From a candidate division KSB1 bacterium (GTDB lineage: Bacteria > Zhuqueibacterota > Zhuqueibacteria > Residuimicrobiales > Krinioviventaceae), in the NCBI GenBank assembly GCA_034521575.1, contig JAXHMJ010000005.1, positions 434,001-498,000 on the forward strand: 64,000 bases of DNA, in the 5' to 3' direction. Under the pieces are notes generated by a model. It ran no database searches and was not told the DNA's origin. It saw nothing but the letters and a program-made list of their open reading frames with translations. Positions 1 to 64,000 of the stretch are shown one piece after another. A program made the position numbers and the translations under genes. Positions within the stretch are counted from its first letter, which is position 1. Each line of letters opens with the position of its first letter.

Positions 1-12
1 GCAACATTATTC

Positions 13-41
13 TTGACTTTGATGTGAGAAAGCGTTAAAAT
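13..41 (+). promoter_or_regulatory. Sigma70-like promoter of the lipoprotein cluster
   Basis: TTGACT at 13-18 and TAAAAT at 36-41 are separated by 17 bases, which is close to the canonical -35/-10 arrangement. The site lies about 170 bases upstream of the first lipoprotein gene, so it would give a long leader. FCB bacteria often use divergent promoter consensus sequences, so this is a candidate only. Confidence 0.4.
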
Positions 42-209
42 GTCTAAAATATTAGCGGGGCAGCGAAATAAAGGAACGCTTTTGAAATGTTGAAACCTAA
101 AATGTTTATCAGAGATATTTTACCTTTAATGTCGGTATTTCACAGAAACAATGGCAGGACGAGCCATTGTAAACAACTAGAATTCGATGAGACTTGGGAG
201 ATCAGGGTT

Positions 210-833
210 ATGAAAATCAGCGTTAGAAAAAAAGTTATCGGTGTTGTATCGTTAGTGTTAATGACAGTTGTGCTTTTCAGTTGTGCGGGCAGTTCCCGAA
301 GTGTATCACGAATGCGCGCGGATGAAGCAACAGACATCAGCGGGCGCTGGAATGACACAGATTCCAGAATAACCGCCGAAGCCATGGTTCGGGATGTATT
401 ATCCCGTCCCTGGCTGGGCAATTTTGTCACGGCAAACAATGAAAAACCTGTGGTGATTGTGGGCAGCATACGCAACAAGAGCAGTGAGCATATTCCTGTC
501 GATGCATTTATCAAGGATATTGAACGTGAGCTGATCAACAGCGATCAGGTGAGCTTTGTGGCCTCTTCGGAACAGCGGGAGCAAATCCGGGAAGAACGTC
601 TGGATCAGCAGAGTTTTGCCTCCATGGAAACCGCCAAACAGCTGGCCAATGAAACCGGCGCCGATTATATGATGCAAGGGACAATAAATTCCATTGTCGA
701 TTCGTTTGAAGGTAAAAAAACTGTCTTTTATCAGGTCGATCTGGAGCTCATTGATCTTGAAAAAAACACCAAAGTATGGATGGGTGATAAAAAAATCAAA
801 AAACTGATCGAACAGGACAGATACGGCTGGTAG
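210..833 (+). CDS. LpoB-family lipoprotein (penicillin-binding protein activator-like)
   Basis: A 207-residue lipoprotein. The N-terminus has a basic stretch, a hydrophobic segment and a lipobox ending FSCAG. The block DISGRWNDTDSRITAEAMV, followed by PVVIVGSIRNKSSEHI and a conserved EQREQIREERLDQQ, is typical of the TIGR02722/LpoB-like lipoproteins. In Enterobacteria LpoB is an outer-membrane lipoprotein that activates the peptidoglycan synthase PBP1b; that role here is inferred from family only. An in-frame upstream start at 87 exists, but it would place 41 residues before the signal peptide, so ATG 210 is preferred. It is the first gene of a run that continues with COG3014-like and LPP20-like genes, an arrangement I recall from other bacteria. 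Confidence 0.85.
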   Translation: MKISVRKKVIGVVSLVLMTVVLFSCAGSSRSVSRMRADEATDISGRWNDTDSRITAEAMVRDVLSRPWLGNFVTANNEKPVVIVGSIRNKSSEHIPVDAFIKDIERELINSDQVSFVASSEQREQIREERLDQQSFASMETAKQLANETGADYMMQGTINSIVDSFEGKKTVFYQVDLELIDLEKNTKVWMGDKKIKKLIEQDRYGW

Positions 834-865
834 GTTCTGCATTCATGAATTGATCTGGAGGATCA

Positions 866-2287
866 ATGCGAAAAAGACTCTTTTACTGTACGACGGCTGT
901 GGTTTTCGGGCTGATACTGGCCTGTTCCAGTATGCGCACCAATGTTGCGTATTTCGAGCCTGTAAAAACACACTTGAAGCAGGCTGACTATGAACAGGCC
1001 ATTGCATTAGTCGATCAGGGACGAGAACGCAACGAGTACACCAAAAAAGACCGTGCTCTTTTTTATTTGGACAAGGGAGCGCTATTGTACTATCAGGGCA
1101 AGTATCAAGAAAGCATTGAACACCTTAACCAGGCTGAGCAGGCCATGGAAGAACTGTTCACTCAAAGTGTTTCCAAAGCTGCGACCTCGCTCCTGTTAAA
1201 CGATAACGCTCTTCCTTACTATGGCGAAATTTACGAAATGCTGTATGTCAATATATTTCAGGCGCTGAACTATCTCAACCTTGATAATATAGACGGTGTG
1301 TACGTGGAAGCGCGTCAGATCAGCAATAAATTGCAGGAATTGGAAGACAAATACGCAGAGATGATATCTGACATGAACAAGTCAGAAGATTCCAAGGTCA
1401 AAATTCAGGCAGACAATATAAAATTTCATAATGATGCGCTCGCCCATTACCTGAGCTTCCTGGCATTTCGAATGACAGGAGAGGTAGATAACAGCCGCAT
1501 TTCGCTGGCCAATCTCAGACAAGCGTGGCAGACTCACAGAGATGTTTATGACCACCAGCCTCCTGCTTTTCTTCAGCAACAGTTTAAAACCATGTCATCA
1601 AATATGATGAAATGGGAACGCGAACTCGAGGATACACGTCTGGCATGCATGGTATTCACAGGGCAGGCTCCGACAAAAGAAGCGGTCGGCGGCAAAATCA
1701 CAACCTATAAGAACATGATCGGTATCAGTGTTCTGGGATCACCGGTTCCCAATGCAACCTATCCGTTTCCGGGCATGGAAGAGGGCTACCATTTTAAATT
1801 TTCGCTACCGGTGCTGAAAAACAACGGCTCTGAGGTTAAGCGCATTCGTGTCATTGTGGACGGAAATCCGATGGGCAATCTGGACCTGCTGGAAAACATG
1901 GGCCATATCGCCAAACATACGTTTGAGATACGCCGAAACATTATCTATTTCAAAACCATTACCCGCACCGTGGTCAAAGGCCTGGCTGCCGCAGAAGCAA
2001 AGAAAAAGCTGCGAAAAGAAGCCGGTGTAGAGGAAGGATCCATTCTGGGTATGCTCATGGATGCCACCGTGGATGCAGGCGTGGATGCCACGGAAAACGC
2101 AGATCTGCGTTACTGGCGCACCATGCCGAATTTATGTTTCGCCGGAGAATTTAAAGTGAATCCCGGAAGCCATACTATCGTATTAGAATTCTATAACAAG
2201 AATAATATGATCCTCAAACGCATGCAATGGGATAACTATACCATTGACAAAGGGGTCAATATTTTAAACACGGCATTACTAATTTAA
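866..2287 (+). CDS. COG3014-like TPR lipoprotein
   Basis: A 473-residue protein with a lipoprotein signal (LILACSS, Cys20). The N-terminal half carries TPR-like helical repeats (YEQAIALVDQGRE, YYQGKYQESIEHLNQAEQ, followed by a long helical region with NYLNLDNIDGVYVEARQ). The C-terminal half is a beta-rich domain containing FPGMEEGYHFKFSLPVLK. The overall pattern resembles the uncharacterised COG3014 family usually found beside LpoB-like genes. GGAGG lies just upstream of ATG 866, and the gene sits 32 bases after its neighbour. Its function is unknown; an envelope scaffold role with the adjacent lipoproteins is plausible. Confidence 0.75.
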   Translation: MRKRLFYCTTAVVFGLILACSSMRTNVAYFEPVKTHLKQADYEQAIALVDQGRERNEYTKKDRALFYLDKGALLYYQGKYQESIEHLNQAEQAMEELFTQSVSKAATSLLLNDNALPYYGEIYEMLYVNIFQALNYLNLDNIDGVYVEARQISNKLQELEDKYAEMISDMNKSEDSKVKIQADNIKFHNDALAHYLSFLAFRMTGEVDNSRISLANLRQAWQTHRDVYDHQPPAFLQQQFKTMSSNMMKWERELEDTRLACMVFTGQAPTKEAVGGKITTYKNMIGISVLGSPVPNATYPFPGMEEGYHFKFSLPVLKNNGSEVKRIRVIVDGNPMGNLDLLENMGHIAKHTFEIRRNIIYFKTITRTVVKGLAAAEAKKKLRKEAGVEEGSILGMLMDATVDAGVDATENADLRYWRTMPNLCFAGEFKVNPGSHTIVLEFYNKNNMILKRMQWDNYTIDKGVNILNTALLI

Positions 2288-2297
2288 AGAGGACAGA

Positions 2298-3323
2298 ATG
2301 AGCCGACTGATCAGTTTATTCATTTTTACTCTTGTCTTGTTTCAATGTACATATTCATCTTCATCTCAGAACAAAGGAACATCTTCCGGAGACCAGCTGC
2401 CGAACTGGGTGCATCATCCGCATGATTCCTATCCGCAGAGTATGTATCTGGTGGGAATCGGTACCGGAGATACACGAACCTCTGCGGAAAACAACGCGAT
2501 TGGCGCCATTGCCAAAATTTTTCAGGCCAAAGTCGATGTGGATGAAACGCTGGTAGAGGAATACCTTGAAGACAAAGAGGGCATCAGCTTTACATCGCAG
2601 ATGCTGAACAAGACCCGGGTGGGCAGCAATCAGAAATTGAAAAACATCACCATCGAAAAATCATTTTTTTATGATAAAGAGGGATTGTATTACGTACTGG
2701 CTTATCTCGACCGGCTGGAAACAGAAGAACTGTTCCGCACAGAAATCGAACGCAACAATCGGCGAACCATCGAGTATTATGACCAATATCAGGCGGCGGA
2801 CAATAAACTGAGCCGCTATGCTTATTTGCAAAAAGCCATCAATTTGCAGGAGGTCAACCGGGTTCTGGACGCCCAATACCAGATCATCAATGTCAGCGGC
2901 GAACCGATTGAGCCGCCGATCCCCATGAGCCAGCTGCAGCAGACCCGAAGAGAGCTGTTAAACCGGATCAGCGTCGCCGTGAATGTGAGCGGTTCGCATG
3001 AACAGGAAATCAGCGATTATATCAAATCCGTGATCGGGCGGATCGGATTCAAGATCAACAGCTCGCCGGATTTTGAGATCAATGCCTCGCTGGACCTGAT
3101 GCGCGCCAACCTGAACCGGGACGATGTGACCGGTTACAACTGGAATTTGACGCTGAATGTCTATGATACAGTGAATCAATACGGTTTGAACACCTTTTCC
3201 CTGAAAAACCGGACCGTGGGCATTTCGGAAAGCCAGGCGATTGCCAAAATGATGAACACCATCCAAACCAAACTGAACAAGGATTTTTACCGACAATTTA
3301 CAGAGTATCTGCAATCATTATAA
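2298..3323 (+). CDS. LPP20-family lipoprotein, large
   Basis: A 341-residue exported protein. The N-terminus is hydrophobic and ends FQCTYSSSS, a non-canonical lipobox because Gln precedes Cys. The LPP20 signature follows at about residues 35-70: LPNWVHHP, then YLVGIGTG and a run of Ala/Asn before AIAKIFQAKV. The C-terminal region (about 215-341) is a second alpha/beta domain. It lies 10 bases after the previous gene and has a GAGG ribosome site, so it is part of the same operon. LPP20-type domains occur in outer-membrane lipoproteins of many Gram-negatives; the biochemical role is not established. Confidence 0.75.
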   Translation: MSRLISLFIFTLVLFQCTYSSSSQNKGTSSGDQLPNWVHHPHDSYPQSMYLVGIGTGDTRTSAENNAIGAIAKIFQAKVDVDETLVEEYLEDKEGISFTSQMLNKTRVGSNQKLKNITIEKSFFYDKEGLYYVLAYLDRLETEELFRTEIERNNRRTIEYYDQYQAADNKLSRYAYLQKAINLQEVNRVLDAQYQIINVSGEPIEPPIPMSQLQQTRRELLNRISVAVNVSGSHEQEISDYIKSVIGRIGFKINSSPDFEINASLDLMRANLNRDDVTGYNWNLTLNVYDTVNQYGLNTFSLKNRTVGISESQAIAKMMNTIQTKLNKDFYRQFTEYLQSL

Positions 3324-3366
3324 CGTCAATACGTTTTTCATTATCTTAACCGAAAGGAGATGTATT

Positions 3367-3951
3367 ATGAAACGCGCTTTTTTATTACTGGCAGTGGGCA
3401 TTTTCAGCATCGCATTGGTGTCTTCATGCGGGGGCAGCAAAGGTTCGGGCGGCCCTCAGGCTTTTGAAGATCCGTTCCAGGATCTGATCAATGAGGCCAA
3501 TGCCATCATCGATGCCGGCGGTGTTGCCGCAGTCGGACAGGGCACCTCGGCCCGTCAGGATCTGGCAAAACAAAAAGCCACTACAGACGCACGCGGCGGT
3601 CTTGCCGAAATCTTTAATGCCAAAGTTCAGCGTATGAACAAATCATTCCAGGAGGAAATCGGCAGCGCTGATGATTCCGAGATCAACGAGGCATTCACAA
3701 CCGTAACCAAAACTCTGAGCAGTCAAGTGCTTGCCGGCGCTGTGGTCAAAAAAGCAAAATACTACAAAACCGAAAGCGCTCAGTTTACCTGTGGTGCTCT
3801 GGTTGCCATCGAACCCAACAAAGTCAACATGTCCATTCTGGATGAACTGCAGAACAAGGACAAGAAACTGTACGAACGTTTCAGGGCTTCGCAGGCGTAC
3901 GATGAGCTCAAACAGGAAATGTCTGATTACGAAGAACAACAAGGTTACTAG
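3367..3951 (+). CDS. LPP20-family lipoprotein, small
   Basis: A 194-residue lipoprotein with a clear signal peptide and lipobox (LVSSCGG). The LPP20-type core reads AVGQGTSARQDLAKQKATTDARGG, and the family pattern of an AKVQ-type segment follows. AAAGGAG precedes ATG 3367. It is paralogous to the larger protein encoded just upstream and to the lipoprotein at 40190-40753, which shares GRGVSAREGLSKKEAR. A strong terminator follows immediately, so this is the last gene of the first transcription unit. Confidence 0.75.
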   Translation: MKRAFLLLAVGIFSIALVSSCGGSKGSGGPQAFEDPFQDLINEANAIIDAGGVAAVGQGTSARQDLAKQKATTDARGGLAEIFNAKVQRMNKSFQEEIGSADDSEINEAFTTVTKTLSSQVLAGAVVKKAKYYKTESAQFTCGALVAIEPNKVNMSILDELQNKDKKLYERFRASQAYDELKQEMSDYEEQQGY

Positions 3952-3957
3952 GATCAA

Positions 3958-3985
3958 AAGGCGGGACATGTCCCGCCTTTTTTTT
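3958..3985 (+). terminator. Rho-independent terminator after the lipoprotein operon
   Basis: GGCGGGACATGTCCCGCC (3960-3977) is a perfect palindrome followed by eight T, six bases after the stop codon of the small LPP20 gene. Confidence 0.9.
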
Positions 3986-4090
3986 CTGCATTTCAATGAG
4001 AATCACAATCTATTAACAGTCTATATGTTTGTTTCAATGCAGGCCTGCAAGCTGCATTTTAATTGCACAAAGACATCAGCGGAGTTGACT

Positions 4091-5533
4091 ATGAAAGCGT
4101 TACGACTTTTAGTTTTTATGCTCCTGTTAACAGTTCCCTGCCGGTTTTTATCCGCCCAGGACGATTTTAAAAAGTGGCTGGAAAAGGATCAGCAGGCCTA
4201 TGAAAATTATCTCGAGGAACAGGACCGCGCATTTATGGACTTTTTGAAAAAAGACTGGGAAGCTTTTCAGGCATTTCAGGGAATTGAACCCGACAAAGCG
4301 CCGAAACCCAAAACCATGCCCGTTGCTCCGGATAAAGCCCCGCAGGAACACTCTACCGATGAGACCGTCAGCGTCCCCCCCTTATCGGTGCAATCTGCTG
4401 AAAAAGCGCCGCAGCCCAACGCCCGCGCAGCGGTTCAAAACAAGCCCAAGATCCAGTTTCCGTTTTACGATGCGTACTGTTCCGTCAATTTTGCATCCCT
4501 GCCGGACTGGACACCGTCAACCCCTATCACTAACACCGGTATCGCAGAAGCCTGGCGCACTTTGGCAAGTCACCCGCATTCAACAACCCTGAGGCAGCTG
4601 AAATATATCGCAAACCAGATGAAGCTGAACGACTGGGGTCACATGCTGCTCTATCACGCGTTCAGTGAAAAAACCGCTCCCTATAACATCAACAAACAGC
4701 TTGTACTGGACTGGTTTCTGTTGAACAAAAGCGGCTATGATATTAAACTGGCTTTTCAGGATAATTCAATTCTGCTTCTGGTACCCTCCACTCAGGTTAT
4801 TTATGAAGCGCCGTATGTGATGGTGGACGGACAAAAATTTTACTTTTTCGGATTTGAAAACAAGCTGAACAAACGCAAACGCATCTACACCTACCGCGGG
4901 CAGTACACCGGCAATGAAAAGCAATTTGATCTGTCTCTAACAGCACTCCCGCGTGTGACACGCAAAAATCAAGTCAGAAACCTAAAGTTCAACTATAAAG
5001 GCGAGACTGTTAATCTCAATATCAAATATTCAAGAAATGCTGTTGATTTTCTCTCGGATTATCCGCAAACCGAGCTGGAATTATTTTTCAGATCAAATCC
5101 ATCCACATCGTTTCAGCGATCTCTGATTCAGGCGCTGCGCCCGTATGTTGAAAACAAGACCAAAGTCGAAGCGGTCAATTTTTTGCTACGTCTGGCACAA
5201 ACCGCTTTCCATTACAGAACGGATGATCAGCAGTTTGGATTTGAAAAGTACATGCTGCCGGAAGAAACACTGCACTATCCCAGTTCAGATTGCGAAGACC
5301 GGTCCATCCTGTTTGCGTTTCTGGTACGCCGACTTGTCAGGACCGACGTTGTACTCCTGGATTATCCCGGACATGTGGCAACTGCTGTGTATTTGGGTGA
5401 GCCTGCATTTGGGAACACTGTAACCTACAGGGGCAAACGATTCGTGATCTGCGATCCGACGTATATCAACGCGTCTCCGGGAACAGCCATGCCGCAGTTT
5501 GCCTCGGTTCGGCCGAACGTGATTGAATATTGA
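4091..5533 (+). CDS. Secreted transglutaminase-like protein
   Basis: A 480-residue protein with a signal peptide (LLLTVPCRFLSAQ). A charged coiled-coil-like segment follows at about residues 25-60 (DDFKKWLEKDQQAYENYLEEQDR), then a Pro-rich linker and a long beta-rich domain. The C-terminal part holds a transglutaminase-type triad in order: Cys401 in SSDCEDRS, His428 in YPGHVATAV and Asp455 in CDPTY. This suggests a cysteine protease or peptidase-like fold, with substrate unknown. A longer in-frame ORF begins upstream at 3731, but it would overlap the previous gene and the terminator, so ATG 4091 next to the signal peptide is chosen. Its stop overlaps the TTG start of the next LPP20 gene, which suggests coupled expression. 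Confidence 0.65.
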   Translation: MKALRLLVFMLLLTVPCRFLSAQDDFKKWLEKDQQAYENYLEEQDRAFMDFLKKDWEAFQAFQGIEPDKAPKPKTMPVAPDKAPQEHSTDETVSVPPLSVQSAEKAPQPNARAAVQNKPKIQFPFYDAYCSVNFASLPDWTPSTPITNTGIAEAWRTLASHPHSTTLRQLKYIANQMKLNDWGHMLLYHAFSEKTAPYNINKQLVLDWFLLNKSGYDIKLAFQDNSILLLVPSTQVIYEAPYVMVDGQKFYFFGFENKLNKRKRIYTYRGQYTGNEKQFDLSLTALPRVTRKNQVRNLKFNYKGETVNLNIKYSRNAVDFLSDYPQTELELFFRSNPSTSFQRSLIQALRPYVENKTKVEAVNFLLRLAQTAFHYRTDDQQFGFEKYMLPEETLHYPSSDCEDRSILFAFLVRRLVRTDVVLLDYPGHVATAVYLGEPAFGNTVTYRGKRFVICDPTYINASPGTAMPQFASVRPNVIEY

Positions 5534-6045
5534 GACGCATCAACATAAAGCCGATCAGGGGACTGCTGCTGGGCGCCCTGCTGATCGGCCTGACCGGATG
5601 TTCCGGGAAAGACACAGAGCCGCCTGCATCCGGGGCGCCCGCTTCCGAAGCCCTAATCGACAGCGCTGTCTTCCGGACAGCCGCAGACAGCCTGCCCGAC
5701 TGGGCAAATCATGTCCAACGCAAATCCGGATATCTTTACATGATCGGAACAGGGCGTTCTTCCAGTCCCGAAATAGCCCAAAAAAAAGCCGTGCTGAACG
5801 CCCGGGTTCAACTTGCCGAGCAACAATTTCCGGGATTCCCCCCGGACTCGTTACACAAAGAGGTTTTAGGTGTCATACGGGCTGTGCATAGAGAGCAGTG
5901 CAACGATGTATGGGACGTAAAAGTGCTGCTCGAATCTCCCCTTTCCCTCCAAACCGAACCCCGACAATCCTCAACCCGGGATGCAGGCAGATCAGGGTTT
6001 ACAAAACAAAAACTGATTCTGCATCATGGAACGCCGATCGTGTAA
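5530..6045 (+). CDS. LPP20-like lipoprotein
   Basis: A 171-residue lipoprotein beginning at TTG 5530, which overlaps the TGA of the preceding gene by four bases. The lipobox is GLTGCSG. The LPP20 motif follows at about residues 57-90: LPDWANHV, YLYMIGTGRSSSPEIAQKKAV. The last residues are read through the 3' end of the convergent methyltransferase gene (54-base overlap) and look low-complexity, so the true C-terminus could have been altered. Confidence 0.65.
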   Translation: MRRINIKPIRGLLLGALLIGLTGCSGKDTEPPASGAPASEALIDSAVFRTAADSLPDWANHVQRKSGYLYMIGTGRSSSPEIAQKKAVLNARVQLAEQQFPGFPPDSLHKEVLGVIRAVHREQCNDVWDVKVLLESPLSLQTEPRQSSTRDAGRSGFTKQKLILHHGTPIV

Positions 6046-6561
6046 CAGCTCGAGCCCGGATGTCCCGGCGGTATATATAAATTCCTCAGATGTCATGGTA
6101 AACAGCGAAGGTCCCAGCAAGCCACGGCACGCACTCCAGAAATTATCCGGCGCAGATGTGATTAACAGAAAGCCGCCGGATACAAGCACCCGGTTCAGAC
6201 TCTGAAATAATGTATAAATATCCGGTACATACTCGCAAACACCGATACATGAAACAAAAGAAAACGATGCATGCTGAAAAGGCAGACGTACAGCATCGGC
6301 GCACAGCAGACGATTGTCCCGACGGCTGCGCAGTTTTTTCAGCATCGATTTGGACGCATCCAGACAGATGGTCTCTTTAGAAACGGGCAGCACGTCCAAA
6401 GTGTGTCCCAGGCCGGTACCGACATCCAGCATCAGACCTTTGTCCGGATCAGCAGCCAAAATTAGTTCCCGCAGATTCTGTTTTTCCCGCACAAGAATCC
6501 GGGATACAAAGGGCAGTGTCCGGTTTGAATAAAAAATAGATTTAACGGCCCAAAGATCCAT
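5992..6561 (-). CDS. Class I SAM-dependent methyltransferase
   Basis: A 189-residue protein with a Rossmann-type methyltransferase fold. Motif I is LMLDVGTGLGHTLDV, the acidic end of beta-2 is TICLDAS, motif II is LLCADAVRLPF, and the post-motif is SCIGVCEYVPD. It is short compared with usual family members (about 220-270 residues) but the SAM-binding core is complete. The substrate cannot be told from sequence. It converges on the LPP20-like gene and diverges from treT. Confidence 0.75.
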   Translation of the reverse strand: MDLWAVKSIFYSNRTLPFVSRILVREKQNLRELILAADPDKGLMLDVGTGLGHTLDVLPVSKETICLDASKSMLKKLRSRRDNRLLCADAVRLPFQHASFSFVSCIGVCEYVPDIYTLFQSLNRVLVSGGFLLITSAPDNFWSACRGLLGPSLFTMTSEEFIYTAGTSGLELLHDRRSMMQNQFLFCKP

Positions 6562-6888
6562 ACTCTATCCTGTTAGTCCTAGCCATGCCAATATACAGAA
6601 TTTTCCGGTTTAAAATCAAATAAAAACACAGGTCAATCGTCTGCAATCCGGTATCAAATGTGTTCAATATCCATCATTCTATTGGCCCTAAAAACGATAT
6701 TTGTTCACAATTTATACACATTTCACGCAATTCATTTATAAATATTATTTATCGGTATTCCACCGCATTTATTAAACACGGTATACTACTGTTTATTTTG
6801 AACTTGTATTAGTGTCATATTTTCAAGCGATACTTGGCATAGTTTCTGCAAAGACCGGATAGGAACAGGAAAAGGAAAAGGATATAGC
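6562..6888. other. AT-rich divergent intergenic region
   Basis: This 327-base region separates the methyltransferase (minus) from treT (plus). It is strongly AT-rich between about 6690 and 6790 and must contain both promoters. I see no clear canonical -35/-10 pair, no hairpin and no small ORF with a ribosome site. Confidence 0.5.
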
Positions 6889-8166
6889 ATGGCAAAGCAA
6901 CTACAATCATATCGAAGCATTATCGGTGACAAGGCTGTAGAAACCATACTGGATAAAAGCCGACATCTGTCCGGTAAACGTATACTGCACGTCAATTCCA
7001 CCCGCAGCGGAGGCGGTGTAGCAGAAATTTTACAGCAACTCGTAGCCTTGATGCAGAGTCTGGGTATTGACGCGGAATGGCGGATTTTAGCGGGAAAAGA
7101 ACCGTTTTTCAAAGTAACCAAAAAAATACACAACAGTCTGCAGGGTCAGGCCGGGACCTTGTCGGACTGGGAAAAAGAAATATATCACCAAACCAACAGC
7201 TATTATGCGGATTTTTCTCCGATTAATCATGATATTGTGATCATCCACGATCCGCAGCCTTTACCGCAGGTTCATCTGCATGAAAAAACACAGCCCTGGA
7301 TCTGGCGCTGTCACATCGATCTAACCCGGCCGAATCCCGATTTCTGGGAGCATCTGCGGCCGTTTGTCGCAGAATACGACCGGATGATCGTCTCTACTCC
7401 GGAATACCGCAAAGCTGACGTCGATGTTGAACAGCATGTATTCCAGCCTGCCATTGATCCGCTCTCCGATAAAAATCGTGAACTTTCTGGCCGGCAAATC
7501 ACCAGTCTTTTTCAAAAATATCAAATTCCGCGCGACAAACCATTGATCACTCAGGTGTCCCGGTTTGATCCCTGGAAAGATCCCCGGGGTGTACTCGAGG
7601 TCTATAAAAAAGTAAAAGCAACATGCGATGCGCGCATGCTGTTCTGTTTCAATTCAGCAGATGATGATCCGGAAGGTGTCCGGGTCTACGAGGAAATGTG
7701 TCATCTGGCTGCGGATGAGATTGCAAGCGGTGATGTCTTGTTCGTACGCGGAGATGATCCTCTGCTGGTGAATGCGCTGCAGCGCGAATCATCCGTGATC
7801 CTGCAAAAATCAAAACGCGAGGGATTCGGCCTGACCGTATCAGAGGCCATGTGGAAAGGCACACCGGTGGTGGCATCCCGGGTCGGCGGTATCCCCTTGC
7901 AGATCAAAGACGGGGTATCCGGTTATCTGGTGGGTCCACAGGATATTGACGCGGCCGCCAATCGGGTGACGACTCTTCTTTCCCATCCAAAAAAAGCCGG
8001 GATCATCGGCAGAAACGCCAAAGAACGGGTCAGGGAGCATTTTCTGATCACGCGGCTGCTCTCCGACTACATCGATCTGTTCACCGAGGTTCTGGAAAGC
8101 AAACAGTATCAGCCAACCGGAACCAGAGCGACGGCTTTAGCTGGAATGGTCATTAATGCCCTGTAA
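6889..8166 (+). CDS. treT: Trehalose glycosyltransferring synthase (TreT-type GT4)
   Basis: A 425-residue GT-B glycosyltransferase. It matches the TreT pattern closely from the N-terminus (YRSIIGDKAVE, HVNSTRSGGGVAEIL, VTKKIHNSLQG) through HDPQPLP, WRCHIDLTRPNPDFW and ITQVSRFDPWKD to the C-terminal KREGFGLTVSEAMWKGTPVV and VGGIPLQI. TreT makes trehalose from NDP-glucose and glucose, reversibly, in the cytoplasm. No other trehalose gene lies nearby, so the sugar could serve as an osmolyte or reserve. AAAGGA precedes ATG 6889. The length is normal for the family. Confidence 0.9.
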   Translation: MAKQLQSYRSIIGDKAVETILDKSRHLSGKRILHVNSTRSGGGVAEILQQLVALMQSLGIDAEWRILAGKEPFFKVTKKIHNSLQGQAGTLSDWEKEIYHQTNSYYADFSPINHDIVIIHDPQPLPQVHLHEKTQPWIWRCHIDLTRPNPDFWEHLRPFVAEYDRMIVSTPEYRKADVDVEQHVFQPAIDPLSDKNRELSGRQITSLFQKYQIPRDKPLITQVSRFDPWKDPRGVLEVYKKVKATCDARMLFCFNSADDDPEGVRVYEEMCHLAADEIASGDVLFVRGDDPLLVNALQRESSVILQKSKREGFGLTVSEAMWKGTPVVASRVGGIPLQIKDGVSGYLVGPQDIDAAANRVTTLLSHPKKAGIIGRNAKERVREHFLITRLLSDYIDLFTEVLESKQYQPTGTRATALAGMVINAL

Positions 8167-8190
8167 TCGCCGGTCATTACAGGGTGATTT
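8159..8190 (+). terminator. Hairpin at the end of treT
   Basis: CCCTGTAAT (8159-8167) pairs with ATTACAGGG (8176-8184) around an 8-base loop. The hairpin overlaps the treT stop codon and is followed by the T-rich stretch TGATTTTGAT. It is a plausible but imperfect intrinsic terminator. Confidence 0.55.
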
Positions 8191-8354
8191 TGATAAAAAT
8201 GATGTGAGATGAAATCCCGCTGTACACGCATCCCCTTCCCGCAGGTATCTTTTGCCCCATACCTCAAGAAATCACATATCACAGACTTGGAAATAAAGAC
8301 CCTTTTTCTTATCTTGTTTACAATTTAAATCTTGTTAGCTAAAAGGATAGTAAA

Positions 8355-9719
8355 ATGCTGTGCAAACTCCAGTCATGCAACATCCCGGTTTTATTACTTT
8401 TATTGATCGCGACGGTAATGACGTGCGATTCACACAAAGAGCCGCAAATTCTTGAGCAGATTGATGTGGACAAAGTATGGGCCGGACATCCGGTCGGTTT
8501 CTGTTTATTGACCCGAAATGATCATCAATTTGTGGCTTATTATGATGCCAACCGGCAAATGACGGTAGCAGCGCGCGGACTCGGGGATTCAATCTGGCAC
8601 TACAAGCATCTCCCCTCAACTCTGGGCTGGGACTCGCATAATTATGTAACCCTGGCAATCGACCGCGACAGTTGTCTTCACGTCAGCGGCAATATGCACA
8701 ATGATAGTCTGGTCTATTTCCGCAGTCAAAATCCGCTCGATGTTGCAACACTGGACCCTATACACAGGATGACAGGTGACGCCGAAACCAGGGTTACGTA
8801 TCCCCGATTCATGCACGACGCGCAGGGCAACCTGCTGTTCATGTACCGCAACGGCGGCAGCGGCAACGGGGAACGCCTGGTCCATCGATACAGCGAGAGC
8901 ACGCGCAGACTGGAACGGCTGCTGGACACCCCCCTGCTGGACGGCCGGGCGCACAGCATGAACGCTTACCCGGCGCCTCCGGTCAACGGGCCGGATGGAT
9001 ATTTTCATCTTGTTTGGATGTGGCGCAACAATCCGGATGCGCGTTCCAATCATGATATCTCGTATATGCGCAGCCGCGATTTTGTACACTGGGAGACAGC
9101 TGCCGGCAAACCGGTGTCCCTGCCTGTAATGCCTGATGATAAAGAGGTGATTGTGGATCCGGTGCCGCCGAATCAGGGTTTGATCAACATGGGACATAAA
9201 GTCAGTTTTGATCCGGATGGGCGGCCGGTGGTCATTTATCATAAATATGATGAGAACGGTTACAGTCAAATATTCCTCGCCCGCTGGAAGAATAAAAAAT
9301 GGAATATCCGCGCGCTCAGTCCCTGGATGACCCGCTGGTCTTTCCGGGGCACGGGCGCCATTGAATGTGAAATAAAAGCCGGCCCGCTGGTTATGCTGAC
9401 GGACGGCAGACTGGTCCAATCCTGGACTCACTCGATTCAGGGCAGCGGAACCTGGGAACTGGATCCGGAGACCCTGGAGGTCAGAGGCTCTGTGGATCTG
9501 CCGCCGAGGTATCCGGTTCATCTGCAGAAACCGGAATCCGATATTGAAGGAATGACGGTTCGCTGGTGCAAAGACAGCGGCGATCAACCGTCCGACAATG
9601 CAGATTATGTAATGCGCTGGGAGACCCTGCCGGTCAATCGGGATCAGCCCGCAAACAGATCATTTCCGGAAAATTCCAGACTGCGGGTCTACCAATTAAA
9701 AAATACGGCACAACGTTAA
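8355..9719 (+). CDS. BNR_4-type beta-propeller protein (polysaccharide lyase-like)
   Basis: A 454-residue exported protein. The N-terminal hydrophobic stretch ends VMTCDSH, so it is either a lipoprotein or secreted. The repeated blades include SHNYVTLAIDRDSCLHVSGN and MHNDSLVYFRS, then FHLVWMWRNNPDARSNHDISYMRS and INMGHKVSFDPDGRPVVIYHK. This is the BNR_4 seven-bladed propeller pattern shared by uncharacterised proteins and by lyase families such as the ulvan lyases PL24/PL25. Enzymatic activity is inferred, not shown. The sulfatase gene downstream (10873) would fit degradation of a sulfated polysaccharide. Confidence 0.65.
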   Translation: MLCKLQSCNIPVLLLLLIATVMTCDSHKEPQILEQIDVDKVWAGHPVGFCLLTRNDHQFVAYYDANRQMTVAARGLGDSIWHYKHLPSTLGWDSHNYVTLAIDRDSCLHVSGNMHNDSLVYFRSQNPLDVATLDPIHRMTGDAETRVTYPRFMHDAQGNLLFMYRNGGSGNGERLVHRYSESTRRLERLLDTPLLDGRAHSMNAYPAPPVNGPDGYFHLVWMWRNNPDARSNHDISYMRSRDFVHWETAAGKPVSLPVMPDDKEVIVDPVPPNQGLINMGHKVSFDPDGRPVVIYHKYDENGYSQIFLARWKNKKWNIRALSPWMTRWSFRGTGAIECEIKAGPLVMLTDGRLVQSWTHSIQGSGTWELDPETLEVRGSVDLPPRYPVHLQKPESDIEGMTVRWCKDSGDQPSDNADYVMRWETLPVNRDQPANRSFPENSRLRVYQLKNTAQR

Positions 9720-9793
9720 ACAAACCCGGCATTCCAGATGCTTTTTTCAAATCAGAAAAAATCATAATAAAACCGACACCGAGGAAAAGAACA

Positions 9794-10021
9794 ATGAACG
9801 CAATTCGATCCCCCTTTGTTATGCGTTTAATCCTTGCTGCAGTTCTGACGGGTGGTGCTGCGGAAACGGGCTCTGTGAGCGGCCGCATAACGGAGCGTAC
9901 CAGCGGAGCAGGCCTGAGCAATGTCAATATTATCCTCGCCAATACCGGCCGGGGCTCTGCATCGAATCATAACGGATATTATACGATTCATATTGAACGT
10001 ATTGAACTGGTCAAAGGAGCC
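9794..10021 (+). pseudogene. Remnant of a TonB-dependent receptor
   Basis: ATG 9794 starts a signal-like stretch, followed by GSVSGRITERTSGAGLSNVNI and GSASNHNGYYTI, the carboxypeptidase-regulatory-like domain found at the N-terminus of SusC/TonB receptors. It then jumps directly to HIERIELVKGA, a motif normally found at the end of the plug domain about 100 residues later. The rest of the plug and the whole barrel are missing. The reading frame is open across the junction. This looks like a gene with a large internal deletion and a lost 3' part. Its tail supplies the ribosome site (AAAGGAG) of the next gene. Confidence 0.7.
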
Positions 10022-10025
10022 ACGA

Positions 10026-10424
10026 ATGAAACCGGACAAAAAAATTGCACTTCTTTTTCTCGTTCTATTGATCCCGGTTGGACTGGCGACCAAAGCATAC
10101 ACAGGTCCTCTCGGCCAATGGGTAAACCATTCACTGGGCGGCATTATTTATGTGATCTTTTGGTCATTGTTTCTTTACCTGTTGTATTCAAAAGGGCATC
10201 CTCTGATCATTGCGGGAATCATTTTCCTGATCACATGTATCCTGGAGTTTGCACAGCTATGGCATCCGGCCTGGCTTGAGCAACTGAGACAGAGTTTTTT
10301 GGGCCGGGCCATGCTGGGCACGTCTTTCTCGTGGCTGGATTATGTGCATTACCTGATTGGATTTGTCATCTCTGCCGGTTTGATGACAGTTCTCAAACAG
10401 GTCAGGCAGAAACATTCCGAATAA
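10026..10424 (+). CDS. DUF2809-type small membrane protein
   Basis: A 132-residue protein with about four transmembrane segments. The sequence EFAQLWHPAWLEQLRQS followed by GTSFSWLDYVHYLIGF matches the DUF2809 family of unknown function. AAAGGAG precedes ATG 10026. A longer in-frame ORF begins at 9921 but would read through the TonB-receptor remnant, so the shorter start is used. Confidence 0.7.
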   Translation: MKPDKKIALLFLVLLIPVGLATKAYTGPLGQWVNHSLGGIIYVIFWSLFLYLLYSKGHPLIIAGIIFLITCILEFAQLWHPAWLEQLRQSFLGRAMLGTSFSWLDYVHYLIGFVISAGLMTVLKQVRQKHSE

Positions 10425-10464
10425 TAATCGCCACACCGTTGTTTGAAAAAGGGAGAAATACGGA

Positions 10465-10784
10465 ATGAAAGCCGTGGGCTATCGTCAGTCATTACCAATC
10501 CGTGAGAACGAGTCACTCATAGATACAGAATTATCCGGTCCCTGGGGAAAGAGACCTGTTGGTTCGGGTCAGGGCCATCGCTGTCAATCCCATTGATACC
10601 AAAATCAGAAAACGGCATGAACCACCGAATCCTGAGTGAACTGGCGGATCTGGTTGACAGCAGAGTCATCAAAAGCACGTTTCAGGATCATTTTGGCGTC
10701 ATCAATGCGGAAAATCTCAAACGCGCTCATGAACGCATCGAAAGCAGCACCTCTATCGGAAACATTATTCTGGAACATTTTTAA
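10465..10784 (+). pseudogene. Remnant of a zinc-type alcohol dehydrogenase/quinone oxidoreductase
   Basis: ATG 10465 opens MKAVGYRQSLPI. After a one-base shift near 10550 the frame continues DLLVRVRAIAVNPIDTKIRK, the N-terminus of zinc-binding dehydrogenases of the TIGR02817 type. In a third frame (from about 10620) the text resumes NHRILSELADLVDSRVIKST and GVINAENLKRAHERIESS, the family's C-terminus. About 230 residues between the two ends are missing, including the Rossmann domain. The gene is non-functional: one large internal deletion plus frameshift. Confidence 0.8.
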
Positions 10785-10872
10785 TTTTTTCATTGATTAA
10801 AGCCACAGCTCCTGTTATATTGTATACACAACAAAATAAAAAGAACAGCCCCATTCAGAGAGGGAGTTTCAT

Positions 10873-12264
10873 ATGGCACTCAAGAGAAGAGCTTTTTTAA
10901 AACAGTTCGGCGTATTAACCGCAGCATCCGTTTCACTTTTATCCGGATGTTCGCGGCGGAAAAAACCAAATATCGTATTTGTCATGGCAGACGACCTCGG
11001 CTGGAGCCAGGTGGGATGCTACGGAAGCCAGTACTATGAAACACCCAACATGAACCGACTGGCCGCACAGGGCATGAAATTTACCGATGCCTATGCGGCG
11101 GCGCCGGTCTGCTCCCCTACCCGCGCCAGCATTATGACCGGCAAGTATCCGGCGCGTCTGCATTTAACCGATTTTATCTCCGGCAATCCGGATCCACAGA
11201 ACAGCACACTGCTGCAACCCGACTGGACAAAGTACCTCGCACTCGATGAATTCACCATGGGTGAAGCTATGAAGCAGGCGGGCTACCAGACCGCCTTGTT
11301 CGGCAAATGGCATCTGAGTAAGGAAAAGCTTCCGCCGGAAAGCGAATCACACAATCCGGACAAACAGGGTTTTGATCAGTCATTTGTCACCTATAAACCG
11401 GTACCCCGTATGGCCAAAGCATGGCAGACACCGGAAAATGATGCGCATAATGTGCAAAAAATAACAGACAAATCTCTCAAATTTATCGAGGCAAACAAAG
11501 ATCAGCCGTTTTTTCTGTTTGTGTCACACAATTCGGTTCATACCCCAATCGTGGAAAAACAAAGCCTGATTGAAAAATACAAATCCAAACCGGGGTCGGA
11601 CTTGCCGGAAAACAATCCGGTGCTCGGCGCCATGATCGAAACGCTGGATAACAGTGTGGGCCGGATTATGGAAAAACTGCAGGACCTGGATCTGGCGGAT
11701 GATACAGTTTTTATTTTTTATTCCGACAACGGCGGACTGGAGCGGGCAGCCGATCAGGAGCCGCTGCGTGCCGGAAAAGCCGCGCTTTATGAGGGCGGCA
11801 TTCGGGTGCCGCTGATCGTAAAATGGCCGGGACAGATCAGGCCGGGCTCAACATGCAAAACTCCGGTGATAAGCATTGATTTTTACCCGACCTTTGCAGA
11901 GATAGCCGGACGTGACATCACGGACCAGACCAGGGACGGAATTAGTTTGATTCCGTTATTAACAGAGACCGGAGCAATCAAGAGAGATGCTCTTTACTGG
12001 CATTATCCCCACTATCACACATCAGGTGTGGCGCCTTCCGGTGCAATACGCAGGGGCAAATACAAACTGATCGAGTGGTTTGAACACAGTATCGACGGAA
12101 TCCATCAACCCGGAGCGGTTGAATTGTATGATCTGGAACAGGATATCAGCGAAGACCATAATCTGGCTGCGGAGAATCCTGAGCGGGTGTCAAAACTCCA
12201 CAAAAAACTCAAAACGTGGCGAACCGCTGTCGGAGCGCAGGATATGAAAAAAAGGGGACAATAG
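10873..12264 (+). CDS. Sulfatase (formylglycine-dependent, Tat-exported lipoprotein)
   Basis: A 463-residue type I sulfatase. The N-terminus has a twin-arginine-like motif (KRRAFLKQ) and a lipobox (LLSGCSR), suggesting Tat export and lipidation. The metal-binding start NIVFVMADDLGWSQVGCYG is followed by the active-site signature CSPTR with Cys80, the residue converted to formylglycine. GKWHL, SHNSVHTP and FYSDNGG are further family motifs. It hydrolyses sulfate esters; the substrate is unknown. No sulfatase-maturing enzyme is in the window. It may work with the propeller protein at 8355. Confidence 0.9.
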   Translation: MALKRRAFLKQFGVLTAASVSLLSGCSRRKKPNIVFVMADDLGWSQVGCYGSQYYETPNMNRLAAQGMKFTDAYAAAPVCSPTRASIMTGKYPARLHLTDFISGNPDPQNSTLLQPDWTKYLALDEFTMGEAMKQAGYQTALFGKWHLSKEKLPPESESHNPDKQGFDQSFVTYKPVPRMAKAWQTPENDAHNVQKITDKSLKFIEANKDQPFFLFVSHNSVHTPIVEKQSLIEKYKSKPGSDLPENNPVLGAMIETLDNSVGRIMEKLQDLDLADDTVFIFYSDNGGLERAADQEPLRAGKAALYEGGIRVPLIVKWPGQIRPGSTCKTPVISIDFYPTFAEIAGRDITDQTRDGISLIPLLTETGAIKRDALYWHYPHYHTSGVAPSGAIRRGKYKLIEWFEHSIDGIHQPGAVELYDLEQDISEDHNLAAENPERVSKLHKKLKTWRTAVGAQDMKKRGQ

Positions 12265-12339
12265 ACATTTTTATGCTTTCCTTAGAACCATATAAACCTA
12301 TGGATTGTCAGCGCTATATCTGTAGTGGTAACGCTATTC

Positions 12340-12795
12340 CTAATGCACAAGCATCATTTTACGTGTACGCTGAAAATCGGGAGTGCGTAACCGTATAAAA
12401 TAGACACCGCTGTGTACATTTTGCCCGGTCTCATCCGTGCCGTCCCATACAGCAGAATGGTAACCCGCAGCTACTTTGCTATCCAAAAGTCTGCGTACGC
12501 GCTTACCATTTATATTAATGACATCGATCCGGACTTTACACTCCACAGGAAGCTGATACGCTATCCGGGTTGACGGATTAAACGGATTCGGATAGTTTTG
12601 CGACAATGCATAGGCACTCGGAATGAGCTGTTGACCGACCACATGCACCGGCCCATAGTAAGAACTGGTTCCGGTGATAGAGACCTCTTTAATTTTGTAA
12701 TAATAATCACGCTCTTCTATTCTCCGGTCTGTTAAATAATAACGACAGGGGTTGAGGCTATGATCGTTACATAACTTTATTTTGCAGTTCATCAA
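12340..12795 (-). pseudogene. C-terminal remnant of a secreted PNPFNP-sorted protein
   Basis: The minus-strand text contains YYLTDRRIEERDYYYKIKEV, the end of a fibronectin-like domain. A C-terminal sorting domain follows (QNYPNPFNPSTRIAYQLP, then GYHSAVWDGTDETGQNVHSGVYF and RKMMLVH). There is no signal peptide and the N-terminal domains are absent, so this is the 3' end of a truncated gene. It overlaps the 3' end of a DUF72 remnant by about 29 bases, so the 5' deletion fused two unrelated genes. Confidence 0.75.
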
Positions 12796-13127
12796 TGGTC
12801 AGCGGCGCCGAACCCTCGTAATGATTGTTCACATTGACATACAGAGTCTGCCCGGCCAGTTCAAATTTTTTTATAATGCCCGCCATCTGCTCCAGCTCGT
12901 TATCCCTGCGGTTAACACGCTGGTTCCAGACTTTGCCGGTTTGCTGTTCAATGCCTTTGCGGTCCGGGCCGTGCAGACGAAAGACAAACGGCCGGGTGTC
13001 CGCGATAAAATTCTGATAAATAATCTGAAACATTTTCCCCGGAATATAGAATCCCGGCCCAGGATCGGTATTTCCAGCTGCAGGTGCCGATGCGCAAATA
13101 GCCGGGTATCTTTTCTGATAAAATCAT
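12767..13127 (-). pseudogene. DUF72 (YecE-like) gene with internal deletion
   Basis: ATG 13127 (minus) begins MILSEKIPGYLRIGTCSWKY, then RSWAGILYSGENVSDYLSEF, the DUF72 N-terminus. In a different frame the sequence continues RPFVFRLHGPDRKGIEQQTG and LYVNVNNHYEGSAPLTI, the family's C-terminus. The junction is near 13000. DUF72 proteins are usually 240-300 residues; only about 115 codons remain, so the central barrel is gone. Confidence 0.8.
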
Positions 13128-13167
13128 AAAAGAATTCAGCTACTGACTATTCATAAAGTTGTGCTTT

Positions 13168-14148
13168 TCATTCAACCCCGCGTATCTTTTCCATAAACTG
13201 CACGCGCAGGTACTGGTCGGTTTCGCCGCTTTCGGAAAAACTCAACCGGCCTTTAAAATCATCAATGGATTTTATATTTTTATCAGCCATCCACTGTTCG
13301 ATCTCTTTTTTCATGGACCCGATCATGGAAAGGCCCTTGTTATAAAACAGAGAAGCCACCTGAACCGCGGATGCGCCGGCCAGTATCAGCTTGACAACAT
13401 CACTGCCGGTTTTAACGCCCGTGGTGGCCGAAAAATCGCAATTGACCTGTCCGGAAAGAATAGCGGTCCAGCGCAGGATGCGCCGCATTTCATCCGCAGA
13501 ACTGAAACTGAATGTGGTTTTCAGTTTCATGGATTTGATATCAATATCCGTCTGGGTGAACCGGTTGAACAAAACCAGTCCGTCCGCCCCGCGCTTGACC
13601 AGATTCGCGGCAAAATTCGGCAGTGAAGAAAAATTGCTTCCGATCTTTAACGCCACCGGGATATCAACGCTTTTTTTGACCTGTTCAAGGATATCAAAAT
13701 AAAGAGCTTCCAGTTGTTCAGGTGACAGATCCGCTTTTGTGGCGGTTTTGAATACATTTAATTCAAGTGCGTGGGCGCCCGCATCCTGCACCTTTTTCGC
13801 AAATTGCGGCCACCATTTGTCAGAGACACAGTTGATGCTGGCAATCACCGGAATTTTAACGCTGTCCCTGGCCTCGCGGATAATATGACAGTATTCTTCC
13901 GGACCGTATTGCATTTCCAGCTCGGATCGTAAATAATCGATGGCTTCGGTATGATATCCGGCGCTGGCGGCGATTCCATAATCTTCTTGGGCCAATACCT
14001 CTTCGAACATACTCTTAATCACTACGGCCCCGGCTCCCGCCTCTTCACATTCCCTGATCTTTTCAACTGATTTCGTCAGGCCGCTGCTGGCTACAATGAT
14101 CGGATTATCCAGCTTTAAATGCAAATATTGCGTCTGTAAACTCGGCAT
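13168..14148 (-). CDS. Dihydroorotate dehydrogenase-like flavoprotein
   Basis: A 326-residue TIM-barrel protein of the dihydroorotate dehydrogenase-like group. Motifs include LDNPIIVASSGLTKSVEKI, GAGAVVIKSMFEE, IPVIASINCVSDKWW, IPVALKIGSNFSSLP and the phosphate-binding GASAVQVASLFYNKG. It would bind FMN and oxidise a dihydropyrimidine or related substrate. In FCB bacteria such proteins are often not the sole pyrimidine-pathway enzyme, so the exact substrate is uncertain. AAGGAG lies upstream of ATG 14148. No pyrimidine genes are adjacent. Confidence 0.8.
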   Translation of the reverse strand: MPSLQTQYLHLKLDNPIIVASSGLTKSVEKIRECEEAGAGAVVIKSMFEEVLAQEDYGIAASAGYHTEAIDYLRSELEMQYGPEEYCHIIREARDSVKIPVIASINCVSDKWWPQFAKKVQDAGAHALELNVFKTATKADLSPEQLEALYFDILEQVKKSVDIPVALKIGSNFSSLPNFAANLVKRGADGLVLFNRFTQTDIDIKSMKLKTTFSFSSADEMRRILRWTAILSGQVNCDFSATTGVKTGSDVVKLILAGASAVQVASLFYNKGLSMIGSMKKEIEQWMADKNIKSIDDFKGRLSFSESGETDQYLRVQFMEKIRGVE

Positions 14149-14337
14149 TCCGCACTCCTTGTATTTTTCATAAATTTTTAAAATATGAACATTTTATGCA
14201 TGAAATGCAAGATATAATAGCCTGAAAGCACGGTTTATCAAAACACACGGTTCACCTGCCTTTTATCAAACCTTGCAATACTGGCAATAATTCCCTACAT
14301 TTGCAGAAAATAAACAGTCATTCGAGGAGCAACCGCA

Positions 14338-15354
14338 ATGAAATTCCTGGTCATCCGATTCAGTTCCATCGGAGACATCCTGCTCACCACGCCGCTGCTT
14401 CGCAGTTTGCGACAGACGTATCCCCGGGCGGACATCGGATTCGCCATCAAGGAACAGTTTGCTCCCCTTTTGCAACACAATCCGCATATCAACCGGATGC
14501 ACACGCTAAAATCCGGGGGAACATTCAAGAATCTGAAATCCTTAAAGTCGGAAATTCGCTCCCATGACTATGACGTGGTCATAGACATTCACAATAACCT
14601 GCGCAGCCGTTATACAAGAGCCGGGCTGGGTGTAAAGCATTACAAATATAAAAAATACAAGTGGAAACGCTTCTGGCTGGTGCATACACGTCTGAACTTT
14701 TACCGCCGGATCATTCCGGTGCATCTGCGCTATATTCAGAGCATTGCGGATTTTGGTGTCAAAGACGACGGACAGGGGCTGGAACTGTCGATTCCGGAAA
14801 GCATGCAACACCAAATGAACGCGCGATTGACCGCCCGGGGATTTGATCAGACGCGTCTGACCGTAGGCGTTGCCGCCGGAGCGGGATTCCCGACCAAGCG
14901 CTGGCCGGCGGATCGGTTTACCGCCGTCTGTCAGCAGCTGCAGGCGAAACACAAGGCACAGATCCTGCTGTTTGGCGACAAAAACGACCGCAGCCTCACT
15001 CAACGGATACAGGAGGGGCTGCAGGAGGATGTGTGGGATCTGGCCGGGTACTGCACGCTGACGGAAACAGCCGCGGCCATGCGTAACTGTGATCTTTTGC
15101 TCTGCAATGATACGGGACTGATGCATATGGCCACGGCCCTGTGCGTTAAAGTCGCGGCCATATTCGGCTGCACAACCCGGGAACTCGGTTTTTTCCCGAT
15201 AAACGGCCGGATCATCGAACATCCCGGTCTCGCCTGTCGTCCCTGTACGCATATGGGGCGCCGGCACTGTCCCAAAGGTCATTTCCGATGTATGCTGGAT
15301 CTGAGTGTCAATGATGTCTATCAGGCGGCGGCCGCACAGTTAAAAGCAACCTGA
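14338..15354 (+). CDS. Glycosyltransferase family 9 (LPS heptosyltransferase-like)
   Basis: A 338-residue GT9 protein. The N-terminus MKFLVIRFSSIGDILLTTPL is the classic heptosyltransferase start. TVGVAAGAGFPTKRWPADRF, DLAGYCTLTETAAAMRNCDL and CNDTGLMHMATAL are the donor-binding motifs. It likely adds an ADP-heptose or related sugar to the LPS core on the cytoplasmic side of the inner membrane. GAGGAG precedes ATG 14338. It stands alone; the neighbour on the 3' side is convergent. Confidence 0.85.
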   Translation: MKFLVIRFSSIGDILLTTPLLRSLRQTYPRADIGFAIKEQFAPLLQHNPHINRMHTLKSGGTFKNLKSLKSEIRSHDYDVVIDIHNNLRSRYTRAGLGVKHYKYKKYKWKRFWLVHTRLNFYRRIIPVHLRYIQSIADFGVKDDGQGLELSIPESMQHQMNARLTARGFDQTRLTVGVAAGAGFPTKRWPADRFTAVCQQLQAKHKAQILLFGDKNDRSLTQRIQEGLQEDVWDLAGYCTLTETAAAMRNCDLLLCNDTGLMHMATALCVKVAAIFGCTTRELGFFPINGRIIEHPGLACRPCTHMGRRHCPKGHFRCMLDLSVNDVYQAAAAQLKAT

Positions 15355-15369
15355 CCCGATTTTTGAACC

Positions 15370-15945
15370 CTACCCCCGGCGCATCTGTTCTTTTAACTGG
15401 CGTTTCAACATTTCACGAGCCCTGAATATACGCACCTTGACTGTTCCCAGCGGCACATTTAGCATCTCGGCAATTTCTTCATAAGATTTGTCTTTGGTAT
15501 GACGCAGCAAAATGGCCTCGCGGTATTTCTCGGGCAAGGAATTGATAGCGGTCTCGATCTGATTTTCTTTCTCCCTGGAGATCATTTCGGATTCCGGCCC
15601 CTGATCGGACGCCGCAAAATCGCGTTTCAAATCACCGTCTTTGGATTTTATCGGGGTATCCAGAGAATAGGTACTCAACCGTTTTTTGCGAAAATGATCA
15701 ATACAGTTATTGGATGCAATCTTGTACAGCCAGGTGGTAAAGGCATAATTAGAGTTGAACGAGGCCAGGGCACGAAACGCTTTTATAAAGGTTTCCTGCG
15801 TCAAATCCTGAGCCTGCGCATCATCCTTAACCATTCGATAGATAAAATGGTATATTTGTCTGCGGTAGCGATTCACAATTTCCGTAAAAGCCTGTTGATC
15901 ATCCTGCAGAGCGCGTTCAATGAGTTGAGAAATATCCGTCGACAT
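15370..15945 (-). CDS. RNA polymerase ECF sigma factor (RpoE-like)
   Basis: A 191-residue sigma-70 family protein. Region 2 is VNRYRRQIYHFIYRMVKD, AQDLTQETFIKAFRAL and FTTWLYKIASNNCID. Region 4 is LPEKYREAILLRHTKDKSYEEIAEMLNVPLG followed by TVKVRIFRAREML. No anti-sigma gene lies next to it: the downstream neighbour is convergent and the upstream neighbour is the divergent acpS. Its regulon cannot be predicted from the window. Confidence 0.9.
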   Translation of the reverse strand: MSTDISQLIERALQDDQQAFTEIVNRYRRQIYHFIYRMVKDDAQAQDLTQETFIKAFRALASFNSNYAFTTWLYKIASNNCIDHFRKKRLSTYSLDTPIKSKDGDLKRDFAASDQGPESEMISREKENQIETAINSLPEKYREAILLRHTKDKSYEEIAEMLNVPLGTVKVRIFRAREMLKRQLKEQMRRG

Positions 15946-16071
15946 AGTGCTTTCACATGTTTATTATAATTTTCAACAACTTACATGTTCTAAAGAAAAT
16001 AATCAAGGAAAAGTTGTTGCAAATAAACGTTCGAAATTGTAATTTGGTGTTGGTAAACGGAAAAGGAAAAC

Positions 16072-16437
16072 ATGATTTACGGCATCGGCATCGACAGCGT
16101 TGATCTTGAGCGGTTCGAGCGTATTACCCAAAAATGGGGTAAAAAATTTACCGCTCGTATTTTAACCCCTCTGGAACTGGAGTATTGTTATCAGCACCGG
16201 ATAAAAACCGCGTCTATTGCCGTCCGGTTCGCTGCCAAAGAAGCCTTTTACAAATGCCTGCCGCCTGATGAACAAAAAGACGCCGGCTGGCATGCAGCCG
16301 AAATCCTCAATGATGAAACGGGACGTCCCCGGCTGGTTCCCAAAGGCAGGCTGGCTGAAACTTTAAAAGACCGCAGTATACACATCAGTCTTTCCCACAG
16401 CGCAAGCAATGCTGTTGCCATTGTAATTATTGAATAG
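16072..16437 (+). CDS. acpS: Holo-[acyl-carrier-protein] synthase
   Basis: A 121-residue AcpS-type phosphopantetheinyl transferase of normal length. GIGIDSVDLERFERI carries the Mg-binding Asp, and RFAAKEAFYKCL holds the second metal ligand Glu; HISLSHSASNAVAIVII closes the fold. It transfers 4'-phosphopantetheine from CoA to apo-ACP for fatty-acid synthesis. AAAAGGA precedes ATG 16072. The nnr gene starts 10 bases after its stop, the common acpS-nnr pairing. Confidence 0.9.
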   Translation: MIYGIGIDSVDLERFERITQKWGKKFTARILTPLELEYCYQHRIKTASIAVRFAAKEAFYKCLPPDEQKDAGWHAAEILNDETGRPRLVPKGRLAETLKDRSIHISLSHSASNAVAIVIIE

Positions 16438-16447
16438 AGAGGGTATT

Positions 16448-17987
16448 ATGAAAACGATCGCCACTGCAAAAGAAATGGCTGCGATGGACCAAACAGCCAT
16501 TAAAGACTGCAAGATCCCCGGGGTCCTGTTGATGGAAAACGCAGGCCGCGGCATCACAGACAGCGCACGGCGCATGCTGAACGGTCTGAAAGGAAAGACC
16601 CTTGCAGTGTTTTGCGGACCAGGTAATAACGGCGGCGATGGCTTTGTAGTCGCCCGGCATTGCCTGAATCACGGCGCCCGGGTTCATGCTGTACGCCGCG
16701 GTTCCCGAGGAAAAAATAAAGGGGGACGCGCGCACCAATCTGGATATTTTGAAAAACATGCATCCGGTGCAGTTTCTTAACCGCGCCCCGGACTCGCTGC
16801 CGCGCGCCGATCTGGTGGTGGATGCATTATTGGGCACCGGTGTCAAGGGCGCGCTGCGCGGCTTGATTGCCGAGTGTGCAGATGTGATCAACTCGGCCGG
16901 ATATCCGGTATTATCGGTCGATATCCCCACCGGAGTCAACACAGATACAGGCATTGTAAAAGGACCGGCGGTCCGGGCGGATGTCACGGCGACCATGGCG
17001 CTGCTGAAACGCGGTCTTTTGTTCTCACCGGGCCGGGAACACGCCGGGCGCACGGACATCATAGACATCAGCATGCCGGCGCAGGTGATCCGGGAGCGGG
17101 ATACCGGTGTGTATCAATACGATCGCGCGGATATCCGCGCTCTGCTGCCGGTGCGCTCCAAAGATACATATAAAAACAAATGCGGCACCGTCGCGGTCAT
17201 CGCCGGTTCCACCGGCCTGACCGGAGCAGCGGTGATGAGCAGCTTTTCAACCCTGCGCGCCGGTGCCGGTATGACATTTCTGATCGCACCGGCCCGGATC
17301 AACGCGATTCTCGAATCGCAATTGCCCGAAGTGATCACACTGCCCATGGATGATGCGAGATTGGGTTATCTGCATGCCGGCTGCGCCGCCGAGCTGATGA
17401 CGGAAATCAAAGACAAAGATGTACTGGCAGTAGGGCCGGGACTGGGACAGCACAAGGAAACAGCCAAACTGGTGCACCAAATACTCCAGGAACAGGATAA
17501 ACCGCTCATTCTGGATGCAGACGGCTTGAACGTCTGTGCGGGTCATACGGAAAAACTCAAAAACTATCAAGGTGATCTGGTGATCACCCCGCATCCCGGT
17601 GAACTCTCCCGTCTGCTCAATACACCGGTACCCGACCTGATCCGGGATCGAATCGCAACCGCCCGTGATACCGCGGCAAAATTTCAGTGTACGGTTGTAC
17701 TCAAGGGCGCACCCACTGTGACCGCCACAGCTGAAGGACATGTTTTCATCAATCCCACCGGCAATGCGGGCATGGCAACCGCAGGAAGCGGAGATGTTCT
17801 GACCGGTATCATCAGCGGTCTGTCGGCGCAGGGGCTTGCGCCAGCGACAGCAGCAGCTCTTGGCGTTTACCTGCACGGTTTGGCAGGTGATCTGGCCGCA
17901 CAGCAAACCGGCAGCGCCGGAATGACGGCATGCGATATTATGAATAACGTGGCATTGGCCATCAAACAGGAAACCGAAACCCGATGA
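16448..17987 (+). CDS. nnr: Bifunctional NAD(P)H-hydrate repair enzyme, frameshifted
   Basis: The N-terminal YjeF_N epimerase half starts at ATG 16448 (MENAGRGITD, CGPGNNGGDGFVVARH). The C-terminal ADP-dependent NAD(P)H-hydrate dehydratase half runs to 17987 (CGTVAVIAGSTGLTGA, VITPHPGELSRLL, GNAGMATAGSGDVLTG). Together they repair damaged NAD(P)HX. The reading frame changes near 16685: ARHCLNHGARV is in one frame and MLYAAVPEEKIKGDARTNLD in the next. A single-base indel there restores a normal protein of about 513 residues. It could be a real mutation, but a sequencing indel is likely. Confidence 0.85.
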
Positions 17988-18364
17988 AACAACTTTTTTC
18001 TCGCTGGACTCTTCCGGCATGGTTATGGGGAATGTTCATTCTGGTTATGACCTCTTACCCCAAGGTGAAAATTCCTCAAGCCGGCTTTATGCCGATGGAT
18101 AAAATTCTGCATGCGGGCGTGTATTTTGTTTTTGCAGTTCTGGTCAGCCGGGCCCTGACCCGTTACCGGAAAGAAGAACTCAAACAGCACATGATTGTAT
18201 CGACCCTGATCACAGTCGGCTTTGCTCTATTTGATGAAATCCATCAAATATTTATACCCGGCCGATTCGGCGATATCGCCGACGCAGCGGCAGATATTGT
18301 CGGCATAATCGCCGCTCAAATTGTGTTTGTAAAAATAATACAACCACTCGTCAAACCGGAATAA
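17984..18364 (+). CDS. VanZ-like membrane protein
   Basis: A 126-residue protein with about four transmembrane segments. FMPMDKILHAGVYFVFAVLV and ALFDEIHQIFIPGRFGDIADAAADIVG are the conserved VanZ-like core. The family is implicated in teicoplanin resistance in Gram-positives, but in most bacteria its role is unknown. ATGA at 17984-17987 overlaps the nnr stop, so the genes are translationally coupled. Confidence 0.8.
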   Translation: MKQLFSRWTLPAWLWGMFILVMTSYPKVKIPQAGFMPMDKILHAGVYFVFAVLVSRALTRYRKEELKQHMIVSTLITVGFALFDEIHQIFIPGRFGDIADAAADIVGIIAAQIVFVKIIQPLVKPE

Positions 18365-18391
18365 AAAATGTTTTTTTGACAGGAAGCTGAT

Positions 18392-19003
18392 ATGAAACAA
18401 TTAACAGGCATCATGTTGGTCATAATTTTTTCCACTGGATTTGCACAAACACCGGCATGGTTTGAGGAACCCACGCCGCCCCGTCTGTTTTTAGGAGGCG
18501 ATGCGGGACTGTTCCGAATTTCACACTCTGATTTTAAAGAGTTTTACACAGACCGCTGGGGGCCAAGCTATAGTGCGACAGCCGGAGTTCGGGTGTATTC
18601 GTACTATTATGCAACATTTTCTTTTGGTCAATTTAATAAAGACGGCAAGCCAAATGTGTATCCAACCTACACCGAAGAACCTGCTGAACCGCATTGGCGG
18701 GAAAACTGGTACAAAATCGGTGTACAAATGCATCCCCTGCGTCAGGAAAAATGGGGATCGTTTTACGGATTTGGATTTGCCCTCTACCACATTGACGAAA
18801 AAGACCCCGTGCGCATTTATTCCAGTGACCGGGGTCAGGGATTTTACATGGATATCGGAGCTGATTATAAAGTCCATGAAACAGCAACCCTGTATCTGAA
18901 AATCAGCATTTCATCCGGCGGAGAGCGGGATCGAAGCGGATTTGAATCCCGCAGCATCGGCGGCTATCGATTTGCACTCGGTCTTTCCGTCTGGCCATTC
19001 TAA
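18392..19003 (+). CDS. Putative small outer-membrane beta-barrel protein
   Basis: A 203-residue protein with a cleavable signal peptide (MLVIIFSTGFAQ). Alternating hydrophobic strands rich in Tyr, Gly and Phe run to a C-terminal aromatic residue (FALGLSVWPF), the pattern of an 8-stranded outer-membrane barrel. I recognise no specific family. AGGAAG precedes ATG 18392. It lies between vanZ and the exonuclease gene on the same strand and may be co-transcribed with them. Confidence 0.6.
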   Translation: MKQLTGIMLVIIFSTGFAQTPAWFEEPTPPRLFLGGDAGLFRISHSDFKEFYTDRWGPSYSATAGVRVYSYYYATFSFGQFNKDGKPNVYPTYTEEPAEPHWRENWYKIGVQMHPLRQEKWGSFYGFGFALYHIDEKDPVRIYSSDRGQGFYMDIGADYKVHETATLYLKISISSGGERDRSGFESRSIGGYRFALGLSVWPF

Positions 19004-19019
19004 CCGGAAAAGGAGACTC

Positions 19020-19790
19020 ATGTTTCGCATACTCTCATGGAACGTCAACGGTATTCGCGCTGCGACGCGCAAAGGATTTAACGAGTTTCTCAAGCAATAT
19101 CAACCGGATCTGCTCGGCATTCAGGAAACCAAAGCCACATGGGAACAGGCGGAACCGCATTTATCTGATGATCACGGCTACCATCTGGAATGGAATGCGG
19201 CGCAACGCAAAGGCTACAGCGGTGTGGCCACCTTTGCCAAACCCAAACCTCTCTCCACCGAACACGGACTCGGATTTGAGCAATTTGACAATGAGGGCCG
19301 GGTGATCCTTTCGGAATTTCCCGAATTTACTTTTTTGAATATTTATTTCCCGAACGGACAGCGTGATAAAGCCAGGCTTGATTATAAACTCGATTTTTAT
19401 GAAACAACGCTCGATCTCTGTTCCGCCATGCGCAAAGAGGGGCACAGACTGATTATCGGAGGAGATTTTAATACCGCGCATACAGAGATCGACCTGAAAA
19501 ACCCCAAAGGCAATCAGGATACATCGGGATTTCTGCCGGTGGAACGAGAATGGATTGACCGCTACCTAAAAGCAGGATTTGTCGATGTGTTCAGACAACA
19601 GCATCCGGATGAACCGGATCATTACACATGGTGGACCTATCGTTTTAACGCGCGCGCACGCAATATCGGCTGGCGTATTGATTATTTTCTGGTGAGCGAG
19701 GACCTGGCAGGCCGGGTCAAACAGGCTGAGATTCATACAGACGTCCCCGGTTCGGATCACTGTCCGATTTCACTGACACTGGACGTTTAA
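19020..19790 (+). CDS. xth: Exodeoxyribonuclease III (AP endonuclease)
   Basis: A 256-residue protein of the exonuclease III/ExoA family. SWNVNGIRAA holds the metal-binding Asn, IQETKA the metal-binding Glu, GGDFNTAHTEIDLKNPKGNQ the catalytic Asp and Asn, and GSDHCPISLTL the catalytic His. It repairs abasic sites and 3'-blocked ends. The start at 19020 follows AAAAGGAG; a longer ORF from 18942 would overlap the previous gene. Confidence 0.9.
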   Translation: MFRILSWNVNGIRAATRKGFNEFLKQYQPDLLGIQETKATWEQAEPHLSDDHGYHLEWNAAQRKGYSGVATFAKPKPLSTEHGLGFEQFDNEGRVILSEFPEFTFLNIYFPNGQRDKARLDYKLDFYETTLDLCSAMRKEGHRLIIGGDFNTAHTEIDLKNPKGNQDTSGFLPVEREWIDRYLKAGFVDVFRQQHPDEPDHYTWWTYRFNARARNIGWRIDYFLVSEDLAGRVKQAEIHTDVPGSDHCPISLTLDV

Positions 19791-19887
19791 AACCCGGATC
19801 ATATCCCGTTTTTTTAAATTTCATGCAGAAAATTCTTGCGTCACATTTAAAAATATATTATATTATAAAGCTTTACATGAAAGATAT

Positions 19888-19972
19888 GCCGAAGTGGTGA
19901 AACTGGCAGACGCGCACGGTTCAGGGCCGTGTGAGCATTGTGCTCGTGTGGGTTCGAATCCCACCTTCGGCA
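19888..19972 (+). tRNA. tRNA-Leu(CAG)
   Basis: A class II tRNA of 85 bases. The acceptor stem GCCGAAG (19888-19894) pairs with CTTCGGC (19965-19971), with discriminator A. The anticodon stem GCACGG/CCGTGT surrounds loop TTCAGGG, giving anticodon CAG at 19922-19924. There is a long variable arm and the T-loop GGTTCGAATCC. CCA is not encoded. Confidence 0.95.
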
Positions 19973-19975
19973 CAC

Positions 19976-20004
19976 AACCCGGTTGTTTCAAACCGGGTTT
20001 TTTT
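19976..20004 (+). terminator. Terminator after tRNA-Leu(CAG)
   Basis: AACCCGGTT (19976-19984) pairs with AACCGGGTT (19991-19999), with a 6-base loop and a following T run, directly downstream of the tRNA. Confidence 0.9.
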
Positions 20005-20026
20005 ATGCCCCGACCCGATCAAGGTA

Positions 20027-20409
20027 TCAGGCCAAAGACCGCCGTTCGCTGTCAATGACCACAAACGGCACCTGTAAACGTATACCATTGGCATCAACCG
20101 AATCATTTAACCGGGATTCTATACTGCTGAATATCTCTTCCCGCCGGTTTTCAGGTATGAACGCCTTTTAGCTGTCGAGAAAAGCCAGTCTAATAAAAAA
20201 TGATAGAAAAAGGCGTCCGCACTCACAAATTGATATTCGAATGCATCATGCACCACCCCCGTTACATTCAGATACTGTTTTTCCATTTCATCGATCCACT
20301 CTTGAACCGGTTTGTGTTTTTCATGAATATGTTCATGCATCTGTTTCAGTTCGTTCAAGAGCTGAGCGTCACGCAGAACCGATTCCATGACCGAGTAAAA
20401 CTCAATCAT
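20027..20409 (-). pseudogene. C-terminal remnant of a SAM-dependent methyltransferase
   Basis: From 20409 the minus strand reads MIEFYSVMESVLRDAQLLNE, KQMHEHIHEKHKPVQEWIDEM and VVHDAFEYQFVSADAFFYHF, the region after the SAM domain in COG2226-type methyltransferases. In another frame it then continues PENRREEIFSSIESRLND and GIRLQVPFVVID, the family's C-terminus. The SAM-binding half is absent and one frameshift is present near 20150, so the gene is dead. Confidence 0.6.
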
Positions 20410-20422
20410 GATCGGTTAACAT

Positions 20423-21577
20423 TTATTTAAACTTGTAGCTCAGTCCGATTTCATAACGCTGGTCGGCACGGCGGTCAAACGGAAGTTTGCCTGTGCTATA
20501 GCTGATATACATCCCGCCCTGCAGCCGCAGTACAAACGACAGCAACGAGTGCAGGTGCATGTCCTGTTTGCGGATTACTGCGGCTGCTCCCGGCTGCCAG
20601 TAGACCTGCCAGCAGGTTTCCAGTGCCGAATGATCACTGATCTTTGATTTTAGCGAAATTAAAACTCGTGTGCGTAAAAATTGTTCTCTCGCATCCAACA
20701 CCTGATAGACACTGTCTTTTCCCGCATATACCCAGTCCAGGCCGGCGAGCAGCCCGGGAAAAGCCAGCCCGCTCGGCTTGAAGGTGCGATCTGTGCCGTT
20801 AACAAGTCTTAACAAGGCGAACGGCCAGTCCACCACATTGTACTTTGCCCAGGCTGAGCCGGGATTCCACGCGTTTATCGTATAGAACGCATGCGTTCCT
20901 GCGTAAATATGCTTTTGGCCAAAATCACGGCTGGTTTCGAGTCCAACAGTTCCGCCAAGCCGGAAATAACGCTGCACAGGCAAATTTGAACGCAGGGTTT
21001 TCAATGCCAACAGCATCGGCACGCTGTTTTTCAAGGTTTCCCGATCTACAAGTTCCACCGCAAAATCTTCCAGTCGATTGTAAATATCCGCCATCAGCGT
21101 ATCTGAACCCGTTAACAATATTGTCCCGGAACAGTCGTAAAATCCGGAAATTCCGAAATTATGATAGTTTTCCGGATTGTTCCGCAGTTCAGGGGTCAGT
21201 GAACCGTCAGCAAACAGGGACATCCCCATATCAGATAAACGGCCGGGCCGGCTTGCAGGAAACGGTGTCTGCCATTCTCTTTCATATTGATAATCTACGG
21301 CCAATATCGGATGTTCGGCAAGATCGGAATCGACGGTTTTAAAGTCGAGTTTCAGATCCTTCAGCACTGCAAGCGGATGTTCGCCTGATTGGGAGACCGG
21401 CGAATCAATGGCCGTATCCAGTTCCGCTGTCTTGAGCAGCGTTTTCAATGTATCCTTTGATAGACCGGTCAACCCGGACAAATCCTGCAGGACACTGTTC
21501 AATGATGTCTGGGCCGCCAGTGGCATTGAAAACAGCACAAAACCCAAAAGCAGCAGCCATTTACTCGTTTTCCGCAT
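20423..21577 (-). CDS. Putative outer-membrane protein, family unknown
   Basis: A 384-residue protein with a signal peptide (MRKTSKWLLLLGFVLFSMPLAAQ). Beta-strand-rich segments such as GGTVGLETSRDFGQKHIYAG end in YEIGLSYKFK, a typical barrel terminus. I recognise no specific family. GGAGGG sits directly upstream of ATG 21577, which is preferred over the longer ORF from 21610. It overlaps the 3' end of the small upstream gene by 17 bases, so the two form a unit. Confidence 0.6.
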   Translation of the reverse strand: MRKTSKWLLLLGFVLFSMPLAAQTSLNSVLQDLSGLTGLSKDTLKTLLKTAELDTAIDSPVSQSGEHPLAVLKDLKLDFKTVDSDLAEHPILAVDYQYEREWQTPFPASRPGRLSDMGMSLFADGSLTPELRNNPENYHNFGISGFYDCSGTILLTGSDTLMADIYNRLEDFAVELVDRETLKNSVPMLLALKTLRSNLPVQRYFRLGGTVGLETSRDFGQKHIYAGTHAFYTINAWNPGSAWAKYNVVDWPFALLRLVNGTDRTFKPSGLAFPGLLAGLDWVYAGKDSVYQVLDAREQFLRTRVLISLKSKISDHSALETCWQVYWQPGAAAVIRKQDMHLHSLLSFVLRLQGGMYISYSTGKLPFDRRADQRYEIGLSYKFK

Positions 21578-21917
21578 ACCCCTCCCTCCGAAATTTATAA
21601 TACTCATCAACTTTGTCCGCCAGCACAGTCAGAGTCAGATCACCATCCGACAAACACGTTTTTAGCATAAAACGCGCCGCTGAAGAATCAACGCCCTGAT
21701 GATAAGCAGCACGTCGCAGCCGGATAAAAGTATCATCTATCTGATCGGCCAATGCTTTGGCAGCAGCCCGACGTATTTGCTCATCCGCAGCGCTGTTCCA
21801 AAAAAAGAGCTCACGCATGCGCACACCTCCGGATTCCGAAAACAGCAGCTGTGACTGATCAAGTGAGTATAATGTGAACCATAATGTTTTACAGACTCGG
21901 TTTTTCTTTGACCACAT
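21561..21917 (-). CDS. Hypothetical protein
   Basis: A 118-residue soluble protein, largely helical in its C-terminal half (ADEQIRRAAAKALADQIDDT, LTLTVLADKVDEYYKFRREGY). I recognise no domain and no signal peptide. GGGGAG is correctly spaced before ATG 21917. Its stop lies inside the start region of the outer-membrane gene at 20423-21577, indicating coupled translation. Confidence 0.55.
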   Translation of the reverse strand: MWSKKNRVCKTLWFTLYSLDQSQLLFSESGGVRMRELFFWNSAADEQIRRAAAKALADQIDDTFIRLRRAAYHQGVDSSAARFMLKTCLSDGDLTLTVLADKVDEYYKFRREGYAENE

Positions 21918-22077
21918 GTATCTCCCCTTTCAGGTTAGTCAAGATCACCCCTTTATTCAGAAAAAATATAATCACAACCATGCAAATTTTCAAGTGCTTT
22001 TAATATTTTTTTCCTGATCAAAAATGAAATATTTTTCCCTTTTATTCATGTTTTAATTTTACTATACTTTAACAAGT

Positions 22078-22377
22078 AACAGGGTTGCTGGCTGTTCAGG
22101 CACAGGAACGCCAGACGTTTGACCAAAAAGAACGTCAGGTAGTGCAAAACATTATCAATGACGTGATCTTTAGCGTTCGCACACGTGAAAAACAGCAACA
22201 AACAGAGCAGAAATCAAGTCAGAGTGAGGCGAAATTTAGAAAATTAGCGAAAACAGGATAGAATCCGAAAAAGCACAATGGCTGGATTACCCTTATTTCC
22301 GATCCGGGTAAAGTCACGGTATTTGACGTTTATTTACCGGCGGGCGGCGGCAAAGCCAAAAAAAGGAGGTCAGTATT
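22078..22377 (+). pseudogene. Remnant of a GAF/PAS sensor histidine kinase
   Basis: The plus strand reads GLLAVQAQERQTFDQKERQV followed by QNIINDVIFSVRTREKQQQT and SSQSEAKFRKLA, the end of a GAF domain and the start of a PAS domain. A stop follows, then in another frame NGWITLISDPGKVTVFDVYL, the last motif of a histidine-kinase ATPase domain. The PAS core, the His-phosphotransfer helix and most of the ATPase domain are missing. It directly precedes a receiver-domain gene that was probably its partner or its own C-terminal domain. Confidence 0.65.
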
Positions 22378-22383
22378 AACAAT

Positions 22384-22767
22384 TTGAGCGGTGATAATCA
22401 AGGCATCCTTCTCATTGAGGATGAACAGACCGTCAGGAAAATATCACACGATATACTGCAGCGCAACGGATACACCGTATATGTGGCAAAAGACGGCGAA
22501 ACAGGCGAGGAAGAGTTCAACAAGCACAAAGATGAACTGGCCATGGTCCTCTGCGATGTGGTTCTTCCGGATACCCGCGGGATTGATCTTGTCAATAATT
22601 TTTTACAGGAAAAATCCGATCTGGCCATCTTGATGTGCAGTGGATATGACGAAGAAGATGTTCATTTGTCGGATATTCAAAACAACGGCTATCAATTCAT
22701 CCAGAAACCGTTTAATGTCAAAAGCTTGTTAACCAAGGTAAAAGAAACCCTGCAGGCGGCGCGTTAG
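22384..22767 (+). CDS. Stand-alone response-regulator receiver domain
   Basis: A 127-residue CheY-like receiver. Acidic residues are in LLIEDEQ, phospho-acceptor Asp58 is in LCDVVLPD, Ser/Thr is in LMCSGYD and the conserved Lys in FIQKPFN. There is no output domain. The start appears to be TTG 22384 with GGAGG about 13 bases upstream. The reading could originally have been a fusion to the decayed kinase just upstream, as in hybrid kinases, and now survives as an orphan. Whether it is expressed is unknown. Confidence 0.75.
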   Translation: MSGDNQGILLIEDEQTVRKISHDILQRNGYTVYVAKDGETGEEEFNKHKDELAMVLCDVVLPDTRGIDLVNNFLQEKSDLAILMCSGYDEEDVHLSDIQNNGYQFIQKPFNVKSLLTKVKETLQAAR

Positions 22768-23192
22768 ATATCAAAAATGACGCGCGCGTACCAGTGATCG
22801 TCTTTCTGCCGGATGGTCAGTTTATGAAAGGTTACAGCCTTGATCTGCGTTTTGTAGAGATCTGCATTCAAACGGCCGGCCGCTACTCTGCAGGTGATCG
22901 CGGTATCGGTCAGCTCGGACACGAAATAATCAACAGGGCGGAATCCCTCGGTCTCTGCGAGAAAATTCAGTTCAGAAAGCCAGTTCACCAGCAGCTGTTC
23001 CCGGTCCTCCCCTGTCACAGAAATCCGTTTGCGCTTTTTTATTTGAGGATGATCCGTCTCCAGCATGATGTAAAACATCGCCTTTGCTGCCTGAACGAAC
23101 AGGGACTCGGGCGATTCGGCGCGCACCTCAATGCCGATGTCACCGGTATGTTCCAGCAGGCTCACACCCTGCGGGAGATCGGAATAGTCCAT
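22764..23192 (-). CDS. Archease-family protein
   Basis: A 142-residue protein. GVSLLEHTGDIGIEVRAESP, followed by SLFVQAAKAMFYIML and LLVNWLSELNFLAETEGF, and ending with KAVTFHKLTI and ARVIFDI, is the archease fold. Archease activates the RNA ligase RtcB in archaea, eukaryotes and some bacteria. No rtcB is in this window. ATG 23192 is preferred over the longer ORF from 23270, whose extra residues overlap the aminotransferase gene. Gene order suggests co-transcription with the aminotransferase. Confidence 0.85.
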   Translation of the reverse strand: MDYSDLPQGVSLLEHTGDIGIEVRAESPESLFVQAAKAMFYIMLETDHPQIKKRKRISVTGEDREQLLVNWLSELNFLAETEGFRPVDYFVSELTDTAITCRVAAGRLNADLYKTQIKAVTFHKLTIRQKDDHWYARVIFDI

Positions 23193-23202
23193 AGGACCCC
23201 GT

Positions 23203-24501
23203 TCAGGATGCCAGATACGTTTGGATGCTTTCCGCAATCGTGCGCATAATCCAGCTGCGCTTTTCATCATCCGTTTCCAGTAATGTCAACCGGAATCCCT
23301 GCTTGCTACAGCAAAATCCGGTCAACGGTACGACGCAGATACCGGTCGCGCCCAGCAGGTAATAAACAAAACGTTTATCCGGGGCGACCGTCTCGACTTG
23401 TTCCTCAACCCGTTGTTGTATGGCCTCATTTTCGATCGGCAGCGTCTGTTTGTTGTTCAAAACACCGTCATCAAACAAAACGGCCATGTAAAACGCGCCT
23501 TTGGTGCGGTTAACGGTGATGCCATCGACTTTGGAAAACACATCATAAGCTTCATTGGCGCGCCGTTCAAACATTTTTTTACGGCGCTCAAGATGTCCTT
23601 CATAACGGGGATCTCCGATGATCAGCGGGATTGCGCGCTGGGGCAGACTGGTCGAACACACCTCGAGCATTTTGGCGTTCACCACACTCTTGATATAGCG
23701 CTGAAACACGGGATAATTGTTCTGATTGAACACTTCGATCCAGCCGCAGCGTCCGCCGGGCCACGGCAATTCTTTGGAGATGCCGCGCAAAGCCAGTCCC
23801 GGCACGTCGCCGATCACCTCACTGAGATGAATCGTTTCAGCATTATTGTAGACAATATGCGCATAGATCTCGTCGCACATGACAAATACACGGTATCTGC
23901 GGGCGATATCTACGATTGCCTCCAGAACCGAACGCGGATACACGGCTCCGGTCGGATTATCCGGATTGATCATCAGAATACCGGCAATGGAATCATTATA
24001 CTTGACTTTATTTTCCAGGTCCTGCAGATCCGGCATCCATTCATTCTGAGGATCCAGTTCATAAGTCAGATGCTCATAACCGGAATGCGCCGCTTCGGCT
24101 GATGAATGAGTGGAATACGCAGGAGAGGGTCCAATGACCCGCGCTTCGCGTTTCAGAAAACCAAACAAACGCGTCACGGCATCACCGAGTCCATTGAAGA
24201 AAATAATATCATCAGGGGTAATTTGACAGCCGCCGCGCTCGTTGACAATATCCGCCAAAAATTTCCGGGTGGACGGTGTGCCCTGAGTATCCACATAGCT
24301 ATAAGTCTGGTCCTGCAGCACAAGATCGGATATTTTCTGTTTGATCCAGTCCGGAAGTTTCTCACCTTTTTGCACCGGATCTCCGATATTCTCCCAGGAG
24401 ATTTCCATGCCTAAATCTTTGATCTGATGGGCGATGGCGACAATCTCCCGTATTTCATAAGTCAGCTGTTCAGCACCTTCATGAACAATGTTTCGACGCA
24501 T
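23203..24501 (-). CDS. PLP-dependent aminotransferase, class I/II
   Basis: A 432-residue fold-type I aminotransferase. ENIGDPVQKGE lies near the N-terminus, IIFFNGLGDAVTRLFGFL forms the cofactor region, INPDNPTGAVYP and VFVMCDEIYAHIVY hold the Asn and Asp that bind PLP, and GISKELPWPGGRCGW carries the catalytic Lys. It resembles alanine/aspartate-type aminotransferases; the substrate is not clear. GAGG precedes ATG 24501. Confidence 0.85.
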   Translation of the reverse strand: MRRNIVHEGAEQLTYEIREIVAIAHQIKDLGMEISWENIGDPVQKGEKLPDWIKQKISDLVLQDQTYSYVDTQGTPSTRKFLADIVNERGGCQITPDDIIFFNGLGDAVTRLFGFLKREARVIGPSPAYSTHSSAEAAHSGYEHLTYELDPQNEWMPDLQDLENKVKYNDSIAGILMINPDNPTGAVYPRSVLEAIVDIARRYRVFVMCDEIYAHIVYNNAETIHLSEVIGDVPGLALRGISKELPWPGGRCGWIEVFNQNNYPVFQRYIKSVVNAKMLEVCSTSLPQRAIPLIIGDPRYEGHLERRKKMFERRANEAYDVFSKVDGITVNRTKGAFYMAVLFDDGVLNNKQTLPIENEAIQQRVEEQVETVAPDKRFVYYLLGATGICVVPLTGFCCSKQGFRLTLLETDDEKRSWIMRTIAESIQTYLAS

Positions 24502-24557
24502 TTTATCCTCAATGTTGTTATAAACACACCAGACGGCCGCAACGGTCCGGCTGCCTT

Positions 24558-26179
24558 TTACTTGAAACGAATCAACGAATCATCATATTCTTCCGGTTTC
24601 TCATAACCCAAAAGATTCAGCAATGTTGCGGCTATATTCGTCAAACCCGGATTTTCCACACTATCCATTTCGTATTCGCCGCTGTTGTTTGAATCAACAA
24701 TAATAAACGGCACGGGATTCAACGTGTGTGCCGTTTTCGGATCGCGTTTGCCGTCTTTTTCGGTGTACATTTCTTCAGAATTGCCGTGATCAGCCGTGAC
24801 CACGGCGATACCGTTTAGTTCCCGGACCGTCTCAAGAAGCCGTCCCACGCATTCGTCTACGGTCTGCATGGCGATTACAGCAGCATCGAGTTTGCCGGTA
24901 TGTCCGACCATATCGCCGTTGGCAAAATTCAAACGACCAAACTGATAGTCACCGCTGCGCAGCAGTTCGATGGTCTTGTCTGTAATTTCAACAGCTTTCA
25001 TTTTCGGCGCTTTGTCAAACTCGATCCGGTCGGAAGGAATTTCCACATAAGTTTCCAGCGATTTGTCAATATAACCGGAACGGTTGCCGTTCCAGAAATA
25101 GGTGACATGCCCGAATTTCTGCGTCTCGGAAATGGCAAACATTTTGACGCCGGCGGACACCAGGTACTGGGAAATGGTTCGATCGATTTTGGGCGGCGCC
25201 ACGACAAAATTTTTGGGGATATGAAGATCGCCGTCGTATTCCATCATGCCGGCGTACATGACCTCGGGGACTCGCTCGCGCTCGAATTGATCAAATCCGT
25301 CTTCATCAAAAGCCCGGGAAATTTCAATGGCGCGGTCGCCGCGAAAATTGAAATTGATCACACTGTCGCCGTCCTCTATGGAACCCACGGGTTTTCCGTC
25401 TTTATCGGCAACGACAAATTGTCCCAGATACTGATCGGTAATGTCCGAATCCCGGTCATATAATGTCTGAATCGCTTTTTCAGCGGACGAAAAGGTTTCT
25501 CCCTTGCCCAGCACATGCGTGTCCCAGCCGCGTTTGACCACATCCCAGTCCGCTTCATAGCGGTCCATGGTGGTCACCATGCGGCCGCCGCCGGATGCGA
25601 TCTGATAATCATAGCCTTTTTCCTTTGAAATAGAATCCAGCAAGTCCCGAGTCGGACGAATGTAGTTCAACGCGGTCCGCTCGCCGACATCACGGCCGTC
25701 CAGCAGAGCATGTACACGCAGCGATTTGACACCCTGTTCCGCGGCTTTTTTGATCATGGCAAACAGATGATCGATGTGTGAATGTACATTGCCATCGGAT
25801 AACAATCCCAGAAAATGCAGAATGCCGCCCTTTTCCGAGCGCTCGATCACGGTTTGCCAGACATCGCTTTTAAAAATATCACCCGAGTCAATAGAACGGT
25901 TGACCAGCTCCGCCCCTGAGCAAACACGCGTCCGGCTCCCAGCGCATTATGGCCGACTTCACTGTTTCCCATATCCTGGTCCGTGGGCAGGCCGACCGCC
26001 GTCCCATGCGCCTGCAGTTTGGCGAACAAAGGCTCTTTTAACAAAGATTTGAAAACCGGCATATTTGCCTGTTCAACCGCATTGCCGGGATAGGACTTGC
26101 CCAGACCGACACCGTCCATAATAATCAACAAAACGGGGCCTTTGGGTGTTCTATTCAAAGATTTTAATGCAAATTCCAT
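24558..26179 (-). CDS. gpmI: 2,3-bisphosphoglycerate-independent phosphoglycerate mutase, frameshifted
   Basis: The N-terminal part from ATG 26179 reads GPVLLIIMDGVGLGKSYPGN and GNSEVGHNALGAGRVFAQG, containing the phosphorylated Ser and metal ligands. The next frame continues AELVNRSIDSGDIFKSDVWQ and IERSEKGGILHFLGLLSDGN, then HALLDGRDVGERTAL, MTTMDRYEADWD and VVTADHGNSEEM. The shift is at about 25918, where one G is missing from a G run (GGGGCGG). With that base restored the protein is about 540 residues, a normal length. This is a glycolytic enzyme interconverting 3- and 2-phosphoglycerate, so a sequencing indel is more likely than a real loss. Confidence 0.9.
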
Positions 26180-26310
26180 ATTGTCCTCTATGTTTAGTAT
26201 CCTGATTTTGAGATAAATGTCAATTTAAGCATTCTTTCAGAAAATTCAAATGTCTAATTGCCGCGGAACAGCGATTCGGAACGGTCTCAGCCTCAAAACC
26301 GATTTAGGTA

Positions 26311-26346
26311 ACCGTTATGTGCCGAAAAATAGTGGCACATAACGGT
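26311..26346. repeat. 13-bp perfect inverted repeat between gpmI and tkt
   Basis: ACCGTTATGTGCC (26311-26323) and GGCACATAACGGT (26334-26346) are perfect inverted copies around a 10-base A-rich loop. No T run follows on either strand, so it is not a simple terminator. It lies between divergent genes and could be an operator or a miniature repeat. Confidence 0.7.
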
Positions 26347-26432
26347 AAAACATTGATTTTTCATAGAATATTTACTATTTTTATAATTATCATATTATGC
26401 AAACATGAAAATCACTATAAATGGAGACCGTT

Positions 26433-28440
26433 ATGAAATCTCTCGAAATCAAAGAACTCGCAATCCACACCATTCGCAGTTTGTCGATGGATGGTGTGCA
26501 AAAAGCAAAATCCGGCCACCCGGGCACGCCCATGGCAATGGCCCCTTTGGCTTATACGCTATATAAAGATGTGATGAACCACAATCCGGGAAATCCGGAC
26601 TGGTTCAACCGCGACCGATTCGTCCTCTCAGCCGGCCACGCTTCCATGCTGCTGTATTCAATTCTACACCTGAGCGGATACAATGTAACACTGGACGATT
26701 TAAAAAACTTTCGCCAGCTCGGCAGCATCACGCCGGGGCATCCGGAAGTCGGTTGCTGCGGTGGCGTTGAAACCACCACCGGTCCGCTCGGACAGGGCAT
26801 TGCCAATACAGTCGGTATGGCCATTGCCGAAGCTCACCTGGCGGCGATATTTAATAAAGAGGAATTTAAGCTGATCGATCATTACAGCTACGCTCTCTGC
26901 GGCGACGGTGATTTGATGGAAGGCTTGTCGCATGAAGCGGCAGCCATAGCCGGACACCTGGGACTGGGCAAGCTGATGTGGTTTTACGATGATAATCATA
27001 TCACCATCGAGGGGAAAACCGATCTTGCTTATTCTGATGATGTCCAGAAACGGTTTGAGGCCTACGGATGGCATGTAATCAATCTCGGCGAAAAGGCCAA
27101 TGATACAGACGCATTAAAAAACGCCATTCAAACAGCCAAATCCGAAACCGGCAAACCCTCACTTGTTATCATACGCTCGCATATCGGTTACGGCGCGCCC
27201 ACATTGCAGGACACCAGCACCGTTCACGGCGCACCGCTGGGCGAAGACGAAATCAAAGCAACCAAAAAGTTCTACGGACTGCCGGAAGATGAAACGTTCC
27301 GGGTGCCGGAACAAGTATACGAGCACATGTCTGATATTCAAATTAAGGGTAAAGCCAAAAGAGAAAGAATGGAATGACTTGTTCGCCCGCTACAAAAAAG
27401 AATATCCTGAACTGGCCGAGCAGTTTGAGAACGCCGTCTCCGGAACCCTGGCTTCTGACTGGGACAGCGCAATCAAAGCCTACAAACCGGAAGACGGTCC
27501 GCAGGCCACACGCAACATCGGCGGTCAAGTCATGAACGCCATCGCCGATAAGGTGCCCTTTCTGATCGGCGGCAGCGCAGATCTGAATCCGTCGACCAAA
27601 ACATTTATCGAAAACAGTGATTATGTTGCCAAAAACGCGTATCAAAACAAAAATATCGCCTGGGGTGTTCGTGAACTGGGTATGTGCGGCGCCACCTCCG
27701 GCATAGCCCTGCACGGCGGACTGCGTCCTTTTGCCAGCACCTTTTTCGTATTTAGCGATTACGCGCGGCCGGCCATTCGTCTGGCTGCCATCATGAAAGT
27801 GCCGGCGATTTATGTCATGACACACGATTCAATCGGTGTCGGTGAAGACGGTCCCACCCACCAGCCCGTGGAGCATATGGCCGCTCTGCGCTGTATCCCG
27901 GGACTCACCGTCATTCGTCCGGCAGACGCCAATGAAACAGCCTGGGCATGGCGAGCGGCAATAAAGAATACCGATGGTCCCACCATGCTGTTGTTCACCC
28001 GCCAAAAACTGCCCGTGATCGACCAGGCCGCCTATGCTCCGGCAAGCGGTGTGCTGAAAGGCGCTTATATCCTTTGCAAAGAGGACGGAAATACACCGGA
28101 CGTGATTCTGATCGCCACCGGATCCGAAGTGCCCCTGGTGCTGGAGGCTCAAAAGCAGCTGAAATCGTCGAACATTGACGCCCGGGTGGTCAGCATGCCC
28201 AGCTGGGAACTCTTTCGACAGCAAAACGATTCCTACCGTGACGAGGTTCTGCCGCCGAAAATCAAGGCCAGACTGGCCGTGGAAGCCGGTGTGTCACAGG
28301 GATGGTCCGAATGGGTGGGCGCAGACGGCGATGTTCTCAGTTTGAACGCTTTCGGTAAAAGCGGTCCCTATTCCAAGGTGTTTGAACATTTCGGCCTGAC
28401 CCCCGACAATATCGTCAAACGCGCAAAAGCGCTGCTGTAA
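26433..28440 (+). CDS. tkt: Transketolase, frameshifted
   Basis: The N-terminal half from ATG 26433 carries SGHPGTPMAMAPLAYTLY, GPLGQGIANTVGMAIAE and the thiamine-diphosphate motif GDGDLMEGLSHEA through DDNHITIEG. The C-terminal half continues in another frame: GSADLNPSTKTF, WGVRELGMCGATSGIALHGG, DSIGVGEDGPTHQPVEH and VEAGVSQGWSEWVG. The shift lies in AAAAGAGAAAG near 27358, where one extra A is enough to explain it. Repaired, it is about 668 residues. It acts in the pentose phosphate pathway. The Shine-Dalgarno TGGAG makes 26433 a better start than the ATG at 26421. Confidence 0.9.
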
Positions 28441-28498
28441 TTCCGAGTCGCAACCGAAATATCCGGATCGTTCTCATATGATCCTGTAAATTGACAAA

Positions 28499-28528
28499 AA
28501 GAGAGCCTGAAGAGGCTCTCTTTTTTTT
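28499..28528 (+). terminator. Terminator after tkt
   Basis: AGAGAGCCT and AGGCTCTCT form a 9-bp stem with a 4-base loop (28499-28522), followed by a run of T. It lies about 60 bases after the tkt stop. Confidence 0.9.
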
Positions 28529-28705
28529 ATCGCCTGTTGTTTGGTACTTTTTTACCCAATGAGTAATTTATCCCCACTTTTTTAGAATTTTTTCTTAATA
28601 TTACATTTTCCGTCTTGAAATTATTTTAATTATTTTTTTCAACACTTATTTTTAATGGTTTTAACTGCTTTTTTTAGCCGGGGCATTTTCGACCGGTTGA
28701 GGGGT

Positions 28706-28721
28706 TTGGCATGAGAATTGA
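28706..28721 (+). promoter_or_regulatory. Possible sigma54-type (-24/-12) promoter
   Basis: TTGGCATGAGAATTGA matches the TTGGCAC-N5-TTGC pattern with GG and the -12 dinucleotide spaced by 10 bases. The last base is A instead of C. It lies about 45 bases before the GEVED-domain gene. No enhancer-binding protein site was recognised; this is a weak candidate. Confidence 0.25.
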
Positions 28722-28763
28722 GGGTATATAAAGCAGAAAGCAATAAAATAAAAAGGTGCAACC

Positions 28764-30479
28764 ATGAAACGCATTTACATTATATACTCTTTTCTCATAC
28801 TTTTAATGACAGGCCTGCCGCTCACAGCCCAGGTCATCCCGACATTTGACACAGCTGTCGTGGACGGAAATCATAATGAATGGACTGAAGAAGATATTGC
28901 TTATAACCTGACACACACGAATGGTAAAACGGTCTATGGCCAGATATCTTTAAGATTCGACGACAACAGCCAAACCCTATATGTGTATACCCATACCAAC
29001 GATGAACACCCGATTGTTTCATCACAATACGCAGGCATTAAAATAAAAAGCGCAAATTCTGTAGACAACAATTCGAATTCATTCTTTTGGATCAACCCGG
29101 ACGCGAACGATCACGCAGAAGGCTTTGAAGCCGCAATCGAGATATCCGGGACATCATCCCCAGATATCTGGATCGAATGTTCTGTAATAGACGGCAATAA
29201 AACAAGCAATGCGAAAACCAGGTGGATCACCCTTGAACTGGAACCCTACGATCACGGTGACGCTCCTTCTTCAAGAGGTTATTCCAATGCCAAACATAAA
29301 ATCAAACCCAAGCACCTGCGCCTGGGCGATTTAATAGACTATGAAGAACACCCCCTGTCGAATGAAATGGCATCCGCTGATGACAATAGCAACGAGAATG
29401 ATGAAGACGGAATCACTTTTCTCAAAGACGGGCAGCCCATTAGCCCGGTCATGCTTGAAAAAGGCAATGTGTTTCAGATCCGCGCCCAGGTTTACAACAA
29501 AACCGGCCGCAGCGCTCTTTTAGCAGGCTGGATCGATTACAATGGCGACGGAACCTTTGCAGCTGATGAAAAAGTCATCTCACATTCGTTTAACAGTCGT
29601 GGATATATGCAGAGCTGGACCAGTCCGGAACTGACCGTGCCTGAAGAAGATTTTGTGATCACCGGTGATCTCACATTCGCGCGGTTTCGGGTGGTGGAAC
29701 AAAACACAGCAGCCGCAAACAACAACAGCGTGAATAGCATGACTGTTGCCGCTATCAACGGCATTAACAGCGAGATTACGGTTGGAGATATATCACCGGA
29801 CGGTACTTCCGGTGCAGGCGAAGTCGAGGATTACTGGGTGCAGTTTGATGAGCCCTATGATCCCGTCGCAGTAACATTGTCATCTTTTACGGCAACTGAA
29901 CAGGCTGACGGTGTTGAACTCAACTGGAGAGTTGAGACAGAGGTTAACCATGCTGGTTATAATATTTATCGCAGCTATTCAAAAGAGGGTTCGTTCGAAA
30001 AAGCAAACTCTGAAATGATCATCAACACATCATTCGGGTCCAGCGGCCCTGCCGAGTATTCTTTTTTGGATAAAAGTACCACAACAGGCAGCGTGTATTA
30101 TCAGCTTGAGGCGGTTGATCTGAACGGACAGACAGAACTGTTTGATCCGATTTCGATCACATTGACGACCACAATGATAGAAGAATCGGCCCAGACACCG
30201 ACCGAGCTGAAGCTAAACCCCAATTATCCGAATCCGTTCAATCCGATAACAACAATCCGTTTTGACCTCCCGATTGATATGCGGATTACCGTGGATATTT
30301 ACAATATGAACGGACAGTTGGTGCGGACGTTGATTAACGGCCAGCGCTCCGCAGGCTCACATTCGGTGACCTGGGACGGCGCTGATCAGCATGGTTTTAA
30401 AGTCGCCAGTGGTATCTATATTTACCGTTTACAGACACCGGAGACATCACAATCAAAGCGTATGACTCTGGCCAGATAA
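28764..30479 (+). CDS. Secreted GEVED-domain protein with PNPFNP sorting domain
   Basis: A 571-residue secreted protein. A signal peptide (LLMTGLPLTAQ) is followed by an N-terminal domain of unknown type (about residues 25-165) and a GEVED domain (about 170-365: GDAPSSRGYSNAKH, DDNSNENDEDGITF, GWIDYNGDGTFAADEKV, GEVEDYWVQF). Next come a fibronectin-like stretch (VTLSSFTATEQADGVELNW) and the C-terminal sorting domain (NPNYPNPFNPITTIRFDLP through GIYIYRLQT). That domain fits FlgD/T9SS-type surface sorting in FCB bacteria. The ligand is unknown. AAGGTG precedes ATG 28764. Confidence 0.8.
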   Translation: MKRIYIIYSFLILLMTGLPLTAQVIPTFDTAVVDGNHNEWTEEDIAYNLTHTNGKTVYGQISLRFDDNSQTLYVYTHTNDEHPIVSSQYAGIKIKSANSVDNNSNSFFWINPDANDHAEGFEAAIEISGTSSPDIWIECSVIDGNKTSNAKTRWITLELEPYDHGDAPSSRGYSNAKHKIKPKHLRLGDLIDYEEHPLSNEMASADDNSNENDEDGITFLKDGQPISPVMLEKGNVFQIRAQVYNKTGRSALLAGWIDYNGDGTFAADEKVISHSFNSRGYMQSWTSPELTVPEEDFVITGDLTFARFRVVEQNTAAANNNSVNSMTVAAINGINSEITVGDISPDGTSGAGEVEDYWVQFDEPYDPVAVTLSSFTATEQADGVELNWRVETEVNHAGYNIYRSYSKEGSFEKANSEMIINTSFGSSGPAEYSFLDKSTTTGSVYYQLEAVDLNGQTELFDPISITLTTTMIEESAQTPTELKLNPNYPNPFNPITTIRFDLPIDMRITVDIYNMNGQLVRTLINGQRSAGSHSVTWDGADQHGFKVASGIYIYRLQTPETSQSKRMTLAR

Positions 30480-30483
30480 TGAG

Positions 30484-30519
30484 AAAGCCCGGTTCGGTTG
30501 AATCGGGCTTTTTTTTTTG
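30484..30519 (+). terminator. Terminator after the GEVED-domain gene
   Basis: AAAGCCCG pairs with CGGGCTTT around a 12-base loop and is followed by a long T run. It also lies at the 3' end of the convergent FrhB-like gene. Confidence 0.85.
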
Positions 30520-30527
30520 CCTTCCGC

Positions 30528-31853
30528 TTATTGAGGCGGCCTGTATTTTCGCGCCTTGCGCCATTGCCTCAGCTTGATAATAAACACACCGTAACGACTG
30601 GTCAGAAAACTCCACAATGCAAATCGCAGTGATGATGTACGGCGCGCCAGCCGCATGATGAACGATTCCATACGTTCGATACGCTCTTGCTGCGATGAAA
30701 CATCGGTTACCGTCCGGTCATACTCCGGAACCGGCGTCCCTTTTTTGCGCAGCCGATGCACGCGTATATAGGCGGTTACGCCTTTTTTGCGCGCATGCAG
30801 TTTGTGAGTCTGATAGTTCTGATCCTCGGACACGTCCTGGATCAACAGGTCGCCGGCCGATTCGGCCGACTGCATCACCTGCACACCCCGATCCGTTCGC
30901 GCCAGCAGACGCGATTGCGCTTTGTACAGATAGCGTCCCCGGGCATTACGGGTCCAGGCATCGGACACCGAGATATCCGCAAATTCAGAAGAGCCGTCCA
31001 CGCATGTCTGGCAGCGCGGCGGACTGTACAAATAGGTGAGATAATTGATCGCCCCGTCCTTGAAATTGGAATAGTGCAGCGGCCGGATGGTGTCATTTTT
31101 CAGTGTGGCGCGGATTTTTCCCGGCCAGTCCCCGCCGCGGTATTCAAACCACTTGATATCGTTTTTATCAATTCCTTTGGATCTTAACATTTCATCAGTC
31201 ACCCGGGGTTCCAGGGAACTGGCGCAAAACAATCCGATCAGAACAGAAATTTTACTCACCGTTTTGGGCGCCTTTTCTTCAGCCAGGCGCAACCCGTGAA
31301 TCTGACAGGGCAAAGCCGCAATGGCATATTGCCCCTCGAGGCTTTTCAAAGTCTGCAACACCTCATTGACCGGTATGACAATATATTTTGACTGTTGACT
31401 CTGAAGCAGCTCGTCCAGAGTGCGCGCCACAAACACCTCTCCCTCCCACGGCCGCCCCGGATTCATTCGGCAGACAATGCAGCCGTCCACCTGTCCGCTT
31501 TTCAGCAAATGCCACATCAAACCGGTGATCACCCCGCCGCCGGCCGCGCCTTTTCTGATTGCTTTGTTTTCAGCGTATCCGACAAATGTTTTCTGCACAT
31601 GGCCGTCAAAGTGATCCGTCATCTGTTCATGACCAAAAGTGATGCGGGTTAAATCCCGATACGGAACGCTGCCGCCCGGACAGGTTTTGCTGCACAATCC
31701 GCATTCAATACAGGCTTGCTCATCGATTTTGGGAAAACGGTTTTCATCTTCACTCAGGGCCTGTGTCGGACACACACCGATACAGGTGCCGCAGCGGGTA
31801 CAGAGATCCGTGTTGGTAAAACTGATACTGAGAATGTTGCGGTCAATATGCAT
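30528..31853 (-). CDS. FrhB-like Fe-S/flavin oxidoreductase (coenzyme F420 hydrogenase beta-subunit family)
   Basis: A protein of about 441 residues. Two 4Fe-4S motifs open it (CTRCGTCIGVCP and CIECGLCSKTCP). FrhB-type domains follow: GAAGGGVITGLMWHLL, IAALPCQIHGLRLAEE, GLFCASSLEPRVTDEM and PPRCQTCVDGSSEFADISVSD. The family includes F420 hydrogenases, glutamate synthase-like and polysaccharide-pyruvyl-associated subunits, so the reaction is unknown; it transfers electrons between ferredoxin-like and flavin centres. ATG 31853 fits the AAAGG ribosome site better than GTG 31859. Confidence 0.8.
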   Translation of the reverse strand: MHIDRNILSISFTNTDLCTRCGTCIGVCPTQALSEDENRFPKIDEQACIECGLCSKTCPGGSVPYRDLTRITFGHEQMTDHFDGHVQKTFVGYAENKAIRKGAAGGGVITGLMWHLLKSGQVDGCIVCRMNPGRPWEGEVFVARTLDELLQSQQSKYIVIPVNEVLQTLKSLEGQYAIAALPCQIHGLRLAEEKAPKTVSKISVLIGLFCASSLEPRVTDEMLRSKGIDKNDIKWFEYRGGDWPGKIRATLKNDTIRPLHYSNFKDGAINYLTYLYSPPRCQTCVDGSSEFADISVSDAWTRNARGRYLYKAQSRLLARTDRGVQVMQSAESAGDLLIQDVSEDQNYQTHKLHARKKGVTAYIRVHRLRKKGTPVPEYDRTVTDVSSQQERIERMESFIMRLARRTSSLRFALWSFLTSRYGVFIIKLRQWRKARKYRPPQ

Positions 31854-31870
31854 ATACACCTTTCACGTTT

Positions 31871-31898
31871 AAAAAAAAGCCACCCGCTTACGGGTGGC
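31871..31898 (-). terminator. Terminator of fbaA (minus strand)
   Basis: On the minus strand GCCACCC, a 6-base loop and GGGTGGC form a strong stem followed by eight T. It lies about 40 bases downstream of the fbaA stop. Confidence 0.9.
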
Positions 31899-31940
31899 CT
31901 ATTGCAGAAAATAGGATTCTTCTTGACAAATGGACCGTGA

Positions 31941-33014
31941 TTAGTTACGATTCATACAGTTGAGTTCCTCAAAGGCCTGTTTTAGGCGATGAATCATGGA
32001 CTCTTCACCGGCGCGCAGCCATTTGCGCGGATCATAGACCTTTTTGTTCGGTTTGTCTTCGCCGTCCGGATTGCCGATCTGCGCCTGCAGATAATCCTTT
32101 TTATCATTATAGTACTCCAGAATACCTTTCCAGAACGCCCACTGGGTATCGGTGTCGATATTCATCTTGATTACCCCGTAGGAAATCGCTTCTTTAATAT
32201 CCTCGGCAGATGAACCGGATCCGCCATGGAACACAAAATTCACCGGTTTTTCCCGCGTCCCGTATTTTTCCTGAATATGTTTCTGCGAATCATTCAGAAT
32301 GGCCGGACGCAGCACAACATTACCGGGCTTGTAAACACCGTGAACATTGCCGAATGCCGCGGCAATGGTAAAGTTGTCACTGACTTTGCTCAGCTGTTCA
32401 TAGGCATAAGCCACTTCTTCAGGCTGGGTATACAGCGAGGCATTGTCCACATCGGTATTATCCACACCGTCTTCCTCACCGCCGGTGATACCGAGCTCAA
32501 TTTCCAGGGTCATGCCGATCTTGTCCATGCGCGCCAGATACTCGGAGTCGATTTTGATGTTTTCTTCCAAAGTTTCTTCGGACAAATCCAGCATATGCGA
32601 CGAGAACAAGGGTTTACCGTGTTGTTTATAAAACGCTTCACCCGCATTTAGCAGTCCATCGATCCACGGCAGCAATTTGCGCGCCGCGTGATCGGTATGC
32701 AGGATCACCGGAACCCCATAAGCCTCAGCCAGACGATGCACGTGTTCGGCTCCGGCCACGGCGCCTAAAATACCGGATTGCTGATTGTCATTTGCCAATC
32801 CTTTGCCGGCGTTAAACGCGGCGCCGCCGTTGGAGAACTGGATGATAACCGGTGACTTTACCTTGGCGGCGGCTTCCAGCACCGCATTGATCGAGTCACT
32901 GCCAACAACATTCACGGCCGGCAAGGCAAACTCATTGTCCTTGGCGATCCTGAACAGTTTTTTAACATCATCTCCGGTAACCACACCGGGTTTAATAGAG
33001 TCAAGAACTTTCAT
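31941..33014 (-). CDS. fbaA: Class II fructose-bisphosphate aldolase
   Basis: A 357-residue enzyme of the E. coli FbaA subtype. VILHTDHAARKLLPWIDGLL holds the zinc-binding His and catalytic Asp, LEIELGITGGEEDGVDN the Glu ligand, and NVHGVYKPGNVVLRP and NFVFHGGSGSS further zinc and phosphate ligands. It converts fructose-1,6-bisphosphate to triose phosphates. The start is ATG 33014, which has AGGAG at normal spacing; GTG 33023 lies too close to it. Confidence 0.95.
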   Translation of the reverse strand: MKVLDSIKPGVVTGDDVKKLFRIAKDNEFALPAVNVVGSDSINAVLEAAAKVKSPVIIQFSNGGAAFNAGKGLANDNQQSGILGAVAGAEHVHRLAEAYGVPVILHTDHAARKLLPWIDGLLNAGEAFYKQHGKPLFSSHMLDLSEETLEENIKIDSEYLARMDKIGMTLEIELGITGGEEDGVDNTDVDNASLYTQPEEVAYAYEQLSKVSDNFTIAAAFGNVHGVYKPGNVVLRPAILNDSQKHIQEKYGTREKPVNFVFHGGSGSSAEDIKEAISYGVIKMNIDTDTQWAFWKGILEYYNDKKDYLQAQIGNPDGEDKPNKKVYDPRKWLRAGEESMIHRLKQAFEELNCMNRN

Positions 33015-33045
33015 AGAATGCACTCCTTTTTTTCGTTTGTTATGT

Positions 33046-33660
33046 TTATAATGATAATACAGTAAAAAGAATCAGAACCGGAATCGTAAATGCCAGGCTC
33101 ATGAGAACATAAGCCCCCAAAGCCCGCCAGACCGAAAACCGGTTCACTTCGGCCAATGTGCTGAACAGAATGTACAGGCCAAAGATCGTCACGACAAAAT
33201 CGACAAAGCTGAATAATTCAAACAGTACGTTCAGCACGGTTTGCGATTCGAGAAATGATTTATCCGCCTGAAACAATTCATCCCGGAACAGGATATATTT
33301 GATTCCCCACAGGGGGAGCAGATAAATCATGGGCGCCCAGGACCAGGCCATGCACATACGCGTTTCGTGAACTCCGGCCTCGCCGCCCAGTTTATCGGCA
33401 ATCCAGTACAACACCAGACCGCCCAGCGACAAGGCAACAAATCCACTCAACGGACCGGCAATCAGCGACATGGCCAGAATTTCGCCCATTCCCAGCATAT
33501 CACCCAGACTCATAGCCGAGGCATAGCTGAGAGCATGCGCAATGCCCCCGAAGAACAGCAGCCGCAGCAAATGTTTCCGGGGTTCATGATCAACGATCCA
33601 GCGAATCGTCGCTCTGGGACTCAGCCAGATAGTTTTCCAGGGATCAGGATGATCGCTCAT
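33046..33660 (-). CDS. Yip1-family membrane protein
   Basis: A 204-residue protein with about five transmembrane segments. WKTIWLSPRATIRWIVDHEP at the N-terminus, with the pattern of hydrophobic helices and AWSWAPMIYLLPLWGI, is typical of bacterial YIP1-domain proteins, whose function is unknown. It starts 32 bases upstream of fbaA and is on the same strand. Confidence 0.7.
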   Translation of the reverse strand: MSDHPDPWKTIWLSPRATIRWIVDHEPRKHLLRLLFFGGIAHALSYASAMSLGDMLGMGEILAMSLIAGPLSGFVALSLGGLVLYWIADKLGGEAGVHETRMCMAWSWAPMIYLLPLWGIKYILFRDELFQADKSFLESQTVLNVLFELFSFVDFVVTIFGLYILFSTLAEVNRFSVWRALGAYVLMSLAFTIPVLILFTVLSL

Positions 33661-33678
33661 AGATACAAATACTCTTGG

Positions 33679-34232
33679 TTAAAAAAACCGATTCACCAGC
33701 TTGTCAAAATGCACAAACATCGGTTTATGATATTCTTCGGGCAAATGACGCCGCAGGGCGTCTGCCATGGATTGCATATACCATTTCTGCTGCTCATAAC
33801 CGCGGGAAAAACGCTCCCAGAACTGTTCGCCGGATGTTTGGAATTCCCGGGTCATGGTTGATAAATTATGATATTTATCCGCAGCAGCATGATCCATTTC
33901 ACCTGCGGCTCTGCCGAACCGGCGCGTTCGATCATTGCTTTTTTTCGCTGCTCCCACGGCAATGTCTTTTCCGGCTCGGTACACGCATCAACCATGTCGG
34001 CAATCCCGTTTCCGAATTGCTCGCGGATCAATGCAAGCGTCACAGTCGTATCTTCAATGGTATCATGAAGCAGACCGGCGATCACCACCGGTTCCGGACA
34101 GCGCTGCTGTCTCAGAATAGAGGCAACCGCAAACGGATGCACGATATACGGTACATCCGTGCCTTTTCGCAACTGACCCTGATGCGCCACCGCCGCAAAC
34201 CGAATCGCTTTGTCAAACGCTTGGCTGTGCAT
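33679..34232 (-). CDS. HD-domain (p)ppGpp hydrolase-like protein, frameshifted
   Basis: The N-terminal part from ATG 34232 reads AIRFAAVAHQGQLRKGTDVP, YIVHPFAVASIL and VIAGLLHDTIEDT, the HD metal-binding region of RelA/SpoT and MESH1-like hydrolases. After VKWIM the frame changes near 33890 and continues AADKYHNLSTMTREFQTSG and ERFSRGYEQQKWYMQSM. One missing base (CTGCTG for CTGGCTG) explains the shift. Repaired, it is about 185 residues without a synthetase domain, so a small alarmone hydrolase is likely. Confidence 0.75.
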
Positions 34233-34512
34233 CAACCCTGACTTTGTATGAGCGGCAAGCGCCGGTAGTATGTGATTCGTTCAATGAACAACGCTTCAAA
34301 GACACTCGATGGAAGCGTCCAACCTCTATGTTCGGGTTCAACCGTCAATCCGAAATTCTCCGTTTAATTGTAAAGATACAAGTTTAGTGAATTTATTTCA
34401 AAATTTCAAGTAAAACCAACCGGCACCGGCAAAAATCGCTCAAATTCAGCTGTAAAACGTAAAATTCATCTTGACTTTACCCGCCTGATTTCATATATTT
34501 TACGACGTTTTA

Positions 34513-34596
34513 GCCGAGGTGGTGAAATTGGTAGACGCACTGGATTCAAAATCCAGCGGGGTTCGCTCCGTGCGGGTTCGATTCCCGCCCTCGGCA
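34513..34596 (+). tRNA. tRNA-Leu(CAA)
   Basis: A class II tRNA of 84 bases. The acceptor stem GCCGAGG (34513-34519) pairs with CCTCGGC (34589-34595), with discriminator A. The anticodon stem CTGGA/TCCAG flanks loop TTCAAAA, giving anticodon CAA at 34547-34549. It marks the left edge of the repeat-rich island. Confidence 0.95.
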
Positions 34597-34618
34597 CGCA
34601 AGTCTTCTGAACAACAAA

Positions 34619-34654
34619 GGCATGATTGCTGAATTGACGATCATGCCTTTTTTT
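34619..34654 (+). terminator. Terminator after tRNA-Leu(CAA)
   Basis: GGCATGAT (34619-34626) pairs with ATCATGCC (34640-34647) and is followed by a T run. Confidence 0.9.
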
Positions 34655-35010
34655 ATTTTAAATATCAATTAGGGGGACAAGCCACGAATCCGGACGGCCG
34701 GCCATGAACACCCGTTCTCCCTCGATTCAGAAACAGGTCGGTTGAATGCGCACACGAATCAAAATCAACGGACACACAGACCATCCGAAGAACAGTAAAG
34801 CCACTCAATATCGTCCGATTCCAACCGGCAATACTCGAACTATAATATCCCGTATCCGTTTCCCGCATATCTCGTCCCTGAAACCTCCCACCTCATCCCG
34901 CGCACCACATACCCCGCTCCCCCGACCCTCGCCTCTCCCAGCGCCAATAGCGGTCTTTACAAAATCCAGCCATCCAGTTCCTCATACCCTCTACCCCGAC
35001 CTACTACAGA
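34655..35010. other. Gene-free stretch at the left edge of the island
   Basis: A 356-base region with no ORF that has a ribosome site or a recognisable protein. It is C-rich on the plus strand from about 34860 and grades into the tandem array. Nothing else was identified. Confidence 0.5.
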
Positions 35011-35551
35011 CCGCAAACCACAGCGTATCGCAACATCCCAGCCCTGAAAGGGCGGCATAAAAAAACTCCGGGCAGCGCCCGGAGTCGATTCATCAACATA
35101 ATTTAGCTCCAACGGAGCGGCATCAAACGCATACAGGGGTTCGCTTGATCCTTTTCCCGAACCTCAAACCCCAATACCCCGCCTACCCGACTACAGACTA
35201 CAAACCGGTTACCGCAAACCACAGCGTATCGCAACATCCCAGCCCTGAAAGGGCGGCATAAAAAAGCTCCGGGCAGCGCCCGGAGTCGATTCATCAGCAT
35301 AATTTAGCTCCAACGGAGCGGCATCAAACGCATACAAAGGTTCGCTTGACCCTTTTCCCGAACCTCAAACCCCAATACCCCGCCTACCCGACTACAGACT
35401 GCAAACCGGTTACCGCAAACCACAGCGTATCGCAACATCCCAGCCCTGAAAGGGCGGCATAAAAAGCTCCGGGCAGCGCCCGGAGTCGATTCATCAGCAT
35501 AATTTAGCTCCAACGGAGCGGCATCAAACGCATACAAAGGTTCGCTTGATC
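35011..35551. repeat. Tandem array of about 201-bp units (about 2.7 copies)
   Basis: The unit begins CCGCAAACCACAGCGTATCG (35011, about 35212 and 35413) and contains three GC-rich hairpins: GCCCTGAAAGGGC, CTCCGGGCAGCGCCCGGAG and GCTCCAACGGAGC. CCCTGAAAG recurs at 35042, 35243 and 35444, giving a period of 201-202 bases. Copies differ at only a few positions. The array ends exactly in the stop region of the GH5 gene. Open frames inside it (for example 35103-35300 and 35304-35537 minus) are copies of one spurious frame. Confidence 0.95.
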
Positions 35552-36631
35552 ACTCGTTCAGCAGCACCTCGACCAGCGCCTCATTGATCTCTCCGTTCTC
35601 AATGATACCAAAACCGCCCTTGTAATCCCAGGTGGTCCAGGGGATATCCCGGGATTCGAAAATCGAGCGCACATCCCGGTACCATTGCAGGCGATCCTCC
35701 TGCGGCACCGTCGACAGACACCCCCACTCGCCGCAGTACAGGGACAGTCCGGTTTCTTTGCGTTTTTCCAGCGGTTCGCCGAGCAGAGATTCGAGTTTTT
35801 CGCGGTTATACACGCCATTGTTGTCCTGAATCTTCTCACGCACCGCTTCCGGATACGACTCCAGGTCCTCGGGCTGCACCAGTTGCCCGGGATAGTGCAC
35901 GGGACCAGCATACTCGCCGGCGAGCCGCCACCAGCTCGCCTGATGATGCGTCAGGGGCATGGGCGTATAAAGTGAAAACTCAAGATGATGTTGGGATCAT
36001 CCTGCGGCACCTCTAATTCACTGAACGTGTCCACGGACTGCCAGCGGTTGGAGCCAACCACCACCATGCGGTTCGGTTCCTGCTCGCGCACCGCACCCAG
36101 GGCGCGCTGATACAGGCGGTTCCACTCGTCCGCATCCTCGGCCACCGGTTCATTGAACAGTTCATACGCCAGCATGGACACGGGATAGTCCTTGAGCTCA
36201 TCCGACAAATCGCGCCAGCACTGCACAAAGCGGTCCTGGGCGGTCGAGTCCTGCCACAGCGGCCGTTCGATTTCGTTGAAATGATGCGAGCGCAGAATAT
36301 GCAGATCCACGATGACGCTCAAACCATATTCAGCGCACCAGTCGAGCGCCGCATGCAGCAGCTCAAACGCCTCTGCTTCCTTTTCCCCGTCCGGCGTCCA
36401 CAACTGCTCCTCATCCACCGGAATGCGGATATGATCAAATCCCAGCGAATCCAGCAGCTGCACATCCGACTCGGTGAACCAGGCGCGTCTCGCCTCGCCG
36501 CGGCGATCGCTCTGCGACAGCCAGTGAGAAATATTGGTGCCGCGATGAATCTCGAATGGTTCTACCGATGTTCCGCACCGCAGTGAACATACAATCAGCA
36601 TCCCCAGTACTCCATAAATCGTCCCTTTCAT
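35550..36631 (-). CDS. Glycoside hydrolase family 5-like, frameshifted
   Basis: The protein starts at ATG 36631 after GAGGTGGAT, with a lipoprotein-like signal (LIVCSLRCG, Cys19). GH5 features follow: FEIHRGTNISHWLSQ, LGFDHIRIPVD, LSVIVDLHILRSHHF, the acid/base Glu161 in YELFNEPVA, and PNRMVVVGSNRWQS. After ILSFHF the frame changes near 35973 and continues TPMPLTHHQASWW through the nucleophile region SLYCGEWGCLS to the stop at 35550. One T missing from a T run explains the shift. The repaired length is about 361 residues. It is a predicted endo-glycanase on the cell surface. The stop codon lies at the edge of the tandem array. Confidence 0.8.
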
Positions 36632-36980
36632 ATCCACCTCGTTTTTGGTTTGACAGCTAAAGTCTTGCCGTTTTTGTAATTTAAACATAAAAATGAATTT
36701 TCCCAGATTTTTCTCCATTTTCCGGAGATTGACATATCCGGGTAATTAAAGCACCTTGTAAAGTTTTGCTTATTTTTAAGAGGAGGTATCCCCCTTGCTG
36801 CAACCAGGCTGCCCGCCCTGTGTTGTAGGTCGACCAGGTTGGTCGACCGGCGAAACCGGACGGGCCGCACCCGACAACCGTCTGATCCCGTTTGGACCTC
36901 GTACCGCAAAACCACACACCTCATATCATATATCACAACCCCCAAACCTCCGATGTTCCCTTATTCCCATTTCTATCCTT

Positions 36981-37029
36981 GTTCCCAAATTGTATTTGGG
37001 AACACCATTGCATGGGAAACTGTGTTTCC
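36981..37029. repeat. Interspersed repeat family B, copy 1
   Basis: GTTCCCAAATTGTATTTGGG forms a hairpin and is followed by AACACCATTGCATGGGAAAC and TGTGTTTCC. Related copies lie at 39947-40000 and 43887-43945, which share the GGGAAACTGTGTTTCC core. Confidence 0.8.
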
Positions 37030-37220
37030 AGTGTCATCATTGCAACCGTGACATTCCAGGCTACCGTTCTCTTTCGATTCAGAAAAGTCTACGTAGAGTT
37101 GAAGGCAAAATATACGTATAGCTCGTTTCAAGCTACACCCGGGGAAGGCTATCATCGACCTGAAATAAAATCAAAACAATGATTAGACAGATATCCAAAC
37201 TTAAGCTCACCGGATTTAAA

Positions 37221-37330
37221 GGGGGAAGCATCCCCCTCGCTGCAGCCAGGCTGCCCGCCCCGTATCATTCGTACCGATAGTGACAGGCAATCACCAAAGG
37301 CGGGCACCGGCTCACTAAACCGGCATTTAG
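37221..37330. repeat. Interspersed repeat family A, copy 2
   Basis: GGGGGAAGCATCCCCCTCGC opens the element, GCAGCCAGGCTGCCCGCCCC follows, and GGCGGGCACCGGCTCACTAA closes it. Copies: 36779-36820 (5' part only), 39470-39571 (full) and 43146-43287 (diverged, longer middle). The two ends can pair (GCCCGCC with GGCGGGC), so the whole element is a stem with a variable loop. Confidence 0.8.
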
Positions 37331-37430
37331 CTTCTAGCCTCTAGCTTGTGACTATTAGTCATTAGCCTCATTTGCCCTTGCGAAAAGAATGCCATAGCAG
37401 GTCAATAGAAAACTCGAGATATTGAAATAC

Positions 37431-37539
37431 AAACTCTCGCCCATTTTACAAAAATATCCTCCATAGATTTTCCGCTAAAAGCCAATAGCCAACAGCTAAC
37501 ACCCTCTCTGTTTTCATGGCGTGCGGCTATGGCGAAAGC
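37431..37539. repeat. Interspersed repeat family C, copy 1
   Basis: About 110 bases containing AAACTCTCGCCCATTTTAC, TTTTCCGCTAAAAGCCAATA and TTTTCATGGCGTGCGGCTAT. It recurs at 40868-40980 with about 85 percent identity by eye. Confidence 0.8.
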
Positions 37540-37874
37540 TGCGGATTATTAGGGATGACAAGCGGCCTCGGTCCAGGCTGGAAACGAGATAATAGTCACG
37601 CCCCCTTGGAGCTCGGGCCGTCGATACAAGTGAATAATGGACACAACCGCAAAACTCGAATACGATCGCATTTGAACATCAACCATATAAGCAAAATCAA
37701 CGCACATTCCCAGCCCCGACGGGGCGGCATAACAAAGCTCCGGGCAGCGCCCGGAGAACGACCGCAAACCCGAATCCAGGCCCTGCAGGGGCGATATCAG
37801 CCGCACTGACCGCACAATCTCTCATTTCAGACACGTGCACCGGCAGCATTTGACGCCGATTTTCCAAGTCAACA

Positions 37875-38879
37875 TCATTGCTCTACTATTTTAACCAATT
37901 CAACCCGTCTATTGCGTGCGCGGCTATCCTCATCTTGATTGCCGGCAACGGGAGCCAACGGGCCGACTCCATAGGGTTTGAGTCTGTTTGTAGATATCCC
38001 ATGTTCGGACGAGAGAAATTCCACGACGGCCTCTGCACGCTGCTTTGATAAATCCATGTTGTGCTGCAGACTCCCGGCAGCATCTGTGTGCCCCACAACA
38101 CGCAAGTCAAGATCCGGATTTTGCTCCAAAAGCTTGGCTATTTCAGCAAGCACAGATTCGGATGTCTCCTTAACAATGGCCTTGTCTGTATCAAAGTGAA
38201 TGCCGTAAATACGAACGCTTCCTTTTTTATCAAGATCCTTTGCCATTGCCTCAGCATCTATGTCAACCTCTACTTTACCCGTGCTCATAGGCTTTTCCTC
38301 GAGAACCTGAATGAGAGTGACGGGGTGGCCGACCAGTTGTTCTTTTCCCTCTGAATGATGCAGGGCGGTGTAAACGGAAACATACACTGTTGCGTCCGCG
38401 TCCGGGAGCCTGGCCAATACATAGCGCTCGTCTTTGGTGTTCCAGGGCAAAAGAGCTTCGTCGGGGAGCCAGGATGGATCGTAATTCTTGAGACGTTGAT
38501 CATCTCCATAAACCATATTTTCTATGGGATCGCATTCCTCCATGCATTCAAAAACCATGGCAAAACCGGCGTCTTTGAGGGCCATCTGGTAGTTACGATG
38601 AACCTGAAGACTGGAGAGGCCTTGAGGAGCCACATAAAGGATACGGGTGACCTGACCTTCGGCCTCCACGCGTTCGGACATCTCTTCACCGTCCAGGCCT
38701 GCTGGAAAGACCAATCGATCATAGTCAATGGTTTCGTAGCCAATGATATAAGACCCCTCGTACCGGGAGATCATGGGGTGGTCTTTGCTATTTTGTGCAT
38801 CTTCCTGGGAATACCCTGTTCGAATTCCCGTGAAAATAAAAATCATTATCATCAAAATTAAAATCAAATTTTTAAACAT
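37875..38879 (-). CDS. OmpA-family outer-membrane protein
   Basis: A 334-residue protein with a signal peptide (LILILMIMIFIFTGIRTGYS). An N-terminal domain (about residues 25-200) resembles the DUF4892 type (MISRYEGSYIIGYETIDYD, ILYVAPQGLSSLQVHRNY). A C-terminal OmpA peptidoglycan-binding domain (about 225-330) reads IHFDTDKAIVKETSESVL, LRVVGHTDAAGSLQHNMDLS, KQRAEAVVEFL and ARNRRVELVKI. It anchors the outer membrane to peptidoglycan. GAGG precedes ATG 38879. It is the most normal-looking gene of the left half of the island. Confidence 0.85.
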   Translation of the reverse strand: MFKNLILILMIMIFIFTGIRTGYSQEDAQNSKDHPMISRYEGSYIIGYETIDYDRLVFPAGLDGEEMSERVEAEGQVTRILYVAPQGLSSLQVHRNYQMALKDAGFAMVFECMEECDPIENMVYGDDQRLKNYDPSWLPDEALLPWNTKDERYVLARLPDADATVYVSVYTALHHSEGKEQLVGHPVTLIQVLEEKPMSTGKVEVDIDAEAMAKDLDKKGSVRIYGIHFDTDKAIVKETSESVLAEIAKLLEQNPDLDLRVVGHTDAAGSLQHNMDLSKQRAEAVVEFLSSEHGISTNRLKPYGVGPLAPVAGNQDEDSRARNRRVELVKIVEQ

Positions 38880-39469
38880 AACAACCTCTTTTTTTTTGAA
38901 AAGATTTATTTCCGGATTCAATTGATATCATTGTATTTTCAGGATATTAAAATATACCCTTCCTGTAAATTATAACAGCGTGTACAGTATACGGTCAATC
39001 GGGACTGCCTAAACGTTTCAACCCAGAGCCGGGCCGGCGCGGCCACGCTGATTAAAAAAAATCCTATTTTTTCGTTTGTAATAGATCGAAAAAAAGATTC
39101 CGTCCCTCATTTGATTTGATCCGGATTTTTGAGAAACGGCATTACATCTTTGGCGCCGGGCTTGTATCATGCGGTCCTGCAAATGCGGTACATGTAACGG
39201 GGATTTTGTACCCCAACATAATCTTACAGATCGGGAGAGCGTATCCCAATATGTTTGCTGTGCAAAGTCATACCTAACAACCTATCATTTTTTACAAAGA
39301 AAATCAAGAATTTTATTAGCGTTGAGCTAAAGGCTAAATCCAGGATCAAACTGCGTTGATCAAATACGACTTTTGCAAAATCTAAAGAGGATACATATGA
39401 ACCGTATATCCGTATACAAAAACCAAACCCGCCGCCCATACCATATACCCTGCACCCTGTAGATTTTAA

Positions 39470-39571
39470 GGGGGAAGTCTCCCCCTCGCTACAGTCAGGC
39501 TGCCCGCCCTTGAAAATTTTGCCAATAGTAAAGCACAACAAGGGGCGGGCACCGGCTCACTAAACCGGCAT
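39470..39571. repeat. Interspersed repeat family A, copy 3
   Basis: GGGGGAAGTCTCCCCCTCGC, CAGGCTGCCCGCCC and GGGCGGGCACCGGCTCACTA match the copy at 37221-37330; the loop sequence between them is unrelated. Confidence 0.8.
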
Positions 39572-39946
39572 CTAAAAAGGCAACTAAAAGCATCCTTGCT
39601 GCCGAACAAACAACCCACCTACCGAACACTCTTGACAGCCGGTTTACCGTCCTGCTGAACAACGCAGGCCGGCCGTTCGCCTGCCTGTCTTCCGCTACCC
39701 CCTCTTCTTTCGTGTCTTGCGGCTGTGGCAGAACATGCGCATTTGTATAAATTGTCCGGGAGTGATGCGAAAAAACATCATTTGAATAATGCCACACCAC
39801 AGCCCGGGGATGAGACGAGTTTTCATCAGTGGTCGGGAACAGAATAATGTTTATAGGAGCACTCAAACTCAACGCCAGCCAGCGGACGATATAAGGCTGT
39901 ACCATGAGATAAAAGCACTCCTGATCAATGTCAAACACCGCACAAT

Positions 39947-40000
39947 CTGGCTCTCAAATTACATTTGGGAGCCCCGATGTATGGGAAACTGTGTTTCCTG
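39947..40000. repeat. Interspersed repeat family B, copy 2
   Basis: CTCTCAAATTACATTTGGGA followed by GCCCCGATGTATGGGAAACT and GTGTTTCC. It shares the flank CCGCACAATCTGGCTC with the copy at 43887. Confidence 0.8.
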
Positions 40001-40189
40001 TGTCAGATCGCACCACACACCCATACAAGCTGCCCAATGAATCGGGACTTTTTCGTTGGCGGTTCGGATGGCTCCCGGTATTCATATCTGTCTTGTAGCA
40101 CAGTGTTGGTGCTCATTTTCCCCACATCTCCATTGTTCAGTTGACAAAAAGCATTCGGCCATGATATTTCCCGATGTAAATCTCGCTGT

Positions 40190-40753
40190 TCACTCCGGTT
40201 CCAGCATCGCAATTAGAGCCTCATGATACAGCGCTTTAATCCTGTCTGGATATATCATGACCGAAACATCATCAAGTTCGTGCGTCTGTTTGAAATAGGA
40301 CAGAATAGCACGCTGTTCCACCCGGACCAGCGCATAACACACCGTTCGCTCCTGCTTGTCCGTGACGCACTCGCTGCGCATCACCTCAAACATTTCAGCG
40401 AACGCCAGTCCCAAATCCGTTGGGTCGTTCGGACGATCTGCAGAGACCTCCTGCGACTCTAAAGAGTCCATTTTCTCCGGCCATAGCTCCTCCGCCTGTC
40501 GGTGCAAATCCTGCAACACAGAATCCACCACATCCAGCAAAGCCGCGCGTCCCGTCAACCGCGCCTCTTTTTTGCTCAACCCCTCGCGGGCGCTGACGCC
40601 CCTGCCGATGGCCACCGCATACCCGGAATCCATCAGGACATGCGCCAACCCGTCAAACGCTTCCACGATCACGCGTTCCTGCTTTGGCAGTCCCGTGAAC
40701 AGAGAATGACTGCAGGACAAGAACAACAACAAAAAGATTATTAAATAGCGCAT
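40190..40753 (-). CDS. LPP20-like lipoprotein in the island
   Basis: A 187-residue lipoprotein (lipobox FLSCSHS). AVAIGRGVSAREGLSKKEAR followed by LTGRAALLDVVDSVLQDL matches the LPP20-type core of the proteins at 3367 and 2298. GGAGG lies just upstream of ATG 40753; the ORF continues to 41029 without a signal peptide at that end. It is a distant paralog of the cluster at the left of the window and may have been copied or acquired separately. Confidence 0.7.
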   Translation of the reverse strand: MRYLIIFLLLFLSCSHSLFTGLPKQERVIVEAFDGLAHVLMDSGYAVAIGRGVSAREGLSKKEARLTGRAALLDVVDSVLQDLHRQAEELWPEKMDSLESQEVSADRPNDPTDLGLAFAEMFEVMRSECVTDKQERTVCYALVRVEQRAILSYFKQTHELDDVSVMIYPDRIKALYHEALIAMLEPE

Positions 40754-40867
40754 GGGTGACCTCCTTTTGCCGTTTGAAAAAGGTGAGATGAACCGCTTTA
40801 GATTCCGGAAACGATCGTTACCACGCTCCCGATTTGCAAACATAGTGAATTGTAGAACGAAAAACAA

Positions 40868-40980
40868 TACAAACTCTCTCACCCATTTTAAAAAAATATC
40901 TACCCCAGGTTTTCCGCTAAAAGCCAATTGCCAATAGCTAACATCCTCTGTTTTCATGGCGTGCGGGTATGGCGGAACCT
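40868..40980. repeat. Interspersed repeat family C, copy 2
   Basis: AAACTCTCTCACCCATTTTA, GTTTTCCGCTAAAAGCCAAT and TTTTCATGGCGTGCGGGTAT match the copy at 37431-37539. Confidence 0.8.
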
Positions 40981-41099
40981 GCAAACTGGATTCAGATGCA
41001 CCCTTTTTAAAAAGGCACAGTGTCCTCAAAAATAGTCTTGATATTCATAAAATGATCTCTTATTTTAAAGTCGGTTATTTATTATAAGGACAATAAATC

Positions 41100-41342
41100 A
41101 TGGATAGAATTACTGTAAATCCCAAAATACTGGGCGGCAAACCCATAATAAGAGGAACCCGTATATCCGTTGAACATATTCTCAAACTCCTCGCCTCCAA
41201 TGTATCAGAAAAGGAAATCATTGAGGATTATCCGCACCTGTCACATGAGGATATACAGGCCTGTCTGGAATATGCCGCTGATTCCCTGAGGAATGAAATT
41301 GTTGTGGATTTGGAATCAACATCAAGAAATTTAAAAGCCTGA
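41100..41342 (+). CDS. DUF433-family antitoxin
   Basis: An 80-residue protein. ITVNPKILGGKPIIRGTRIS and VEHILKLLASNVSEKEIIED, followed by HLSHEDIQACLEYAADSL, is the DUF433 helix-turn-helix family. DUF433 genes are usually followed by a DUF5615 (PIN/Mut7-C-like) toxin. Here that toxin starts at the stop codon but is split by an insertion sequence. AAGGA precedes ATG 41100. Confidence 0.9.
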   Translation: MDRITVNPKILGGKPIIRGTRISVEHILKLLASNVSEKEIIEDYPHLSHEDIQACLEYAADSLRNEIVVDLESTSRNLKA

Positions 41343-41349
41343 AAATACT

Positions 41350-42657
41350 CAGTAACGTCCGGTTAGGTTTTTGCACGTAAGTAATTTCGTCGATTTTTTC
41401 GATGAGATTTTCTACGATTTTTCTTGTCGGAATCTCGCACTTCATTTTGAATTTGAATACGGAGTTCTCGCACTCTTTCGATGTTAACTTTTTCGTTATA
41501 ATTTTCATGACAATAGATTGCCAGTAGCAAATATGTAATGAGGCCGCCGAGAATTTGAACCATAAGTCCGTACTGACTTCGAGCTATGAGATGATAGACT
41601 TTGAGATGGCGTTTCCACCAAGCGAAGAAATTTTCAATTTCCCAACGAAGTTTGTATGCCTGAGCAACATCTTCTGCAGAGAGGTCATAACGATTTGTCG
41701 CGATCCAGTATTTTACATTGCCGATTTTATAACCGACAAGTCGTATCGACTTTTTTGTTTGATTGGTGCCCGGCGTCCCCAATAAAACTATAGCATCATA
41801 AAAAACAATGCTTTCTGGTTTTATGTCATGTGCATAAAGACATTTTTTTTCGTCGATGCTTTGATGCGGCAGAAAAATTGACGACCGTCCTCCTGCCATT
41901 GGTCAAAGCGTTTATGGCATTGATAGCCCCGATCAAGAACGCCGGACTGGTCAGAAGAGAGTATTTGATCGACAAATGGTCGTTCACCGGCTAAACCGCC
42001 TGTGAGATATAGTTTTGTTGGAATGGACCGATTAATATCAAAACCGAGATGAACTTTTGCCTTTTTAGAGCCGTTTCTATAATCAGCCCAAGTCATTGAA
42101 AGAACAGCATCAATCAAAGAACCGTCGATGGCAACAAGCTCCCCCAAATGTTCAAATTGCTTTGGGATAGTGGTCGCAGCTTTGGCTTGAAGTTCATTAA
42201 AAACAACAGCTAGTTGTTCGAGGCCGCGATTGTTGATAGCCTCAAAAAAGCTACTTTTTTGATTCCTTCTTTCGGGCAATATGCTCCCGAGCAAATGTAT
42301 CTTCTTGAAGAACCTGGACAAGATGAGTCCCTGATTCATGCTCTTCAAGATGATAAAACACGAGGGCATTGAGTTGATCTTCAAATGTCATTTGCAGAGG
42401 TCGATCTCCTCGTGAAACTAATGGTGGTACCTTGGACAAGATAGCCTTGATCGGTTCCATTAGTCTTTTGAATGTTTTAGATTTTTGTCGAGGCTTAAAC
42501 TTTTTGAATTTACGTCGCATTTCCATAACACCTTATATTTATTAATGTTATGAAAATCGACTTCAAAATTTTTGACGTAATGTCAAGTGTTTTTTTGTGT
42601 TATGTCATATTTTTTTGTATAATCTGAGCGTTGCAATTACCTAACCGGACGTTACTG
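41350..42657 (-). mobile_element. IS4-family insertion sequence, 1308 bp
   Basis: Terminal inverted repeats begin CAGTAACGTCCGGTTAGG at both ends (18 perfect bases, then TTTTTGC against TAATTGC). The element is flanked by the 9-bp target duplication GAAAATACT (41341-41349 and 42658-42666). It carries one transposase gene on the minus strand, now frameshifted. It inserted at the fourth codon of the DUF5615 toxin gene. Confidence 0.95.
41363..42526 (-). CDS. IS4-family transposase, with two frameshifts
   Basis: Three frames join to one DDE transposase of about 387 residues. From 42526 comes the N-terminal part (FEDQLNALVFYHLEEHESGT). After a shift at the A6 run near 42260, SFFEAINNRGLEQLAVVFNE and LVAIDGSLIDAVLSMTWADY (first Asp) and GVLDRGYQCHKRFDQW (second Asp) follow. 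After a shift at the A8 run near 41845, IRLVGYKIG and the YREK motif YKLRWEIENFFAWWK follow (Y-x2-R-x3-E-x6-K). The shifts are one apparent insertion and one apparent deletion in A runs, so sequencing error or recent inactivation are both possible. Confidence 0.85.
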
Positions 42658-43018
42658 GAAAATACTGGCGGATGAGAACATATCTCCCAAAATTGTACAG
42701 TATTTTAGAGAAAATGAATTGGATGTCATTGATGTTAAAGAAAAAGGATGGCATGGAAAAACTGATAAAGAGTTGTTAAATATTGCATACAGGGAAAAAT
42801 GCTTTTCCCTTACCCATGATTCAGACTGTGGGACGCTCGTTGTTCATAAGCAAATTAATTTTTACGGATTAATATACATCAGCGTAAAGGATTTAAATCC
42901 TGAACACGTAAAATCCATTTGTGATAAATTATTTCGATTGAAAATTGATATTGAACCCGGTAGTATCATCGTTGTTGAAGAATCAAAATTACGAATCAGA
43001 CAAATCAATAAAAATTAA
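42658..43018 (+). pseudogene. DUF5615 (PIN-like) toxin interrupted by the IS
   Basis: After the right end of the IS the frame reads KILADENISPKIVQYFRENE followed by VIDVKEKGWHGKTDKELLNI and CFSLTHDSDCGTLVVHKQ, a DUF5615 Mut7-C/PIN-like toxin. Removing the IS and one copy of the 9-bp duplication rejoins it to the DUF433 stop, giving CTG (or no) start codon in the CTGA overlap. The toxin therefore lacks its start and first codons and is presumably silent. It pairs with the DUF433 gene at 41100. Confidence 0.85.
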
Positions 43019-43145
43019 TAACAACATAAACATACGCCCGTCTGGAGACGCCATATGTAGCTCTGTAATCAGAAATCAAAACAACCATTCAACACTCCTC
43101 CATTTTTCATTAATGTCACCGGATAGTAATAATCCCATTTAAAAG

Positions 43146-43287
43146 AAAAAGTATCCCCCTCGCTGCCCCGTGAGATAGATATTTGCTGGTTTAGCAGGGT
43201 AAAAGCGGTAGGGATATTTTTTTCGCTTTATGAATCAGGAGGATGTATGATTTCACGGGGCCGGGCACCGGCTCACTAAATTGGCAC
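43146..43287. repeat. Interspersed repeat family A, copy 4 (diverged)
   Basis: AAAAAGTATCCCCCTCGCTG opens it and GGGCCGGGCACCGGCTCACT closes it; the middle is longer than in the other copies and the CAGGCTGCCCGCC block is lost. AGCATTTAGCTTTTAGC simple sequence follows, as after copy 2. Confidence 0.7.
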
Positions 43288-43301
43288 ATAGCGTTTAGCA
43301 T

Positions 43302-43630
43302 TTAGCTTTTAGCTTTTAGCCTCTGGTGCAGGACATTCAGCATCTTGCCGATTTCCTCACATTTTGTAAAAAGCCTGTCAAACAACGATGTATCGAGATA
43401 GGATAAATCACGGGATCATTCAAGCTGATACGACAATTCTGCACAAGATCCTCTCGCGATATTCACAAACTGCCTGAATTCAGACTCGTGGCTGCGCGCT
43501 GAGCCTTCTACCAAATTCATCGGAATAGATGAGGCACTGCGGCGCATTTGATTGGATAACGCAAACTTTTCCTCTGCAGGGAAACCACTCGTAACGTTGT
43601 AAACCTCAAGTCAAAGAATGAGATAATTTA
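43302..43630 (-). pseudogene. Four-helix-bundle protein (23S rRNA IVP-like) remnant
   Basis: The minus strand reads LEVYNVTSGFPAEEKFALSN, QMRRSASSIPMNLVEGSARS, HESEFRQFVNIARGSCAELS and YQLE, then an in-frame TGA, then SRDLSYLDTSLFDRL and CEEIGKMLNVLHQRL. This is the TIGR02436 family. The start is missing: after a further shift (HSLT|LEVY) the sequence runs into a RelE-like remnant in the opposite orientation. At least one stop and one indel inactivate it. Confidence 0.8.
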
Positions 43631-43843
43631 AATAAAATCACCTCAAAGGATCAATCGCGAATCATATCCGACATCTATGACCTCGCTGAAAATCCTCGTC
43701 CTCCGGGATGCCAAAACCTCTCAGCAAGACCGGCCTGGCGAATCAGAATCGGTTCGTATCGTGTCATTTATGAAATACACGACGATCAATTGTTGGTACT
43801 TGTGATTACGATTGGTCATAGAAAAGACATTTATAAAAAATAA
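43628..43843 (+). pseudogene. RelE/ParE-type toxin C-terminal remnant
   Basis: Plus strand: LNKITSKDQSRIISDIYDLA, then ENPRPPGCQNLSARPAWRIR and IGSYRVIYEIHDDQLLVLVI, ending GHRKDIYKK. This is the RelE toxin core with the conserved WRIRIGSYRVIYEI. The first 15 or so residues (start and first strand) are missing, replaced by the 5'-truncated four-helix gene in the opposite orientation. No antitoxin gene is adjacent. Confidence 0.75.
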
Positions 43844-43886
43844 AGGTCACTTGGAAAAACACGCCTTGCCCACAATATCAAAAACC

Positions 43887-43945
43887 CGCACAATCCGGCT
43901 CCCAAATTGCATTTCGCCCCAATGTATGGGAAACTGTGTTTCCGG
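43887..43945. repeat. Interspersed repeat family B, copy 3
   Basis: CCGCACAATCCGGCTCCCAA then ATTGCATTTCGCCCCAATGT and ATGGGAAACTGTGTTTCC. Part of the first hairpin arm is deleted relative to copies 1 and 2. Confidence 0.8.
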
Positions 43946-44054
43946 TTTCAAACTGCTCCGGACACACCCGATAAGCCGTTATATGAACCGGGACACTATT
44001 GGCGGCCGGGTGAATATTTTTTTCAAAAGCAAAAAAAAGCTGGTGTGCGTAGGG

Positions 44055-44278
44055 TCACGCAGCAAAATTCTGCATTTCCAGGGATACATTGCGCTGTAAT
44101 GCGTCATCGGCCCGGTTTAATATTTTTTGGTTGGTTTCGGAAGATACATATTCCTCCCCGCAATTTTCGCAGATTTCAGCCGGCACTGCTTTAAAAATAA
44201 GAGTGGATTGGTCTTTTCAAGAACAATTGTGGTCGTACCGGGTTTTGTATCGCCGTTTCGGCAAATTGCGCATTTCAT
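44055..44278 (-). CDS. YgiT-type zinc-finger antitoxin, frameshifted
   Basis: ATG 44278 gives MKCAICRNGDTKPGTTTIVL with a first CxxC. After a shift near 44205, STLIFKAVPAEICENCGEEY has the second CxxC, and ILNRADDALQRNVSLEMQNF follows. This is the YgiT/MqsA-type zinc-finger domain. One A missing from an A run restores a 75-codon frame. It overlaps the upstream DUF4258 gene by ATGA, the usual arrangement for this TA pair. Confidence 0.75.
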
Positions 44279-44591
44279 TTTACTCTCCTGCTAAATTGTT
44301 CATCCCAGATTTGAGGATCCGGTTCATAAACAGTAATGATGTAAAGACGTTTTTGTTCAGCATCCAGTCCCATTACAATATGGATGTAACGATTTTTCAT
44401 TGTCTTGCCGTTTATCAGCACACTCGGAAACGGATAATCGTCCGCATATTCTTCAATAATCTGCCCCCTTCAATCAACTGGAAAATCTCTTGTTCATTTA
44501 TATTCCGCTTAAACATCCGCTGGGTTGCATGTATTCTGCAAACAATCTCAAATGATAAAAGATCGGGATATTTATCTGACACTATCAACAT
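44275..44591 (-). CDS. DUF4258 (MqsR-like) toxin, frameshifted
   Basis: The minus strand from ATG 44591 reads CRIHATQRMFKRNINEQEIF, QLIEGG, then after a shift at a G run near 44467 IIEEYADDYPFPSVLINGK and NRYIHIVMGLDAEQKRLYII with TVYEPDPQIW. This is the DUF4258 family, relatives of RelE/MqsR mRNA interferases. One G missing from GGGGG explains the shift. It is the presumed toxin of the YgiT-like antitoxin that follows. Confidence 0.75.
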
Positions 44592-44978
44592 ACACAAATG
44601 TAAATATTGTTGCTTTTGAAAGCAAGTATAATTCTCTCTCAATCCTAAAAGGCAAGCGGCAATATAAACCTGGTTCAAGGGGCAAGAAAGGCAGGAAATA
44701 GTAAAAAGAAAGTAGAAAAAAAGGCGAGTTTTAAGGGTTAAGGGAAAGCAGTAAATAAAAAGAAAAAAGTAAAGTGTCAAGAAAAATCTGGTTTTCAGTT
44801 CGTTGCTTAATAATGATTAGCAACCAACCCAAATAGACAATTATTGTCGGCTTGAGAAACCTTTTTTATTTTTCAGGCGTTTTTTGTATGTTATAATATT
44901 CGCTACGCTGCATATACATCATCGACTATAGCAAATTCTGTCCATGCAGCCTTGATAATATTCTCAACAGGAGTTTAT

Positions 44979-45242
44979 ATGCGTGCATCAACGATCCGTG
45001 AAAAAATTTCTAAAGAAATTGAAAGAATCCCGGACGAAAATGTACACGAGATATTTGATCTCTTGCATTATTATCGTTTGGGTTTGAATGAAGAATCATC
45101 TAATCCCCAGAAGACATTAGAATTGGCCGGTAGTTGGAAAGATATGCCTAAAGAAGAGTTTGATGAATTTATAAATAATATAAAAATCCGCAGGAGCAGA
45201 GCATTTCGCTCAAGGGGGCACCGTGAAGCAGGCACTGATTGA
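44979..45242 (+). CDS. Antitoxin of a VapBC-like pair
   Basis: An 87-residue, charged, helical protein. IREKISKEIERIPDENVHEI and FDLLHYYRLG is a pattern seen in antitoxins encoded before PIN-domain toxins; LELAGSWKDMPKEEFDEF near the C-terminus is typical of the toxin-binding tail. CAGGAG precedes ATG 44979. It overlaps the toxin gene by 20 bases. Confidence 0.7.
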   Translation: MRASTIREKISKEIERIPDENVHEIFDLLHYYRLGLNEESSNPQKTLELAGSWKDMPKEEFDEFINNIKIRRSRAFRSRGHREAGTD

Positions 45243-45624
45243 TACGGATACTCTTTCATATTTTCTTCGAAATCAGAAAAATACGGTAAAATCGTTTAAA
45301 AAATATCTCATCAAATATGAGAAAATCAGTATCAGTATTATCACCTATTATGAGATTCTAAGCGGTTTAAAGTATAAAGATTCCAGAAAACAGCTCGAGT
45401 CATTTCTGAGATTTTCCCGATATAATTCAATACTCCCTCTCACTCAAAATTCTATAGAAATTTCAGCAAATATTTATTCCAACTTGAGGAAAAAAGGGAT
45501 ACTGATAGATGATATCGATATTTTAATAGCCGGGATTGCATTGAATAATGATTTAATTCTTGTCACGCACAATATCGGTCATTTTGAAAGAATACAGGAT
45601 CTAGAAATAGAAGATTGGTATTAA
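45223..45624 (+). CDS. vapC: VapC-family PIN-domain toxin
   Basis: A 133-residue PIN-domain RNase. MKQALIDTDTLSYFL holds the first catalytic Asp, SIITYYEILSGLKY the conserved Glu, and GILIDDIDILIAGIALNND and LILVTHNIGHFERI the distal acidic residues. It would cleave RNA when freed of its antitoxin. It is intact and paired with the overlapping gene at 44979. Confidence 0.9.
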   Translation: MKQALIDTDTLSYFLRNQKNTVKSFKKYLIKYEKISISIITYYEILSGLKYKDSRKQLESFLRFSRYNSILPLTQNSIEISANIYSNLRKKGILIDDIDILIAGIALNNDLILVTHNIGHFERIQDLEIEDWY

Positions 45625-45779
45625 TAAACAAAATATGGTAAGAAAAAAAGCAAGTTTAAAGGGTTAAGGAAAATCTGGTATTCAGTTCGTTTTTGTTCGT
45701 TGCTTAAAAAAGACAGGCAACGAACGACATGAACTATACGAACTATTTCAGCAATAATTCAAAATGCAAATTATCTCTT

Positions 45780-46102
45780 CATATGCATGCAGCTCCGGCA
45801 TATGCCGTCCCGATGGGACGGAAACAATGCTTTTAATCTTTCTATAGACATTCTGTCCCTAACGGGACAATCAGCCTGATATCGCATTGATTCACTACTA
45901 TCGGCATTTATCCAGTCCCGTCAGGGATGATATATCTATAGCCATATAAACCCGATAAATGTGCGTCCCTTTGGGGACGCGATATGAGACGCTGCAATTT
46001 GAAAATGACATGACCGTTTGAAAACCTGTTCTTTAATAAAAATTCAAAAACAGGCCCGCGGAACATGCAATAAAACAAGATCACCGCATCAATCAATTCA
46101 CC
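45780..46102. repeat. Multi-hairpin repeat family E, copy 1
   Basis: Four short palindromes in a row: CCGTCCCGATGGGACGG, TGTCCCTAACGGGACA, GTCCCGTCAGGGAT and GCGTCCCTTTGGGGACGC. They are separated by AT-rich links such as GATATATCTATAGCCATATA and followed by CGCTGCAATTTGAAAATGAC and ATTCAAAAACAGGCCCGCGG. The copies share both hairpins and links, so this is one composite unit. Confidence 0.9.
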
Positions 46103-46204
46103 TCGTTCGGCTCGTTCGTTTTTGTTCGTTGCTCAACTAAAAAAGCAACGAACGACACGAACAAAACGAACTATTTCATCAATAATCGAAATTGCAAATA
46201 TTCT

Positions 46205-46422
46205 ATTCCTATGCGGCGCAGACATACAAAGTCCCGTCAGGGACGATATATCTATAGCCATAGAAACCTGATAAATGTGCGTCCCGCTGGGGACGCGATA
46301 TAAGGCGCTGCAATTTGAAAATAACATGACCCTGGGGACAGCCGGTTCTTTAATGAAAATTCAAAAACAGGTCGCGAAACATGCAATAAAACAAGATCAC
46401 CGTATCAATCAATTCACCTCGT
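46205..46422. repeat. Multi-hairpin repeat family E, copy 2 (3' half)
   Basis: This copy has only the last two palindromes (GTCCCGTCAGGGAC and GCGTCCCGCTGGGGACGC) and the shared tail. It is preceded by CTATGCGGCGCAGACATAC, as are copies 5 and 6. Confidence 0.85.
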
Positions 46423-46689
46423 TCGTCTCGTTCGTTTTTGTTCGTTGTTAAAAAACAATCAGCAACGAACGAGACCAACAAAACGAACAATATAATCAAA
46501 GTTTCAAGCGTTAAGGACAGGCAGTAAATAGTAAAAAAAGTCAAGTTTTAAGAAAAACCGGGGGAATATTGTATAAAAATTTAAAGTTTTCAGTTCGTCT
46601 CGTTCGTTTTTGTTCGTTGCTTGAAATAACAGGCAGCGAACGACACGAACGAAACGAACTATTTCATTAATACTATAAAATACACATAA

Positions 46690-46985
46690 TCACTTTGCAT
46701 GCAGCTCCGGCATATGCCGCCCCGACGGGACGGAAATAATGCTTTTAATCTTTCTATAGACATCCTGTCCCTAACAATCAGCCTGATATCGCATTGATTC
46801 ACTATCGGCACAGACCCAGTCCCGTCAGGGACGATATATCTATAGACATATAAATCCGATAAATGTGCGTCCCTTTAGGGACGCGATATGAGACGCTGCA
46901 ATTTGAAAATGACATGACCCTTGGAACAGCCTGTTCTTTAATAAAAATTCAAAAACAGGCCCGCGGAACACACAAAAAGACACAA
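46690..46985. repeat. Multi-hairpin repeat family E, copy 3
   Basis: CAGCTCCGGCATATGCCGCC opens it; the second palindrome has lost its right arm, the third and fourth are intact. Its tail abuts the left end of the IS200-like element. Confidence 0.85.
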
Positions 46986-46989
46986 ATAA

Positions 46990-47615
46990 GTCAAGTACCA
47001 CCACCAGAGGTGGTGGCTTGACATGTTAAGCCCTGAAAGGGGCGCTGGGGGTTGCCGTCAATATTTTAAGTTCAGTTGGTTATTTTCAATCTCTTTTTCC
47101 TTCTCTTCCTGATATTTCACGTATTTGCGGATCATCTCTTCATCCAAACCGACAGTGCTTACACAGTAGCCGCGACTCCAAAAATGACGTCCCCAATAGT
47201 GCTTACCGAGCTTTTCGTATCTGTGAAACAAATTTATGCTCGTCTTGCCCTTCAGGAACCCCATGATATTTGACACCGAATATTTCGGCGGTATCGACAA
47301 TATCATATGCACATGGTCCGGTTGAATATTCATCTCAAGAATTCCTACCAAATCTTTCTGCCCGGCTAATCGATATAGCTGCTGTCGTGTATATTCTGCT
47401 ATCTCTTCCTTCAACACTCGAAAACGATATTTCGGACAAATGACAACATGATACTTGCATTCGTACAAAGTATGACTTAACTTCTTAAACCTACTCATTT
47501 GTACCTCCTTGATTTCTTAACGCGCCTTTCAGGGAGGTACATTATAAAAAATACAAATAAATTAAGCTACTGGTGGAACCTATTCAGGGGACCACTGCCA
47601 GAGGCAGTGGTTTTT
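46990..47615 (-). mobile_element. IS200/IS605-type element
   Basis: The element carries a TnpA gene with no target duplication. Each end has a subterminal hairpin of the same design: CCACCACC-AGA-GGTGGTGG at 46998-47016 and CCACTGCC-AGA-GGCAGTGG at 47592-47610, 8-bp stems with an AGA loop. This is the arrangement recognised by single-strand TnpA transposases. No tnpB or IscB gene is present. Exact ends are not fixed. Confidence 0.8.
47058..47498 (-). CDS. tnpA: IS200-family TnpA transposase
   Basis: A 146-residue Y1 transposase. YECKYHVVICPKYRFRVL at the start, MNIQPDHVHMILSIPPKYSV with the HUH motif (His-Val-His), and MIRKYVKYQEEKE with the catalytic Tyr. The length is normal for the family and the frame is intact, so it may be active. 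It moves single-stranded DNA using the hairpins at 46998 and 47592. CAAGGAGGTAC-type Shine-Dalgarno precedes ATG 47498. Confidence 0.95.
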   Translation of the reverse strand: MSRFKKLSHTLYECKYHVVICPKYRFRVLKEEIAEYTRQQLYRLAGQKDLVGILEMNIQPDHVHMILSIPPKYSVSNIMGFLKGKTSINLFHRYEKLGKHYWGRHFWSRGYCVSTVGLDEEMIRKYVKYQEEKEKEIENNQLNLKY

Positions 47616-47953
47616 AAAAGCACAATAAAATTGCAACCATCAATAATCCAGTCCTTGATAATTTTGAACAGATGAAAGAAATTCAATTATATAAATCATG
47701 AGAAGCTGATATAAATATGCATAAAATCCTAAATACATATTTCATTCAAAACTTTCGTATCTATTTTGATTTATATCACCTCGAATTTGCAGGTAAGCTA
47801 AATTGCGCAAACCAATTCCATCCAATATTTTTCTATCTATCTTTTCAAATTCCCGCCGCAATTTTAGCTCTAAAATGATCGATCATTTAGAAAAAGTCTG
47901 AAAACTTTGTCCATTCTCATCCATTATACAACCGAACCCGGGAGACCCTCGAT
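47616..47953. other. Gene-free spacer
   Basis: About 340 bases, AT-rich, between the IS200-like element and the truncated membrane-protein copy. No ORF with a plausible product and no clear repeat was seen. Confidence 0.5.
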
Positions 47954-48133
47954 ATGAAACCGATTTCCGCGATGGCTGCAGATATTTTTCAATGCATCAC
48001 CGCCCACCCGTTTTACACCCTGTTCATCGCCCTTGACCTGCTGTTCTTGTACGGCTTTGCCGCCGGCTGGGGATTTGTCACCTCCAACGAGCACACGGTC
48101 AAGGGACCGGAGCGGTTTTTCCGCGGACGGTAA
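47954..48133 (+). pseudogene. Truncated copy 1 of the 51781 membrane-protein gene
   Basis: From ATG 47954 it reads ITAHPFYTLFIALDLLFLYG, FAAGWGFVTSNEHTVKGPER and FFRGR, then stop. It matches the first 59 codons of the gene at 51781, including upstream sequence (GGAGACCCT). After CGCGGACG the sequence switches to family F (GTAAAAGCGGTAAATAGTAA), so the remaining 220 codons are gone. Confidence 0.9.
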
Positions 48134-48515
48134 AAGCGGTAAATAGTAAGAAGAAAAAGTAGAAAACAGTCTGGTTCGTTTTGTTTGTTGCTTAAATGAA
48201 TAACAGCCAACTCGAGTAAATAAATATTTCCGGGGACAGAAATCTTTTTTATTTTCATACGTTTTTTTATGTTATGGGTAAAAATCAAACATTTTTTTAA
48301 AGAATATCAGCCCATGTGCAACAATTGTAGATTCTTTCTATTATCAGAAATTGAGTCAAATAATAGAAAAGGTATTGCAATTTGGAAATGATATATTTAA
48401 GTTAATTTAAATATCGTATATTTTTAGAGTTCAATTTTTTCGAGACTGGCATTTGGGAAAAATTGGGATTAATATAACGGGTTTATTTGAAAAGATAATA
48501 ACAAAAGGCAAGTCT

Positions 48516-48776
48516 ATGACGGAAACATTAACTTTTATTGAAGAACTAAGCCGTGAGACGAATAAATCTGAATCTGAAGTCATCTCTATGGCTTTTCAAA
48601 CGGGTATACGCCAATTACGGCGAGAGCATATTCTGGGTCAATATCTGCGAGGAGAAATTTTACGGGAAACAGCTGTAGAACGAGTAGGGATTGATTGGGT
48701 TGAAATGGCTGAACATCAACATAAAGCGATGCAGGAGGATTTAGCCTGGGCGCTCAAAAAACAAAAAAAGCCGTAG
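48516..48776 (+). CDS. UPF0175-like antitoxin
   Basis: An 86-residue protein. TFIEELSRETNKSESEVISM, AFQTGIRQLRREHILGQYL and GEILRETAVERVGIDWVEM resemble the small helix-turn-helix antitoxins (UPF0175-like) encoded before DUF3368 PIN toxins. Its TAG overlaps the GTG of the next gene, which begins as such a toxin. A longer frame starts at 48453, but ATG 48516 is closer to the conserved region. Confidence 0.6.
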   Translation: MTETLTFIEELSRETNKSESEVISMAFQTGIRQLRREHILGQYLRGEILRETAVERVGIDWVEMAEHQHKAMQEDLAWALKKQKKP

Positions 48777-49240
48777 TGGATGCAGGACCTTTAATTCACC
48801 TTAATAAACTTGACAGCTTGTATCTTTTAAGCATTTTTGAAACATTACACCTACCAAATGCAGTTTGGATTGAAGCCGTGCAAAAAGATCGGGTGGATCA
48901 GCGTGATCTATTGCAATTGAGCAATTACAACATCAAGCTAATGACCAAGACCCATAAGAATTGTAAAGTAAAAGCTTTAATGGATAAAATTATGACAGAC
49001 ACTCAATTATTAAAAAGAATAACAATGAATCCTGAAATATTGGTTGGGAAACCGGTAATAAAAGGTACCCGACTTTCAGTGGAACATATCCTCAATCTGT
49101 TGGCGCATGGTGATACCATTGAGGATATTCTGAACGAATATGATAGATTAGATGTAAATGATATCCAGGCATGCCTGTTATTCGCAACAAAATCATTAGA
49201 GAATACATCATTTATGCCGCTCGAAGAGGAGCTTTCTTAA
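48776..49240 (+). CDS. Chimeric ORF: DUF3368 PIN-toxin N-terminus fused to DUF433
   Basis: A 154-codon frame. Residues 1-55 (VDAGPLIHLNKLDSLYLLSI, ETLHLPNAVWIEAVQKDRV) are the start of a DUF3368 PIN-like toxin, whose catalytic second half is absent. Residues 73-154 (MTDTQLLKRITMNPEILVGK, PVIKGTRLSVEHILNLLAHG, VNDIQACLLFATKSL) are a complete DUF433 antitoxin with its own likely start at ATG 48992. The frame is open across the junction. Either a deletion fused two TA modules or the DUF433 gene is expressed alone. No DUF5615 partner follows. Confidence 0.7.
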   Translation: MDAGPLIHLNKLDSLYLLSIFETLHLPNAVWIEAVQKDRVDQRDLLQLSNYNIKLMTKTHKNCKVKALMDKIMTDTQLLKRITMNPEILVGKPVIKGTRLSVEHILNLLAHGDTIEDILNEYDRLDVNDIQACLLFATKSLENTSFMPLEEELS

Positions 49241-49330
49241 AAGTTAGAATCGCCGGAAGCCATACCTTTAATAAAAATTAAAAGACAACAGCTCCAAAAT
49301 TATTCCCGGAAGTGGAAAAACATTCTTCTC

Positions 49331-49383
49331 AAAGTGTACCACCTGAGCAAAATAAAGTGCCCACCGGGCAAGTGGTACACTTT
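49331..49383. repeat. 12-bp inverted repeat, possible IS21-type end remnant
   Basis: AAAGTGTACCAC (49331-49342) and GTGGTACACTTT (49372-49383) are perfect inverted copies. Between and after them are AAAGTGCCC and CAAGTGTCC, resembling the repeated internal motifs at the ends of IS21-like elements. No istA/istB gene is present. Confidence 0.45.
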
Positions 49384-49401
49384 CAAGTGTCCAATGACAA
49401 T

Positions 49402-49581
49402 ATGGAAACGATTTCCGGAATTGCCGTAGACATTTACCACTGAATCACCGCCCACCCGTTCGACACCCTGTTCATCGCTATGGACCTGCTATTCCTGTAC
49501 GGTTTTGCCGCCGGTTGGGGATTTGTCACCTCCAGCGAGCACACGGTCCAGGGACCGGCGCGGTTTTTCCGCGGACGGTAG
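49402..49581 (+). pseudogene. Truncated copy 2 of the 51781 membrane-protein gene
   Basis: METISGIAVDIYH, an in-frame TGA, then ITAHPFDTLFIAMDLLFLYG, FAAGWGFVTSSEHTVQGPAR and FFRGR. It is cut at exactly the same base as the copy at 47954 (CGCGGACG, then GTAGAAGCAGTAAATAGTAA). It carries one extra nonsense mutation. Confidence 0.9.
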
Positions 49582-49893
49582 AAGCAGTAAATAGTAAGAA
49601 GTAAAAAAGAAAGTAGAAAAAAGCAAGTTTTAAGGGTTAAGGGAAAACAGCAAATAAAAAGAAAAATCTGGTTTTCAGTTCGTCTTGTTCGTTTTTGTTC
49701 GTTGCTTGAAATAACAGGCAACGAACGACACGAACTATACCAACAATATAAACCTGTTTCAAGGGGCAAAAAAAGCAGGAAATAGTAAATAGTAAAAAGC
49801 AGGTAGAAACATTTCCGCGCACAGAAACCTTTTTTGTTTTATAGTCGTTTTTTATATATTGTTATACAATAATCAATAAATACGGAGTATATG

Positions 49894-50133
49894 ATGAAAT
49901 CTTTTACTCAAAAAGAAGTTGAAAACAATGTTTTCAAAATTTTTGATTTGGTAAAAAATGGAAAGAACATACTCATTAAAAGTGACCGGGATCAGGAAAA
50001 TTTGGCTGTAATCATTCCTTATAAAAAGTATAAATCAAAAGGATATCGGCAACTGGGCATTCTGGAAGGAAAGGCAAGTTACAAAATTGCAAAAGATTTT
50101 GAAACTTCCGATGAGGAGATTCTTGATTTATGA
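49894..50133 (+). CDS. Phd/YefM-like antitoxin
   Basis: A 79-residue protein. MKSFTQKEVENNVFKIFDLV, KNGKNILIKSDRDQENLAVI and IPYKKYKSKGYRQLGILEG show the Phd/YefM fold with a C-terminal toxin-binding tail (AKDFETSDEEILDL). GGAG six bases before ATG 49894 makes this start better than ATG 49891. Its ATGA stop overlaps the start of a PIN toxin that is itself cut after 11 codons. Confidence 0.75.
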   Translation: MKSFTQKEVENNVFKIFDLVKNGKNILIKSDRDQENLAVIIPYKKYKSKGYRQLGILEGKASYKIAKDFETSDEEILDL

Positions 50134-50165
50134 GATATCTCGTCGATACCCATTATATTTTGTGA
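50130..50165 (+). pseudogene. Vestige of a PIN-domain toxin (11 codons)
   Basis: ATG 50130, overlapping the antitoxin stop, gives MRYLVDTHYIL then TGA. This is the standard start of a PIN/VapC toxin (first catalytic Asp in LVDTH), where Trp usually follows. About 120 further codons are absent; family G begins about 40 bases later. Confidence 0.65.
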
Positions 50166-50354
50166 TACCAACCTTGCTCCCTATTCTGGATTTTCAGAAA
50201 ACATTTGTTTGCAGTTCGGCTCGTTCGTTTTTGTTAGTTGCTTAAAAAAACAGGCAACGAACGACACGAACGAAACAAACAATAAAAAACTGGTTCAAAG
50301 GACAGAGAAAGCAGTAATTAGTAAGAAGTAAGAAGTAAAAAGAAAGTAGAAAAA

Positions 50355-50716
50355 ACAAGATCTAAGAAAAACCGGGGAAATCATAAAGTCAATTGCGAGT
50401 CATTTTAGAAACCTGGATGTCAGGGGCAAAACTGTGAATATTCAAAATTCTTGACTTTTGAATCTATATTACCTTTAGAAAAATGGAGGTTGGGCCTTAT
50501 GAATAATCAATTAACGATGATCTATTGGAAAAGTGAGCAGTTTTGGCTTGGGAAACTGAAGGAATATCCGGAAATTATGACCCAGGGCGAAACACTTGAG
50601 GAACTGGAGGAAAATATAAAAGATGCCTACCATATGATGATTATGGATGACGTCCCAAAAGATCACCAGGAAAAATCAATTGCGGTATGAAGCGTAAGCA
50701 ATATAAAGAGCAGGAA
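50355..50716. repeat. Segmental duplication with 53785-54146 (hicB unit)
   Basis: About 360 bases are nearly identical in both places, from AAGAAAAACCGGGGAAATCA through the hicB-like gene to AGCAATATAAAGAGCAG. The copies differ by scattered substitutions and a 4-base gap (CTTC present only in the second) just after TTGACTTTTG in the promoter region. Both are followed by family F or G sequence. Confidence 0.9.
50499..50690 (+). CDS. hicB: HicB-like antitoxin, copy 1
   Basis: A 63-residue protein. MIYWKSEQFWLGKLKEYPEI, MTQGETLEELEENIKDAYHM is the HicB fold without an extra DNA-binding domain. GGAGG precedes ATG 50499. Its stop overlaps the ATG of a HicA-like frame that ends after a few codons, so the antitoxin has no toxin here. 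It is nearly identical to the gene at 53931. Confidence 0.85.
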   Translation: MNNQLTMIYWKSEQFWLGKLKEYPEIMTQGETLEELEENIKDAYHMMIMDDVPKDHQEKSIAV

Positions 50717-50734
50717 ACAGTAAGAAGAAAATAG
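50687..50734 (+). pseudogene. HicA toxin vestige (copy 1)
   Basis: ATG 50687 overlaps the hicB stop and gives MKRKQYKEQ, a HicA-like start, then family F sequence takes over (ETVRRK, stop). The dsRNA-binding-like body with the catalytic His is absent. The same cut after AAAGAGCAG is present after the second hicB copy at about 54144. Confidence 0.55.
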
Positions 50735-50878
50735 TAGGTAGAAAGCAGTTATAAGGGTCAAGTTTTAAGTGTTAAGGGAAAACAGGAAATAGTAAGAAGT
50801 AAAAAGAAAGTAAAAAAAGTTTTAAGAAAAACCGGGGATTCGCGGACCGTGAAATATGTTTGGAATTCAAAATTTTGA

Positions 50879-50921
50879 TTGACTTTTCAATAATCATAAC
50901 GTACATTTTAGCGTACGTTAT
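50879..50921 (+). promoter_or_regulatory. yefM promoter and autoregulatory operator
   Basis: TTGACT (50879-50884) and TACATT (50902-50907) are spaced 17 bases. The inverted repeat ATAACGTAC/GTACGTTAT (50896-50904 and 50913-50921) covers the -10 and lies just upstream of the ribosome site GAGGAG. This fits autorepression by the YefM/YoeB complex. Confidence 0.6.
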
Positions 50922-50936
50922 ATTGAGGAGTGAATC

Positions 50937-51179
50937 ATGAAGACCATCAGTATCACAAAAGCCAGATCAAATTTATTCAAGCTCATTGATGAAACCGCCA
51001 ATATTCATGAACCCATTCAGATTACCGGCAAACGATCGAACGCCGTGCTCCTGGCCGAGGATGACTGGAAAGCCATACAGGAAACATTGTATCTGCTATC
51101 CGTCCCGGGAATGAGAGAGTCCATTAAAAAAGGCCTGGAAACGCCGCCGGAAGAATGTTCCGGGGAACTTGAATGGTAA
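50937..51179 (+). CDS. yefM: YefM-family antitoxin
   Basis: An 80-residue protein. MKTISITKARSNLFKLIDET followed by PIQITGKRSNAVLLAEDDWK and AIQETLYLLSVPGMRESIKK is the YefM/Phd family in full length, including the toxin-neutralising tail. It overlaps yoeB by seven bases. A promoter with an overlapping palindrome precedes it. Confidence 0.9.
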   Translation: MKTISITKARSNLFKLIDETANIHEPIQITGKRSNAVLLAEDDWKAIQETLYLLSVPGMRESIKKGLETPPEECSGELEW

Positions 51180-51439
51180 AATGGAAACGGGTCTACACCC
51201 GTCAAGCTCAAAAAGATGCCAAAAAGCTGAGTTCCTCAGGTCTGAAAGACAAGGCCGTTGAACTGTTAGAGCTGTTGGAACATAATCTTTTTCAAACCCC
51301 GCCTCCCTTTGAAAAGCTGGTCGGAGATCTCACCGGAGCGTTTTCACGGCGCATTAATATTCATCATCGTCTTGTATATCAGGTTATTGAGGATAAAAAA
51401 TTAGTCAAGATTATCAGAATGTGGACACATTATGAATAG
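51173..51439 (+). CDS. yoeB: YoeB/Txe-family mRNA interferase toxin
   Basis: An 88-residue toxin. YTRQAQKDAKKLSSSGLKDK, PPFEKLVGDLTGAFSRRINI and HHRLVYQVIEDKKLVKIIRM, ending WTHYE, is the RelE-like YoeB fold with the conserved Glu, Arg, His and C-terminal Tyr. It cleaves mRNA at the ribosome. It is intact and probably functional with yefM. Confidence 0.9.
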   Translation: MVKWKRVYTRQAQKDAKKLSSSGLKDKAVELLELLEHNLFQTPPPFEKLVGDLTGAFSRRINIHHRLVYQVIEDKKLVKIIRMWTHYE

Positions 51440-51780
51440 AAAACACATAGAAAAAAACAAAAACTATCAACTTTTTTTTAGGACGATACAGGTGGTAAAC
51501 TCAGATAAACCGCCAAGAGCGCAAAGATACGCAAAGAAAAACAAACATCCTGAAAGCCTTGTATCTGAAAACGCCATGTCCAAGTTGAAATAAAAGGATG
51601 CCTGGCAATCCACAACAGTCATCTTTGGCGTTCTCGGCGTCCTTTGCGGTTGAAATCAGATCCTGAAATTCTGCAAAGTTGACATTTTCTATTTATAAAA
51701 ACGTCCCCCCCCTTGAAACTCCCGCAAAATTCCCGTATCTTTACTCTCACGCAAACACCCAAACCCAGGAGACCCTTGAC
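51440..51780. other. Spacer with an imperfect inverted repeat
   Basis: AACCGCCAAGAGCGCAAAG (about 51508-51526) and CTTTGGCGTTCTCGGCGTCC then TTTGCGGTT (about 51631-51656) are imperfect inverted copies. Such CGCCAAGA/TCTTGGCG pairs are common around small mobile or GxxExxY-type genes. No gene was found inside. Confidence 0.45.
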
Positions 51781-52626
51781 ATGGAAACGATTACCGGAAC
51801 CGCCTCAACCCTCTATCAATGGATCACTTCAAATCCCTTCGACACCCTGTTCATCGTCATGGACCTGCTGTTCCTGTACTGTTTTGCCGCCGGCTGGGGA
51901 TTTGTCACCTCCAGCGAGCACACGGTCAAGGGACCGGCGCGGTTTTTCCGCGGACGCGCATTGAATCGGAGCGAGGCCACAATACATTATGACGAGCGCG
52001 AACGAGCGGGCAACCGGCTGCTGGTGATCGGACTCGTGTGTCTGCTGGCGCTGTTCTTTATCCCCCTCCGCTTTTCCTTCTGGATCAAGCTGCTGCTCAT
52101 CATTGCATCTGTGGTGGTATCGCTGCTGCTGGCCGCGGTCTGGGGGACACGCTACAAAATGAAAAAACACATGCATGTGCATTCCGATCGCGTCGACAGC
52201 GCTCGTCAGAAAAAGCATGCGGCGCTGCTCGCGGACCGGCGGCGGGAAGCGCTGCGCTATCTGAGCGAGGGATTTGACACCGAACAGGAATTCCTGCGCG
52301 CGGCGCAGATCTACGGACAGAAGCGTCTGCTGCAGGCCATTGACCTGGAAATCGACAGAACCGAATTTTCCCACTCGCGGCTTGAATCGATTGCCGCGAA
52401 CCTGAGAGGCGGTCTCAAGGCGCAGCAGCGCCGCACCGCGACTCTCGACGAACTGGTGCCGGGCGGCGCCGCCGCGTATGCCCGCATCCTGCAGGGCCTG
52501 TCGGACCCCGACCGGGAACGCGCCGAATTTCTGTTAAAGGAAATTCTGGACCGGTATGTGGATTTTCGTCGAAAAGATGAGTATCGGAAAGAGTTTAAGA
52601 ATCTTGTCAGGGGAGGCCGGTTGTAA
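51781..52626 (+). CDS. Hypothetical membrane protein (full-length parent of the truncated copies)
   Basis: A 281-residue protein. A first transmembrane segment is at about residues 15-35 (FDTLFIVMDLLFLYCFAAGW). A charged stretch and two more transmembrane segments follow (LLVIGLVCLLALFFIPL, WIKLLLIIASVVVSLLLAAV), then a cytoplasmic Arg/Glu-rich helical domain to the end (LRYLSEGFDTEQEFLRAAQI, ILQGLSDPDRERAEFLLKEI). I do not recognise the family. GGAGACCCT precedes ATG 51781. Its GC content is visibly higher than that of the surrounding TA genes. Two copies of its first 59 codons lie upstream. Confidence 0.7.
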   Translation: METITGTASTLYQWITSNPFDTLFIVMDLLFLYCFAAGWGFVTSSEHTVKGPARFFRGRALNRSEATIHYDERERAGNRLLVIGLVCLLALFFIPLRFSFWIKLLLIIASVVVSLLLAAVWGTRYKMKKHMHVHSDRVDSARQKKHAALLADRRREALRYLSEGFDTEQEFLRAAQIYGQKRLLQAIDLEIDRTEFSHSRLESIAANLRGGLKAQQRRTATLDELVPGGAAAYARILQGLSDPDRERAEFLLKEILDRYVDFRRKDEYRKEFKNLVRGGRL

Positions 52627-52987
52627 GACAAATAAAAGCGTTTTAAGTAAGCAAGTTTTAAGTGTTAAGGACAGAAAGTAGAAAAAAGTTTCAAGCGTTA
52701 AGAAAAATCTGATTTTGAGTTCATCTCGTTCGTTTTTGTTCGCTGCTCAAAAACAATCAGCAACGAACGCGAGGAAAGAAACGAATAATATAAATCTGTT
52801 TCAATGGGCAAGAAAAAGCAGCAAGTTGAAAATGGCAGAAAAACACTGTCAACGTTTTTAGGACGATACAGGCAATAATTTAAATCAAACATCCGGATCA
52901 TATCTATTTTTCTCATTGTTACAATCCTAAAATATGTTAAATTAAGGGGAAAGAAATTTTGATACCTTAAAAGATAAAGGCCGTACC
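52627..52987. other. Spacer with families F and G
   Basis: This 361-base region holds one family F copy, one family G copy (52718-52790) and TTTTTAGGACGATACAGGCA, which also occurs near 51475. No gene seen. Confidence 0.6.
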
Positions 52988-53287
52988 ATGCTTGATCAAA
53001 AAGAAATCATTGATTTTTTGAGGGAACAATATCCTGTACTTGAGAAAAATTATAATATTTCAAAAATTGGCATATTCGGTTCCTTTGCCCGCAATGAGGA
53101 GGATGATAAAAGCGACATTGATATTATTCTCGAATTTGAACCGGGAACTCGAAATATCTATGAAAAAAAGACAGATTTGAAATCTTTTCTTCAATCCCGT
53201 TTTCACCGCAATGTTGATCTATGCCGGGAAAAATATATCAAACCGTATATAAAGAATTATATCCAGAAAGAGGCCATATATGTCTGA
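52988..53287 (+). CDS. mntA: MntA-type nucleotidyltransferase antitoxin
   Basis: A 99-residue minimal nucleotidyltransferase. ISKIGIFGSFARNEEDDKSD with IDIILEF gives GS-x10-DxD, the active-site signature of MntA. In type VII TA systems MntA adds AMP to the partner HepT. The start of the HepT gene overlaps its end by eight bases. It is intact. Confidence 0.9.
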   Translation: MLDQKEIIDFLREQYPVLEKNYNISKIGIFGSFARNEEDDKSDIDIILEFEPGTRNIYEKKTDLKSFLQSRFHRNVDLCREKYIKPYIKNYIQKEAIYV

Positions 53288-53615
53288 AAAAGACAAAATA
53301 AATATTTTGTCTATTTTAGAAGCAATTCAGAAAATATTCAGCTATTCAGGACATTATTCCAGTGCCGATGAATTTTATGAAAATCAGAGAGACTTTGATG
53401 CCGCAATGATGAATTTTATGGTCGTGGGTGAAATGGTTGCCAGACTTTCAGATGAATTTATCGAGAAACACAATCACATAGAATGGCAAAAAATCAGGGG
53501 ATTTCGAAATATTATTGCACACAATTATTTTGGAATTGATGCAGAAGAAGTATGGGAAATTATTAATATATATTTACCGAAATTTCGTAATGAACTCAAG
53601 GCAATTATTAAATAA
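53280..53615 (+). CDS. hepT: HepT-type HEPN toxin
   Basis: A 111-residue HEPN-domain protein (DUF86). MMNFMVVGEMVARLSDEFIE and the RNase motif R-x4-H in GFRNIIAHNYFGIDAEEVWE, with the Tyr after it that MntA can AMPylate. It would be an RNase toxin neutralised by the upstream nucleotidyltransferase. The frame is intact. Confidence 0.9.
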   Translation: MSEKDKINILSILEAIQKIFSYSGHYSSADEFYENQRDFDAAMMNFMVVGEMVARLSDEFIEKHNHIEWQKIRGFRNIIAHNYFGIDAEEVWEIINIYLPKFRNELKAIIK

Positions 53616-53930
53616 CAACGTTTTAAGGGGCAACAAAAGGCAAGTTTTAAGGGTTATGGGAAAGCAGTAAATAAAAAGAAAAATCTGGTTTTCAGTTCGT
53701 TGCTCAATAATGATTAGCAGCCAACAAAATGAATAATCTATTACACAGGTTCAAGGGGCAAAAAAAAAGAAAGTAGAAAAAATAAGTTTAAGAAAAACCG
53801 GAGAAATCATAAAAAGTCAATTGCGAATCATTTTAGAAATCTGGATGTCAGGGGCAAAACAGTGAGTATTCAAAATTCTTGACTTTTGCTTCAATCTACA
53901 TTATCTTTAGAAAAATGGAGGTTGAGCCTT

Positions 53931-54122
53931 ATGAATAATCAATTAACGATGATTTATTGGAAAAGTGAGCAGTTTTGGCTTGGGAAACTGAAGGAATATC
54001 CGGAAATTATGACCCAGGGCGAAACACTTGAGGAACTGGAAGAAAATATAAAAGATGCCTACCATATGATGATTATGGATGACGTCCCAAAAGATCACCA
54101 GGAAAAATCAATTGCGGTATGA
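53931..54122 (+). CDS. hicB: HicB-like antitoxin, copy 2
   Basis: Identical in protein sequence to the gene at 50499 and preceded by the same GGAGG. TTGACT (53879-53884) and TATCTT (53902-53907) are 17 bases apart; the first copy has lost four bases of this spacer, so this copy is more likely to be expressed. It is also followed by a HicA-like start cut after MKRKQYKEQ. Confidence 0.85.
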   Translation: MNNQLTMIYWKSEQFWLGKLKEYPEIMTQGETLEELEENIKDAYHMMIMDDVPKDHQEKSIAV

Positions 54123-54237
54123 AGCGTAAGCAATATAAAGAGCAGTAAAAAATAAGTTCGTTGCTTGAAATAACAGGCAGCGAACGACACAAACGAAACG
54201 AACGATTTCATTAATATTATAAAATATACATAATCTC

Positions 54238-54555
54238 TTCATATGCAGCTCCGGCATATGCCGTCCCGATGGGACGGAAACAATGCTTTTAATCTTTCTA
54301 TAGACATCCTGTCCCTAACGGGACAATCAGCCTGCTATCGCATTGATTCACTACTATCGGCATTTATCCAGTCCCGTCAGGGACGATATCTGCTATAGCC
54401 ATATAAATCCGATAAATGTGCGTCCCTTTGGGGACGCGATGCAGACGCTGCGATTTGAAAATGACATGACCGTTTGAAAACCTGTTCTTTAATAAAAATT
54501 CAAAACAGGCCCGCGAAACACACAAAAAAACCAAGATCACCGCATCAATAAATCC
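54238..54555. repeat. Multi-hairpin repeat family E, copy 4
   Basis: All four palindromes are present (CCGTCCCGATGGGACGG, TGTCCCTAACGGGACA, GTCCCGTCAGGGAC, GCGTCCCTTTGGGGACGC). It is closest to copy 1. Confidence 0.9.
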
Positions 54556-54671
54556 ACGCCGTACAACCGTTCGTCTTGTTCTTTTTTGTTCGTTGCTCAA
54601 CTAGAAAAAGCAACGAACGACACGAAGCAAAACGAACTATTTCATCAATAATCGAAATTGCAAATATTCTA

Positions 54672-54885
54672 TTCTTATGCGGCGCAGGCATACCCAGTCC
54701 CGTCAGGGACGATATATGTATAGACATAGAGTGCCGATATGTCTCGTCCCTCTGGGGACGCGATATGAGACGCTGCAATTTGAAAATAACATGACCGTTT
54801 GAAAACCTGTTCTTTTTAATAAAAATTCAAAACAGGCCCGCGAAACACACAAAAAAACAAGATCACCGCATCAATCAATTCACCT
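54672..54885. repeat. Multi-hairpin repeat family E, copy 5 (3' half)
   Basis: ATGCGGCGCAGGCATACCCA, then GTCCCGTCAGGGAC and CGTCCCTCTGGGGACG with the shared tail. Confidence 0.85.
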
Positions 54886-54987
54886 CGTTCGTCTCGTTCG
54901 TTTTTGTTCGTTGCTCAGAAAACAGGCAACGAACAACACGAAACTATACGAACTATTTCATCAATAATCGAAATTGCAAATATTCTA

Positions 54988-55205
54988 TTCTTATGCGGCG
55001 CAGGCATACCCAGTCCCGTCAGGGACGATATATCTATAGACATAGAGTGCCGATATATTTGCGTCCCTCTGGGGACGCAATATGAGACGCTGCAATTTGA
55101 AAATAACATGACCGTTTGAAACCCAGTTCATTAATGAAAATTCAAAAACAGGCTCGCGAAACACACAAAAAAACCAAGATCACCGCATCAATCAATCCAC
55201 GCCGT
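54988..55205. repeat. Multi-hairpin repeat family E, copy 6 (3' half)
   Basis: Nearly identical to copy 5, with GCGTCCCTCTGGGGACGC; followed by half of a family G hairpin. Copies 5 and 6 plus the G hairpin between them look like a recent tandem duplication of about 330 bases. Confidence 0.85.
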
Positions 55206-55484
55206 ACAACCGTTCGTCTCGTTCGTTTTTGTTCGTTGCTAAAAACATGAAATACGAGAGCATACAATGGTTTCCGGGGCGGGTATAAACAGGGTCATAC
55301 CCGGAAAAAAATTATTTTATTGCACTTTTCCTCTGCAGCCTCTCGCGCCTCGTGCAGGGTTCAAGACTCAATTCAGAGCAGGATTACAAGCTCCGGATAT
55401 TCACAAATCCCCCCTCCCGGTTCACCATTTCCCGGTCTTCTTTTATTTGCAAAACAGTCTGAAAACTATTATATTATAAATTAT

Positions 55485-55559
55485 GCCCCTGTAGCTCAGT
55501 CAGGATAGAGCAGTGGTTTCCTAAACCACGTGTCGCGTGTTCGAGTCACGCCAGGGGTA
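55485..55559 (+). tRNA. tRNA-Arg(CCT)
   Basis: 75 bases. The acceptor stem GCCCCTG (55485-55491) pairs with CAGGGGT (55552-55558), ending in a G-T pair. The anticodon stem GTGGT/ACCAC flanks loop TTCCTAA, with anticodon CCT at 55520-55522. The T-arm contains GTTCGAGTC. CCA is not encoded. It marks the right edge of the island. Confidence 0.95.
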
Positions 55560-55605
55560 CTTGAACGCAAAGACCGGATACTCCCCCGAATAACTTGGAG
55601 ACAGC

Positions 55606-56409
55606 ATGTTTGATAAAGTATTGTTTCCACTTGGTCTCAATGAATCCAGACTTCAGGTCACCCGACTCGCGGATATTTTGAGCCGGTTCAGCGCCCGGGA
55701 GGTGCTGTTGTTCCACGCCGACAGCGGCAGCGGCAAGGGCGCCCGCGTGCGCGCCCGACTGCAGTCCTACCAAAAGCTGCTCGAGTCGTATCCGTTTCAC
55801 ACCGACATTCATCACGCCCCGGGCGCTGACGCCCGGACTATTATTCACACGGCGGAAACTCACGGCATGAACTCTATCTGCTTTTCCTGGAAGCGCAAAG
55901 CGCCGATCCAGCGGCTGCTGCTGGGCAGCACCACCCAGGATGTGGTGCGTCAGAGTCCGTTGCCGGTGTTTGTATACAAAAAATCCGGCGACTCTGGTCA
56001 CAAATCCCTGTCCGCAATACTTTACGCCACCACCCTGAAACAGGACGATAGCTCCCGATTGACCAGCCGCAATCTCAAAGCCGGGTCCCTGATTCTGCTG
56101 CATGTGGGCACGCGCGCCCCGGATCCGCGCGCCGAAGCCGAGCGCGAACAGCAGGTACAGGACCAGCTGAACGATCTGCAACAGCAGTGCCAGTCCGCGT
56201 TTCATCAGGTCAAAACCATTTCGGCAGTGGGACGTCCCTCCCGCCGTATTCTGCAGCATGCGAAAGCGGAAAGCGCGGACATGATCATCCTGGGCAAACA
56301 CGAAGCCGCCTCGCCGCTGCTCAAGATGCTCGGGTCCACCGCCGAACAGGTGGCGCACCGTTCGCGCTGCTCCATACTGATTCTGCCGCCCGCCGGAGGT
56401 GTCGTATGA
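55606..56409 (+). CDS. Tandem universal stress protein (two UspA domains)
   Basis: A 267-residue protein with two UspA domains. The first is residues 1-126 (VLFPLGLNESRLQVTRLADI to LPVFVYK) and the second about 135-262 (ILYATTLKQDDSSR, ADMIILGKHEAASPLLKMLG, STAEQVAHRSRCSILILPP), which ends with the nucleotide-binding G-x2-G-x9-GS pattern. Its stop overlaps the start of the BCCT gene (ATGA), so the two are coupled and the protein may regulate the transporter. GGAGACAGC precedes ATG 55606. Confidence 0.85.
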   Translation: MFDKVLFPLGLNESRLQVTRLADILSRFSAREVLLFHADSGSGKGARVRARLQSYQKLLESYPFHTDIHHAPGADARTIIHTAETHGMNSICFSWKRKAPIQRLLLGSTTQDVVRQSPLPVFVYKKSGDSGHKSLSAILYATTLKQDDSSRLTSRNLKAGSLILLHVGTRAPDPRAEAEREQQVQDQLNDLQQQCQSAFHQVKTISAVGRPSRRILQHAKAESADMIILGKHEAASPLLKMLGSTAEQVAHRSRCSILILPPAGGVV

Positions 56410-57934
56410 AATCCGGACGCCCGGTGTTTATCCTGTCGCTCTTGATGACCCTGATCATTGTGGTGTTCGGCGCGCTCATGCCGGATCAACTGAGCCGCGT
56501 CTCTTCCGCCGTGCACACCTGGATCATCGACAATTTCGGCTGGGCCTATATGCTGGCCGCGTTCTTTTTTCTGCTGTTTGCGCTGATCCTGGCGCTGGGA
56601 CCGTACGGGTCTATGAAACTGGGCCGCGACGATGAAAAGCCGGTGTTCAGCTACTTCGGCTGGTTCAGCATGCTGTTTGCCGCCGGCATGGGCATCGGAC
56701 TCATCTTTTGGGGCGTCGCCGAACCCCTGAGCCATTTTGCCAATCCTCCGTCCTATTTAACGCAATCCTCCGGACAGGCGGCGCGCTTTGCCATGCTGCA
56801 TACGTTCTTTCACTGGGGTCTGCATCCCTGGGCGATTTATATTGTCATGAGTCTGGGCATCGCCTATTTTTCCTTTCGCCGCGGTATGCCGCCGCTGATT
56901 TGCCAGCTGTTTTTATCCGCTGCTGGGCAACCGCATTTACAACGCCCCGGGCAAGCTGCTGGATATTCTCGCCGTGTTTGCCACGGTGTTCGGCATTTCC
57001 ACGTCCCTGGGTCTGGGCGCCATGCGGATTCCATTCCGGTCTGTCCGAGGCGTTCGGATTGTCCGATGCGCGCAGCATCACCCTGATCATCATCGGCGCG
57101 GTGACCGTGTTTTTCATGATCTCCAGCGCCACCGGACTCAACAAGGGCATTCAGATTCTGAGCAAAACCAATATTGTCATCATGCTCTTATTGCTGGGAT
57201 TCATGTTTATCGCCGGGCCCACGTCGTTTATTCTCAACACCCTCACCAGCAGCATCGGTCAGTACTTTTCCTCACTGGTGTCCCTGAGTTTTGACATGCA
57301 CCCGTTCCAGGGATACGAATGGAGCAAAGCCTGGACCCTGTTCTACTGGGCCTGGTGGATTGCCTGGGCGCCGTTTGTGGGACTGTTTGTGGCCAGCATT
57401 TCCCGCGGCCGCACGATCCGCGAATTTGTATTCGGCGTGCTGCTGGCGCCGGCGCTGCTCACCTTTGTCTGGTTTGCCGTGTTCGGCGGTTCGGCGCTGG
57501 ATATGCAAATGAACGGCGGCGCCGATCTCACCGCGGCCCTGGACCGGGATGTCTCGATTGTGCTGTTTAAATTGTTCGCCGAGTATCCGGTCGGACTCGG
57601 TTTGACCATTCTGGCGGTGCTGCTGCTCGGCGTGTTTTTCATTACCTCTGCGGATTCCGCCACCTTTGTCCTGGCCATGATGACCTGCGAACGGCTCCCT
57701 GAATCCGCCCCTGGCAAAAAACTGATTTGGGGCGTCATCCAGTCCGCGGCCGCCTGTGTGCTGCTGCTGGCCGGGGGACTGGCGGCGCTGCAGAAAATGG
57801 CCATCGCCGCCGCGCTGCCGTTGATGCTGATCATGCTGTTCATCTGCCTCAGCCTGTGGCGCGCCTTTCGATATGAACGCCTGTATGAACGGCACAAACT
57901 CTTTGTCTCTGATGAATCAAGCGCTGAAAACTAA
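56406..57934 (+). CDS. BCCT-family betaine/choline/carnitine transporter, two frameshifts
   Basis: About 508 residues when repaired. The first frame gives FAAGMGIGLIFWGVAEPLSH and HWGLHPWAIYIVMSLGIAYF. After a shift in a T5 run near 56920 the second frame gives YPLLGNRIYNAPGKLLDILA and FATVFGISTSLGLGAM. After a shift near 57030 the third frame gives SGLSEAFGLSDARSITLIII and the family signature EWSKAWTLFYWAWWIAWAPF with SRGRTIREF. It imports quaternary ammonium osmolytes through about 12 transmembrane segments. Both shifts are explained by one extra T each. Confidence 0.85.
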
Positions 57935-58009
57935 CCTCAGCCCGGGAAACGGTCTTTTATCTGTTGACTGGCCTTTTAAGCCTCTACTCTTATCATTCTG
58001 GTGGAGGAT

Positions 58010-58878
58010 ATGAACAGCACCTGCAAACTGTGTCCGCTTGAAAAATTGCTCAAGGGCACTGCGATGAAACCGTTCCAGTACCGCATGTTTGTTCCCTGGG
58101 TCCTGCAGTTGCTGTCGGCTGGACCGGCGTCAAACCGGTCTCGATGCTTTTCATTCTCAACACCGGTTTCCTGTATGCCACCATTCTGCTCTACCGCTAT
58201 TTTCTCTCCCTGTTTTTTGAAAACCGCCGGCTGTTGAATGTTCTGGCGCTGAGCATCTTTTATATATTGATCTTTCACAACCTGCTGGCGCGCAAGCTGC
58301 CGTTGTGGTATGCCTGGGACATGACCACGATGCTGTTCTTTCTGCTGGGCCTGATTGCCGTGTACCGCAGACACTGGGTTCTGTATTACGCCGTTTTTAT
58401 CATCGGTACATTCAACAAAGAGACCACCTGCTTTTTGCCGTTTCTTTATTTTTATGCATTCTTTGGCCGGGAAACATGGCGCAGCCTGCTGCTGCATCCG
58501 GCGGTTAGTCTGCTGCTTTGGCTGGGCATCAAATATATTCTTTATCGACTCTACCCGGACAGCGGCGCACAGACCGTCTTTTTCGAAGAGAAATTACGCG
58601 CGAATATCGTATATCTGAGTGACCCGGAACATCTTTTGCGCACTGCGAGTCTGTTCGGGTTTCTCTGGCTGCCGCTGCTGGTTTATTTCAAACGCATACC
58701 GGATGTGTTTATCCGGCGCTCCCTGTTTGTTGTCGTGATTTACGCCATCGGCATGCTGTACGTGGGCAATATCTATGAACTGCGCATTTTCAATGAAATG
58801 ATCCCGCTGGTGCTGACCGCCTTTTTACTGATTGTGCGCGAATCAACAAACCGTGAAAAACGTCAGCCGGTTCATTGA
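58010..58878 (+). CDS. Uncharacterised polytopic membrane protein, frameshifted
   Basis: The first part from ATG 58010 (after GGAGG) reads LEKLLKGTAMKPFQYRMFVP, WVLQLL; after one base is restored near 58105 it continues AVGWTGVKPVSMLFILNTGF. About seven transmembrane segments follow (YFLSLFFENRRLLNVLALSI, WVLYYAVFIIGTFNKETTCF, LWLPLLVYFKRIPDVFIRRS). The architecture with KPFQYRMFVPWV and FNKET resembles GT-C-like membrane glycosyltransferases, but I cannot assign a family. Length about 289 residues. Confidence 0.65.
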
Positions 58879-58896
58879 AATTTATCAGGAGGAGAC

Positions 58897-59490
58897 ATGA
58901 CAGATACATTAGACACCATCTATGCGCGCCACAGTGTGCGTCGGTTTCAGGACAAACCGGTGCCGCAGCAGGATATTCAGACCATCCTGAATGCCGCCAA
59001 TCAGGCGCCGTCGGCGCACAATCAGCAGTCCTGGAAATTCATCATCATTGAAGGCGATAAAAAGCAGGGACTGGCGGACCTGGTGTCCGAGGCGTCGAAA
59101 TCGTTCGACCGTCCCTCCCATTCACTGCTGCGCATGGCCGGCCGCAGCATCCAGAGCGCGCCGACCGTGATCGCCGTGGCCAACACCGGCGAACTGGTGC
59201 AGCGCGGCGCCGAGCTGTTCAAAGTCGATGCGGCGTCAGGCCTGGACTTTTTCCGCACCATGGAAATCCAGAGCTCGGCCGCGGCGGTGGAAAACATGCT
59301 GCTCGCCGCCACGTCGCTGGGACTGGGGACGGTGTGGCTGGGCATTCTCTATCTGATCAAGGACAAGGTGCTGCGCTATCTGAACGAACCGGCCGGGGAA
59401 TTTATGGCCGTAGTGCCGGTGGGCTATCCGGCGAAAACCACAAAGGGACCGCGCAAAAAACCGCTGGACAATGTGGTCAAGGCGCTGTAA
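58897..59490 (+). CDS. Nitroreductase-family protein
   Basis: A 197-residue FMN-dependent nitroreductase-like protein. IYARHSVRRFQDKPV and QAPSAHNQQSWKFIIIEG bind FMN phosphate and ring; AVENMLLAATSLGLGTVWLG and VVPVGYPA complete the fold. It probably reduces nitro or quinone compounds with NAD(P)H. AGGAGGAG precedes ATG 58897. Confidence 0.85.
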   Translation: MTDTLDTIYARHSVRRFQDKPVPQQDIQTILNAANQAPSAHNQQSWKFIIIEGDKKQGLADLVSEASKSFDRPSHSLLRMAGRSIQSAPTVIAVANTGELVQRGAELFKVDAASGLDFFRTMEIQSSAAAVENMLLAATSLGLGTVWLGILYLIKDKVLRYLNEPAGEFMAVVPVGYPAKTTKGPRKKPLDNVVKAL

Positions 59491-59717
59491 CGATTGCAAA
59501 TGAGTTTGGACAGGATGAACCGGATCAGCAGGATCAACCGGATTCAGCCCCGGATCGGGGGGATGGATAGAAAAGCCCGTTCAACGGGATACACCTGTTT
59601 TACCCATTCACAAATCTTGCAGGCACTCGGGTTAACCAACCTGATTTATCCCGGAATTCGTTTGTCCGCTTTGTTGTTTATGAATAAAAATGCAAACACT
59701 CAGACTCACTCAGACTA

Positions 59718-61541
59718 TTGAAAACAAACCGTAAATTCATCCTGAACATATTGCTGTTCTGCTGCTGCCCGGTCTTGTTTATGTCAACAACCCTGTACGG
59801 CCAGTACAGGGTCAGAGATGTAACATTCCGCGGGGTCCGGGTGATCAAAAACAGCACGCTGAAAAAAGCGATGGTGCTGCAGGATCACAGTATCCTGGAC
59901 CGGCTGCCGTTCGGTCCTGCTCCGCAGCGCTACAGCGAACATCTGCTGCAGCAGGATATCGCCCGACTCCGCAGGCTGTACCAGTCATCCGGGTTTCTCA
60001 AAACCACCATTGAACCCCGGTTGTCCCGGGACGAGGCCGGCAACTGGATCGATATTACATTCATCATTCAGGAAGGTCCGCCGGTGCGTGTGGATCAGGT
60101 GCATTTTAAACTGCCGGATTCGGCGGACAGCACACTTTATACACGCTTGAATCAAAAGAAATCCGGGCTCAATCTGCGCCGGGGCGACCGGTTTCAGGAC
60201 GAGCTGCTGAAAGCCGACCGCAACACGCTGATCACCTGGTTGAACAATCACAGCTATGCCTATGCGTCCATTCAGCCCGAATTTGATCTCTATCCGGACA
60301 GCGCCCGCGTCAATATTATCTACAATACGGTACCCGGACCGTCCTGTCAATTCAGCCGCATCCGGATTGACGGAAACGAGCACATTCCGGCCGACATCAT
60401 CCGCAATCAGATTGTGTTAGAACCGGGCCAGACCTATAGCGAAAAACAACTGCAGAAAAGCCAGAGACGCATCTACAATCTGGGTGTGTTTCAATATGTC
60501 ACCGTCAAAGCGCCGCTGCCAGACACGCTTGAGCACCGGATTAAGGTGGATGTGAGCGTCAAGGAATCGGACCGCATGTCCACGAAACTGGGATTCGGAT
60601 ACGGTCGGGAGGACCAGTTCCGCGCCTTTGCCCGCCTTGAAAAGACCGGTTTGTTTTTCCCCACCAGTCAATCCACGTTTTTCGTCAAACGTTCGGCGTT
60701 AACCCCGTATCAGGCGGATTTGCGCTGGCATCGTCCGGCCGTGCTGCACCCCCAGGGCAGTCTGACGCTCAGTTCCTTTTTACGCCGGGAAAAAGAACCC
60801 GCCTACACGGCGCAGCGTTACGGCGGACGGGCCTCTTATCACCAAATCTGGAATCAGCATTTGACCACGGCCGTCAACCACACCCTGGAACAGGTGCTGC
60901 TCAGCACAAGTCAGGCCACCCGGGAGATCACTCTGGACACGCTTGATTTTTACAACAAATCCATCACCCGGCTGCACGCCGTGTATGATGATTCCAGACC
61001 GGCATTGTCGCCGTCAACCGGCATGCTGGCGGGCGTTAATCTGGACTGGTCCGGTTTTAAAAGCACTTACCATTACCTGAAACTGGACATGGAACTGCGA
61101 CGCTATTTTAGCCTGACGCCGACTCTGGTCACAGCGGTCAAACTCAAATACGGATTCATGCAGCCGCTGCAGGATGATCAAGCGACACCGATCGAGGAAC
61201 GGTTTTTCGCTGGCGGCAGTTATTCCGTGCGCGGCTGGGCCCGCGCCGATCTGGGACCCAAGAACCGCGACGGCAAACCCATCGGCGGCAAGAGCCGTCT
61301 GGAAACCAGCCTGGAACTGCGCTTTCCGCTGTACAAACGGCTGTCCGGTGTCCTGTTTTACGATGTCGGCAATGTCTGGCAAAAAACGTTTTTCATCCAT
61401 ATCGACAATCCGGGTATGGCAGCCGGCGCCGGTCTGCGGCTGCGCACGCCCATCGGTCCGGTGCGCATCGATGCGGGCGCTCCTCTGAATCACGGCAAAA
61501 CCGGTGTGCAAATTCATTTTAGTGTGGGACACTCTTTTTAA
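59718..61541 (+). CDS. Omp85-family outer-membrane protein (TamA/BamA-like)
   Basis: A 607-residue protein starting at TTG 59718, with a signal peptide (LLFCCCPVLFMSTTLYG). The N-terminal half has about three POTRA domains (YRVRDVTFRGVRVIKNSTLK, DITFIIQEGPPVRVDQVHFK, CQFSRIRIDGNEHIPADIIR). The C-terminal half is a 16-stranded Omp85 barrel (GFGYGREDQFRAFARLEKTG, the loop-6 VRGW motif in GGSYSVRGWARADLG, ending VQIHFSVGHSF). With three POTRAs and a TamB-like gene directly after it, it is more like TamA than BamA. It inserts proteins or moves lipids at the outer membrane. Confidence 0.85.
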   Translation: MKTNRKFILNILLFCCCPVLFMSTTLYGQYRVRDVTFRGVRVIKNSTLKKAMVLQDHSILDRLPFGPAPQRYSEHLLQQDIARLRRLYQSSGFLKTTIEPRLSRDEAGNWIDITFIIQEGPPVRVDQVHFKLPDSADSTLYTRLNQKKSGLNLRRGDRFQDELLKADRNTLITWLNNHSYAYASIQPEFDLYPDSARVNIIYNTVPGPSCQFSRIRIDGNEHIPADIIRNQIVLEPGQTYSEKQLQKSQRRIYNLGVFQYVTVKAPLPDTLEHRIKVDVSVKESDRMSTKLGFGYGREDQFRAFARLEKTGLFFPTSQSTFFVKRSALTPYQADLRWHRPAVLHPQGSLTLSSFLRREKEPAYTAQRYGGRASYHQIWNQHLTTAVNHTLEQVLLSTSQATREITLDTLDFYNKSITRLHAVYDDSRPALSPSTGMLAGVNLDWSGFKSTYHYLKLDMELRRYFSLTPTLVTAVKLKYGFMQPLQDDQATPIEERFFAGGSYSVRGWARADLGPKNRDGKPIGGKSRLETSLELRFPLYKRLSGVLFYDVGNVWQKTFFIHIDNPGMAAGAGLRLRTPIGPVRIDAGAPLNHGKTGVQIHFSVGHSF

Positions 61542-61542
61542 T

Positions 61543-64000
61543 ATGAAACGATTGCTTAAAATCATACTTTATACTCTGGGGAGCGGTGTGGTGTTAATCA
61601 TGCTGCTGGGCGCATTTAGTCAGACCGCGCTGTTTAAAAACATGCTGCGCAAGCAGCTGATCCGGCAGGTAAACCAGTCGATGAACGGCGAACTGAGTCT
61701 GGGCCGCATCGAGGGCAATCTGTTTCAGTCATTTACGCTGGTCGATATTCATATCACAACGGACGACACCCTGCTCCGCTGTTCCGAACTGCAAATCCGT
61801 TTCAAACTCGCTCCCCTGCTGCGGCAGCGGATCAGCCTGCAGCTCGTCGCCCTAAGACAGCCGGTTGTGAATCTGAACCAAACCGCCGACGGCCGCTGGA
61901 ATATTACAGATTTACTGCCTGAATCGTCCGGGCCGCAACAATCCGCGTCCCGCTGGTCTGTGATTGTGGACGAAACCGACATACGCAACGGCCGGCTGAC
62001 GATCAATCACAACAGCATTGACAGCGTTTGGCAAGCGTCTGATATTCATGTGCGGGCCTCTCTTGCGCAGACCCGCCGCGGTACGGAGGTGCATCTGCGG
62101 CACCTCGGATTTCACTCACCGCAGCCGTACCCGGATGTGCAGAGTTTAAATTTCAGACTGCGGCAAACACAGGACAGCCTGCGGGTCAGCGATCTTGACC
62201 TGAAAACACCGGCCGGCGGCATCGCCGGAGATGTTCTGCTAGTCAGCGGCCAGCCTCTGAGCTTTGCCGCCCGCTTGATAGCGCGGGTGAACGTTACCGA
62301 ACTGGCGTTTCTCAATCTCCGGCCGCCGGTGCCGGCATTCACCCCGGTCATTCATCTGCAGGCCTCGGGGCGCCCGGATTCCGCGCGCATACACCTGAAC
62401 GCCAGCTATGAGGAACAGACGCTGCAGGTCAACGGGTTTCCTTCACCGGATCTATCCTCTGATTACCGTCTTGACGCAGCATTTGAACAGCCTGCGGATC
62501 GGTGACTGGTCGCCGGATCTGTCCGATCTGCATCCGCTCAGCGGCCGGCTGCGCCTGCAGGGCGCCGGCGTGCACCCGGACACCCTGAATGCCGAGGCGC
62601 GCTTGCAGCTGCGGATGCCGGGCTGGGATCAGTGGCGTCTGGACACCCTGAATGTACACGCCGGACTGACACCGGCTTCAGGCCGCATCCGGGTCTGGGG
62701 TGATGGGCCTTCGGGTCGACTGGATGCGGATGTATCACTGGGCCGGCCGTTCACCGGCGCGCCGTTCGATGCCGCGCTGCGCCTAAAACATGTAAATCCG
62801 GGATTCGTTCTGCAGGACAGCCTGCAGTCCGATATTACCGGAGAATTGCGCGCCAGCGGTCAGCTCGGCAATCTGCAGCACCTGATACTCGACGCCAGTG
62901 TGTTCATTGATTCGTCCATTATTTACAACACACCCGTGGATACAATTTTGGCAGACCTGAAGTTGCGCGACGGAACCATAACCGTCCCCCGGCTGTCAGT
63001 CCGGTCTCCGGCGCTTGCATTAGAGGCCGAGGCTGCCGGAACACCGGACAGTCTGTCACAAGCTGAATTCACCCTGCGTCCCCGGGAGATTCGCCAACTT
63101 CCGTTCGCGTTTGCGGACACATCCACTCACATCAACGGACGCATCCGGGGGAACCTGTCCGGGCCCTGGCAGGCGCTGGCGCTGAATGCGGATCTGCAGC
63201 TAAATGCCGAACTTTATAACACAAGCATCGATTCGCTCGGCGGCAGGGTCTCGGGCCGGCTGGGCCCGCAGCCGGATGCCGACTTTGATCTCGGCATCAG
63301 AAAAGCAGGCGTTTCCGGTATGACTGTTTCGGATGTGCGGTTCAGCGGTCAGTTGCGCCATGACAGTCTGGCATCGCAGCTGCAGCTGTCGTATCAGGAC
63401 ACCAACCGGCTGCAGCTGCAGTCCACGTTCGTCATGGACAGCCTGTATCATCTGAACGTTTCGCAACTCGTTTTTGTGAATCGCGGCCGAACCTGGTCCA
63501 ATCCCGCCCCCCTTTCTGCCTCCTGGAACACGCAAAGGGCTGCGGTGGACAGCCTGTTGCTCACATCCGACGGACAGAAAATCAGGCTGCATGGCATTTG
63601 AAGAAATGCGGAACGCGGCAGCTACAGTTAGTTGCGGAACAGTTCGATGTGGCGCCGTTCTCCGACTCGATCCCGCTGCAGCCCTCCGGTCATGTCAATC
63701 TTTCCCTAAATCTGTCCGCCGCCCAGCACGACTATGACCTGAGCGCCCGCTGTTCGGTCACGGATTTGCATCTGAACAACCAACCGCTTGGTGAGCTCGA
63801 CGGGGATCTGACGCATCGCGACGGACGCACTGATCTGAACCTGCGGCTCAGAATGGATCAGGCATCGGCGCTTGTATTCAACGCCCGCACCGATTCCCTG
63901 TTTCGGGCGGACACGTTCCAGCCGCTGCAACACCCGAACATCCGTTTTTCCCTGTCCTCACAATCGGCGCAGCTCAACCTGCTGCAGCCGTTCGTGCCTG
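61543..64000 (+). CDS. TamB/AsmA-like inner-membrane-anchored protein, two frameshifts, partial
   Basis: It starts at ATG 61543, one base after the Omp85 stop. An N-terminal membrane anchor (ILYTLGSGVVLIMLLGAF) is followed by NQSMNGELSLGRIEGNLFQS and ALRQPVVNLNQTADGRWNIT, the AsmA/TamB start, and long beta-strand repeats (SGRLRLQGAGVHPDTLNAEA, ITGELRASGQLGNLQHLILD). The frame shifts near 62488 and again near 63598, each explained by one missing base. It continues past the window end with NLSLNLSAAQHDYDLSARC. With the partner it would form a bridge for phospholipid or protein transport. Confidence 0.85.

Follow-up and report, generated by a model that had tools for sequence, protein, structure and literature searches.

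Probable deletion remnants of dispensable genes within 64 kb of a KSB1 bacterium genome

The window studied here is a stretch of 64,000 nucleotides (G000:C5:434001-498000) from an assembly of 5.26 Mb in 5 contigs that is 96.3% complete. From this contiguity, we guess that the assembly was built from long reads. The window carries several genes of which only parts are left, together with intact genes (Table 1).

Table 1. Remnants and intact genes in the window (window positions)
Feature	Positions	Strand	Description
TonB-dependent receptor remnant	9794..10024	+	first 65 or so residues, followed by a possible plug-end motif; remainder lost
DUF2809 (VanZ-like) gene, intact	10026..10424	+	PF10990 4-86/86, E 1.2e-22
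Zinc-type alcohol dehydrogenase (TIGR02817) remnant	10465..10781	+	profile positions 57-282/336 absent; one small frame change; plasmid homologues aligned
Sulfatase, intact	10873..12264	+	PF00884 1-300/301, E 7.4e-59; open frame of 474 aa
T9SS sorting-domain protein, 5' part gone	12343..12798	-	PF18962 (Por_Secre_tail) 2-73/75
DUF72 remnant, C-terminal piece, in another frame	12770..13054	-	PF01904 155-216/217; similarity begins at 13054 in 4/7 and at 12985 in 3/7 homologues
DUF72 remnant, N-terminal piece	12951..13139	-	open frame; similarity stops near 12987; 7/7 homologues
Two open frames, suspected remnant	20030..20415	-	family and relative searches gave no assignment
Hybrid sensor kinase remnant	22073..22764	+	unplaced N piece, ATPase-domain end, intact receiver domain 22384-22764

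The TonB-dependent receptor, the alcohol dehydrogenase (ADH) and the DUF72 gene had been described in a first-pass annotation as genes that kept both ends and lost the middle. This holds for ADH, with about 226 residues lost between its N- and C-terminal parts, and for DUF72, where 173 residues of the gene at 12770-13139 are absent compared with one intact homologue. The TonB gene has not kept both ends: most of it is absent, and what is left is an N-terminal part of 65 residues that matches a 1009-residue protein (E 4e-8) and covers positions 1-41/88 of CarbopepD_reg_2 (E 1.5e-6, under the curated cut-off). A plug-end motif is perhaps kept as well. The corresponding match, obtained with short-query settings, is some 10 residues long (best E 0.009) and is joined to the N-terminal part in one frame. 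A ribosome-binding-like AAAGGAG (10013-10028) lies within the final codons of the TonB remnant, before the DUF2809 start, and may have been placed or spared by the TonB deletion.

The DUF2809 and sulfatase genes are intact over nearly their whole profiles, as had been noted. The whole genome has 77 sulfatase matches, compared with 3-36 in nine relatives. The sorting-domain gene does lack its 5' part: its alignment to a 357-aa protein covers residues 217-356, so that about the first 216 residues are gone.

The ADH remnant was resolved by profile search into three pieces. Positions 1-26 of the 336 of TIGR02817 lie within 10447-10593 (E 0.035), positions 24-56 within 10523-10636 (E 2.3e-9) and positions 283-336 within 10506-10781 (E 3.4e-15). 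The single small frame change falls between the first two. The pieces follow each other in order on one strand, lie in different frames and have lost the large middle part, which is the pattern of a deletion pseudogene. None of the 82 genomes of the phylum, this one included, has a TIGR02817 match above the family cut-off, and 380 plasmid records carry homologues. From these two observations, we infer that the gene was acquired from outside the phylum; the absence from the 82 genomes also fits a foreign, dispensable gene. The five plasmid homologues that were fetched are all from Pseudomonadota. Among the relatives searched, the C piece finds a match in its own genome only.

In the DUF72 remnant, the two pieces are also ordered on one strand and in different frames, with the middle gone. 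Both frames carry family motifs at the junction. The N and C pieces each align to seven of seven intact homologues, with 43-54% and 38-52% identity respectively; these homologues were fetched by the C piece, so that only the N-piece count is independent. Scores as high as those of the two blocks were reached by 19 and 4 of 200,000 random reads, the blocks having been picked after the alignment was seen and the C block having been scored on four favourable homologues only. A first homologue set of eight loci (L034-L041) was replaced: the N piece aligned to all eight, the C piece to one, weakly. The genome has two more full-length DUF72 matches, and the plasmid collection gave none. In the relative G007, a DUF72 frame of 71 aa (G007:C12:26847-26975) has the C-terminal part only and is perhaps another remnant.

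Two further scars had been proposed in the window. At 22078-22377, the C side was borne out: the end of a histidine-kinase ATPase domain is followed by an intact receiver (Response_reg 1-110/111). The N side gave no meaningful match in family and homologue searches. The scar at 20027-20409 is still only suspected: its frames match no family over a curated cut-off, and a search of 19 relatives gave no match for the larger piece (20122-20409). In all, we count two firm deletion remnants, ADH and DUF72, and two partial cases.

Elsewhere in the window, region 41000-55300 is mostly of low GC (about 0.36-0.41), with few called genes and many repeated units, including a tandem repeat of period 316 with GTCCCGTCAGGGACGATAT-type palindromes. 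It carries what we take to be a split transposase, an IS200-like transposase and toxin-antitoxin-like genes. A 207-nt unit occurs three times. Two copies stand alone (47952-48158 and 49400-49606) and the third (51779-51985) lies in the 5' part of gene 51679-52626, which makes the former two partial upstream copies of the start of this gene. Another tandem array, at 35010-35549, has a period of 201 bp, 2.7 copies and 97% matches.

The first-pass annotation had proposed to look for short microhomologies at the breakpoints. No same-genus genome, sought for exact breakpoints, was found among the 39 relatives, and a scan of contigs yielded one distant locus. The junctions were compared with intact homologues. 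For ADH, the three full-length plasmid homologues among the five fetched gave an overlap of 2 bp, which falls inside the null distribution (its median is -1) and is no different from random joins. For DUF72, the alignments of the N and C frames overlap by 68 bp in four of seven homologues and by -1 bp in the other three. The median is thus 68, a fragile value that would turn to -1 if one homologue switched sides. Among 600 simulated random joins of intact homologues, 586 were usable and none reached a median of at least 60 bp; at least 67 bp in at least one homologue occurred in 0.5%. With the best reference in the tblastn census described below, the two pieces meet cleanly, 1 base apart.

Likeness between the N and C sites within intact DUF72 homologues exceeds the 95% null in three of seven. 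These sites are as alike between species (0.50) as within one species (0.51), so that their similarity stems from conserved motifs. The first 16 bp of the remnant are nearer to the C site in five homologues and tied in two, whereas over 50 bp the remnant is nearer to the N site in five, tied in one and nearer to the C site in one. This is the opposite of what a plain N-then-C join would give, and could reflect a shared repeat or mere chance. The search for microhomology thus gives, at DUF72, a hint of repeats between the joined sites, with signs in conflict, and no repeat at ADH.

The assembly shows a marked excess of broken frames. The 864 kb sampled from it contain 29 frameshift candidates, compared with 2 over 2,000 kb from seven relatives (one in G004 and one in G028), under criteria that did not demand a one-base shift. 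For scale, places covered to at least 70% by a reference number 181 in the genome studied and 537 in the controls. Some of the 29 may be adjacent separate genes, three of them matching one hybrid kinase reference, or real decay; one sits in a transposase region. Eight of the reference proteins were checked. Three are over their family cut-offs (SprA, DnaJ and pyrimidine-nucleoside phosphorylase), three match below them (an LptF-like permease, a radical SAM protein and a polyprenyl synthase), and the last two are without a match. For SprA, a single locus was found (G000:C5:125989-131855); it is split into frames of 715 and 1359 aa, with no continuous copy, and neither of the two DnaJ loci (one at C5:1001996-1003052) is continuous in the assembly. 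In the window, what we presume from their frames to be a phosphoglycerate mutase gene (24558-26179) and a GH5-like gene (35550-36718) look split likewise. The excess over the relatives and the splitting of SprA and DnaJ without a continuous copy suggest that most small frame changes are probably residual sequencing errors.

Homopolymers were considered as a source of the frameshifts. Runs of at least 4 bases lie near 14 of 21 sites (20 of the 29 candidates and one found by eye), compared with about 42% of random 34-base windows; this leaves the matter undecided because the stretch lengths differ. Coding density in the sampled sequence is 0.778, against 0.818-0.902 in the seven relatives, and frameshift breaks and repeats account for part of this low value.

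A census of two-ended remnants was made by tblastn against proteins over the same 864 kb and the 2,000 kb of control sequence. Its power is low: it caught one of the four candidates of the window (DUF72) and missed ADH, TonB and the kinase, and earlier, smaller censuses had called none of the four as deletions. There were 17 raw two-ended calls, 4 in the genome studied and 13 in the controls. Sixteen were dropped, as both halves lay inside a single open gene called in the genome concerned. The one call outside a single open gene is the DUF72 gene of the window; a test that found one of the four candidates called no second two-ended remnant in the 864 kb. Among the dropped calls, one in the relative G015 (L148:13878-14411) has a frame of 167 aa for a reference of 315 aa and might itself be shortened. 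By our reading, none of the best 43 of the 77 sulfatase matches is two-ended, which says little, since remnants are expected among the weakest. An epimerase match with six stops in the genome indicates that point-type decay occurs too. The view that internal deletions dominate applies to ADH and DUF72, where a deletion is the main lesion.

We consider it probable that the remnants are dispensable genes turned into ordinary deletion pseudogenes; the assembly itself probably contains many indel errors. Such genes, at least one of which probably came from outside the phylum, would have lost about 500-700 bp of their middle, or a whole end. The probable route is recombination or slipped pairing between short, imperfectly matching repeats while the DNA was being replicated or repaired, with selection failing to remove the outcome. 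Slippage or recombination between short repeats gives rise to ordinary deletion pseudogenes, and with imperfect repeats it appears to be the simplest account here.

A first alternative is an artefact of assembly or consensus, in which an error-rich assembly would have produced the internal losses through false joins. The excess of frameshifts, the SprA split and the discontinuous DnaJ loci speak for it, as does the finding that assembly errors can inflate pseudogene counts (PMC11017572). The caution about assembly joins in the first-pass annotation is indeed apt for the frameshifts. However, the error mode visible in this assembly is a change of frame, housekeeping genes included, and large losses do not seem to be accounted for by errors of this type. 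Breaks in conserved housekeeping genes are of the frameshift type, and the low-power census called no large deletion in the conserved genes of this genome; outside single open genes, DUF72 was its sole two-ended call. The deletions appear to be biological rather than assembly joins, and we regard false joins as unlikely. Since several of the broken genes, housekeeping genes among them, probably reflect sequencing errors, pseudogene counts from this assembly should not be taken as evidence of decay. Genuine decay is more plausible for the few large internal losses.

It is less likely still that dispensable genes are being trimmed throughout the genome, be it by a deletion-prone repair system or through ongoing genome reduction; the first-pass annotation had suggested a deletion-prone repair process or recent genome reduction. 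Two firm and two partial remnants within 13 kb would agree with such trimming, as would the repeat hints at the DUF72 junction and the repeat-mediated deletion reported for Haloquadratum (PMC3119063). Ku, however, is absent from the genome (it is present in 2 of 40 genomes, this one being among the 40), the census, weak as it is, called a single two-ended remnant outside open genes, and point-type decay is present. As to reduction, the genome size of 5.26 Mb is not clearly smaller than the 3.3-7.2 Mb of the 39 relatives.

A related and more speculative proposal is that a Ku-independent, repeat-mediated deletion process is active in the lineage and preferentially excises the middles of newly acquired genes, clearing foreign DNA. 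By analogy, a comparable clearing has been suggested for mobile elements in Haloquadratum (PMC3119063). We would give such a process very little weight. Finally, that the short joined frames encode working proteins, small or fused, is hardly credible: conserved residues are kept in the pieces and the TonB pieces share one frame, but the ADH and DUF72 pieces lie in different frames with most of the middle gone, a search found the ADH C piece in this genome only, and the both-ends form occurs in no relative searched, the C-terminal-only frame of G007 being perhaps a remnant.

The reading as ordinary deletion pseudogenes can be set beside published cases. Spurious pseudogenes caused by assembly errors resemble the frameshift excess of this assembly; the abstract of that study deals with frameshifts and internal stops, whereas the present case concerns losses of several hundred bases (PMC11017572). 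The closest published case that we found is Haloquadratum walsbyi, where segments were lost between short direct repeats and pseudogenes were left. In that case, comparing two highly similar strains yielded base-exact repeats of 4-20 bp in many instances (PMC3119063); here there is one strain, and a repeat is hinted at, under conflicting signs, for one of the two junctions tested. From ordinary deletion pseudogenes we found no difference: as in these, a few hundred bases have been lost internally from dispensable genes.
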